The notes beneath the pieces are model-generated. The model searched no databases. It saw only the letters and a program-made list of their open reading frames with translations, and was not told the DNA's origin. Made by a program: the position numbers and the translations under genes. Positions 1 through 35,090 of a stretch of 35,090 nt of DNA are shown piece by piece. Numbering within the stretch: the first letter of the stretch is position 1; the number at the start of each line of letters is the position of its first letter. The DNA is from Eubacteriales bacterium (GTDB lineage: Bacteria; Bacillota; Clostridia; Oscillospirales; Oscillospiraceae), in NCBI GenBank assembly GCA_030531505.1, contig JAUNNH010000015.1, positions 1 to 35,090 on the forward strand, written 5' to 3'.

Positions 1-174
1 GTCGGGGTCCGGGTCGGGATCGGGATCCGGGTCGGAACCCGGCTCCTCGCTCCGGATCTCCTCCGGGGCGGTCTCCGGCTCCTGGGCCAGCGCGCTCAGA
101 GAGCAAAGCGAAAGTAACAGAAGCACGCACAGCGCCAGTGCCAGCACGCGCCGCCGGGTAGTCTTCACGCGCAT
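1..174 (-). CDS. N-terminal fragment of a secreted protein with Asp-Pro linker
   Basis: The first 58 codons of a gene that runs off the left edge. The start at 174 is preceded by AAAGGAGG. The product opens with a basic stretch (MRVKTTRRR), then a hydrophobic core rich in Leu and Ala ending in SALAQ, which reads as a signal peptide with a probable cleavage near residue 30. It continues into an acidic, Pro-rich segment that becomes an alternating Asp-Pro repeat at the window edge. Such PD repeats are usually extended linkers between the export signal and an extracellular domain. The functional domain lies outside the window, so no role can be given. It forms its own unit with a promoter just upstream and is not part of the plsC/fabG-like operon. 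Confidence 0.75.
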   Translation of the reverse strand, partial: MRVKTTRRRVLALALCVLLLLSLCSLSALAQEPETAPEEIRSEEPGSDPDPDPDPDPD

Positions 175-207
175 CGTTCTTTCCTCCTTTGTATCATCTC
201 GTAAATT

Positions 208-236
208 AGTATACATAATATTTTTTCTTATTGTAA
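208..236 (-). promoter_or_regulatory. Promoter of the secreted-protein gene
   Basis: On the minus strand TTACAA (231-236) and TATACT (208-213) are separated by 17 bases. The -10 is good, the -35 weak. It sits about 35 bases upstream of the start codon at 174. Confidence 0.5.
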
Positions 237-292
237 GAACAAGGGCCGATCCTGTCAAGAAGCAATTGGCTGATTTTGTCAAAAACCGAAAA

Positions 293-316
293 AAAGAGGA
301 CCGTACGGTCCTCTTT
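293..316 (-). terminator. Intrinsic terminator after the plsC/fabG-like operon
   Basis: A perfect 24-base palindrome (AAAGAGGACCGT and its complement). In the minus direction it is followed by a run of T, about 20 bases beyond the reductase stop codon. Confidence 0.75.
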
Positions 317-336
317 CTTCACAGCGGTATCAGCGC

Positions 337-1065
337 TCAGGGCAGGAAGCCCCCGTCCACGGTGACCACCTGACCCGTCAGGTACCGGGCGTTCACCAGG
401 TGCAGCACCGTCTCCGCGATCTCCTCCGGCCGGCCCAGCCGCCCCAGGGGGATCTCCCGGGCCAGGTAGTCCAGGGTCTCCTGTCCCAGCACCTGCACCA
501 TGTCCGTGTCGATCACCCCCGGCGCCACCGCGTTCACGCGGATGCCGGTGGGCGCGAGCTCCGCCGCGAGCGAGCGCGTGAGCCCGATGATGGCGTGCTT
601 GGTGGAGGAGTAGGTCGCCTCGCAGGAGGCACCGTGGCTGCCCCAGATGGAGGAGATGTTCACGATGCAGCCCGCGTGCTCGTGGAGCATCGGGCCCAGC
701 ACCGCCTGCGTGCAGTGGAAGCAGCCGTTCACGTTCACATCGAAGATGCGCCGCCAGGTCTCCTCCCGGATGTCCTGGAACTGCTCCTGCTTGGCGATGC
801 CGGCGTTGTTCACGAGCAGCGTGATGTCCCCCAGCTCCCGCCGGGTGTTTTCCACCATGCGCTCCACCGCGGCGCGGTCGGCCACGTCCGCCTGCTGCAC
901 CAGCACCTCGCCGCCCGCCTCGCGCAGCCGCGCGGCGAGCTCCTCGGCCTTGTCGCGGCGCTCGATGTAGTTGATGCAGACGGCCCAGCCCTCGCGGCTC
1001 AGCGCTTCCGCGATGGCGGCCCCGATCCCGCGGGACGAGCCCGTTACCAGCGCGACCTTCTTCAT
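337..1065 (-). CDS. fabG: SDR-family 3-oxoacyl-ACP reductase-like protein (FabG-like)
   Basis: A 242-residue classical short-chain dehydrogenase. Visible signatures are the NAD(P)-binding TGSSRGIG (residues 8-15), NNAG (86-89), the catalytic Asn in VNVNG (about 111), Ser in NISS (138-139), and the Tyr152/Lys156 pair in YSSTK. The tail VTVDGG (235-240) is typical of FabG, which reduces beta-ketoacyl-ACP with NADPH in fatty-acid elongation. The start at 1065 overlaps the plsC stop as ATGA, with a GGAGG-type site inside plsC, so the two genes are translationally coupled. Substrate is inferred: many SDRs share these motifs and this gene is not in a fab cluster. Its pairing with an acyltransferase fits lipid metabolism. 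Confidence 0.85.
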   Translation of the reverse strand: MKKVALVTGSSRGIGAAIAEALSREGWAVCINYIERRDKAEELAARLREAGGEVLVQQADVADRAAVERMVENTRRELGDITLLVNNAGIAKQEQFQDIREETWRRIFDVNVNGCFHCTQAVLGPMLHEHAGCIVNISSIWGSHGASCEATYSSTKHAIIGLTRSLAAELAPTGIRVNAVAPGVIDTDMVQVLGQETLDYLAREIPLGRLGRPEEIAETVLHLVNARYLTGQVVTVDGGFLP

Positions 1066-1838
1066 GTCTCCTCCGCCTCCTTCAGCGCGTTTTCGATCCG
1101 CTCCCGGCTGTAGTCCGCGAGCTCCGCCGTGCGCATCGCGGCCACCTGCTCGGCCGGCAGGGTCTCGAGGATGTCGAGATGCCGGCGGCGGCCGGAGCCG
1201 TACACGCAGGCGATCACCAGCGGCACCTTCGCGCGCTGGGCGATCTTGAAGCTGCCGGCGTGGAAGGGCAGCAGCTCCCCGGTGCGGCTGCGCGTGCCCT
1301 CGGGGTAGATGCCGATCGAGCAGATGCCGCGCTTGAGATAGTCCACGGCGGTGAGGATGGTCTTGAGCGCCTCGCGGTCGTTCTCGCGGTCGATGGCGAG
1401 GAAGCCCACCGTGCGCGCCGCGTCCCCGACGAGGGGGATGGCCATGTTCGAGGGCTTGGAGATGAAGGCGATGTTCTGCTTCGCCAGATAGCCCATGACG
1501 ATCAGCGGGTCGAACATCGAGCGGTGGTTGCACACAAAGAGGCAGGGCCCCTCGGGGAACTTCTCCACCCCGCGGATCACGGGGCGCACTCCGGCATAGA
1601 GGCACAGGAACTGCCCCAGCTGCGCGGCGCCCCAGCGGGTGAAGGGGTGCTGGCACGCGCCGGGCTGCGAGAGATCGGTCCCGCGCGAAAGGAGCCAGGC
1701 GATCAGCACCAGGAGCGCGTGCGCGAGCAGAAAGCCCAGCACGAAGCCGAGCACGGCGAGCCAGACGGCGCCGCCCAGCGCAAGGATGAGCGCGGCGACG
1801 GCGGCGGCAAAGAGAAGGAAGAGACCGAAACAGATCAT
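1062..1838 (-). CDS. plsC: 1-acyl-sn-glycerol-3-phosphate acyltransferase (PlsC family)
   Basis: A 258-residue membrane acyltransferase. Two hydrophobic segments occupy roughly residues 1-24 and 27-50. The PlsC/LPLAT domain follows with motif I NHRSMFD (His105, Asp110) and motif III PEGTRSRTG (179-187). The family transfers an acyl chain to the sn-2 position of lysophosphatidic acid to make phosphatidic acid at the inner face of the membrane. The start at 1838 has AAGGAG at good spacing. An extended -10 (TGGTAAAAT on the minus strand, near 1875-1883) may be its promoter. Stop and next start overlap by four bases, so it and the reductase form one operon. Confidence 0.9.
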   Translation of the reverse strand: MICFGLFLLFAAAVAALILALGGAVWLAVLGFVLGFLLAHALLVLIAWLLSRGTDLSQPGACQHPFTRWGAAQLGQFLCLYAGVRPVIRGVEKFPEGPCLFVCNHRSMFDPLIVMGYLAKQNIAFISKPSNMAIPLVGDAARTVGFLAIDRENDREALKTILTAVDYLKRGICSIGIYPEGTRSRTGELLPFHAGSFKIAQRAKVPLVIACVYGSGRRRHLDILETLPAEQVAAMRTAELADYSRERIENALKEAEET

Positions 1839-1920
1839 GGCGGGATCTCCTTACAGACGTTCTTTGGTCTCTATTTTACCACGCCGCGGGGAGAAAGGGA
1901 AGAGGGATCGGGGGCGGCCC

Positions 1921-1962
1921 TGTCATGGCGAGCCAGTGACAAGGTCGCCGGTTCGCCATGAC
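1921..1962. repeat. Dispersed palindromic repeat, family 1
   Basis: TGTCATGGCGAGCC and its near-complement GGTTCGCCATGACA flank a short centre. Related copies occur at 11141, 12717, 15729, 17451, 22769 and 23747. This copy lies between the plsC promoter region and the end of the phage module. Confidence 0.75.
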
Positions 1963-1986
1963 AGATGCGGGGGCCGGGCGCGGTTC

Positions 1987-2247
1987 CTAGGCGCTCAGCT
2001 GCTTGCCGATCTGGTCCGCGCCGGTGGCGGCGAGGCCCGAGAGCGCCCCGACGGCCAGCGCGTCGAGGATGTTGTCCGCCGGGAAACCCGGCATCCGGTA
2101 CAGCCCCGCGAGGCCCAGCAGCGCCCCGCCCAGCCCGCAGAGCAGCGGGATCCATTTGTCCTCCAGCGGCGAGAGCTTCACGCCCAGGCCGAGCAGATAG
2201 CAGAGAACGGTGATGCCGGTCACGCCGGCAGCCGCGGTGATTTCCAT
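1987..2247 (-). CDS. Phage holin-like small membrane protein
   Basis: An 86-residue protein with two to three hydrophobic segments (about residues 5-22, 31-49 and 60-78) and little else, preceded by AAAGGAG. It is the last gene of the phage module, just after a small membrane protein and the endolysin. The usual job of a protein of this size and position is to open the cytoplasmic membrane at the end of infection so that the endolysin reaches the peptidoglycan. Family assignment rests on topology and context rather than on a recognised motif. Confidence 0.7.
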   Translation of the reverse strand: MEITAAAGVTGITVLCYLLGLGVKLSPLEDKWIPLLCGLGGALLGLAGLYRMPGFPADNILDALAVGALSGLAATGADQIGKQLSA

Positions 2248-2259
2248 ACGAGCTCCTTT

Positions 2260-2529
2260 CTATTCGTGCGCCTTTTGGTTAACATAACTTTCGATCTCCC
2301 GGATGGCCTCGGTGACAGGGCCGTTGCAGCCCTGCTCGTGCAGGCCCTTGAGGCAGGCCAGCACCCCGCGGGTCAAAAGCCCCTGCTCGGCCTTGAGATC
2401 CGCGATGGCCTCGTCCTGCTTCTGCTGGCGACGCAGCCAGTCGTAGGTCTTGTTGTAGGCCGCGAGCAGCGCCGTCGCCGCGCTCAGGATCGCCGCAGCC
2501 GTGAGGAGGTTTTGCAGCGTGATGTACAT
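2260..2529 (-). CDS. Small phage membrane-anchored coiled-coil protein of the lysis cassette
   Basis: An 89-residue protein with one N-terminal hydrophobic segment (about residues 6-25), then a charged helical region (RRQQKQDEAIADLKAEQG) likely to form a coiled coil, and a short C-terminal tail (NGPVTEAIREIESYVN). It lies between endolysin and holin and probably assists lysis, as XhlA-like proteins do in other Firmicutes phages. I do not recognise a named family. The start at 2529 is preceded by a GGGGAGGG stretch. Confidence 0.6.
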   Translation of the reverse strand: MYITLQNLLTAAAILSAATALLAAYNKTYDWLRRQQKQDEAIADLKAEQGLLTRGVLACLKGLHEQGCNGPVTEAIREIESYVNQKAHE

Positions 2530-2541
2530 GCCCTCCCCCTC

Positions 2542-3306
2542 TCAGCCGACGATCAGCGCGCGCCAGGTGATCGGCCCGATCACGCCGTCGGGCTCCAGGC
2601 GCCGTCCGCGCTGGAAGGCGTAGACCCCGCCGTAGGTGGCGGGACCGAATTCCCCGTCCGCGCCGCTCGGGCCGCAGCGGTAGCCGCGCCCGATGAGCAG
2701 CAGCTGCGCCGCGCGCACCGTCTCCCCGCGGCAGCCGCGCTGCAGGTACGGCAGCTCCAGCGCGGCCGTGCGCGCCTCGGGGACGGGCGGCTCGCCGGTG
2801 TCGGGGCGGGGCGTCTCGGCGTGCGCGCCGCCGTAGTCCGGGCAGGCGTAGCCGAGGATGGAGGAGGCGTCCGTGCCGATGTGCCGCAGGCCCACCTTGT
2901 CGCAGAAGTTGCCCTCGATGATCGTGAGGCGCTCGCCCTGCCGCTCGGCCACGATGCCGACGTGATCCGGCTCGCCGTCGCCGTTCCAGTCGTAGAACAC
3001 GAGGTCCCCGGAGAGGGGGCGATAGTCCGTCCCGGCCCGATAGCGGCCCTCGGCGCGGTAGCGCGCGAGCATCGGGGCGCAGCCGCACTCCGGGTGGAGG
3101 ATCTCCCCCAGGCCGCAGACCGCCCCCACCGCCGACACGAAGGCCGCGCACCAGGGCTCGTCGAGCCCCAGGGCGTGACCGCGTGGCAGCGGGCGGATCG
3201 CATTGTAGACGCGGAGGATCTCGGCGTGGCTGCCGTCCTGTTCGTTCCGGCCGAGCCAGCTCGTCGCCTGGTCGACCACCGCGGTGCGTATCTCGTTTTC
3301 GCTCAT
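2542..3306 (-). CDS. Phage endolysin: CHAP amidase/endopeptidase with C-terminal peptidoglycan-binding domain
   Basis: A 254-residue enzyme. The N-terminal part is a CHAP-type papain-like hydrolase: the nucleophile is Cys53 in PWCAAF, the general base His115 in DHVGIV, and polar residues follow in EGNF (131-134). After a Pro-rich linker (about 165-180), residues 187-254 match a PG_binding_1 domain (LQRGCRGETVRAAQ, then DGEFGPAT and DGVIGPITW). It would cut peptidoglycan during lysis; it has no signal peptide, in line with export through the holin. ATG at 3306 was chosen because GGGAGGTG lies just upstream. An in-frame GTG at 3315 overlaps the preceding stop and is a possible alternative start. 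Confidence 0.88.
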   Translation of the reverse strand: MSENEIRTAVVDQATSWLGRNEQDGSHAEILRVYNAIRPLPRGHALGLDEPWCAAFVSAVGAVCGLGEILHPECGCAPMLARYRAEGRYRAGTDYRPLSGDLVFYDWNGDGEPDHVGIVAERQGERLTIIEGNFCDKVGLRHIGTDASSILGYACPDYGGAHAETPRPDTGEPPVPEARTAALELPYLQRGCRGETVRAAQLLLIGRGYRCGPSGADGEFGPATYGGVYAFQRGRRLEPDGVIGPITWRALIVG

Positions 3307-3311
3307 GCTCT

Positions 3312-4100
3312 TCACCTCCCGCCCGGGCCGGGATAGCGGCTCAGTCCCGTGAGGGCCCCCGCCGTGAGGGCGTTGAGGCTGCCCGCGGAGGCGGACGCGC
3401 CCGCGCTGCCGCTCGTGCCCGTGCTCTTGCTCTTCGTCTTTGTCTTTGTCCTCTTTCGGCTGCCGCCGGAGCCGCCGCTGCCGCCGCCCGCCGCGGGTGC
3501 GGGCTCGAGCAGGCCGTTCGTCCTCCGGAACTCGTAGGCCAGGGCCTCGGCCTGGGCGCGGCTCAGCCCCGCCGCGGCCAGCTCCGCGTCCGTCGGCGTA
3601 TAGCCGGTGGAGGCGATGAGCTTATAGAGGCGGTTGTAGCTCTCCTGCCGCTGGGTGTAGGCGAGCTTCTCGGCCTGGGCGCGCTGCCCGGCCTCGTAGC
3701 GCTCGTCCTCCAGGGCGTCGCGCTCGCGGCGGTAGGCGTCCTCGCGCCGTGCCCAGCTGCGGTCGTAGGCGTCGCGCAGGGCGTCGCCCTCGGCGCTGTA
3801 GCGCTGCCAGGCCATGTTGTAGTAGTCGGGCAGCGCCTCACTCAGCGAGCGCAGATACTCGTCGTAGCGCTGCTGGCCGACGCTCTGGGCGTAGCTCGAG
3901 CCGTAGCCGCCCGTCAGCGCCGCCGCCTGTCCCTGGGTGTCGCGCATGGCGAGGCGGCCGTTCTGGACGGCGCGGTCGACATGGCTGCGGTAGAGCGGGT
4001 CGCGGCCCGGGTCATAGGAAAAGGCCGGGCGGCCGGTGATGGCCGCGTAGAGCTCCTCGACCTCGCGGTCGGGATCATAGGAATAGCTCTCTCCCGCCAT
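3312..4100 (-). CDS. Phage structural protein, helical with Gly/Lys/Ser-rich tail, unknown role
   Basis: A 262-residue protein not recognised from a named family. Residues 1-60 are mixed. Residues about 75-150 are strongly helical and charged (RYDEYLRSLSEALP, RREDAYRRERDALEDERY) and likely form a coiled coil. Residues about 205-240 are a low-complexity Gly-, Lys- and Ser-rich linker. The sequence QGQAAALTGGYGSSYA recurs, to my knowledge, in virion proteins of gut Firmicutes phages. Lying between the fibre genes and the lysis cassette it could be an ejected or tail-tip protein. It abuts the endolysin gene. Confidence 0.6.
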   Translation of the reverse strand: MAGESYSYDPDREVEELYAAITGRPAFSYDPGRDPLYRSHVDRAVQNGRLAMRDTQGQAAALTGGYGSSYAQSVGQQRYDEYLRSLSEALPDYYNMAWQRYSAEGDALRDAYDRSWARREDAYRRERDALEDERYEAGQRAQAEKLAYTQRQESYNRLYKLIASTGYTPTDAELAAAGLSRAQAEALAYEFRRTNGLLEPAPAAGGGSGGSGGSRKRTKTKTKSKSTGTSGSAGASASAGSLNALTAGALTGLSRYPGPGGR

Positions 4101-4101
4101 C

Positions 4102-4323
4102 TCAGTTCCCCTCCTCTTCCGGTTCGTGCGTGTAGCACTGGCTCATCAGGGCCGTGCCCGTCGCGTCCAGGAGCACCGCGCTGTGCATCGGCAGGCCCGA
4201 GACGGCGGCTGCCGACAAGACGCGGTGGTATTCGCTCTCCGCCTCCAGGCGCGAAGGCGCCCTCGTGACCAGATGGGCGAAGCTCCCGTCCGCGTTTCCC
4301 TGGATCTCCATGATAAAGTACAT
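4102..4323 (-). CDS. Small phage protein downstream of the fibre gene
   Basis: A 73-residue protein (MYFIMEIQGNADGSF...). The start at 4323 is favoured because GGAGG lies just upstream and the gap to the fibre gene is small. It has alternating strands and helices, no membrane segment and no motif I recognise. Proteins of this size are common after tail-fibre genes and may be fibre chaperones or accessory proteins; that is inference from position only. Confidence 0.6.
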   Translation of the reverse strand: MYFIMEIQGNADGSFAHLVTRAPSRLEAESEYHRVLSAAAVSGLPMHSAVLLDATGTALMSQCYTHEPEEEGN

Positions 4324-4334
4324 CGTTTTCCTCC

Positions 4335-6050
4335 TTATTTCCAGCGCCCGACGGCGACCCAGTCCACATACGGCGTCCAGGCCGCCCCGTAGTTCTCCTG
4401 GGTGTTTATGTTCATCCACGTCGTGGCTTTGGTCCCGACGCACGCGACGCGCTTGGCCGGGACGCTGGTGTTGTTTACCGTCACGCTCACCGCGTAGGCC
4501 GTGCTGACAAACGCGACCGGGAAGCCGACGCCCTTCACTTCCGTGCTGTTGGCGGCGACGTCATGGCCCCAGTTGAGCGTGCCCCACTGGATCAGGGTGC
4601 CGTCCGGGAGCTTCGTGTAGCCGGTCCCGCTCTGTCCGTCCTTGATGGCCAGGTTCCCGATCTTGATTGTCCAGTCCGACGGGACCTCCAGCATCTTGTC
4701 CGTCTCAGCGGCCTTGCCGAAGGCCGCGCCACGCCCGTCGGGCCGGAACTTCATCGCCCAGGAGCGGGTGGGCAGGCGCATGATGTGGGTCGCCGTATTG
4801 CCGAGCGCGTCCGTGACCTCGAGCTTGACGTCGTAGGTGGTATCTGCCGAATAGGGGGACAGGACCGTTCTCGCCCCGGATGTGAGGGTGCCCTTGTCCG
4901 TGTAGGTGCTCGCGCTCGCTTCCTTTGTGTACACCTTGAGCGTCGCGCTGTTCAGGCCGTTGATCGGGCTGATGCCCTGCGTGGCCTGCACGGCGATGCA
5001 GCTGCTGTCCTCGTCCTGCGTGCCGGCGCTGTCGCTGCGGTAGATGCTGATCCCGGAGAGCGTCGGCTTCGCGTAGGCGTTCAGCGTGACGGAGAGCGTC
5101 CCGCTCGCATACTGCCCCCGCGTGTCATAGACATAGCACGTGATCGTCGCGGAGGTATCGGTCAGCGTCCCGGTGAGGAAGGGCGAAGCCGTGTCGGTGA
5201 CGCTGCCGCAGACGATCTTGTAGCTGGAGATCGACGCACCGTATTTACAGCTGATCTTCGATGTGTCGAACGTGACCTGCGCCTTGCTGTAGCCCTGCAC
5301 GTAGGCCGCGATGTTCGCCGCCGCCGTGCCGCTGTTGTTGTACGCGTGCGCTGCCCAGCCCGAGGAGACCGTCGGCTTTACATCGTCCGCCTTGAAACTC
5401 ACGGTGATGCTCTTGGTCGTGCTCATGCTCGATGAGCCGAAGTAGGTCGTGCAGGTGATCGTGGCCGTGCCGCTCATGGCGCTCGGGAAAAGCGGCCCGT
5501 AGGTCGCGAGCGCCGGCGTCCAGGTCGCGCTCGTCGCCGCGCTGTTTGTCAGGAGCGTCTGGGTCCGCCCGCCGCAGGCAACGCTGACGGTGTGCGTCGT
5601 GCCGGAGACCTTCCGCGTGAGCGAGATGGGGATGGCGCTGCCGAAGTTCCCGTTCGAGGCGCTGATCGTGCTCGCGAAGTCCCCGACGGCGCCGCAGACG
5701 ACGCTGACGCGCGTCCAGCAGATATAGAGCTCGATCGTCTTCCCCGACCAGGAGAGGGGGATGTAGACGTCCTGGTTATAGGTATAATAGTGGTCCGCGG
5801 GCGTGAGCGTGCCGGAGTGGACCGCGACGCTGGTCCCGCCATAGCTGATCGTGTCGGATACCGGCGAGACATAGCTCGACGGGTAGACGTTATAGCTCTC
5901 CGTTGTGACCGAGACGCGCAGTTTGATATAACCGGGATGCGCGGCGTCCGGGCTCTGCTCCGTGACGGACCAGTGGTTCATCCAAACAATGTGCGTGTTC
6001 TTGTCGTCCCAGCCACTGTTGTGGCTCGCTTGTGTGTAAGTCCAGGCCAT
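4335..6050 (-). CDS. Phage tail fibre / receptor-binding protein (DUF859-like, gp53-like C-terminus)
   Basis: A 571-residue protein rich in Ser, Thr, Gly and Tyr with a repetitive beta-strand pattern, resembling DUF859-type siphophage structural proteins. The N-terminal third (WTYTQASHNSGWDDKNTH) is strand-rich; the middle carries Ig-like repeats (FKADDVKPTVSSGW, LNAYAKPTLSGISIYRSD). The last about 100 residues (KLPDGTLIQWGTLNW ... VDWVAVGRWK) match the gp53/H-type lectin-like C-terminal domain of many fibres. It probably contacts the bacterial surface. It is followed by a 73-residue protein and preceded directly by a tail-tip protein. Confidence 0.8.
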   Translation of the reverse strand: MAWTYTQASHNSGWDDKNTHIVWMNHWSVTEQSPDAAHPGYIKLRVSVTTESYNVYPSSYVSPVSDTISYGGTSVAVHSGTLTPADHYYTYNQDVYIPLSWSGKTIELYICWTRVSVVCGAVGDFASTISASNGNFGSAIPISLTRKVSGTTHTVSVACGGRTQTLLTNSAATSATWTPALATYGPLFPSAMSGTATITCTTYFGSSSMSTTKSITVSFKADDVKPTVSSGWAAHAYNNSGTAAANIAAYVQGYSKAQVTFDTSKISCKYGASISSYKIVCGSVTDTASPFLTGTLTDTSATITCYVYDTRGQYASGTLSVTLNAYAKPTLSGISIYRSDSAGTQDEDSSCIAVQATQGISPINGLNSATLKVYTKEASASTYTDKGTLTSGARTVLSPYSADTTYDVKLEVTDALGNTATHIMRLPTRSWAMKFRPDGRGAAFGKAAETDKMLEVPSDWTIKIGNLAIKDGQSGTGYTKLPDGTLIQWGTLNWGHDVAANSTEVKGVGFPVAFVSTAYAVSVTVNNTSVPAKRVACVGTKATTWMNINTQENYGAAWTPYVDWVAVGRWK

Positions 6051-6053
6051 GTC

Positions 6054-6812
6054 TTATCCTCCCACATAGCGCAGGCCGAAGCCGCCGCTCGTCGTGATCA
6101 GCCAGCCCCCGCCGAGGCGGAGGCTGTTCTCGACGGCCAGGTTCGCCACATGCAGCATGCCGTCGCGGGAGTCGAACCAGCCGCGCTTCGAGCCATTGAT
6201 CCAGAACTGCCAGCCGGTCGAGGTATAGAGGCCGAGAGTCTGGCCGGGCGAGAGCTCGTAGTAGGTCAGGCCCTCCTGCGTCGTCTCGTTCCCGGTGAAG
6301 CGCAGCTCCTCCGCGATCGCGATGCCGAGCGCGGTCTCACCGGTCTCGGGGTCCGTGATCAGCCCGCGGCGGATCTCGCCCCGGATCGCCTCGAGGGCGC
6401 TCTCGGTCCCGCCGAGCCGCCCGGCCACGGCCTCGATCTCGCCGAGGAAGTCGTAGCTCTCCACCACGCCGCGGGCCGTGGCCTCGAAGCTGCCCTCGAT
6501 CTCCTCGCGGTAGACGCCGAAGTCCGAGAGGGCGAGGTAGTCCTCGTGCAGGACGGCGCGCAGGCTCTCGATATGCCGCTCGGCCTGTGCCGCGGTCTTG
6601 ACGATCAGGGCGCGCAGCTCGCCCGCCTCGCGCCGCGCGCTCTCTGCGGCGGCGGAGGCGGGGGCCGGGGCGGAGGCGGCCGCGCTCCCGGACGAAACGC
6701 TCAGGGCGAGGCGGGCGGCGTCGAGCTCGCGCACGAGGCGCACGAGATAGTCGCGCAGGGCGGCGAGCTGCTCGCGCTCGCTGCCGAGGGCGCGGGGCGG
6801 AAGCTCATACAT
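6054..6812 (-). CDS. Phage tail-tip protein with coiled coil and Tal-like C-terminal segment
   Basis: A 252-residue protein. The start at 6812, preceded by GGAGGTG and overlapping the upstream gene by 8 bases, is preferred; the open frame extends further upstream only as a shadow of that gene. Residues 1-45 are helical, 46-75 are Ala/Ser-rich, and 75-150 are helical coiled coil. The C-terminal 110 residues (GEIRRGLITDPETGETALG, YYELSPGQTLGLYTSTGWQF, VANLAVENSLRLGG) resemble the end of tail-associated lysin/hub proteins of gut Firmicutes siphophages, without the endopeptidase part. Probably part of the distal tail. Confidence 0.7.
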   Translation of the reverse strand: MYELPPRALGSEREQLAALRDYLVRLVRELDAARLALSVSSGSAAASAPAPASAAAESARREAGELRALIVKTAAQAERHIESLRAVLHEDYLALSDFGVYREEIEGSFEATARGVVESYDFLGEIEAVAGRLGGTESALEAIRGEIRRGLITDPETGETALGIAIAEELRFTGNETTQEGLTYYELSPGQTLGLYTSTGWQFWINGSKRGWFDSRDGMLHVANLAVENSLRLGGGWLITTSGGFGLRYVGG

Positions 6813-8556
6813 CGCTGCCCACCTCCAGCACGCGCGTGAGCGCGCAGATCTGCCCCTCGCCGCGCCCGGAGAGCCTGAGCTGCAGATGGTCGCAGCGGCG
6901 CGGGCGGATCGGGACCGTGACCGTGCCGGTCCCGGAGAAGCGGAGCGTCCCGCTCTCCTCCCAGTCCCCGGCGGAGTCGTAGCGCAGCGCGATGCTGAGC
7001 TCGGCGCCCGGAGAGAGGCGGAGCGTGAGGTTATAGCGGGAGAGGTATTTCCGGTCCGCGGTCTCGTAGTGCTGCAGGCCGGTCTCGGCCATCCAGGCGA
7101 AGTCCGCCTCCGGCTCCCCCGCCGTGCCCTTGAGGGCGAGGAGCGCCCCGCTCTCCGCGTCGACGGCGTAGAGCTCGCCGCGCGCGGCGGCGAAGCAGAG
7201 CGCGTGCAGCGCGTCCTCGCGGTACCAGAGGCCGCGCCGCGTGTCGTAGCTGAAGAGCCGCCAGCCCTCCGTCTCCCCGCGCATGGAGAGATAGTAGATC
7301 CCGTCGATCGCGCCGCCGACCGCGTCAAAAAAGCGCTCCTCGCCGAGGGCGGCGCTCACGGACTGCGGGAAGCCGCCCTGCCAGACGCAGACCTCGCCGG
7401 GCGCCTTGTAGTAGAGGCTCTCGCCCACGACGCAGAGGCTGCGCTCGCTCCCCTTCTGCACGCCGCGGCAGACGATCTCCTCCACGCTGTGGGCGCCGAT
7501 CGGCGAGATCGTCACGGTATGCAGGCGGTCCTCCTTGAAAAAGAGCGGGTGGCCGAGGTAGCTCACCGCGCCGGTCCACTCCCCGTCGGAGCCGACGGAG
7601 GCGGTCCAGGAGTCGGTGGCGAGGCCGAGGTACTGGCGGAAGTTTTTGAAGTCCCCGAGGGCGGAGGCATAGAGCTCGTTCACGGTCTCGTCCCCGTTCC
7701 GGCCGTACCGGCAGCCCCAGAGCCGGTTCTGGCACTGGCAGACGAAGTCCATGTCCGGGACGCGGCGGCGCAGGCGCACGGTGACGTTCTCCGCCGTGAA
7801 GGCCGCCGGGCAGAGCCCCGCGAGCACAATGCAGTCCCGCTCCCCCTCACCGCCGCCGAGGGCGTAGAGGATCTTGGAGCCGTTGAGGTCCTCGAGCGGG
7901 AGGCCCTCGATCTCCACGCCGTCATAGGCCCGGAAGAGCCGCGGGATCTCCCCCTCGCTCGTAAACTCCACGCGGGTGTAGACCGTGGAGAGCTCATTCC
8001 AGAGGCCGAGGGCCTCGGACCACTGGCAGAGCGTCGCCCCGCCCTCGCCGCTCTGCAGCCAGAGCGCGCCGTTCGCGGGCGCCTCCGGCGCCGTGGGGGA
8101 GGGCGTCGGGTCCGGCCAGGGCGTGCCGTCCAGGCCGCAGAGGGAGAGCGTCAGGTCCCCGGTGAGCGTGAAGTCCGCCTCCATCGAGCCGCAGTCCGTC
8201 GGGTCCTCGGTGTTGTAGAACTTCTTGTCCGGGAACACGAGCACATAGGCCCCCATGCCGACGAGCTGCTTGAGGCCGGGGCTGAGCCCGGTGAGGGCGG
8301 TGGGCAGCCCGTTTACGTAGAGCGTCCCGCCCGCGACATGGCAGAGCGCGTCCTTGCCGAGCAGGCCACCCGGGCTCTCCAGCGTGCCGCACACGCCGCG
8401 CCTGAGGCGCGTCGAGAGCAGGGGCCAGTGCCGGGCCGAGAGGTTCTCGGTGTCGCGAAAACAACCGTCCGGGGCGCGCAGGCGGCGGTCGAGACCGTTG
8501 AAGACGTCGGTGACGCGCCGGGTCTGCACGCCGGGCGCGAGCGTCGGAAAGCGCAT
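6805..8556 (-). CDS. Large phage tail-hub / DNA-stabilisation-like protein
   Basis: A 583-residue protein starting MRFPTLAPGVQTRRV at 8556. It is strand-rich throughout with recurring short blocks such as LYYKAPGEVCVWQGG and LWYREDALHALCFAA, in keeping with a beta-propeller-like fold, and ends in a strand-rich domain. By size and position after the connector genes it resembles the hub proteins of short-tailed phages (analogous to P22 gp10), but I see no diagnostic motif. No tape-measure or tail-tube gene precedes it. Its stop overlaps the next gene start. The upstream open frame (to 8790) overlaps another gene and is not used. Confidence 0.6.
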   Translation of the reverse strand: MRFPTLAPGVQTRRVTDVFNGLDRRLRAPDGCFRDTENLSARHWPLLSTRLRRGVCGTLESPGGLLGKDALCHVAGGTLYVNGLPTALTGLSPGLKQLVGMGAYVLVFPDKKFYNTEDPTDCGSMEADFTLTGDLTLSLCGLDGTPWPDPTPSPTAPEAPANGALWLQSGEGGATLCQWSEALGLWNELSTVYTRVEFTSEGEIPRLFRAYDGVEIEGLPLEDLNGSKILYALGGGEGERDCIVLAGLCPAAFTAENVTVRLRRRVPDMDFVCQCQNRLWGCRYGRNGDETVNELYASALGDFKNFRQYLGLATDSWTASVGSDGEWTGAVSYLGHPLFFKEDRLHTVTISPIGAHSVEEIVCRGVQKGSERSLCVVGESLYYKAPGEVCVWQGGFPQSVSAALGEERFFDAVGGAIDGIYYLSMRGETEGWRLFSYDTRRGLWYREDALHALCFAAARGELYAVDAESGALLALKGTAGEPEADFAWMAETGLQHYETADRKYLSRYNLTLRLSPGAELSIALRYDSAGDWEESGTLRFSGTGTVTVPIRPRRCDHLQLRLSGRGEGQICALTRVLEVGSDV

Positions 8557-8570
8557 GGCCGCGCCCCCTC

Positions 8571-8933
8571 TCAGAGCCGCCAGCCGCCGCGGGCGGCGGG
8601 GCGGTGCGTGCGGACCAGGAAGTCGGCGAGCTGCCGCCAGGCTGCGGCGAAGAGCGTCATGGACTGGTTGTACTTCACGATCTCGGCGTTGTGCAGGTCG
8701 ATCTGCGCGAAGAGCCAGCCGGTGTAGAGCTCCCAGTCGTAGGGGAAGGGGGCGGGCAGCACCGTCTCGGCGGTATAGCTCCCGGGCCACGCCGGCTGCT
8801 CGCCCTCGAGCGCGGCGAAGAGCTCGTTCGCGAGCTTGCCGTCGAGCAGGCGGAGCCAGCCGAGCTTCTGGGCCGCGGTGTACTGGTTCGGGCGCAGGGC
8901 GTCGACGGCGGCGATCAGCTCGCCGGCCGTCAT
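8571..8933 (-). CDS. Phage head-tail connector-like protein
   Basis: A 120-residue mostly helical protein (MTAGELIAAVDALRPNQYTAAQKLGWLRLLDGKL...; then a helical stretch around YNQSMTLFAAAWRQLADFLV). Size, helicity and place, directly after the coat-protein gene region and before the large hub protein, match gp4/gp6-type connectors that attach a tail to the portal ring. Start overlaps the previous stop by four bases (ATGA). No catalytic motif. Assignment is by context. Confidence 0.6.
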   Translation of the reverse strand: MTAGELIAAVDALRPNQYTAAQKLGWLRLLDGKLANELFAALEGEQPAWPGSYTAETVLPAPFPYDWELYTGWLFAQIDLHNAEIVKYNQSMTLFAAAWRQLADFLVRTHRPAARGGWRL

Positions 8934-9157
8934 GTCGCGGCCCTCTGGAGGCGGTCCATCGTCTGATCGAGCGCGTCGCGGGCGCGCTCGCTGCGCGCGA
9001 TCTCGGCCGCGACGGCGGGCGGCACGCTCGAGCAGCGGCCGCGCGGGAGCAGGTAGCTCACGCCGTTGATGCCGACGAAGAGGTTGGGATCCTCGCGCTC
9101 GCTCCCGCGCGGGATCGTGACCTCCACGCGGGAGTCGGTTTTAGTAGTGGTAGACAT
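8930..9157 (-). CDS. Small phage virion-associated protein
   Basis: A 75-residue protein (MSTTTKTDSRVEVTIPRGSERED...). The start at 9157 has AAAGGAG upstream. A central strand pair NLFVGINGVSYLLPRG is followed by a helix with VPPAVAAEIARSERA. Similar short proteins commonly follow the major capsid gene in gut Firmicutes phages; their function is unknown. Its stop overlaps the connector-like gene, so the two are co-translated. Confidence 0.6.
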   Translation of the reverse strand: MSTTTKTDSRVEVTIPRGSEREDPNLFVGINGVSYLLPRGRCSSVPPAVAAEIARSERARDALDQTMDRLQRAAT

Positions 9158-9206
9158 GGGGTTCTCCTTTCTGAATGTGGACGTAAGAAGGATGAAGGAA
9201 GGATTT

Positions 9207-9308
9207 TGAATGAAGAATTGAGGTGTTTCGCCGGAGGCGAAACGATTTATATCCGCCGCGCTCGCGCGGCACCGTAATTCTCCATTTTTCATTCTTCATT
9301 CTTCATTA
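9207..9308. repeat. Dispersed hairpin repeat, family 3 (inverted orientation)
   Basis: Bounded by TGAATGAAGAATTG and AATTCTCCATTTTTCATTC. Inside are hairpins GTTTCGCC-GGA-GGCGAAAC and a second GC-rich stem. It fills the gap between the coat gene and the next phage gene. Two more copies (10441, 13609) lie in opposite orientation. Confidence 0.7.
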
Positions 9309-9319
9309 TTTCTTCCCTC

Positions 9320-10414
9320 TTAATTCTCCTCGTCGACTGCGCTGAAGCTCGAGCAGCTCATCACGCGCAGCAGGCGCTCGGGATAGAGGATCGTCGCGCC
9401 GTTGGTCTCGAACTTGTAGCCGATGGTACTGAACTGGTTCAGCGGGCCGCCGATCTCGCCCTTGTCGTGCACGATCATCTCGAGCGCCCCGCCCTCGGGG
9501 TCGATGATGCCGAAGGCGTCCTTGCCGAAGAACCAGGTGGCGTAGGTCTTGGTGTTCTGCTTGTTCTTGTAGTCGTTGCCGCCCAGCACCGGGGCAAAGG
9601 CGTTCTCGATGAAGCGCACGCCGTGCAGCTCGCCGATCTCGCCGTTGAAGAGTTCCTCGGGAGCGGCGTACTTGTGCGCCTCGATCCAGCCCTCGCACGC
9701 ACGCAGATCGTGTGCGACCGAGGGGTGCACGACGGCGTAGTAGCGGCCGTTGAGGCGCGGGGCACGGTTCTTCTTGAGGATGGTGACCGCCTTGTTGATC
9801 ATGGCCGGGGTCAGCAGGCTCATGGCCGTGGCGCTGGCCTCCATCTGGGCGCAGCTCGTCGGGGTCGCGACGACGCCGGAGCCGGTCGCTGCCGCGCCGG
9901 TCGAGGGGTTCACATTGTCGCAGTAGAGCACGTTCGTCCCCAGCAGCAGCGCGTCGCGGATCAGCTTCTCCTGCGTCTCGGCGGCGGAGGCGCCCATCTC
10001 CTCGGTCGCGCCGAGGATCACGTCGTCGTAGGCGCGCAGCTCCAGCTTGTCGGTGATGGAGGTGTAGGTGCCGTACTGGTCGACGGTGCCGGTCACGGTG
10101 GTCACGCCGAACTTCTGGCCGGTCGGGATCACGCCCTCGGTCAGCTTCGCGGCGCGCTCGAAGGTATTCCACTTGCGCCACTCGACCTGGCCCTTGTGGT
10201 TCTTCGGCAGGGGCTGGCGCTTGCCGAACTGCGCGTAGAAGAGCTCGGCGCGGGCGTTCTCCAGCAGCTCCGTGTCGTAGAAGGCCTTGAGCTCGGGGGT
10301 GAGGGTGTGGGCGTTGTCGAAGGCGGTCGGCGTGCCGTTGCCGGCGTTGACAAAGTTCTCGGTGCCGTTCACGAGCGTGCCGGCATCGGCAAAGAATTGA
10401 AGATCAAAAAACAT
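9320..10414 (-). CDS. Major capsid protein, N4-gp56 family, with L27-like cleavable N-terminus
   Basis: A 364-residue coat protein matching the N4-gp56 family in pattern: FYDTELLENARAELFY near residue 45, GKRQPLPKNHKGQVEWRKW, then TVTGTVDQYGTYTSITDKLE and a C-terminal FETNGATILYPERLLRV. It opens with MFFDLQFFADAG; LQFFA is the motif after which Firmicutes ribosomal protein L27 and some phage coat/scaffold proteins are cut by the Prp protease. A Prp-like protease gene lies two genes upstream. Expected to form the capsid shell after scaffold-guided assembly and N-terminal trimming. Start at 10414 with GAAAGGAG upstream. Confidence 0.88.
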   Translation of the reverse strand: MFFDLQFFADAGTLVNGTENFVNAGNGTPTAFDNAHTLTPELKAFYDTELLENARAELFYAQFGKRQPLPKNHKGQVEWRKWNTFERAAKLTEGVIPTGQKFGVTTVTGTVDQYGTYTSITDKLELRAYDDVILGATEEMGASAAETQEKLIRDALLLGTNVLYCDNVNPSTGAAATGSGVVATPTSCAQMEASATAMSLLTPAMINKAVTILKKNRAPRLNGRYYAVVHPSVAHDLRACEGWIEAHKYAAPEELFNGEIGELHGVRFIENAFAPVLGGNDYKNKQNTKTYATWFFGKDAFGIIDPEGGALEMIVHDKGEIGGPLNQFSTIGYKFETNGATILYPERLLRVMSCSSFSAVDEEN

Positions 10415-10440
10415 ACGTTTCTCCTTTCAGTTGGTTGAAT

Positions 10441-10652
10441 TGAATGAAGATTGAAGAATGAAGAATTGTGGTGTGCCGCGAAGCGGCACGGTTTCTAATC
10501 GTTTCGCCTCCGGCAAAACACCACAGAACACCTTGCCGCATTTGCCGTTCCCGGGCCGGGCTTGAGCGCCACGGCCCGCCAACGGCGCGGCTGCGGAAAT
10601 TGCATCCTGCCTTCTCCTGCCACCGGCAGCGGCAGGACGCAATTCTTCATTC
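10441..10652. repeat. Dispersed hairpin repeat, family 3, long copy
   Basis: Starts TGAATGAAGATTGAAGAATG and ends CAATTCTTCATTC. Contains hairpins GTGCCGC-GAA-GCGGCAC and GTTTCGCC-TCC-GGCAAAAC, then an inverted pair TGCATCCTGCC/GGCAGGACGCA. It occupies the whole gap between the scaffold-like and coat genes; nothing coding is seen in it. Confidence 0.7.
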
Positions 10653-10655
10653 CCA

Positions 10656-11309
10656 TCATGGGTACAGCTTTTCCCCTCTCGCGGCGGCGGCGCGGATCTC
10701 CTCCCGGAGCCGCTCGCGCGCGCTGTGGGAGAGCGCGCGGGGATCGGATCGCGTAAGGGCCGCCGCGTCGAGGCCCCCGCCCTCGCGCGGGCGCAGCGCC
10801 CCCTGCGCCGCCGTGCGGGCCAGCAGCGCCTTTGCCTCCTCGGCGCCGCGCCGGGCCGCGCGCTCCTCAAAGGCCTCGCGGTGCAGCGCGCACCAGGCCT
10901 CCCGCACCCCGACGCCGAGCCCGGGCGCGGTCAGGCGCAGGAAGGCCGGGTCATGCAGCGCCGCGTCGAGATCGAAGCCGGGCAGCTCCTCGCGCAGCGC
11001 CTCCCCCTGCGCGACGAGGGACGCAAAGTGGGCACGGAGGGCGTCAGAAGGAACGCGCTCCGCTCTGTTTCCGCCGCCCTCGTTGAGAGTCGGCGAAAAC
11101 GCCGCATCCGCTCCTTCCTTACGCTCCGGCTCCTCTCCCTTGTCATGGCGAACCAGTGACCGTGTCACGGATGTGGCAATCCGCCCGCCGGAGGCGCTCT
11201 GTCCCACAGTGGCTTCGGTCCCTTCGCTCTCGCGCGGGATCCCGGCGCTCACGCTCTCGCCCGGGGTGACGGGCTTCTCGCCCAGCGCCTCCCGCATCGC
11301 CTCGGTCAT
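10656..11309 (-). CDS. Scaffold-like phage head protein with repeat-derived insertion
   Basis: A 217-residue protein placed between the Prp-like protease and the coat gene, where scaffold proteins sit. It is highly charged and helical in its second half (LVAQGEALREELPGFD, EAFEERAARRGAEEAKALLA, HSARERLREEIRAAAARGE). Residues about 43-89 are encoded by a composite dispersed repeat (families 1 and 2) read in frame, giving the odd segment RIATSVTRSLVRHDKG ... GGNRAERVPSD. That segment is likely not part of the ancestral protein. Start overlaps the protease stop by four bases. The scaffold role is inferred from position and composition. Confidence 0.65.
   Translation of the reverse strand: MTEAMREALGEKPVTPGESVSAGIPRESEGTEATVGQSASGGRIATSVTRSLVRHDKGEEPERKEGADAAFSPTLNEGGGNRAERVPSDALRAHFASLVAQGEALREELPGFDLDAALHDPAFLRLTAPGLGVGVREAWCALHREAFEERAARRGAEEAKALLARTAAQGALRPREGGGLDAAALTRSDPRALSHSARERLREEIRAAAARGEKLYP
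11043..11183. repeat. Composite repeat (family 2 + family 1) inside the scaffold-like gene
   Basis: GTCAGAAGGAACGCGCTCCG, then a stem TTTCCGCCG/CGGCGAAAA, then CGCATCCGCTCCTTCC (family 2), followed by TGTCATGGCGAACCAGTG ... GTGGCAATCCG (family 1). The whole is translated in frame. Confidence 0.75.
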
Positions 11310-11578
11310 GCCCGCACCTCCAGCTTCACAGCGGCGGGGTAGTTCTCCGCGAGCAGGCGGCAGCCGCCCACGATCAGCTCATAGCTGCGCCTGTCCCCGC
11401 CGCGCACGCGGCACCAGCCGTCCCGCAGGCGGATCTGCGCCGCCTGCTCCCCTTCGCAGAGCGTGAAGAGCAGGATGCTCAGCGCCGCGCAGACCGGGTC
11501 CTGCCCGCGGATGCCCGCCCCGGCGTGGCCGCTGAACTCCAGCGCCGGGAGCTTCGGCTCGTACACGACGCGCGTCAT
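11306..11578 (-). CDS. Prp-family cysteine protease, probable capsid-maturation protease
   Basis: A 90-residue protein with the two Prp signatures: FSGHAGAG with catalytic His18, and DPVCAALS with catalytic Cys30, followed by a hydrophobic helix. The host Prp of Firmicutes removes the N-terminal extension of ribosomal protein L27 after LQFFA. Here the gene sits between portal and scaffold-like genes, the slot of a prohead protease, and the coat protein carries LQFFA at its N-terminus. The inferred job is to trim the coat protein during assembly. It overlaps the portal stop and the scaffold start by four bases each, so all three are co-translated. Confidence 0.82.
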   Translation of the reverse strand: MTRVVYEPKLPALEFSGHAGAGIRGQDPVCAALSILLFTLCEGEQAAQIRLRDGWCRVRGGDRRSYELIVGGCRLLAENYPAAVKLEVRA

Positions 11579-13584
11579 GGCAGCGCCTCCTCCGCCGTCT
11601 GCGCGCGGGCGGCGGTCACGGCCTCCGGCTCGCCGGGGAGCGCGGCGGGCGCCCCGTCCTCGGGGGCGGGACCCTCGTCCGGGGCAGCCTCCGCCTCCTC
11701 CATCGGCGGGGCGGGCGGCAGCTCCTCCCCCGTGAGGCCGAGGGCGAGGTCGGGCCGGTAGCGCCGGGCAAGGGCCACGGCGAGCTGCTTCCAGCGGCCC
11801 AGCTCCTCCAGTTTCTCCCGCAGCCGCAGCGTCGCGCCGACGCGCGAGAGCGCCGTGTCCTTCCCGTCGAATTCCATCAGCGAGAGGCAGCCGAGGGCCT
11901 GCTGCTCGCGGCCCGGCTCGAAGAGGCCGAGGCGGTAGAGCTCCATGGCAAGCTCGTTCTGGCTCAGGCGGGAATAGGCGCTGCGCCGCTGGGCGCTGAC
12001 CTTCACGTCGAAGACCGGGGCCGCGAGGCCGAGCGGCACGCCGCCCGGTCCCGTGAGCGGGCGCGGCAGGAGCGCGGCGTTCGAGAAGCTCACATAGTCC
12101 TCCCCGCCGCCGCCCGTGATGCGGAACTGCCGCGGCAGGCTGTAAAACTGGCGGATCAGTTCGATGCAGAGCTCCACGATCTCCGCGAAGGCCTGGTAGG
12201 ACGCGCGGCTCGCGTCGCGGCTGCCCTTGCCGCTGGCCTCCTGCAGCGCCGCGATCGCGGAGGCGGCGGTGACCCCGGCGTGCATGGTGCCGGTGGCGGT
12301 CTCGGTGTTGCCGCTGGTCTCCCTGAGCTCGCGGATCGTGCTCTCGAGCACGGCGAGATAGGCCCCGGGCAGGCCCGCGAAGCCGATCTGCCGCAGGCTG
12401 TCCTCGCCGAGGTTGCCGCTCACGTGCACGAGCGGGCGGCTGAGGTCGAGGAACTCCTCCTCGTTCACCGAGCCGTCGATGCGCTCGAAATAGCGCGGCG
12501 TCGCGCCGACGAGGGCGTTCTTGACGAAGGCGGTGCGCAGCAGGTCGATGGCGGTCTGGTTGTTGGCGCAGAGGTCGACGAAGCCGTAGCCGCAGGGGCT
12601 GCCCTCCACCGGGAAGAGCGGATCGAGCACGAAGGGATAGCGCCCGTGGGCGTAGAGACCGACGTCAGAAGAAACTCGCTCCGCTCTGTTTCCGCCGCTC
12701 TCTGCCGCCTCTCCCCTGTCATTGCGAACCAGTGACCGTGTTACGGATGCGGCAATCCGTTCCTCCTCTCCGACGCTGCCGCCGGGAGTACGGATTCCCA
12801 CGTCCGTCTGCGGACTGGCTCGGAATGACAGGTCGGGGTCGGCCCCGTTCTCCGTGGCGTACAGCACCGTGTCGCCGACGTACTTGCAGTAGTGCAGCAC
12901 GTCGCGGCCAAGAACGCGCTTTTTGTAGTAGACCTCGATGACCGTGGCCTTACCCTCGAGGCTCACCGCGTCGTCGTAGACAAAGCGCGTGGCGAGGAAG
13001 GGGTTGGAGCGCATGCGGCCTCTCAGCTGCGGGTAGCGCTCGGCGAGCGCGTCCTCGTCCTCGAGGTGGGTGCAGAAGAGGTAGCGGCTCTTCTGGATGT
13101 CGTTCACCCCCGGCTCCCAGAAGAGGTTGAGGAGATCGACCCGCTCGATGGCGATATCGCCGAGGCCGCCGCACTTCTCCGCGTCCCAGACGACGCGGTA
13201 GCAGGCTGTGCCGGTCTTGAGCTTCTGCCACATGGCCTGGTCGTAGGTGCGCTCGAAGCGGTTCTGCTCGAGGATGCAGGGAAGGATCGCGCTCAGGAGC
13301 CGGGCCTGCTCGCGGTCGCCCGGCTCGCGCGGGAGGATCAGCGGCTCGGGGAAGGCGTCCATGGCGTCGGCGTGCTTGGAGACGATGACGTTATGCAGCC
13401 ACCCGCTCTCGCTGCGAAAGCCCTCCTCGTCCCGGGTGCCGCCGCGCGTCTCCTCGAAGCGGTTGCGCAGCTTCCACCAGTTCTCGGCGGCCACCACCCG
13501 CCGCTCGAGACCGGCCTTGCCGCTCTTGTATTTCTGCAGCACGGCTGTGAATTCCCGCAGCCGCCCCGCGTCGATCGTTGGCAT
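11575..13584 (-). CDS. Phage portal protein, large P22/podovirus type, with repeat-derived insertion
   Basis: A 669-residue protein following the large terminase. The N-terminal half is portal-like (LRNRFEETRGG, VIVSKHADAMDAFPEP, WQKLKTGTACYRVVWD, ERVDLLNLFWEPGVNDI) and the length is that of P22-type portals rather than the shorter siphophage type. It would form the dodecameric ring through which DNA is packed and to which the connectors bind. Residues about 251-307 are encoded by the same composite repeat found in the scaffold-like gene, in the same reading frame; without it YATENGADPDLSFR would join GLYAHGRYPF. The C-terminal about 40 residues are acidic and Pro/Ala-rich. GAAAGGAG lies upstream of the start. 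Confidence 0.85.
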   Translation of the reverse strand: MPTIDAGRLREFTAVLQKYKSGKAGLERRVVAAENWWKLRNRFEETRGGTRDEEGFRSESGWLHNVIVSKHADAMDAFPEPLILPREPGDREQARLLSAILPCILEQNRFERTYDQAMWQKLKTGTACYRVVWDAEKCGGLGDIAIERVDLLNLFWEPGVNDIQKSRYLFCTHLEDEDALAERYPQLRGRMRSNPFLATRFVYDDAVSLEGKATVIEVYYKKRVLGRDVLHYCKYVGDTVLYATENGADPDLSFRASPQTDVGIRTPGGSVGEEERIAASVTRSLVRNDRGEAAESGGNRAERVSSDVGLYAHGRYPFVLDPLFPVEGSPCGYGFVDLCANNQTAIDLLRTAFVKNALVGATPRYFERIDGSVNEEEFLDLSRPLVHVSGNLGEDSLRQIGFAGLPGAYLAVLESTIRELRETSGNTETATGTMHAGVTAASAIAALQEASGKGSRDASRASYQAFAEIVELCIELIRQFYSLPRQFRITGGGGEDYVSFSNAALLPRPLTGPGGVPLGLAAPVFDVKVSAQRRSAYSRLSQNELAMELYRLGLFEPGREQQALGCLSLMEFDGKDTALSRVGATLRLREKLEELGRWKQLAVALARRYRPDLALGLTGEELPPAPPMEEAEAAPDEGPAPEDGAPAALPGEPEAVTAARAQTAEEALP
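12664..12833. repeat. Composite repeat (family 2 + two inverted family 1 units) inside the portal gene
   Basis: GTCAGAAGAAACTCGCTCCG at 12664, a forward family 1 unit at 12717-12759 and a reverse unit ending GGCTCGGAATGACAG at about 12831. CGACGCTGCC joins the two, as it does in the intergenic copy at 23747-23897. Length keeps the portal frame open. Confidence 0.75.
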
Positions 13585-13608
13585 GTAAAAACTCCTTTCA
13601 GTCGTATA

Positions 13609-13719
13609 GAATGAAGAACTAAGGATTATGAATGAAGAATTGCGGTGTCGCGCAAAGCGCGACGGATTTCAATCGTTTCGCCTCCGGCGAAACTCCGAAA
13701 TTCTTCATTTTTCATTCTT
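13609..13719. repeat. Dispersed hairpin repeat, family 3
   Basis: Starts GAATGAAGAACTAAGG, contains GTCGCGC-AAA-GCGCGAC and GTTTCGCC-TCC-GGCGAAAC, ends AATTCTTCATTTTTCATTC. Lies between large terminase and portal genes. Confidence 0.7.
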
Positions 13720-13734
13720 CCTTCTTCCTTCCCT

Positions 13735-15162
13735 TCACTTCCCCAGCGGGTCGCGGTAGAACGACGGCTCCTCCGGCGGTCTCATCGGCGTCACCGGGCG
13801 CGACATGCAGGCGTAGCGCCACTCGTCGGCGGCGTGGTCCTCGCCGGTCGTGTCGAGATCCTCCGGCACGGTCTTCGAGAAGCGCAGCAGCGGCACCGTG
13901 CGGATGAAGGCCTCGCAGGTGTCGAAGACATACATGCGCGGGTAGCCCTGCGGATCGAACTGCAGCCGGTAGTGGCACTGCATCCAGCCGGGGATCCGCC
14001 CGTTCTCGCCCGGCACGAAGTGCAGCCCCCACTTTCCCGCCGTCTCCGCCACGCTCTCCCCGCGGCTGCCGTCCCAGATCGAGGGGTCCGCCACGCCCCC
14101 GATCACCCGGCCGCGCAGCCAGGGGTGCTCGCGCTCGAGCCGGGCGATCTCCCGAAACTGCCGCTCCGGGGTCCAGCGCAGGCCCTCGTTGGGCGTGCCG
14201 GTGCAGCCGTAGAGCTCGAGCACGCGGTAGAGCACCCCGTCGTAGTCCACCGCCCACCAGGCGCAGGAGAAGGGTCGGCCGTAGCCGAAGTCGTAGCTGC
14301 GGAAGACCGTCCAGCCGCGGCAGGCGGTCGAGGCGAGATCGAAGGGCTCGATGACATGGGTGAAGCGCCGCTGGCGCTTAAGCTCCTCTTCCGTTCCGGT
14401 AAAGCCGTGCTTTTGAGCCAGCGCCGTATCGGGCCGCACCCGGAAGTCCTCGAAAAACTGCCCCTCGAACAAGTCCCAGCGCCCGTGGAGCCAGGCCTCC
14501 CGCAGCCGGGGCGGGAGACTCTCCAGCCGCCGGACATAGTCGGGGTCGCGGCGCATGAGCGCCTCGTTGTCGGTGGCGAGAGCGGGGATGAAGCTGTAGT
14601 CCTCCGGCCGCTCGCCCTCGCGGAAGCGCCGGTCGATAAAGAGCCGCTTGACCCAGCCGTGCCCCTCGCCGCCGGGGTTGCAGGTGTAGTAGACGCGCTT
14701 GGGGAAGGCGTTGGCCCCGCGCACGCAGGCGCGCAGACGGTCCATGCGCTCCTCGGGCTGCTGCGTGGCCTCGTCGACGAAGAGCACGTCCACCTCCGTG
14801 CCCTGGAAGCGCTGGGCGTCACGCTCGTCGTCGCAGTAGCGGAAGAGGATGCGCGAGCCGTTCGGGAAGACGAGGTGCTTCTTCGTGTCGCTGTACTGCG
14901 CGAGGCGGCGGGCCGGGTCCTCGCTGTGCACCCGCAGCAGCGCGCAGAGCGGCAGGATGTGGTTCTCCTGCAGCTCGGGGTAGCTGCGGCGGATGATCAT
15001 GACCTTGATGCCCGGGTAGCGGTAGCAGAGCAGCACCGCCTTTACGCGCACGGCCCAGCTCTTGCCGCCGCCGCGCGCCCCGCCGTAGGCGACGTACCGG
15101 TGCGTGTCGGTGAAGAAGCGCCGCTGCTTCGCGCTCGGCGCGGGGATGTTCAGATCAGGCAT
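13735..15162 (-). CDS. Phage terminase large subunit
   Basis: A 475-residue packaging motor. The ATPase half shows Walker A GGARGGGKS (27-35), Walker B LFVDEAT with Asp130/Glu131, and a coupling motif YTCNPGG (159-165). The RNase H-like nuclease half shows its acidic residues in SYDFGY (Asp291), VADPSIWD (Asp359) and EDHAADEW (Asp446). It docks on the portal, translocates DNA and cuts it. Upstream are a small-terminase candidate and a repeat-filled gap. All expected motifs are intact, so this gene could encode a working enzyme. Confidence 0.95.
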   Translation of the reverse strand: MPDLNIPAPSAKQRRFFTDTHRYVAYGGARGGGKSWAVRVKAVLLCYRYPGIKVMIIRRSYPELQENHILPLCALLRVHSEDPARRLAQYSDTKKHLVFPNGSRILFRYCDDERDAQRFQGTEVDVLFVDEATQQPEERMDRLRACVRGANAFPKRVYYTCNPGGEGHGWVKRLFIDRRFREGERPEDYSFIPALATDNEALMRRDPDYVRRLESLPPRLREAWLHGRWDLFEGQFFEDFRVRPDTALAQKHGFTGTEEELKRQRRFTHVIEPFDLASTACRGWTVFRSYDFGYGRPFSCAWWAVDYDGVLYRVLELYGCTGTPNEGLRWTPERQFREIARLEREHPWLRGRVIGGVADPSIWDGSRGESVAETAGKWGLHFVPGENGRIPGWMQCHYRLQFDPQGYPRMYVFDTCEAFIRTVPLLRFSKTVPEDLDTTGEDHAADEWRYACMSRPVTPMRPPEEPSFYRDPLGK

Positions 15163-15179
15163 GTGTGGCTCCCTTCGTC

Positions 15180-15333
15180 GTCAGAAGAAGCTCGCTTCGC
15201 TCTGTTTTCCCGGTTTGCGCAAGAGCCGGGAAAACGCCGCATCCGCTCCCTCCTTCTTCCTCTCCGACGCAAATCCGCTTCGCTGGGTTTTGCGTTGGTT
15301 TTCCCATGTCGGGCCCCGCTGCGTCGCACCGGG
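15180..15333. repeat. Dispersed variable-stem repeat, family 2, two modules
   Basis: GTCAGAAGAAGCTCGCTTCG, stem TTTTCCCGG/CCGGGAAAA, then CGCATCCGCTCCCTCC. A second module has CGCAAA/TTTTGCG around the loop CCGCTTCGCTGGG. It fills the terminase large/small gap; no gene is seen there. Confidence 0.7.
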
Positions 15334-15342
15334 TCCTTCTTT

Positions 15343-15570
15343 TCACTCGCTCCACTCCTCCGCCTCGCCCACGAACTTCACCGTGAGCGCCTGCGGTTCC
15401 TCAAAGCGCAGCTCCCGGCCGAGCAGCGCCATGTCCTTCAGGATGCCCGAGAGCTCCTTGGCGCGCCGGGTGTCGCCGTCCTCCCCGGCGGTGAGCTCCC
15501 GCTCGAGCTCCGCCGAGGCCAGCAGCGCGAGACGCAGCGTGTCGCTCCCGAGCTTCCGCAGCTCTCTCAT
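15343..15570 (-). CDS. Probable phage terminase small subunit
   Basis: A 75-residue helical protein (MRELRKLGSDTLRLALLASAE...) upstream of the large terminase, where DNA-recognising small subunits sit. It is shorter than usual and has no clear helix-turn-helix, so the role is positional. The C-terminal LTVKFVGEAEEWSE recurs, as far as I recall, in proteins before terminase genes of gut Firmicutes phages. ATG at 15570 is chosen since it overlaps the stop of the 27-residue ORF as ATGA; an ATG two codons earlier (15576) has no better ribosome site. Confidence 0.6.
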   Translation of the reverse strand: MRELRKLGSDTLRLALLASAELERELTAGEDGDTRRAKELSGILKDMALLGRELRFEEPQALTVKFVGEAEEWSE

Positions 15571-15650
15571 GCCCATGGCCGGCGCATCCAGGGCGGGTAA
15601 CCCGTCCGCTCCATACAGCGCACGATGGGATCGTCCGGTATAGTTTTCAT
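15567..15650 (-). CDS. 27-residue phage ORF coupled to the small terminase
   Basis: MKTIPDDPIVRCMERTGYPP followed by WMRRPWA. It has a strong AGGAGG site ahead of its ATG and overlaps the next gene as ATGA, so it is very likely translated. The pattern DDPIVRCMERTGYPPW is, to my knowledge, a recurrent tiny ORF in this position in Firmicutes phages. Function unknown; it may simply couple translation or be a small binding partner of the terminase. Confidence 0.65.
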   Translation of the reverse strand: MKTIPDDPIVRCMERTGYPPWMRRPWA

Positions 15651-15728
15651 GGACCTATTCGCCTCCTGTAGTTGTGTTATATTTTACCTGATGGGTATAG
15701 TACGCCCTTGGTTCATCGCCTGTCCTCA

Positions 15729-15767
15729 GTCATGGCAAACCAGCCTGCGCACTGGTTCGCCATGACA
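15729..15767. repeat. Dispersed palindromic repeat, family 1
   Basis: GTCATGGCAAACCAG and its near-complement CTGGTTCGCCATGAC around an 8-9-base centre, in the gap upstream of the small packaging genes. Confidence 0.7.
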
Positions 15768-15808
15768 GATTCGGGGCCGCCGGGGCGTCGGTCCTACAGT
15801 GATTATGG

Positions 15809-15840
15809 TTTTCCACAGCTTTTCCACATGGTTTTCCACA
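15809..15840. other. Three DnaA-box-like direct repeats next to an AT-rich tract
   Basis: TTTTCCACA occurs at 15809-15817, 15820-15828 and 15832-15840, one helical turn apart, each one base from the DnaA box TTATCCACA. An AT-rich stretch follows at about 15880-15955. It may be a phage replication origin or iterons, or only the codons of a lost C-terminal protein tail. Confidence 0.4.
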
Positions 15841-15955
15841 AAATGGCCCCAGCGGAGGGAAGGGGTTGGGATGGATGGATAAAAAAAGATTTCTTCTTTT
15901 TCTTAGTCTTATCCTTTATCTTGACCTGGTTCTTATTCTTACCCTTTTACTTGCT

Positions 15956-16233
15956 TAGCCTGATGGCGCCAATTCGAACACGGTTTTGACGGGCCAATTT
16001 CCGCCAATTCCGCGTCAAAGGACTTGACAATACACAAAGTATTCTCTGCGCCCTTTTCCTTGTCTTGACGAAAATTGGCTCCGTCAAAACTGCAAGGCAC
16101 CTCTCAGCGAGAATTTTTCGAGGGATTTTTGTTGCGGACGACGAAGCCTTGCTGGCGCAAGGCGAGGAGGACAAGGCAAAAAGCACCGAAAAAGGCCGCT
16201 GAGAGGCGTGTTCGGATTGGCGCCATCAGGCTA
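15956..16233. mobile_element. 278-bp MITE-like element with 27-bp terminal inverted repeats
   Basis: The ends (15956-15982 and 16207-16233) are inverted copies with one mismatch in 27, starting TAGCCTGATGGCGCC. TA at both ends may be the target duplication. Inner inverted pairs (GTTTTGACGG/CCGTCAAAAC and CCTCTCAGCG/CGCTGAGAGG) would fold the whole element. No transposase is encoded. It abuts the stop of the DUF6291-like gene. Confidence 0.8.
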
Positions 16234-16500
16234 GTCTTTGCTTTCGTTTTGCTTCCCCGCTGCTCCTGCGAGACCACCTTTCTGTCCGCTTATCGCTTTT
16301 CGCCGTGCCGCATCCAGATGCGGACGTATCACTTCCAGCGCGATGGCCGCGGGATTGGGAAGTTCCTCCATGTCCGGCTCGAGCCCGTAGAGCGCATAGT
16401 CCACGATCGCATCGTAGGCAGCGCAGCGGTCGCTCCGCTTGCGGATGCGCTTCAAGGCGGTCGCGAAGCTCTCGTAAAAAGTAAATTGACTACGCTTCAT
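16231..16500 (-). CDS. DUF6291-like phage early protein
   Basis: An 89-residue protein. MKRSQFTFYESFATALKRI, DAIVDYALYGLEPD and IRPHLDAARRKAISGQKGG match the short DUF6291 pattern (F-Y-x-S-F ... I-x-x-Y-A-L-x-G ... K-x-G-x-x-G-G), typical of phage early regions next to replication genes. It is the first gene from the leftward promoter. GGGAGGAG lies upstream of the start. Its stop TAG is shared with the inverted repeat of the adjoining MITE. A Lys-rich open stretch beyond the MITE (about 15950-15805) ends in LWKTMWKSCGKP and may be a severed C-terminal tail. Function unknown. Confidence 0.65.
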   Translation of the reverse strand: MKRSQFTFYESFATALKRIRKRSDRCAAYDAIVDYALYGLEPDMEELPNPAAIALEVIRPHLDAARRKAISGQKGGLAGAAGKQNESKD

Positions 16501-16526
16501 TTTATCTCCTCCCTGGGTTCGCTTTT

Positions 16527-16555
16527 ACTATACCACACCGCCGGACCTGTGTCAA
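16527..16555 (-). promoter_or_regulatory. Leftward phage promoter
   Basis: TTGACA (16550-16555, minus strand) and TATAGT (16527-16532) with 17 bases between: a near-consensus promoter for the DUF6291-like gene and possibly the phage module. Confidence 0.8.
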
Positions 16556-16580
16556 GAAAAATTTTCAATTTAACTTGACA
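16550..16580. promoter_or_regulatory. Candidate operator between divergent phage promoters
   Basis: TGTCAAG and CTTGACA form an inverted pair 17 bases apart that covers both -35 boxes, with an AT-rich dyad between. A repressor dimer here would block both directions. Confidence 0.45.
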
Positions 16581-16603
16581 AATTTTTGGGTAAACTTTAT
16601 TAT
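16575..16603 (+). promoter_or_regulatory. Repressor promoter
   Basis: TTGACA (16575-16580) and TATTAT (16598-16603) with a 17-base spacer, about 50 bases upstream of the repressor start. Confidence 0.75.
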
Positions 16604-16652
16604 AGGCTTAGAGAGACTATACAAGATGATCTGATCGGAAGGAGCGATCTCT

Positions 16653-17432
16653 ATGTCAGGCCCCATTTCCTATGACCGTCACATCTTCGCCGATAACCTG
16701 CTGGCGCTGATGAAGCAGTACGGCGAGAAGCAGGTGGACGTGGCGCGTCTGCTCGGCGTGAGCAAGGCCGCCGTTTCCGGCTATGTACGCGGGGAGCAGA
16801 TGCCCCGCATGGACAAGATCGAGGTGCTCGCGCAGCACTACGGCGTGACGCGCGGGGCGCTGCTCTCGGAGCCGGAGGAGGACGTGGTCCTGCCCGTGTC
16901 CCCGACGCATCCGGCGCTCGCGGTGTACGACAGCCTCAACGACGCCGGGCAGCGGGAGTTCATCCGCTACGGCCGCTTCCTGACGCAGCAGCCGAGCTAT
17001 CAGGTGCCGAAGGAGCAGCGCAAGGTGGAGTACATCAAGCACTACCTGGTCCCGGCCGCGGCGGGCTACGCCTCCCCGATCGAGGGCGAGGACTACGAGC
17101 TTTTGGAGCGCGACATGGACACGCCGCTCGAGGCGGACTTCTCCATCACGATCCGCGGGGACAGCATGGAGCCCTACATCCGCGACGGCAGCACGGTCTA
17201 CGTGCAGCGGGACGCGCCGCTGCGGGAGTTCGACGTGGGGGTGTTCTACGTGGATGGGGACGTGTTCTGCAAGCAGTGGTGCGTGGACTACCGCGGGACG
17301 CTGCATCTGCTCTCGGCCAACCCCCTGCGGCAGGACGCGAACATTGTCATCCCGCGCGAGAGCGGCCGTGTCTGCGTCTGCTTCGGGAAGGTCCTGCTCC
17401 CGACGCGCCTGCCGGAACCGCACTACGGGTGA
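16653..17432 (+). CDS. Phage repressor: Xre HTH with LexA/CI-type S24 self-cleaving domain
   Basis: A 259-residue repressor. The N-terminal helix-turn-helix (about residues 26-50, VDVARLLGVSKAAVSGYVRG) binds DNA; the C-terminal S24 domain carries the Ala137-Gly138 cleavage site in AAAGYASP, the nucleophile Ser171 in GDSMEP and Lys207 in DVFCKQW. Such proteins hold a prophage silent and cut themselves when RecA is activated. All catalytic residues are intact. It is transcribed divergently from the phage genes with back-to-back promoters, as in a lysogeny switch. GGAAGGAG precedes the start. Base composition equals that of the host. Confidence 0.92.
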   Translation: MSGPISYDRHIFADNLLALMKQYGEKQVDVARLLGVSKAAVSGYVRGEQMPRMDKIEVLAQHYGVTRGALLSEPEEDVVLPVSPTHPALAVYDSLNDAGQREFIRYGRFLTQQPSYQVPKEQRKVEYIKHYLVPAAAGYASPIEGEDYELLERDMDTPLEADFSITIRGDSMEPYIRDGSTVYVQRDAPLREFDVGVFYVDGDVFCKQWCVDYRGTLHLLSANPLRQDANIVIPRESGRVCVCFGKVLLPTRLPEPHYG

Positions 17433-17450
17433 AATAACGGAAGAAAAGAA

Positions 17451-17500
17451 CGGATTGCCACGCCAGTGACATCGGTCACTGGTGTGGCAATCCGTTTTGC
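17451..17500. terminator. Family 1 repeat acting as bidirectional terminator
   Basis: A near-perfect hairpin CGGATTGCCACGCCAGTGAC / GTCACTGGTGTGGCAATCCG with a short loop, then TTTTGCTTTT. It lies between the convergent repressor and PocR-AraC genes. Confidence 0.75.
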
Positions 17501-17520
17501 TTTTATCCGTTTTCCGAGTC

Positions 17521-18510
17521 TTACGTATAATACTTCTCCTGCCGGTAGGCCAGGGGGGTGATGCCCTCGTAGGCCTTGAAGACCTTGATGAAGTAGCTGC
17601 TGTCGAGAAAGCCCAGCTCGTCGCTGATCTCCGTGATGCTCTTGCTCGTCTGGCGCAGCATCTCCTTCGCCCAGCGGACCTTCTGGCGCTTGAGGTAGTC
17701 GGTGAAGTTCTCGCCCAGCTCGCGCTGGAAGAGCTTGGAAAAGTAGCTCGCGCTCAGGTGGCAGAGCTCCGCCATCTGGCTCATGCGCAGCATCTCCCCG
17801 CGGTGCGCGAAGAGGTAGGCCAGGGCCGGGTAGACCGGGCTGTCCTCGGCGACGGGGATCTTCTCCTCCGGGGCCGGGGCGGGCGTATCCGTCCCCTGCT
17901 GCCAGTCGAGCTGCGGCGGCAGGCTGCTGCTGCGCATCACCCACTCGTAGGCCATGCGGTCGCTGCGGCTCTGCACCACGCGCCCGACGATGTAGCGCAC
18001 GACGGAGTTGATCAGGTTCGCGATCTCCACGATCCGGCTGTACTCCATCTCCGGCAGCTCCATGTATTTCTGCATGAGCTCGGCGCGCGCGTCCTGCTCC
18101 TCGGCGCGGAAGGAGCTGATCTCGTTGACGAGGCGGCTGACCTGCCCGTCGCGGTCGCCGTCCGGCAGGCGCACCTGCCCGAACATCACCGCGCCGAGGT
18201 ACTGCTCCCCGACCATGATCGGCACCGCGACGTCGACGATGCCGCAGTGGCAGAGGTAGATGAAGGGCTCGTTGCGCCGCACGGCCTCGAGCCCGGCCAG
18301 CGCGTCGCAGCGGTAGCAGCGCTTGCAGGTGACGGGGTTCTCGCGGATGACGGTGCAGAAGGCGGTGCGCATGCTGTGCTTGGAGATGGGGATGCCCTTG
18401 TAGTCGATGGTGATGATGGCGGTGCGGGTGAGCGCGGCGAGCTGATCCTGCACCGGCTCCCAGCGCGCCACATCGAGCAGGGTCTTGAGATCGTAATCCT
18501 GTGCGGCCAT
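17521..18510 (-). CDS. PocR-domain AraC-family transcriptional regulator
   Basis: A 329-residue regulator. Residues about 8-165 form a PocR-type ligand-sensing domain with the Cys cluster TCKRCYRC (62-68) and CHCGIVDVAVPI (87-98). The C-terminal about 100 residues hold two AraC-type helix-turn-helix motifs (MSQMAELCHLSASYFSKLFQ and ITEISDELGFLDSSYFIKVF). PocR-AraC proteins usually sense small diols/glycerol-like ligands or metals and activate catabolic genes. A glycerol kinase gene 2.7 kb away makes glycerol use a plausible target. ATG at 18510 has AGGAGG upstream. The divergent neighbour is a membrane hydrolase that shares the palindrome-rich control region. Confidence 0.85.
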   Translation of the reverse strand: MAAQDYDLKTLLDVARWEPVQDQLAALTRTAIITIDYKGIPISKHSMRTAFCTVIRENPVTCKRCYRCDALAGLEAVRRNEPFIYLCHCGIVDVAVPIMVGEQYLGAVMFGQVRLPDGDRDGQVSRLVNEISSFRAEEQDARAELMQKYMELPEMEYSRIVEIANLINSVVRYIVGRVVQSRSDRMAYEWVMRSSSLPPQLDWQQGTDTPAPAPEEKIPVAEDSPVYPALAYLFAHRGEMLRMSQMAELCHLSASYFSKLFQRELGENFTDYLKRQKVRWAKEMLRQTSKSITEISDELGFLDSSYFIKVFKAYEGITPLAYRQEKYYT

Positions 18511-18558
18511 GAGCGTTCCTCCTGTTCTTCGGCGCCGCCGGAGTAATTGTCTATATTC

Positions 18559-18587
18559 AGCATAACCCGACAAATCTCTCCTGTCCA
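18559..18587 (-). promoter_or_regulatory. Promoter of the PocR-AraC gene
   Basis: TGGACA (18582-18587, minus strand), 17-base spacer, TATGCT (18559-18564); about 50 bases upstream of the start. Confidence 0.5.
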
Positions 18588-18653
18588 GTCCGCATTTTAC
18601 CTAAAGATTTTACCATTTTTCTGTGCGTTCTCCCAAAAGTCTCGTATTTCACC

Positions 18654-18720
18654 ATCCTGCACAAAACCGGCGCGGTATTTTTGTGCAGGATATTTCTTTG
18701 TCAATTTGTTTGGACAAATT
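18654..18720. promoter_or_regulatory. Two palindromes in the divergent control region
   Basis: ATCCTGCACAAAA and its exact complement (18654-18666/18679-18691) flank a 12-base centre. A second pair AATTTGT-TTGG-ACAAATT lies at 18703-18720. Neither is followed by a gene-end, so regulator binding sites are likelier than terminators. Confidence 0.45.
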
Positions 18721-18778
18721 CCTCCCAAATGTCAAAATATTACCGCGGATTTTTCCCGAATCGGACAGAACTTGTCAA

Positions 18779-18807
18779 ATGACAGTTGCTTTTGATTTTT
18801 GTATGAT
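18779..18807 (+). promoter_or_regulatory. Promoter of the membrane hydrolase gene
   Basis: ATGACA (18779-18784), 17-base spacer, TATGAT (18802-18807). A hairpin AGTGAAAAAGA/TCTTTTTCACT (18820-18847) follows in the leader. Confidence 0.55.
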
Positions 18808-18891
18808 TTAACCAAGCAAAGTGAAAAAGAGCTCTTTCTTTTTCACTGAATTGGGAGTTTTACACAACAAAAAGAAAGGATGGACCGCTTT

Positions 18892-21027
18892 ATGAAAGAG
18901 AAATTCTTTTCCCTGAAGACAAGACAAGGGTGCAGAAGACTGTTTGCCTGCCTGTTGGTCTTTATTCTTATCTGCAGCTTTTTGGCTGCTGTAGTGGCGA
19001 CCGACGGCGGCAAAGTGAAACACAGCCGTGTAACCATAGATGCCAGAGGCGCTGTGTTTGAAGGAGATCTGTATATTCCCGCCGGAACCTCCGATGAAGA
19101 CTCCCTGCCGGCCATTACCATTGCTCATGGACGCGGTGTGGGCAGAGGCACATTCAAATCTTTTGCAGAGGAGCTTTCAAGACGCGGATTTGTCGTGCTG
19201 AATGTCGATGCTTACGGCGTCGGTCTGAGTGAACAGCCGGTAAACGATGAGTCCGGGCTTGGCGCAAGCACGCAGGGCGGCCTGGATTATAACAGCGGCC
19301 CCATGGGCGCCCTCGACGCCGTCGATTACCTCAGAACGCTCAAATATGTCGATGCGACCAGAGTAGGCATCATTGGTCAGTCCGGCGGCGGACGCCGTGC
19401 CGGCGTCGCTGCGATCGCGGATTGCGGCTATTACACCTTCAATGACATTATGATCAACGTCCTGTATGATGAATTCGGCCTTGAGTTTGCCGAAGACGAG
19501 ATCTATCAGGACGCGGATGAAGTGGCGAAAGCAAAGCTCAATGACGACCAGCTCGCGTTGTATGAATACATTCGTGACGAGAAGTTCGCTGAGTATGACA
19601 CCCGCCTGAAGGCGGTCTGCCTGCTCGGCAGCGCCGCGGACAAGGTTTACCTGCAGAACACCGTGCAGGTCGCCGGACATGACGTCCTGCGCAACTGCCA
19701 GACCAGTATCTGCATCGACAACGGCGGCAACGACTTCAGTTACCGCGACTTCACCGGCAGAGACAGCACCAAGCAGGCCATGTATCTGGGCGACGCCAAC
19801 ATGGAAAAGGGGATCTGGTATCTGGTGGATGACGAAGCGCAGACCAGCACGATGCTGGGCAGCTTCGCGGAGATGTCCATAGCGACGGATCCCGCCTTCT
19901 ATGAGGCCATCAACGGCGGCATCACCAGAATGTATATTGAAAGCCCCGTTGAAAGCCACTCCAAGGGCTTCCTGTCGGTCCAGACCACATCGAATGTCGT
20001 GCACTATTTCGAGCAGCGTCTGAACAACAACCGCGGCAAGCTCACCGATCCAGGCACGGTTCCTCTGGATCCCGGCAAGAGCCAGTTCGTCCTCAGAGAG
20101 ATCCTCAACGGTCTGTGCCTGCTGGCCATGGTCGCGATGATCTTCCCTGTTGCGGCGCTTGTGATCAATCGCAATAATCCCGAGTTCGCGCCGGTTGACA
20201 GCAGCGCGCTGAACTATACGTATAACAAAAAGCAGTACTGGATCATCGCTGCGGTCTCCATTGCGCTGACTTTCTTTGCCATTTACAAGGGCAATCTGGC
20301 AAACGGCGGGCCCATGGCGCCCCGCTATTCGCTCACTCTGTTCCCGCTTATTTCCACCTATCGAAATGTTGAAGTGTTCATCCTGTATGTGGCAATTGCC
20401 TCGCTCATCCTGCTGGCAGTTTCTGCATTCCTGAGCAGGAAAGCCACTGGTGAGACCGGGCTCAAGAGGCTTGGCATCGCCATTCCCTTTAAGAAGATAC
20501 TAGGATACTTCGGAATCGCCGCTGCTACGCTTGGCGTCAGCTACCTTGTCCTCATGGTAATCGAGTACCTGTTCAATCAGGACTTCCGTTTCTGGATGGC
20601 CGTGTTCACAGAGTTGAAGGCTGAAAACTGGCTCTATGTATTCACCTACACAGTGATCCTGATCCCGCTGTATCTGGCTATCAACTCTGCCATCAACTTC
20701 TCGACCCGCACGGATATTCCCGCGCACAAGGATGATGTGATCTGCGTTATCGTCAACTCTGCCGGCGTATGGCTCTGCGCACTGATTCAGATCATCTTCA
20801 TGTTCACCGCTCATAAAAACTTCAGCAGCTTTATCTGCTCGTACCAGGTCCTGCTGGTCGTGCCTCTCACCGTCATTATCGCCCGCAAGACTTACAGAAT
20901 GACCAATTCCGTGTGGCTCGGCGCCTTTATCAATGCCATGTTCGTTGCCTGGTCCATGGTATCCGCTACCGGCTGCAGCGACTTCTACTTCCCCATCAGC
21001 GTTATTGGCAGAATCTTAAGCGTATAA
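18892..21027 (+). CDS. Membrane-anchored alpha/beta hydrolase with polytopic C-terminal domain
   Basis: A 711-residue protein. One N-terminal membrane anchor (about residues 17-37), then an alpha/beta-hydrolase domain to about 370 with oxyanion-type HGRGVGRG (79-86), the nucleophile elbow GQSGGG (Ser164) and DNGGND as a likely acid/His region. From about 405 to the end it has seven or so hydrophobic segments (LCLLAMVAMIFPVAALV, LYVAIASLILLAVSAF, TVILIPLYLAINSAI and others). The catalytic part probably faces outside. Substrate unknown; esters or lipids are plausible. ATG at 18892 is preferred since AAGGATGG lies 8 bases upstream; ATG 18880 has no proper spacing. Composition is less GC-rich than its neighbours, which suggests acquisition. 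Confidence 0.75.
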   Translation: MKEKFFSLKTRQGCRRLFACLLVFILICSFLAAVVATDGGKVKHSRVTIDARGAVFEGDLYIPAGTSDEDSLPAITIAHGRGVGRGTFKSFAEELSRRGFVVLNVDAYGVGLSEQPVNDESGLGASTQGGLDYNSGPMGALDAVDYLRTLKYVDATRVGIIGQSGGGRRAGVAAIADCGYYTFNDIMINVLYDEFGLEFAEDEIYQDADEVAKAKLNDDQLALYEYIRDEKFAEYDTRLKAVCLLGSAADKVYLQNTVQVAGHDVLRNCQTSICIDNGGNDFSYRDFTGRDSTKQAMYLGDANMEKGIWYLVDDEAQTSTMLGSFAEMSIATDPAFYEAINGGITRMYIESPVESHSKGFLSVQTTSNVVHYFEQRLNNNRGKLTDPGTVPLDPGKSQFVLREILNGLCLLAMVAMIFPVAALVINRNNPEFAPVDSSALNYTYNKKQYWIIAAVSIALTFFAIYKGNLANGGPMAPRYSLTLFPLISTYRNVEVFILYVAIASLILLAVSAFLSRKATGETGLKRLGIAIPFKKILGYFGIAAATLGVSYLVLMVIEYLFNQDFRFWMAVFTELKAENWLYVFTYTVILIPLYLAINSAINFSTRTDIPAHKDDVICVIVNSAGVWLCALIQIIFMFTAHKNFSSFICSYQVLLVVPLTVIIARKTYRMTNSVWLGAFINAMFVAWSMVSATGCSDFYFPISVIGRILSV

Positions 21028-21081
21028 ATATCGGCTGTAAAACGGAAAAAGCAGGCACTTCCCTTTTTACCCCTTTTGCCC

Positions 21082-21113
21082 GGGCCGCCGCGTATGCGGC
21101 GGCCCCCTTTTTA
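21082..21113 (+). terminator. Intrinsic terminator after the hydrolase gene
   Basis: GGGCCGCCGC-GTAT-GCGGCGGCCC followed by CCTTTTT. It is followed by a 23-base near-duplicate tract (CTTTTTATCTCTCCCTTTC twice). Confidence 0.85.
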
Positions 21114-21154
21114 TCTCTCCCTTTCTGCCCCTTTTTTATCTCTCCCTTTCCCCG

Positions 21155-21183
21155 TTGCCAAAATGTTCCGCATGCGATATAAT
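21155..21183 (+). promoter_or_regulatory. Promoter of glpK
   Basis: TTGCCA (21155-21160), 17 bases, TATAAT (21178-21183): close to consensus, 56 bases upstream of the start. Confidence 0.8.
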
Positions 21184-21238
21184 TATTTTACTGTGCTAAC
21201 AAATACCGGTTCATCATACGGAAAGGAGTTTATGCGAT

Positions 21239-22738
<1,500 letters not shown>

Positions 22739-22768
22739 CCACCCGCTCCGGGAAGTATTTCCCGTCCC

Positions 22769-22895
22769 CTGTCATTACGAACCGGCGCCCCCTCTGTCAT
22801 TGCGAACCAGTGCGCACACTGGTGTGGAGCTGGCCCCGCGGGTCCAATCCGTTTTTTCCCCCGCGGGTCCAATTCACCATTCTTCATTCACAAAG
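22769..22895. repeat. Family 1 repeats plus a family 3 remnant
   Basis: A truncated unit TGTCATTACGAACCGG, a full unit from 22795 interrupted by a 17-base insert (AGCTGGCCCCGCGGGTC), a second CCCGCGGGTCCAATT and the tail CCATTCTTCATTCA. Occupies the glpK-HAD gap. Confidence 0.65.
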
Positions 22896-22906
22896 GAACA
22901 CCAACC

Positions 22907-23737
22907 ATGACCGACTACACCGCCCTTCACAACTGCGAGCTGTTCCTCTTCGACATGGACGGCACGCTCTACCTCGGCGACGAGGTCTACGACGGCGCGA
23001 TCGCGCTGATGGAGGACCTCCCCCGCCTCGGCAAGCAGTACATCTACCTCACCAACAACTCCTCCCGCGCCGGCACGGACTACATCACGCGCCTGCGCCG
23101 CCTGGGCTTCCCCTGCGAGGCGGAGAACGTCTTTACCTCCGGCATGGCCACCGGGCAGTATCTCAACCAGCGCCACCCCGGCGCGAAGGTCTACCTCGCC
23201 GGGACCAAGGCCTTCTACCGCGAGCTCCTCAGCTACGGCATCGACCTCGTGAACGACGAGAACGGCCACACCGATGTCGAGGACGTGGACGTGGTGGTGC
23301 AGGGCTTCGACACCGAGCTCGTCTATGAAAAGCTCGACCGCGCCGTGCACTACCTGCGCCGCGGGGCCGCCTTCATCGCGGCCAACCCCGACTGGGTCTG
23401 CCCGATGCCGCGGGGCGAGGTGCTGCCCGACTGCGGGAGCATCTGCGCGCTGCTGACCGCCTCCTCCGGGCGCGAGCCGACCTACATCGGCAAGCCGAAC
23501 CGAAACATGATCGACGTGATCGCCGCCATGACCGGAATCCCCAACGAGAAGATCTGCGCCGTGGGCGACCGGCTCTATACCGATATCGCCGTGGCCCAGA
23601 ACGCAGGGAGCGTCTCGGTGCTGGTGATGAGCGGCGAGACGGACGAGGCGATCCTCGCCGCGGCCGAGCGCAAGCCCGACTACGTGCTGCCCTCGGTCAA
23701 GGAGCTGCACGAGATTCTGGCGTCAACAAAAGCCTGA
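22907..23737 (+). CDS. HAD-IIA family phosphatase (NagD / glycerol-1-phosphatase-like)
   Basis: A 276-residue HAD phosphatase of subfamily IIA. Motif I is FDMDGTLYLG (Asp16 nucleophile, Asp18), motif II TNNSS, motif III the Lys in YIGKPN, and motif IV GDRLYTDI. The large C2 cap between motifs II and III is typical of NagD, AraL and PGP-type enzymes, which act on sugar phosphates, phosphoglycolate or glycerol phosphates. Next to glpK, a glycerol-phosphate or overflow-detoxifying role is plausible but unproven. AAAGGA precedes the start. It probably reads from the glpK promoter, since no terminator is obvious between. Confidence 0.88.
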   Translation: MTDYTALHNCELFLFDMDGTLYLGDEVYDGAIALMEDLPRLGKQYIYLTNNSSRAGTDYITRLRRLGFPCEAENVFTSGMATGQYLNQRHPGAKVYLAGTKAFYRELLSYGIDLVNDENGHTDVEDVDVVVQGFDTELVYEKLDRAVHYLRRGAAFIAANPDWVCPMPRGEVLPDCGSICALLTASSGREPTYIGKPNRNMIDVIAAMTGIPNEKICAVGDRLYTDIAVAQNAGSVSVLVMSGETDEAILAAAERKPDYVLPSVKELHEILASTKA

Positions 23738-23746
23738 CCCAGCCCC

Positions 23747-23897
23747 GACCTGTCATTGCGAGCCAGCGCCGCAGCGTTGGCGTGGCAATCCGCATTCCCG
23801 GCGGGCAGCTCCGTTTCACACGCTGTCCGTTACCGACGCTGCCATGGGGAAAAACGGATTCCCACACCCGTGTTGCGACACTGGTTCGGCATGACAG
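23747..23897. repeat. Pair of inverted family 1 repeats
   Basis: Forward unit TGTCATTGCGAGCCAG ... GTGGCAATCCG and reverse unit CGGATTCCCACACC ... CACTGGTTCGGCATGACAG, joined by a stretch containing CGACGCTGCC, the same arrangement as in the portal gene. No gene in this gap. Confidence 0.7.
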
Positions 23898-23981
23898 CCC
23901 TTGAGCTTTCTGCTCTTTTTCTGCTTTCTCCCTGAGGGGAGAAGGCAAGCCTCTATCTTTGCCATCCAAAGGACCTACACT

Positions 23982-25838
23982 ATGTCACTTCTTGCCTACG
24001 CGCTGCCGATCGCGGCGGCGCTTTTGCTCTTCGCCTTCTTCGCCCTGCTCCCGGACCTGCGCCGCTGCGCGCTGCCCGCCCCCTCCGTGCGCCGCTTCAC
24101 CGCGGCGGACGCGGTCCTGCTCGGCCTCATCATGCTCGTCTACGGCGCCGTCGCCTTCTATCATCTCGGCAACACCCGCTCCCCCGAGGGCTTCGTGCCC
24201 ATGGAGGGGCGGAGCGTGACGCTCACACTGCCGGAGGAGGGCGAGCCGGAGGAGTTCTGGCTCTTCGCGGGCGTCGGCGCCGGGAACTACGCGATCGAGG
24301 CCTCCGCCGACGGGGAGGACTTCGCCCCGCTCACGGACTTCGAGCAGAACTACGTCGCCGTGCTCAAGTGGGCGAGCGTCCCGCTCGCGGACGCGCCGCG
24401 CCCCCTGCGTTATCTCCGCATCCGCTGCGTCTCCGGGACGCCCTGGCTCGGCGCGCTCGCCGTCCGGGGCGCGGACGGGGCGATGCTCGCGCTCACGGCG
24501 GACGAGCCGGCGCTTTGCTGCGATCCCTCGCTCGTGCCGGAGAAGACGGACTTCATGAACTCCAGCTACTTCGACGAGATCTACCACGCCCGCACGGCCT
24601 GGGAGCATCTGCACGGCGTCTGGCCCTATGAGATCTCCCACCCGCCCCTCGGCAAGGAGCTCCTCTCTCTCGGTGTGCTGCTCTTCGGCATGACGCCCTT
24701 CGGCTGGCGCTTCTCGGGCACGCTCTTCGGGGTGCTGATGCTGCCGGTGCTGTACCTGCTGCTCAAGCGGCTCTTCGGCGGCAAGGCGGTCCCGACGCTC
24801 GGGACGATCGTGCTCGCCGCGGACTTCATGCACTTCGTGCAGACGCGCATCGCCACCATCGACACCTACGGCGTCTTTTTCATCCTGCTGATGTACCTCT
24901 TTATGTACATCTGGCTCGAGGAGGACAAGCTCTGGGCGCTCGCGCTGAGCGGGCTGAGCTTCGGTCTCGGCGCGGCCAGCAAGTGGACCGGGCTCTATGC
25001 CGGGGCGGGGCTGGGCGTCCTCTGGCTGCTCCATTGGCTGAGCCTCTTTCTCGCCCCGGACCGCTGTGATCCGGAGCGCAGGGTGTGCGCCCGCAGGCGC
25101 CATGCAAGCGCGCAACCGCCCGCAGGGCGGCTCTTGGCGAGCTGTAAAGGATCTCCCCGTTCCCTCTTCCCCGCCTTCCTGAAAAACGTCGGCTTCTGCC
25201 TGGTGTTCTTCGTGGCGCTGCCCGCCCTGATCTACTACCTCTCCTATCTGCCCTACGGCCGCGCGGCGGGCTGCGCGCCCTTCTCGGCGGCCTACACGCG
25301 TCTCGTGCTCGACAACCAGCGCTTCATGTTCTCCTATCACGCCTCCATCGTGGCGGAGCACCCCTACTCCTCGCGCTGGTATCAGTGGCTGCTGGACATC
25401 CGGCCGATCCTGTATTACCTCGAGTACTTCCCGGACGGCTCGCGCTCGGCGATCTGCGCCTTCCTGAATCCGCTCCTGTGCTGGGGCGGGCTCCTGAGCC
25501 TCTTCGTGCTGGGCTACGAGGCGCTCTTCCGCGGCGACCGCCGGGCGGGCTTCATCCTGCTGGGCTACCTCGCGCAGCTGCTGCCCTGGGTGTTCATCTC
25601 GCGTCTGACCTTCGCCTATCACTATTTCCCGTCCTCGGTGTTCCTGGTGCTGGCGCTGGGCTATGTCTTTGCGCTGCTGCGGTCCCGGCCGCACGGGACG
25701 CTGATCGCGGCGGGCTTCACGGCGCTCTGCGCGGCGGTGTTCGTGCTTTTCTACCCGGTGCTCGCCGGCGCGCCCTACGTCGCGGACTATGCCGCCGTCC
25801 CGCAGCTCCTGCAGTGGCTGCCAACGTGGCCGCTTTGA
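23982..25838 (+). CDS. Polytopic GT39/PMT-type glycosyltransferase (phospholipid-linked sugar donor)
   Basis: A 618-residue membrane protein. Two N-terminal hydrophobic segments, then an extracytoplasmic part (about residues 65-195), then the PMT signature SSYFDEIYHAR with catalytic Asp198/Glu199 and HPPLGKELL (220-228), followed by about ten membrane segments; the C-terminal FISRLTFAYHYFPS is also typical. Such enzymes move a sugar from a polyprenyl-phosphate donor to protein or another outside acceptor. The 160-residue jelly-roll-like insert before the signature is unusual in position. Residues about 359-397 (DRCDPERRVCARRRHASAQP...) are a basic, low-complexity loop that looks inserted. ATG at 23982 has AAAGGA; the frame is open further upstream without a site. 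Confidence 0.85.
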   Translation: MSLLAYALPIAAALLLFAFFALLPDLRRCALPAPSVRRFTAADAVLLGLIMLVYGAVAFYHLGNTRSPEGFVPMEGRSVTLTLPEEGEPEEFWLFAGVGAGNYAIEASADGEDFAPLTDFEQNYVAVLKWASVPLADAPRPLRYLRIRCVSGTPWLGALAVRGADGAMLALTADEPALCCDPSLVPEKTDFMNSSYFDEIYHARTAWEHLHGVWPYEISHPPLGKELLSLGVLLFGMTPFGWRFSGTLFGVLMLPVLYLLLKRLFGGKAVPTLGTIVLAADFMHFVQTRIATIDTYGVFFILLMYLFMYIWLEEDKLWALALSGLSFGLGAASKWTGLYAGAGLGVLWLLHWLSLFLAPDRCDPERRVCARRRHASAQPPAGRLLASCKGSPRSLFPAFLKNVGFCLVFFVALPALIYYLSYLPYGRAAGCAPFSAAYTRLVLDNQRFMFSYHASIVAEHPYSSRWYQWLLDIRPILYYLEYFPDGSRSAICAFLNPLLCWGGLLSLFVLGYEALFRGDRRAGFILLGYLAQLLPWVFISRLTFAYHYFPSSVFLVLALGYVFALLRSRPHGTLIAAGFTALCAAVFVLFYPVLAGAPYVADYAAVPQLLQWLPTWPL

Positions 25839-25840
25839 CG

Positions 25841-25925
25841 TCAGAAGAAACTCGCTCCACTCCAGAATCCCCCGGATCGAAAACGACCCGGGGGATTCTT
25901 TCGTATCCGCTCCTTCCTTCTTCCT
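25841..25925. repeat. Family 2 variable-stem repeat, probable terminator of the glycosyltransferase gene
   Basis: GTCAGAAGAAACTCGCTCC, stem AGAATCCCCCGG/CCGGGGGATTCT (25864-25899), then TATCCGCTCCTTCCTTCTTCC. Starts two bases after the stop codon. Confidence 0.75.
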
Positions 25926-26040
25926 CTATCGCGGAAGACCCGCTTCGCTGGGCCCTTCCGCGAGATACGAGAGACGCGCTCTGTCGGGCCCTTCCGCGAG
26001 ATGCGGGGGACGCGAGCTGCGTATCCGCTCCTTCTTGCCG
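25926..26040. repeat. GC-rich short tandem repeat before the tRNA gene
   Basis: GGGCCCTTCCGCGAGATACG (25950) recurs as GGGCCCTTCCGCGAGATGCG (25986), a 36-base unit. A stem CGCGGAAG/CTTCCGCG encloses the loop CCGCTTCGCTGGG also seen at 15280. A family 2 tail CGTATCCGCTCCTTC follows. No gene seen. Confidence 0.6.
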
Positions 26041-26100
26041 CCTTGCTGCTGTTCCCCTTCCCGGGCCGAAAACTTTTTCGCAAAAGCGCGGAAAAGGGAC

Positions 26101-26129
26101 TTGACAAAGCCGTCGGACTTTGCTATTAT
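26101..26129 (+). promoter_or_regulatory. tRNA-Ala promoter
   Basis: TTGACA (26101-26106), 17 bases, TATTAT (26124-26129), 13 bases before the tRNA 5' end. Confidence 0.8.
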
Positions 26130-26142
26130 AATCAAGCGCCGT

Positions 26143-26219
<77 letters not shown>

Positions 26220-26222
26220 AGA

Positions 26223-26256
26223 ACACTCGATTTCGTAAGAAATCGGGTGTTTTTCT
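26223..26256 (+). terminator. Element-borne terminator behind the tRNA
   Basis: ACACTCGATTTC-GTAA-GAAATCGGGTGT then TTTTCTT. Replaces the native tRNA terminator that is now at the right end (34914-34943). Confidence 0.8.
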
Positions 26257-26292
26257 TACTTTTTTGGCTTTTTTGTGTTCAGCATTTTGGGC

Positions 26293-26314
26293 TTGGACAA
26301 CAAATGGACAACAA
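26293..26314. other. Candidate integrase arm-type sites, left
   Basis: TTGGACAACAAA followed at once by TGGACAACAA. The same TTGGACAACAAA occurs at the right end (34742-34753) followed by GTCAACAA. Confidence 0.5.
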
Positions 26315-26359
26315 GAGAATCACAGTTTCTTCTTTTCTTACTGCGGAAAGGAAGAACAA

Positions 26360-27562
26360 ATGGCATCTATCAAAGAAGAACGAACAAAAAACAAACATCT
26401 TTCATTCAAGATTCGTGTGTGTTTGGGTCGTGATGAAAGCGGCAAACAAATCTCTAAGGCTATGCGTTGGCATCCGCCCGAAAGAATGACACCCGCCAAA
26501 GCAAGGAAAGAAGTTCTGAGGGTGGCGGCAGTTTGGGAGGCGGAACAACTTGCTTCTGCTGATCTCCAAGAGGTAAAAGAGGAAGAAAGCACAATCTCCT
26601 ACACCTTCGGGCGTTTCGTGGATGAAGTGTGGATTCCCCTTTGTGTGCGGGACGGCTCCCACCGCCCTTCTACGGTCGCAATGTACACCAACATTTTGAA
26701 GGTAATGCGCCCACATTTTGAAGAGCAGCCATTGGCAGAAATCACGGGAATACAGATTTCAAAATACCTCACTTGGTTGCGGAACGACTATCGAACCAAC
26801 TTCGGCAAGCCTCTTGCGGACAAGTCCATCAAGCATCATTACAACATTCTCTCTTTCATTTTTGGTTATGCGGAGAAACAAGACTTGATCGACAAGAACC
26901 CCATGCGCAAGGTAGACTCTCCAAAAGTCCGTAGAAGGGCGGTGGACGCTCTTTCTGAGGATGATGCACGACGGTTTTTCAGAGAATTGGGAGAAGTTGA
27001 TTTTGACTTCCGCTGTATTCTTCAATTACTGATAACAACGGGATTGCGGCGGGGTGAATGTATCGGTCTGCAATGGCAAGACATTGACTTTGAGAACCAA
27101 GTGATTCATGTGGAGAGGGCGGTCACTTACACGCCCGAAAGTGGTATTATTGTTGCACCGCCGAAAACCGCCACGAGCATTCGGACAATTCCTCTTGTGG
27201 ACAGCACAACGGCAATGCTGAAAGCACTTTATCACCAACGCCAAAAGCAATACCCTAACTGCTTTTTGGTTACTGCATTTCTTTTCTGCAAGGAAGGTGA
27301 ACCCTTCGAGCCTCGTGACCCAAGCGCAGTCACAAGGCGAATGAAGCGTTTTGTGCAGAGGGCGGGGCTGCCCGATGTGTCGCCCCATGATCTCCGCCAC
27401 ACTTGCGCAAGTCTGCTTCTGAGCAGCGGCGCAGACATTAAGAGCGTCCAAGAGATACTTGGTCACGCAGACGCAAGTACAACGCTCAACTTCTATGTAA
27501 AAACCGATCTGCGGCAAATGCGGGTCGCAACAGAGAAATACGCAAAAGCCTTTCACCTCTGA
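26360..27562 (+). CDS. int: Tyrosine-type site-specific integrase of the tRNA-Ala element
   Basis: A 400-residue integrase with an N-terminal arm-binding region (1-75, basic), a SAM-like core-binding domain (about 80-185) and the catalytic domain with Arg230 in TTGLRRGE, Lys269 in PPKT, His343/Arg346 in HDLRHT, His369 in LGHAD and Tyr379 in NFYV. It recombines attP with the tRNA 3' end and, with a directionality factor, excises the element. The gene lies just inside attL reading inward. ATG at 26360 has AAAGGAAG; the frame is open into the tRNA but has no better start. AT-richer codon use than the flanking host genes. Confidence 0.95.
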   Translation: MASIKEERTKNKHLSFKIRVCLGRDESGKQISKAMRWHPPERMTPAKARKEVLRVAAVWEAEQLASADLQEVKEEESTISYTFGRFVDEVWIPLCVRDGSHRPSTVAMYTNILKVMRPHFEEQPLAEITGIQISKYLTWLRNDYRTNFGKPLADKSIKHHYNILSFIFGYAEKQDLIDKNPMRKVDSPKVRRRAVDALSEDDARRFFRELGEVDFDFRCILQLLITTGLRRGECIGLQWQDIDFENQVIHVERAVTYTPESGIIVAPPKTATSIRTIPLVDSTTAMLKALYHQRQKQYPNCFLVTAFLFCKEGEPFEPRDPSAVTRRMKRFVQRAGLPDVSPHDLRHTCASLLLSSGADIKSVQEILGHADASTTLNFYVKTDLRQMRVATEKYAKAFHL

Positions 27563-27574
27563 GTGGCGGTGAGA

Positions 27575-27651
27575 CTTGCAAAAATGTTTTTGCAAGGTTT
27601 TTGCAATTTTGCAAATGAAAGTGGCGGGTAGTCCTCTGACTGCCCGCCACT
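27575..27651. terminator. Bidirectional terminator and adjacent palindrome
   Basis: Between convergent int and WYL genes: AGTGGCGGGTAGT/ACTGCCCGCCACT (27620-27651) with TATTTT after it. Ahead is a 22-base palindrome CTTGCAAAAA-TG-TTTTTGCAAG (27575-27596) and two further TTTTGCAA motifs, possibly binding sites. Confidence 0.75.
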
Positions 27652-27654
27652 ATT

Positions 27655-28782
27655 TTAGTATTTAGATAGAATTTTCTGCAAGTATTCCTTGTACTGCTCC
27701 ACGACAGAAGCGGGCGACTGAATGACCGCTTTTGTGCCGAAACCGCAAATCCACCCAAAGAATTGTTCGCTGATTTCCACATCGGCAAAGACTGTAAAAT
27801 GGTGATCGTCGCTTCGAGAATAGTTGACATTGGTGTGTCCAAAACGCTCAACGGCTGTGTCCAAGAGAGAAGAGACAAAGCGGATGCCTACACGCTGTTT
27901 CTCGCCGCCGTACATGGAGAAAACTCTTTGCGTGTATGTTTTCATGTCGATTGCGGAAAAGGCTTCTGCGCCCTCTCTTGGCTCGCCTATGCGGTTAATA
28001 GACTTCATGCGGTCAACTCGGTATGTCCTCATTTCGTGGCTGTAATCGTCAAAAGCAAGCAGATAATAGTTGCCGTCGTTGATAATCAGTTTATAGGGGC
28101 TGACGATGTACTTTGCGCCCTTCCGCCGTTCTGTCTGCTTCTCCAAATCATCAATGGTGTACTTCAAATACTGAAAACTGATCTTCTCGGGGATGTGCTT
28201 TTCTCCTTCAATCATCTTGCTCATGGCATCGTAAATCGTGGAGACATTGCGGAGCGTGGATTTATTCAGCGTCCGCAAGCGGGCGGTGACAAGGGCATCT
28301 GTGCGGATTTCCTTTGCTTGCTCTTCGCTGATAAAGCCTTTGATAATATCTACAAGGCGTTCCGCCTCACTTTGGGAAATGTAGCGGGAGGCATAAATGC
28401 ACTCAGCCATAAGGCGAATATCAGAGAGTTCATACTTGCGGCGGACAACACGAAAGCCCTTCAAATGCTTGTCGTAAACGATGAACTTTTCACTGTCATA
28501 GTCATCTGTGTCAATGGCTTTTTCTGCGTCAAAAATCGTTGCAGCATCGTCCGCATTTTCCAATAGCCAAAGAGCCTTGTTGATCTCGTCAATGTCACGA
28601 TAGATGGAACGGCGTTCTGCTTCAATGCCAAGGTCATCCCGCAAATACTCTACAATGGCATCTGCGGGGGCGGCGTGGTTTTCATCGGTGTATTTGAGCA
28701 AGTATTGAAGCACGAGGTAAGGCTTCATTTTCTGATTGGCTTTTCTGCCATGTTGCGGATTGGCTTTTGGTTTTCTTGACAT
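27655..28782 (-). CDS. WYL-domain transcriptional regulator
   Basis: A 375-residue regulator. The N-terminal winged helix-turn-helix (about 20-75; YLRDDLGIEAERRSIYRDIDE) is DeoR-like; the WYL domain lies at about 210-290 (KYIVSPYKLIINDGNYYLLAFD, then TYRVDRM), and a WCX-type C-terminal extension follows. WYL proteins often sense nucleic-acid ligands and control mobile elements or defence genes. A box GGTCGTTATTTTGG 57 bases upstream matches boxes at three other promoters of the element, so this protein is a good candidate for the factor that binds them and itself. The start at 28782 has AGAGGA upstream. Confidence 0.85.
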   Translation of the reverse strand: MSRKPKANPQHGRKANQKMKPYLVLQYLLKYTDENHAAPADAIVEYLRDDLGIEAERRSIYRDIDEINKALWLLENADDAATIFDAEKAIDTDDYDSEKFIVYDKHLKGFRVVRRKYELSDIRLMAECIYASRYISQSEAERLVDIIKGFISEEQAKEIRTDALVTARLRTLNKSTLRNVSTIYDAMSKMIEGEKHIPEKISFQYLKYTIDDLEKQTERRKGAKYIVSPYKLIINDGNYYLLAFDDYSHEMRTYRVDRMKSINRIGEPREGAEAFSAIDMKTYTQRVFSMYGGEKQRVGIRFVSSLLDTAVERFGHTNVNYSRSDDHHFTVFADVEISEQFFGWICGFGTKAVIQSPASVVEQYKEYLQKILSKY

Positions 28783-28838
28783 AGCACTTGTTCCTCTGCG
28801 TTTTTTCTTATAATACCACGCCAAGAGAGAAAAAGAAA

Positions 28839-28852
28839 GGTCGTTATTTTGG
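28839..28852. promoter_or_regulatory. Shared regulatory box near the WYL gene
   Basis: GGTCGTTATTTTGG, between the WYL gene (minus) and the structured leader promoter (plus). Matches GGTCGTTATWWTGG at 33694, 34044 and 34564. Confidence 0.55.
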
Positions 28853-28864
28853 CACTATGCCATC

Positions 28865-28892
28865 TTGAAAATCTCGGGCTATGTGATATACT
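28865..28892 (+). promoter_or_regulatory. Promoter of the structured leader and lipoprotein gene
   Basis: TTGAAA (28865-28870), 16 bases, TATACT (28887-28892). The hairpin leader begins right after it. Confidence 0.6.
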
Positions 28893-29055
28893 GATAGTGC
28901 GACACAATCTCATATTTTTGACGAAACAAAGGATGTGTTTTTACTTCGGTAAAAACGCACCCTCAATTTTGGCATCCTTTGGGTTCGTCAGAAGATTGTG
29001 TCGCAGCAATGAGGCTATGCGTTTTTCGGTGCGTAGCTTCGGCTACGCACTTTTT
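28893..29055 (+). ncRNA. Long structured RNA leader with terminator/antiterminator pair
   Basis: Pairings, outside in: TGCGACACAATCT/AGATTGTGTCGCA (28898-28910/28993-29005, exact 13 bp); TGACGAA/TTCGTCA (28919-28925/28984-28990); CAAAGGATG/CATCCTTTG (28927-28935/28973-28981); GTTTTTAC-TTCG-GTAAAAAC as a UUCG-capped hairpin (28937-28956). Then GTGCGTAGC-TTCG-GCTACGCAC plus TTTTT forms a terminator (29029-29055), while GCTATGC (29014-29020) can pair with GCGTAGC (29031-29037), an alternative that breaks it. The lipoprotein start follows 22 bases later. It could be a riboswitch-like attenuator or an independent small RNA of about 160 bases. No known riboswitch class is recognised. Confidence 0.65.
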
Positions 29056-29076
29056 ATCTTATGGAGGTAGAAACAC

Positions 29077-29664
29077 ATGAAGAAAACTCTCGCACTTCTC
29101 TTAGCACTTGTTATGGTGCTGTCCCTCTGCGCTTGCGGTCAGAAGGCATCCGAAAACAATGCGCCCGTAACGGAAGATAACAAACTGACAGCAGAACAAC
29201 AGATTGTTGTGGATGCCGTGAAATCTCAAATTCACTCTGATACTTTTGCTGCATGGCAGAACCTTGCGAAAGACTTTAAGGGTAGCGAACCCAAAGCCCC
29301 CGAAGTAACTGCTGTTTATCACTATGCAATCGATGATTTTGAAGGCGAAAAGATGGATTGTTTCCTTGTCAACATTTCTGCGGATGTTGCGTATTGGATG
29401 AATGAAGAAGCACAGCAAGGCATAATGAATGAATCCTATCAGATTTTTGTAAGTGCAGATGGCAAAACTGTAATGGATTCCATTTCTGTTGATGCGGGGA
29501 ATTTCAATGGTGATACATCCACACCCGAAGGAAGAGCAACCTATCTTCTTTGGATGTTTGGGAGCATGATGAATGGCAGTTATGAAGGAAACTTCATCAA
29601 TGATCGCGAGACCGTTACCAAATGGACTGCGGACGAAATTGCGGTAATCAATGCAAATAAGTAA
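29077..29664 (+). CDS. Element-encoded lipoprotein of unknown function
   Basis: A 195-residue protein with a lipoprotein signal: MKKTLALLLALVMVLSLCAC with Cys20 as the probable lipidated residue (lipobox LCAC), then an Asn/Glu-rich linker (ASENNAPVTEDN). The mature part (about 38-195) is soluble, acidic, with strands such as VTAVYHYAIDDFEGEKMDCF and YQIFVSADGKTVMDSISV, and would sit on the outer face of the membrane. No family recognised. GGAGG lies 9 bases before the start. It is the only obvious surface cargo in the element and is preceded by the structured leader, so its expression is probably gated at transcription elongation. Confidence 0.75.
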   Translation: MKKTLALLLALVMVLSLCACGQKASENNAPVTEDNKLTAEQQIVVDAVKSQIHSDTFAAWQNLAKDFKGSEPKAPEVTAVYHYAIDDFEGEKMDCFLVNISADVAYWMNEEAQQGIMNESYQIFVSADGKTVMDSISVDAGNFNGDTSTPEGRATYLLWMFGSMMNGSYEGNFINDRETVTKWTADEIAVINANK

Positions 29665-29668
29665 TACG

Positions 29669-29698
29669 AAAGGGAGCGATTGATTTCGCTCCCTTTTT
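29669..29698. terminator. Bidirectional terminator
   Basis: AAAGGGAGCGA/TCGCTCCCTTT with a 6-base loop and T-run on the plus side, between the convergent lipoprotein and recombinase genes. Confidence 0.85.
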
Positions 29699-30260
29699 AC
29701 ATGAGTTGGGCGTGATTCAAAATCGCCTCTTCAATTCTCTGAGGCTCAATTCCAATGTACCGTTGTGTAACTGCGGCGGAACTGTGCTGTAAAAGCCTTT
29801 GCACCAAAGCAATGTCATAACCATTCGCTTTGTAGATTTCGGTCGCATACCATTTGCGGAAACTGTGCGTGCCGATGCCCTCAAAACCCAAATAGTCACA
29901 CACGAGTGCAAGTTGTTTCTGAATGGCTCTTTCGGTGATGGGAAAGATTAAATCCTTTGCGCCGATGCCATTGCGCAGACAGTAGTTCTCAATGTACTGT
30001 TTGACCACAAGGGGAACTGTGAACACTCTGCGCTTTCCCGTTTTCTGTTCTGTAATCTCCAAGCGGTAGCGGTCGCCGTCCTTCACGATGTCGCAAGGTC
30101 TGAGTTTGAGGATGTCGCTAATCCGCAAGCCCAAGTTCCCCTCCAACACAAGGGCGGTGGCGGCTCGCTCGTTGGGGCGGAAGAAGCAACTCCCTTCCCG
30201 CATGGCGGTGATAATTTCCTTGTATTGCTCGGTTGTCAGAGCCGTTGTTTTCTTGTTCAT
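29697..30260 (-). CDS. Catalytic-domain-only tyrosine recombinase
   Basis: A 187-residue protein holding just the catalytic domain of the tyrosine recombinases: Arg46 in GNLGLRISD, Lys73 in EQKTGK, His132/Arg135 in THSFRKW, His159 in LLQHSS and Tyr168 in QRYIG. All six core residues are present, yet the SAM-like core-binding domain (about 90-100 residues) is missing. AGGAG precedes the start at 30260; an upstream in-frame ATG (30329) lacks support. It may be an accessory recombinase for excision, a DNA inversion enzyme, or work as part of a complex. It is distinct from the element integrase. Confidence 0.82.
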   Translation of the reverse strand: MNKKTTALTTEQYKEIITAMREGSCFFRPNERAATALVLEGNLGLRISDILKLRPCDIVKDGDRYRLEITEQKTGKRRVFTVPLVVKQYIENYCLRNGIGAKDLIFPITERAIQKQLALVCDYLGFEGIGTHSFRKWYATEIYKANGYDIALVQRLLQHSSAAVTQRYIGIEPQRIEEAILNHAQLM

Positions 30261-30385
30261 GGCTTCTCCTTTTGGCTGAAAGTTCGTATTTGGAGCGTTC
30301 AAAGTTCGCATCATTTCGGCTTTTTTCAAAAACCCTTGAAATTCTTGGATTTTGCTGTTCGTAATTTTTTAATTTTAGGAACTTT

Positions 30386-30418
30386 CCCTCTTGGTTCTCC
30401 ATTTCAGAGCCAAGAGGG
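30386..30418. other. Strong hairpin between two minus-strand genes
   Basis: CCCTCTTGGTTCT and AGAGCCAAGAGGG pair around a 7-base loop. No T-run follows on the minus strand, so it may be a processing or stability hairpin rather than a terminator. Confidence 0.5.
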
Positions 30419-30428
30419 ATTTCAGCGT

Positions 30429-30707
30429 TTATGCGCTGATCGAGAAGCGGCGGCTGCTCACTTGCTTGGTGTAAGCCTTGTACACATCGGGCATTACCTT
30501 CTTGAATGCGGTAGTGTCGAACCGCTGAGAGAGGACTGCGGTGTAGCGGAGGATGTAAGCGCCCGCCTCCATCTCTTCCACATCTGCGGCGATCATGGAC
30601 TGTTTCAGTTCGTCACGAATGGCTTCTGCCTCTGCCTTGGCTTCTTCCATCAGAGCCTCCCACTCACGAAGGGCTTCGATCTTGCTAATCATTTCGTTCT
30701 TGCTCAT
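30429..30707 (-). CDS. Conserved small element protein, helical, unknown function
   Basis: A 92-residue protein. Residues 1-45 form a long charged helix (ISKIEALREWEALMEEAKAE...) likely to be a coiled coil; the second half has ILRYTAVLSQRFDTTAFKKVMPDVYKAYTKQVSSRRFSIS, a pattern I associate with phage and element proteins of gut Firmicutes but cannot name. AAAGGAG lies upstream. It is transcribed divergently from the Xre regulator, and the operators overlap its promoter, so it belongs to the Xre circuit. It probably shares a transcript with the small recombinase. Confidence 0.65.
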   Translation of the reverse strand: MSKNEMISKIEALREWEALMEEAKAEAEAIRDELKQSMIAADVEEMEAGAYILRYTAVLSQRFDTTAFKKVMPDVYKAYTKQVSSRRFSISA

Positions 30708-30756
30708 TGTTATTATCTCCTTTGTTGGTTGGTGTTGTGTTCTCTTAACTGTCTAT

Positions 30757-30862
30757 ATATTACACTATTTCCTGTGTAATTGCAATTCGCAAATTACACA
30801 AATATCTGTGTAATTTCTTGGTGATATTTTACATTGATTTCTGTGTAATTTTGTGGTACAAT
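30757..30862. promoter_or_regulatory. Divergent promoters with three operators
   Basis: Operators ATTACAC-N8-GTGTAAT at 30759-30780 and 30793-30814 (exact) and TTTACAT-N8-GTGTAAT at 30828-30849, centres 34 and 35 bases apart. Minus promoter: TTGCAA (30780-30785), 17 bases, TAATAT (30757-30762). Plus promoter: TTGATT (30834-30839), 17 bases, TACAAT (30857-30862). Operators 1 and 3 overlay the two promoters. Confidence 0.75.
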
Positions 30863-30919
30863 GTCTACAATGAAAAAGAGCGTCCACTTTCGTGACGCTC
30901 CCCAAAGGAAGGTAATTTT

Positions 30920-31144
30920 ATGCCCATCGTTTACAAGATCGACATTATCACAGAGTTGAAGGCTCGTGGTTACAATACCAACAGACTGAGGAAGGAAAAA
31001 CTTCTCTCTGAGGGTGTTCTTCAATCGCTGAGAACGAAGAGTTACATTTCAATGGACAACCTTTCCAAGATTTGTGCGCTCTTGGACTGCCAACCCGCCG
31101 ATCTGATTGCTTACGAGAAAGAACCCTCGGAGGGCGCAGAGTAA
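30920..31144 (+). CDS. Small Xre/Cro-type HTH regulator
   Basis: A 74-residue single-domain regulator of the YozG-like type: IDIITELKARGYNTNRLRKEKLLSEGVLQSLRTKSYISMDNLSKICALLDCQPADLIAY, with the recognition helix around residues 28-42. The conserved DCQPADL is typical. It lies next to three palindromic operators and would repress both its own and the divergent promoter. A leader hairpin GAGCGTC ... GACGCTC (about 30878-30898) and GGAAGG precede the start. Composition AT-rich as in the rest of the element. Confidence 0.82.
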   Translation: MPIVYKIDIITELKARGYNTNRLRKEKLLSEGVLQSLRTKSYISMDNLSKICALLDCQPADLIAYEKEPSEGAE

Positions 31145-31471
31145 GCCTTGCTCTTCTATTCATCCAAAAGGCGGAAAGATTGCGGGCGTGGTCGCCTCAA
31201 TGACGCATGGAGGGCAGTTTGCGCTTTCGTGGGGGTGGGGTACTATTTCGGGTGGTTCGCTCGATGGATGCACTTTTTATTTTTGGCGTGGGCATTTTTC
31301 CCACGAAGAGTGATTTTTGTTTTGAATTACGATTGTTTGGACTGTCAGCGGTAGAAGAAAAATCTCACCGAAACACGACGGCGACGATAGAAAACGAAAA
31401 AACGGCGAACCGACAGAGAATCCCCATTGTTGGGGACTTGCGTTCTCTGAAACGGCTCGCCGCAGTTTTTT
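31145..31471 (+). terminator. Non-coding 3' region ending in a branched terminator-like hairpin
   Basis: No convincing gene in 31145-31402; GTGGG-CATTTTT-CCCAC is a small hairpin near 31290. The end folds as CGGCGA/TCGCCG, CCG/CGG, CAGAGAA/TTCTCTG and CCCCA-TTGT-TGGGG (31403-31462) followed by TTTTTT. It probably ends the Xre transcript; a small RNA is an alternative. Confidence 0.55.
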
Positions 31472-31634
31472 ATAGTTTAATATTGATCTGTTTGTTCCAA
31501 TCTTTTGTCAGATCATCAATCGCCGCATCTAATGCGGATTTCATGCTTTTCTCCATAATCTGAAAAATCATTTTTTCAAACTCGGATTCTCGCTTTTTCT
31601 TCTTCTTTTTTTCGTCCTCGCTTCGTACTCTCAT
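31470..31634 (-). CDS. 54-residue Lys-rich small protein
   Basis: Begins MRVRSEDEKKKKKKRESEFE and continues as a helix (MIFQIMEKSMKSALDAAIDDLTKDW). Its start overlaps the stop of the 66-residue gene as ATGA, so it is translationally coupled and very likely real. A strongly basic N-terminus suggests nucleic-acid contact. Function unknown. Confidence 0.6.
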   Translation of the reverse strand: MRVRSEDEKKKKKKRESEFEKMIFQIMEKSMKSALDAAIDDLTKDWNKQINIKL

Positions 31635-31831
31635 TTCTTAATTTTCACCTCGCTATTGATTTTAACAGCATCAAAAGAGGGCGGTGTTTCACCGCTTGCC
31701 TCTCTTTCTGCTATTTCTCGGTTCATTTTCTTGCGAAGGGCGTACATAATCTCTTCGGGCGTGAAGCCATCAAGATACATGAAATCGTAGTATTCGGGTA
31801 CTTTGCGGAAGTGGTATTCTGCTAATGTCAT
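31631..31831 (-). CDS. 66-residue element protein, unknown function
   Basis: MTLAEYHFRKVPEYYDFMYLDGFTPEEIMYALRKKMNREIAE... A helical small protein; the FMYLDGFTPEEI pattern occurs, as far as I recall, in small proteins of Clostridia mobile elements. Both ends overlap neighbouring genes by four bases (ATGA), so it is the middle of a three-gene coupled operon. No function can be assigned. Confidence 0.65.
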   Translation of the reverse strand: MTLAEYHFRKVPEYYDFMYLDGFTPEEIMYALRKKMNREIAEREASGETPPSFDAVKINSEVKIKK

Positions 31832-32577
31832 TCTGATTCTCCTTTCTCAAATCTGATAATATCTAAACCATCAAGCCCATAAAGAGGGACTTTGATTGGG
31901 TAATAACCATGTTTATTGTAAAAACTCTTGCGGGCGGCGACATAGTTTGAGAGCGATAGTTCGCCAATCGCCTTTACAAGTTCTTCCTTTTGGATGAGTC
32001 CGATTTTGTAATCATTCAAAAGGTCTAATTCGGCAGTCTTGCCTTGCTCTTTGGCATTTCCGTACATTTCAAAAAAGTCATGTGTTTCTTCTTCACTCAT
32101 TGGAATGTACATATTATTCACCAAATCGGCACGACACCATATTTTTTCAATGATTGCGCCATGCGTACCGCCTTCACCGATTGTTTTACCGAACATGGAC
32201 AGCATCCGCAATCTTGTGTATTCATAAACAGTTCCATCGGTGTGGTTATAGGCTTTAATTTCATCGGCAGAGCCGATAATGCGTGATACATTGGCGGCGG
32301 TCTGCAAGTTGTCTGTTTGAATTACATCTACGATTTCCTTTTCGTAAATGCTGTCTCTTTTTTCTTTTGCCCTCTTGGAGAGGGGCTTTTTATAATCGCC
32401 AAATTTACGAATGATGTGGTAATTGGTTGATCTGCCTTCATAGATTGGCTCGTATTCATAATAAAGGCAGAAATTATCAAGCAGTTCTGAGCGCTTGTGG
32501 TTCCATGTGCTTTCGCCTATGCCCATGAATTCTTGAATTTGCGCTGTTGTGTAAATCTTTCCTTCTTCCAATTCCAT
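31828..32577 (-). CDS. 249-residue element protein with N-terminal HTH-like segment
   Basis: Not recognised. Residues 9-40 (YTTAQIQEFMGIGESTWNHKRSELLDNF) read as a helix-turn-helix of the kind used to recognise DNA. A basic linker KKPLSKRAKEKRD follows, then helical segments and a C-terminal GYYPIKVPLYGLDGLDIIRFEKGE. It could be a replication or transcription factor of the element. Very strong AGGAGGTGA site before the start. First gene of the operon 32577-31470. Confidence 0.7.
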   Translation of the reverse strand: MELEEGKIYTTAQIQEFMGIGESTWNHKRSELLDNFCLYYEYEPIYEGRSTNYHIIRKFGDYKKPLSKRAKEKRDSIYEKEIVDVIQTDNLQTAANVSRIIGSADEIKAYNHTDGTVYEYTRLRMLSMFGKTIGEGGTHGAIIEKIWCRADLVNNMYIPMSEEETHDFFEMYGNAKEQGKTAELDLLNDYKIGLIQKEELVKAIGELSLSNYVAARKSFYNKHGYYPIKVPLYGLDGLDIIRFEKGESE

Positions 32578-32717
32578 CTTCTCACCTCCTACACTATTAC
32601 TGCAAAAATAGAGAGATTCATTATCGTGCTTTGTCCGAAAATGCTAAACAAAAAAGTATGCAATTTTCTTTGAATCTCTACAATTTATAGAAGGTCAAAA
32701 GATTTTGCATAATATTT
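32578..32717 (-). promoter_or_regulatory. Control region of the 249-residue gene operon
   Basis: Contains AGAGATTCA (32612-32620) and its complement TGAATCTCT (32671-32679), flanking about 50 AT-rich bases. A weak minus promoter TTGTAG-17-CATACT is possible within it. Confidence 0.4.
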
Positions 32718-33128
32718 TTATGCCGCCGCACATACCTCCTTTGGGGGATTCAGATACGCTTTTCCGTTGATGAAGGTGGGCAGTTCCTTGTAGTTGGGGA
32801 AACGCCCTACGAACCATTCATAAACATATTTGTAACTGTTGGATTGACCAAGGGAGAATTCTTTTACCTTTTCAAACTCTGCAAGTGCATCTGCGCCATC
32901 AGCGAAGGCAGAAATGTAACGCTCCATGTTCTGATAGGTCATACCCTTTGCGGGATTGCTCGTCTTGGAGGGCTTGTGAGTGCGGTAAACAATTCGCAGA
33001 TTGGGGCAAACCGCATGACAGTTTGCAATGATCTTGCTTGCCTCGGAGTCAGCAATGAGTGCTTCTTCTGCGAATGCCTTTGTGATCGTCAGCGTCTTAG
33101 TGGCAAAGTTCATCTTGTAGTCTTTCAT
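32718..33128 (-). CDS. Member of a paralogous small-protein family, 136 residues
   Basis: Unrecognised family, shared with the genes at 33153-33578 and 33722-33928. It has the N-terminal block (FATKTLTITKAFAEEALIADS ... CPNLRIV), then KGMTYQNMERYISAFAD, EFEKV and a C-terminal YEWFVGRFPNYKE, matching the 141-residue paralogue position by position. Mixed alpha/beta, soluble, no catalytic motif. AGGAAG before the start. The 24-base gap to the upstream paralogue suggests one transcript. Confidence 0.7.
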   Translation of the reverse strand: MKDYKMNFATKTLTITKAFAEEALIADSEASKIIANCHAVCPNLRIVYRTHKPSKTSNPAKGMTYQNMERYISAFADGADALAEFEKVKEFSLGQSNSYKYVYEWFVGRFPNYKELPTFINGKAYLNPPKEVCAAA

Positions 33129-33152
33129 TTTCGTTTCTTCCTTTCTATTGGA

Positions 33153-33578
33153 TTAAGCAGCCTTCTCGGCATTCTCACGAGCAATCTGAATTGCTTCATC
33201 GGTTACAACGATCTTTTCATCGTCTTTCTCACCCTTAAACTCGGGGTAGTTCTCAAAGAACCACTTTTTAGCCAAGGGGTACATTGCTCCACGAGCCTTT
33301 GCAATCAACAGCAGTCCCTCGAACTCTGCCTTGCGCTTCTCGCTGTCGGGCTGTGTTGCAATGTATGCTCTCATGGTATCAAGCGTCAGACCGTTGTACT
33401 TTTTCTTATCGGGGTTCCGCTTGATCTGCTTCTCTACAACAGCAAAATCGGGGTGAGCAGAGAGCATTTCGCAGAGAGTGGTGTACTCGGGGTTCTTACC
33501 CATGTTTGCACGATTGATAGCGGACTTGGTTCCTACGATGGTCTTGTTGACGAAGTTGTAAGTGAAGATAGCGTTCAT
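33153..33578 (-). CDS. Member of a paralogous small-protein family, 141 residues
   Basis: MNAIFTYNFVNKTIVGTKSA, then NRANMGKNPEYTTLCEMLSA and HPDFAVVEKQIK, then a helical half (NGLTLDTMRAYIATQPDS, FEGLLLIAKA, YPLAKKWFFENYPEFKG) shared with the 136-residue paralogue. An acidic tail (GEKDDEKIVV) is unique. Soluble; no motif of known enzymes. It is preceded by AAAGGAAATTAAA and by a promoter/leader module that is almost identical to the one before the 68-residue gene. Its abundance could be high given the near-consensus -10 and structured leader. Function unknown. Confidence 0.72.
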   Translation of the reverse strand: MNAIFTYNFVNKTIVGTKSAINRANMGKNPEYTTLCEMLSAHPDFAVVEKQIKRNPDKKKYNGLTLDTMRAYIATQPDSEKRKAEFEGLLLIAKARGAMYPLAKKWFFENYPEFKGEKDDEKIVVTDEAIQIARENAEKAA

Positions 33579-33708
33579 TTTAATTTCCTTTCTTGGCTCT
33601 TAGCCTTTAGCGATTGGTCGCAACCCTTATTTGTTTTGAGGTGTTTTCCTCTGTTCTTTATGTATTTATTATAGCAGTTAATGTGTTTTAATTGGTCGTT
33701 ATATTGGT
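33577..33708 (-). repeat. Duplicated promoter/leader module, copy 1
   Basis: About 130 bases nearly identical to 33927-34058: regulatory box, -10, leader with GAGG-AAAACA-CCTC hairpin, a second small hairpin, a third stem GGCT-AAG-AGCC and the AAAGGAAATTAAAATG start region. Stem bases differ in a compensating way between copies. Confidence 0.85.
33668..33707 (-). promoter_or_regulatory. Promoter with shared box, paralogue operon
   Basis: On the minus strand CCAATATAACGACC (33694-33707), 20 bases, TATAAT (33668-33673). No usual -35, which points to an activator. Confidence 0.7.
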
Positions 33709-33721
33709 ACTTGTTATATTA

Positions 33722-33928
33722 TCAAGCAGCGATGAAGCCGTGCTCGATAAAGAATAGATCATTCACAACAACCTTGTAAGTGGGGTACATTGCTTTATAG
33801 TTAGCAAGCAGAGTGGCGGCGGGGTGTCCCATCTGCTTTGCCATCTTTGCGGTGTAAGAGGTAACATACAGTTTGCAGTTGTCGATGTCGGCACATACCA
33901 TACTCATAAACAGTTCATTCATCTTCAT
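33722..33928 (-). CDS. Member of a paralogous small-protein family, short 68-residue form
   Basis: MKMNELFMSMVCADIDNCKL, YVTSYTAKMAKQMGHPAATL, LANYKAMYPTYKVVVNDLFF. It corresponds to the N-terminal block of the 136- and 141-residue paralogues (T-x7-8-A-x2-M/I ... L-x6-P-x3-x-V) and lacks their second half. Either a single-domain member or a truncated duplicate; intact start, ribosome site and its own promoter speak against decay. Same AAAGGAAATTAAAATG start context as the 141-residue gene. Confidence 0.65.
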   Translation of the reverse strand: MKMNELFMSMVCADIDNCKLYVTSYTAKMAKQMGHPAATLLANYKAMYPTYKVVVNDLFFIEHGFIAA

Positions 33929-34058
33929 TTTAATTTCCTTTCTGCGCTCTTGGCGCTTGCGGTCGGTCGCAACCCGTATTTTGTTTTGAGGTGTTTTCCT
34001 CTGTTCTTTATGTATTTATTATAGCAGTTAAGGCGTTTTAATTGGTCGTTATATTGGT
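33927..34058 (-). repeat. Duplicated promoter/leader module, copy 2
   Basis: Partner of 33577-33708. Third leader stem is GCGC-CAAGA-GCGC here against GGCT-AAG-AGCC in copy 1, a paired change that keeps the hairpin. Confidence 0.85.
34018..34057 (-). promoter_or_regulatory. Promoter with shared box, 68-residue gene
   Basis: CCAATATAACGACC (34044-34057, minus), 20 bases, TATAAT (34018-34023). Confidence 0.7.
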
Positions 34059-34060
34059 AC

Positions 34061-34258
34061 TCACTTGGCGTACTCGGGGTAGATCACCTCAAACAACTCC
34101 ATGATCTTTTCATCAGACCATGTTTTGAGTTCATATGTTGTCAGATAGTGTCCATCTTCGCATTTCCACATACAATCTTCGATGGTCATGTAAACCATTT
34201 CAATTGCACCATCAATCTCATCTTCTGTGTAAAACTTATTCTTGTACCACATTTTCAT
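34061..34258 (-). CDS. 65-residue acidic small protein
   Basis: MKMWYKNKFYTEDEIDGAIE, then MVYMTIEDCMWKCEDGHYLTTYELKTWSDE and a C-terminal helix IMELFEVIYPEYAK. Rich in Glu, Asp, Trp and Tyr. The end SDEKIMELFEVIY resembles the end of the neighbouring 63-residue protein (SNEELMQIYLNN), suggesting shared ancestry. Second gene of a two-gene unit. Function unknown; a DNA-mimic or partner-binding role is only a guess. GGAGA lies before the start. Confidence 0.6.
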   Translation of the reverse strand: MKMWYKNKFYTEDEIDGAIEMVYMTIEDCMWKCEDGHYLTTYELKTWSDEKIMELFEVIYPEYAK

Positions 34259-34271
34259 TGTCTCCTTTTCA

Positions 34272-34463
34272 TTAGTTGTTAAGATAAATCTGCATGAGTT
34301 CTTCGTTGCTCTTGTTGCTCAGTTCTTCGGCAAGTACATCTCGATCAAAGCCCGCCGCCTCAAAGTAGGTAAAGAGCAGTTCCGCAAGAGTGTCCTCAAT
34401 AGACATTCCCCATACTTCTGAGAAGTAGTTCAGTTCTTCCATTTTCTTTTCAATCTTGTTCAT
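34272..34463 (-). CDS. 63-residue acidic small protein
   Basis: MNKIEKKMEELNYFSEVWGM, then SIEDTLAELLFTYFEAAGFDRD and VLAEELSNKSNEELMQIYLNN. Mainly helical and acidic; no known motif. First gene after the third box-promoter; AAGGAG before the start. The mRNA would begin with a hairpin GGTTGAG/CTCAACC (about 34503-34527). Confidence 0.6.
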   Translation of the reverse strand: MNKIEKKMEELNYFSEVWGMSIEDTLAELLFTYFEAAGFDRDVLAEELSNKSNEELMQIYLNN

Positions 34464-34537
34464 AGTTGTTCAATCTCCTTTTGATGTTGTTCTTTTGACT
34501 TCGGTTGAGGTTTTATCTCTCTCAACCTTGTGACTAT

Positions 34538-34577
34538 ATTATAGCAAGAAGCCCTTTCTGACTGGTCGTTATAATGG
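34538..34577 (-). promoter_or_regulatory. Promoter with shared box, acidic protein pair
   Basis: CCATTATAACGACC (34564-34577, minus), 20 bases, TATAAT (34538-34543). The stretch between box and -10 differs from the other two copies, so box and spacing are kept by selection. Confidence 0.7.
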
Positions 34578-34600
34578 TAATTCCGCTTTGCTGAAAAAAG

Positions 34601-34625
34601 AAAAAAGCGACTCCGAAGAGTCGCA
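34601..34625 (-). terminator. Terminator at the element's right end
   Basis: GCGACTC-CGAA-GAGTCGC; in the minus direction TTTTTTCTTTTTTC follows. It would stop transcripts entering from the right boundary before the small-protein operon. Confidence 0.65.
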
Positions 34626-34870
34626 AAAAAGATGTTCAACGATGTGCCGAAGATGTATGTTTCACCTTTTGATGATCTAAAGAGAGGTTGTGTACTTGCA
34701 TTAAACTTGTGTCTGTTGTATCATAGTGTTGACTCTTAATTTTGGACAACAAAGGGGTCAACAACTTGTAAATATTAGATTTTTATTATCGCAGAAAGTT
34801 ACGGAAACTGTGCGATTTGGTGAAAAAATCGCCATTTGCGGAGTGGCAAAGTTGCCACGGAGCAAATGGC
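34626..34870. other. Right-end region with arm-type site and long hairpin, no gene
   Basis: No convincing gene. TTGGACAACAAA (34742-34753) and GTCAACAA repeat the left-end sites. GCGATTT/AAATCGC lies near 34812-34830. GCCATTTGC (34831-34839) pairs with GCAAATGGC (34862-34870), inside which GTGGCAA/TTGCCAC forms a second stem; the outer stem enters the attachment core. Confidence 0.6.
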
Positions 34871-34911
34871 ATTCAAGAGGTCAGCGGTTCGATCCCGCTT
34901 ATCTCCACCAA
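34865..34911 (+). mobile_element. Right attachment site (attR)
   Basis: Exact 47-base copy of the tRNA-Ala 3' part at 26173-26219. Closes an element of about 8.7 kb. Confidence 0.92.
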
Positions 34912-34913
34912 CG

Positions 34914-34943
34914 AAAAAGACAGGCTTTGTGCCTGTCTTTTTT
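34914..34943 (+). terminator. Original tRNA-Ala terminator, now at the right boundary
   Basis: AAAAAGACAGGC-TTTGT-GCCTGTCTTTTTT right after attR, the native downstream sequence of the tRNA gene before integration. Confidence 0.8.
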
Positions 34944-34967
34944 CGTTGCTGCGGATCGGGTAGGTGC

Positions 34968-35090
34968 AACCGCTGACCTCTTGCCTTTCAATCAAAACCC
35001 GCCTCCGGCGGGCTTTCCGGCGTTTACCGCCGGAAAGGTCAGCGGTTCGATCCCGCTTATCTCCACCAACGAAAAAGACAGGCTTTGTGC
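34968..35090. repeat. Further tRNA-derived copies at the window end
   Basis: An inverted 16-base copy (AACCGCTGACCTCTTG, 34968-34983), hairpins CCCGCC-TCC-GGCGGG and CTTTCCGGCG/CGCCGGAAAG, then a direct 55-base copy (35036-35090) identical to 34878-34932, including part of the terminator, running to the edge. Confidence 0.85.

Follow-up and report, generated by a model that had tools for sequence, protein, structure and literature searches.

A prophage-encoded Prp-family protease paired with a coat protein carrying an L27-like N-terminal motif

The window, a 35,090-nucleotide stretch of DNA from an Eubacteriales bacterium, contains a prophage of a gut bacterium, in the head module of which a gene for a Prp-family cysteine protease stands close to that of a coat protein with a cleavable-looking N-terminus. 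It is very probable, from comparison with related phages and known systems, that this phage-owned Prp removes a short coat prepeptide during head assembly. The enzyme would remove the N-terminal prepeptide MFFDLQFF from the newly made coat protein by a cut before Ala9, as a step in head assembly, and would do for the window phage what host Prp does for Staphylococcus phage 80alpha; a Prp supplied by the host would allow some related phages to manage without a prp gene of their own. In this reading we infer that cleavage takes place, where it falls and that it serves assembly. The phage enzyme would matter in this case, since the host genus seems to have neither a Prp of its own nor the L27 extension.

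The gene order in the cassette is portal-prp-scaffold-coat (Table 1), and the ORFs of the coat and of the 90-residue protein were both confirmed at the positions given in the earlier note. The prp ATG overlaps the portal stop codon and the prp stop codon overlaps the scaffold ATG, which suggests coupled translation of prp with its neighbors. The locus belongs to the phage head module and is not adjacent to rpmA, as it would be in the rplU-prp-rpmA order of ribosomal-processing Prp genes. The coat ORF is preceded by a good ribosome-binding site (gaaaggag), and its product, which starts MFFDLQFFADAG, does carry the L27-type motif first noticed there; the cut would be expected between Phe8 and Ala9.

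Table 1. Features of the prophage in the window
Feature	Position	Strand	Evidence
Tail protein, 571 aa	4335..6050	-	PHROG 372 E 5.2e-53
Internal virion protein-like, 661 aa	6805..8790	-	PHROG 511 E 1.3e-46
Small head-module protein	8571..8933	-	PHROG 12105 E 1.7e-22; present in several relatives' modules
Small head-module protein	8930..9292	-	PHROG 15239; present in several relatives' modules
Major coat protein, N4-gp56 family, 364 aa	9320..10414	-	TIGR04387 199.5 bits; PHROG 1357 E 1.8e-67
Predicted coat prepeptide MFFDLQFF	10391..10414	-	Sequence; motif conserved in relatives; cleavage predicted
Scaffold-like protein, 217 aa, without cleavage motif	10656..11309	-	Position; PHROG 13908 (unknown function) E 1.4e-9
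Phage Prp-family cysteine protease, 90 aa	11306..11578	-	PF04327 31.9 bits; PHROG 4478
P22-type portal protein	11575..13584	-	PF16510 80.9 bits; PHROG 156 E 4.2e-64
Terminase large subunit	13735..15162	-	PF03237 58.1 bits; PHROG 2 E 1.2e-43
S24/HTH repressor, probable prophage repressor	16653..17432	+	PF00717 46.6 bits; PF01381 34.6 bits

Pfam score, active-site register and predicted fold all place the 90-residue protein among the Prp cysteine proteases, the family PF04327 of Pfam and C108 of MEROPS. Both Prp signatures ascribed to it are present, GHAG at residues 17-20 and DPVCAALS at residues 27-34. The PF04327 match exceeds the cut-off of 27 bits and covers profile positions 12-46 only, and PHROG 4478, annotated as "peptidase", matches residues 7-88 (E 1.8e-9). 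His18, Asp27, Cys30 and Ser34 align with His22, Asp31, Cys34 and Ser38, given as active-site residues of SaPrp in PMC9405229, at the SaPrp spacing. The AF2 model (pLDDT 85.9, from a 10-row alignment) matched 7kld_B in a Foldseek search (E 2.2e-6, TM 0.85 on the query), and all 12 PDB matches of this predicted model with E < 0.001 were Prp structures; structural modeling, named in the earlier note as a check on the His18/Cys30 dyad, yielded a predicted Prp fold with four active-site residues that fit SaPrp. The same four residues are invariant across ten aligned phage Prps. The GH...C pattern was found in all 112 distinct phage Prp domains covering the active site, the search model being built from such sequences, and 109 of the 112 had the exact SaPrp spacing; one cut domain that matched by accident (L191) was left out of the count. 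A single branch (SH-aLRT 97) lies between phage and housekeeping Prps, and the window Prp scored under the cut-off for all seven NCBIfam ribosomal-processing Prp equivalogs listed, the best match having an E-value of 3.9e-7 and 30.2 bits against a cut-off of 136.

The conservation of His and Cys in 112/112 domains points to catalysis, and makes it very improbable that the LQFFA-like N-terminus serves uncut as a signal for assembly or for a chaperone, with phage Prp binding it in a chaperone role, as might be supposed from 80alpha, reported to need an intact scaffold N-terminus but not its cleavage (PMC5744158), and from the chaperone role for Prp discussed in PMC9405229. An inert passenger role for Prp was ruled out by the conservation of the active site together with the joint loss of prp and prepeptide.

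A strict motif, [LI]Q[LFYHM][FY]A, was counted in the first 35 residues of proteins from 144 loci with distinct coats; one coat scan had retained the 80 top-scoring of 286 relatives, the other the 80 top-scoring of at least 541. It occurred in 124 of the 137 called coats and in 56 of 1248 non-coat proteins, which by eye are scaffolds, encoded immediately upstream of the coat; elsewhere in these loci there were three matches in 375,579 residues. The motif at coat N-termini is not a matter of chance. Its presence on those 56 proteins could mean that the protease in fact cuts a different virion protein, for example a scaffold or minor head protein, and that the coat motif is a relic in this lineage. 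However, the window scaffold, which starts MTEAMREALGE, lacks the motif, no motif-bearing scaffold was found by the strict-motif scan in the window or its nearest kin (L066-L068), and in L082 and L119, near kin of the window phage in which portal is directly followed by scaffold, it is the coat prepeptide that has vanished along with prp; another substrate is therefore extremely unlikely.

The main argument for removal of the coat prepeptide by phage Prp comes from co-occurrence. Among 37 scored coats from hosts without housekeeping Prp, mostly incomplete MAGs as in the comparison overall, 32 had both prepeptide and phage prp, five had neither, and none was mixed (Fisher's test, 2.3e-6). This count leaves out L096 and L106, whose contigs are cut: both loci have a prepeptide and no Prp on the contig, and neither host has a housekeeping Prp. 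If they are counted against the association, the value becomes 3.6e-5. The bins of L104 and L130, which are among the 32 concordant rows, carry the titles Bacteroidaceae or Bacteroidales, and misbinning is possible; leaving both out gives 30 and 5. On the coat tree each trait changed four times, and there are three independent pairs, all concordant (sign test p 0.25, which with three pairs cannot reach 0.05). All scored prepeptide coats without prp on the contig were in hosts with their own Prp. The proposal in the earlier note that the phage carries its own maturation protease is, by this comparison, well supported: the pairing of phage Prp with a cleavable-looking coat stands, and the cleavage itself is what we infer.

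Host genomes were searched for 50 of the 80 genome-contig loci; L122 and L132 come from the same isolates as searched loci, and the contigs of L074, L075 and L124 match in length those of G016, G003 and G022. Ten loci, for which the start of host L27 was not found or read, were dropped before the co-occurrence count (L071, L077, L083, L090, L099, L101, L114, L128, L140, L144); L090 was left out of scoring; here, as in L120 and L133, some 10 kb or more separates the coat gene from a Prp located on its contig. The prepeptides of L134, L135, L372 and L138, missed by the regular expression, were assigned by hand in the co-occurrence table, and L365-L367, the host state of which is unknown, are in the coat tree and outside the co-occurrence tables.

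The sample from the order comprised 50 coats, 22 of which are in the co-occurrence table and all of which entered a count with a relaxed motif. A prepeptide by this motif was found in 37/37 coats with phage Prp, including three (G224:C77, G356, G124) whose Prps score under the Pfam cut-off. The 13 coats without Prp on the contig comprised seven with a prepeptide, all in housekeeping-Prp hosts, and six without. The relaxed-motif background was 32/320 for other ORFs (first 34 residues) and 8/53 for homologs of other phage genes. In four of the prepeptide coats that lack a phage Prp the N-terminus is nearly that of the host L27: the coats start MLKLNTQLFAHTYGG or similar, the host L27 MLKLNIQLFAHKKG. 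A divergent Prp in G306 had 31.9 bits with the local model and 14.0 with Pfam, and no PHROG match. G108 (LQLFA coat, short L27, no Prp seen at first) was considered as a counterexample and rejected, as a divergent ORF after portal was counted as Prp (8.6 bits with the local model, 13.9 with Pfam, full-length PHROG 4478 match with E 0.0019), a judgment made after the exception had been noticed.

Among the 26 rows with a Prp-bearing host, 14 also had a phage Prp; therefore, absence of the host enzyme is not the sole reason for its carriage, and a rule confining phage Prp to hosts devoid of the enzyme was rejected. The 12 rows without phage Prp in such hosts include five genomes (G178, G136, G262, G221, G102) with a further Prp on another contig, and L142, in which a Prp fragment is kept.

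Action of the phage Prp on host L27, also suggested earlier, was not supported. Of 24 congeners, 21 yielded an L27, which in 21/21 starts MAHKKG, without the cleavable extension; in none of these was prp adjacent to L27, and the search for a housekeeping Prp was negative in all 24, so that neither the host prp beside rpmA nor the L27 with LQFFA that the earlier note proposed to look for was seen. In the window's own assembly (74% complete) neither L27 nor L21 was found, and the L27 state of its host is therefore taken from the congeners; the only Prp found in that assembly is the phage one. The genus thus appears to be devoid of both Prp and the L27 extension, and host L27 was rejected as a target for this genus. 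That the host ribosome is the chief target of the phage Prp, which would cut or displace its L27, and that the coat motif is incidental, would agree with the L27 role of housekeeping Prp described in PMC9405229 and with the long L27 of hosts of some related phages, but is made very unlikely by the absence of the extension in all 21 congeners and by the joint loss of prp and coat prepeptide.

A broader and rather doubtful idea is that L27 extension with Prp and phage prepeptide with Prp form one shared currency of tag and remover. If so, a phage of this order has two options, to imitate the tag of its host and rely on the host's Prp or to carry a Prp itself, and bacterial lineages that have dropped the L27 extension and Prp shut out borrowers; loss of the two may then have acted as an escape from phages. 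The main reading, that of a phage-owned coat protease, already brings the isolated precedents of host Prp in 80alpha and of the Cp-1 protease under one wider scheme, in which the same small protease comes from host or phage, and links a ribosome-maturation step, testably, to which phages a bacterium can support. A function is also suggested for a gene family publicly recorded as peptidase or ribosomal protein. Literature searched by title and abstract contained no report connecting a Prp encoded by a phage with an L27-like motif on the coat or with loss of Prp in the host, although an earlier mention of either is possible.

The pairing of prp and prepeptide is wider than this order, as in seven named Firmicutes phages the head module holds an intact prp, with N-termini of a similar kind on scaffold and coat. 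Like the window phage, phages with the PHROG 4478 "peptidase" (TP712, PLgT-1, phiFL3A, BL3, phiS13 and others; the PHROG match among named phages was tested for TP712 only) have prp after portal in the head module and an LQxFA-type N-terminus on the coat, theirs being on the scaffold also. Their hosts are mostly Lactobacillales or Bacillales. The coats of TP712 and PLgT-1 match PF25209, as does the window coat, but, unlike it, bear an Ig-like domain. Database records label the prp gene of the named phages as peptidase, ribosomal protein, hypothetical or unknown. Dorea phage DO134P1 was rejected as an intact-Prp phage: its Prp-like stretch is unannotated, with no ATG, GTG or TTG before the active site.

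Unlike the window Prp, orf13 of Streptococcus phage Cp-1, which we take to be the Cp-1 protease, scores under the PF04327 cut-off (18.5 bits), and the Cp-1 coat is phi29-like, with no LQFFA seen in its N-terminus. The Cp-1 protease is described as a phage-encoded Prp relative of MEROPS clan CR that processes the major head protein (PMC9405229, PMC12445089), the coat being said in these sources to lose about 40 or 48 residues. The window phage likewise encodes its own Prp-related protease, for which coat processing is suggested by co-occurrence. In 80alpha, coat and scaffold are reported to be cut by host Prp (PMC5744158, PMC9405229), and phage with uncleavable or pre-cleaved coat to be viable (PMC5744158), so trimming may be dispensable. 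Similarly to 80alpha as described in these two papers, the window coat has an L27-like N-terminal motif with a predicted cut between Phe and Ala; in contrast to 80alpha and many relatives, its scaffold has no motif, and, unlike in 80alpha, the protease is encoded by the phage itself, in a host genus that seems to be without Prp.

The window takes up positions 1-35090 of a 54.8-kb contig in a 2.24-Mb assembly that is 74% complete, and its phage looks like a prophage, since a probable S24 repressor gene accompanies the head module (table). Past the coat gene, the minus strand encodes small head proteins, an internal virion protein-like protein and a tail protein. The prp gene shares an ATGA with the portal stop at one end and with the scaffold start at the other, and these overlaps suggest translational coupling. 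Repeated stretches, read through in frame, are common to the scaffold-like (11042-11183) and portal (12663-12759) genes, some with further copies elsewhere in the window. The start of a phage-type integrase ORF (26174-27562) lies within a tRNA-Ala gene (26143-26218), the end of which recurs as direct repeats at 34878 and 35036; positions 26143-35090 are probably a second integrated element.

Head-module and probable repressor genes of the window phage
Feature	Position	Strand	Location
Terminase large subunit	13735-15162	-	head module
P22-type portal	11575-13584	-	head module
90-residue Prp	11306-11578	-	between portal and scaffold-like gene
Scaffold-like protein	10656-11309	-	head module
Coat	9320-10414	-	downstream of scaffold-like gene
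Probable S24 repressor	16653-17432		

The assignment of the 90-residue protein to Prp was upheld by two families, the predicted fold and four active-site residues. PF04327 scored 31.9 bits (cut-off 27) with an alignment restricted to positions 12-46, while PHROG 4478 spanned residues 7-88; a profile built from ten phage Prps found the solved Prps 2g0i, 2idl, 4peo, 7jvs and 1s12. The AlphaFold2 model (ten-row alignment; pLDDT 85.9, pTM 0.77) had S. aureus Prp 7kld_B as a structural match (E 2.2e-6, TM 0.85), and each of the 12 hits below E 0.001 was a Prp structure. According to PMC9405229, SaPrp has a His22-Cys34 dyad and also requires Asp31 and Ser38; His18, Asp27, Cys30 and Ser34 of the window protein are identically spaced and invariant across the ten phage Prps. 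Structural modelling could not have refuted the His18/Cys30 dyad, because four unbound Prp structures place theirs unsuitably (PMC9405229). The NCBIfam equivalog cut-offs for ribosomal processing were missed widely (30.2 vs 136 bits). Phage and housekeeping Prps fell on either side of one branch (SH-aLRT 97) in a tree of 61 and 22 representatives, respectively (104 columns, with 45 of the 80 inner branches unresolved); these phage genes therefore seem not to have been acquired recently from their present hosts.

Prp was found in 8 of 24 genomes of the host genus, each time adjoining a phage portal, and L27, found in 21 of the 24, started with MAHKKG and had no extension in all 21. For other families of the order, L27 turned up in 14 of 15 genomes: nine were extended, with an adjoining Prp, and five short, without Prp. 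Neither L27 nor L21 was found in the incomplete window assembly, the L27 state of this host being read from its congeners. As their L27 has no extension, the phage protease seems to lack a host L27 substrate here, contrary to the earlier note's suggestion that it could act on host L27; the proposed search for a host prp beside rpmA and an extended L27 yielded neither in the 21 congeners in which L27 was found.

The window Prp alone retrieved few matches, one phage record and one viral contig. Scans with a coat profile contributed 80 loci from genomes (the best 80 of 286 relatives) and 80 from viral contigs (the best 80 of at least 541). Altogether 170 loci were examined, with Prp in 128 and a coat in 167. 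The L27-type motif previously noted in the window coat proved recurrent: across 144 loci whose coats are distinct, 137 coats were called, and 124 of them have [LI]Q[LFYHM][FY]A within the first 35 residues. In the same stretch it also occurred in 56 of 1248 non-coat proteins, by eye the scaffold directly upstream of the coat, and matched further inside proteins 3 times in 375,579 residues. The window scaffold lacks this motif.

The predicted cleavable N-terminus (prepeptide; MFFDLQFF in the window) and phage Prp were kept or lost together where hosts offered no enzyme, as judged from 68 coats scored by whether the host has housekeeping Prp beside a long L27. In hosts without it, 32 coats had both, five had neither and none was mixed (Fisher 2.3e-6, or 3.6e-5 if L096 and L106, which have the prepeptide but whose cut contigs hold no Prp, are counted against). 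In hosts with it, all 26 coats had the prepeptide (four assigned by hand), 14 with phage Prp and 12 without it on the contig that bears the coat; among these 12, five genomes hold further Prp elsewhere, L142 keeps a Prp fragment, and in G178, G136, G262 and G221 no portal was seen near the coat either. After correction on the tree, each trait changed 4 times and 3 independent pairs remained, each concordant; with so few, a sign test cannot reach 0.05. L104 and L130, both counted among the 32, are possibly misbinned (bin titles Bacteroidaceae and Bacteroidales); in the tree, L104 falls among phages from Prp-bearing hosts. L090, a Firmicutes-type prophage contig in a bin so titled, is perhaps misbinned too.

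The clearest joint absences are those of L119 and L082, whose coats match that of the window at 88% and 85% (best tblastn segment). Their portal is followed by the scaffold with no prp between, the coats start MAVTDITVNMG and MPVTDITANIN without prepeptide, and Prp was not found in the host genomes. In L142:1-5400, motif-bearing scaffold and coat genes adjoin only a C-terminal Prp fragment and, by eye, a pantothenate and coenzyme A gene set; the host has its own Prp, and the locus is probably a decayed prophage. For L133 with L056, L120 with L297, L090 with L298, and L059, Prp lies on the coat's contig, about 9 kb or more away, in other gene orders.

When 295 genomes were sampled evenly across the order, 46, the window's own included, had the coat, at 50 places not counting the window. 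With the motif relaxed to hydrophobic-x-x-Phe-small or acidic and close variants (background 32 of 320 other ORFs over the same 34 residues), a prepeptide was assigned to all 37 coats with phage Prp. Three of the 37 Prps fall below the Pfam cut-off, and two more are divergent and were accepted because they directly follow the portal: G306, at 31.9 bits with a local model, and G108, at 8.6 bits with that model and E 0.0019 against PHROG 4478. Divergent Prp-like proteins under the Pfam cut-off directly follow the portal at L361:6848-7189, L370:7161-7607 and L376:10804-11178, one of them having additional residues that separate His from Cys. Of 13 coats without Prp on the contig, seven had the prepeptide, all in hosts with housekeeping Prp. 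The other six had none; three of their hosts lack a housekeeping Prp and have a short L27; in the other three (two assemblies incomplete) neither L27 nor Prp was found.

Phages that would rely on the host enzyme have coat starts resembling the host's L27: four coats from hosts with a single Prp, the housekeeping one, start MEKLNLQLFAHTYGG, MEKINIQLFAHTYDG, MLKLNTQLFAHTYGG and MLKLNTQLFAHTYGG, and the L27 of these hosts starts MLKLNIQLFAHKKG. That the L27 site of each species is specific to its own Prp (PMC9405229) fits a choice between imitating the host site and carrying an enzyme.

The pairing of phage prp with a motif-bearing coat extends beyond this order. The TP712 Prp retrieved 23 phage records, with some phages entered twice. 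Among eight named phages read, seven (TP712, PLgT-1, phiFL3A, BL3, TMW 1.1447 P1, phiS13 and Krappator27) have an intact prp in the head module, in six either directly after an annotated portal or separated from it by one small gene; the TP712 gene at the portal position is annotated as unknown. All seven have NLQxFA-like starts on both scaffold and coat, the loosest being NLQRFS (TP712 coat) and MKLQLFA (TMW scaffold). Dorea phage DO134P1 has MANLQLFA (scaffold) and LGLQVFTA (coat), and an unannotated Prp-like frame (L391 around 4480-4755) without ATG, GTG or TTG ahead of the active site, either using another start codon or decayed. Records label prp as peptidase, ribosomal protein, hypothetical or unknown, and the label "ribosomal protein" could mislead annotation.

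Prp identity, motif pairing and joint loss thus argue for the phage's own maturation protease, as first proposed; throughout, we infer coat cleavage by it, in the window between Phe8 and Ala9. Streptococcus phage Cp-1 encodes a relative of Prp for processing its major head protein, which is reported to lose about 40 or 48 residues (PMC9405229, PMC12445089). Its orf13, which we take to be the protease, did not reach the PF04327 cut-off (18.5 bits), and the coat start read has no LQFFA. In staphylococcal phage 80alpha, host Prp cuts coat and scaffold between Phe and Ala, and viability requires neither cut, although it does require the scaffold start (PMC5744158). The window phage has an L27-like site, as does 80alpha, but owns the protease that 80alpha receives from its host; it shares a phage-owned protease with Cp-1 and differs in the L27-like site of its coat. 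With its own predicted protease and an L27-like site, the window case is intermediate between 80alpha and Cp-1.
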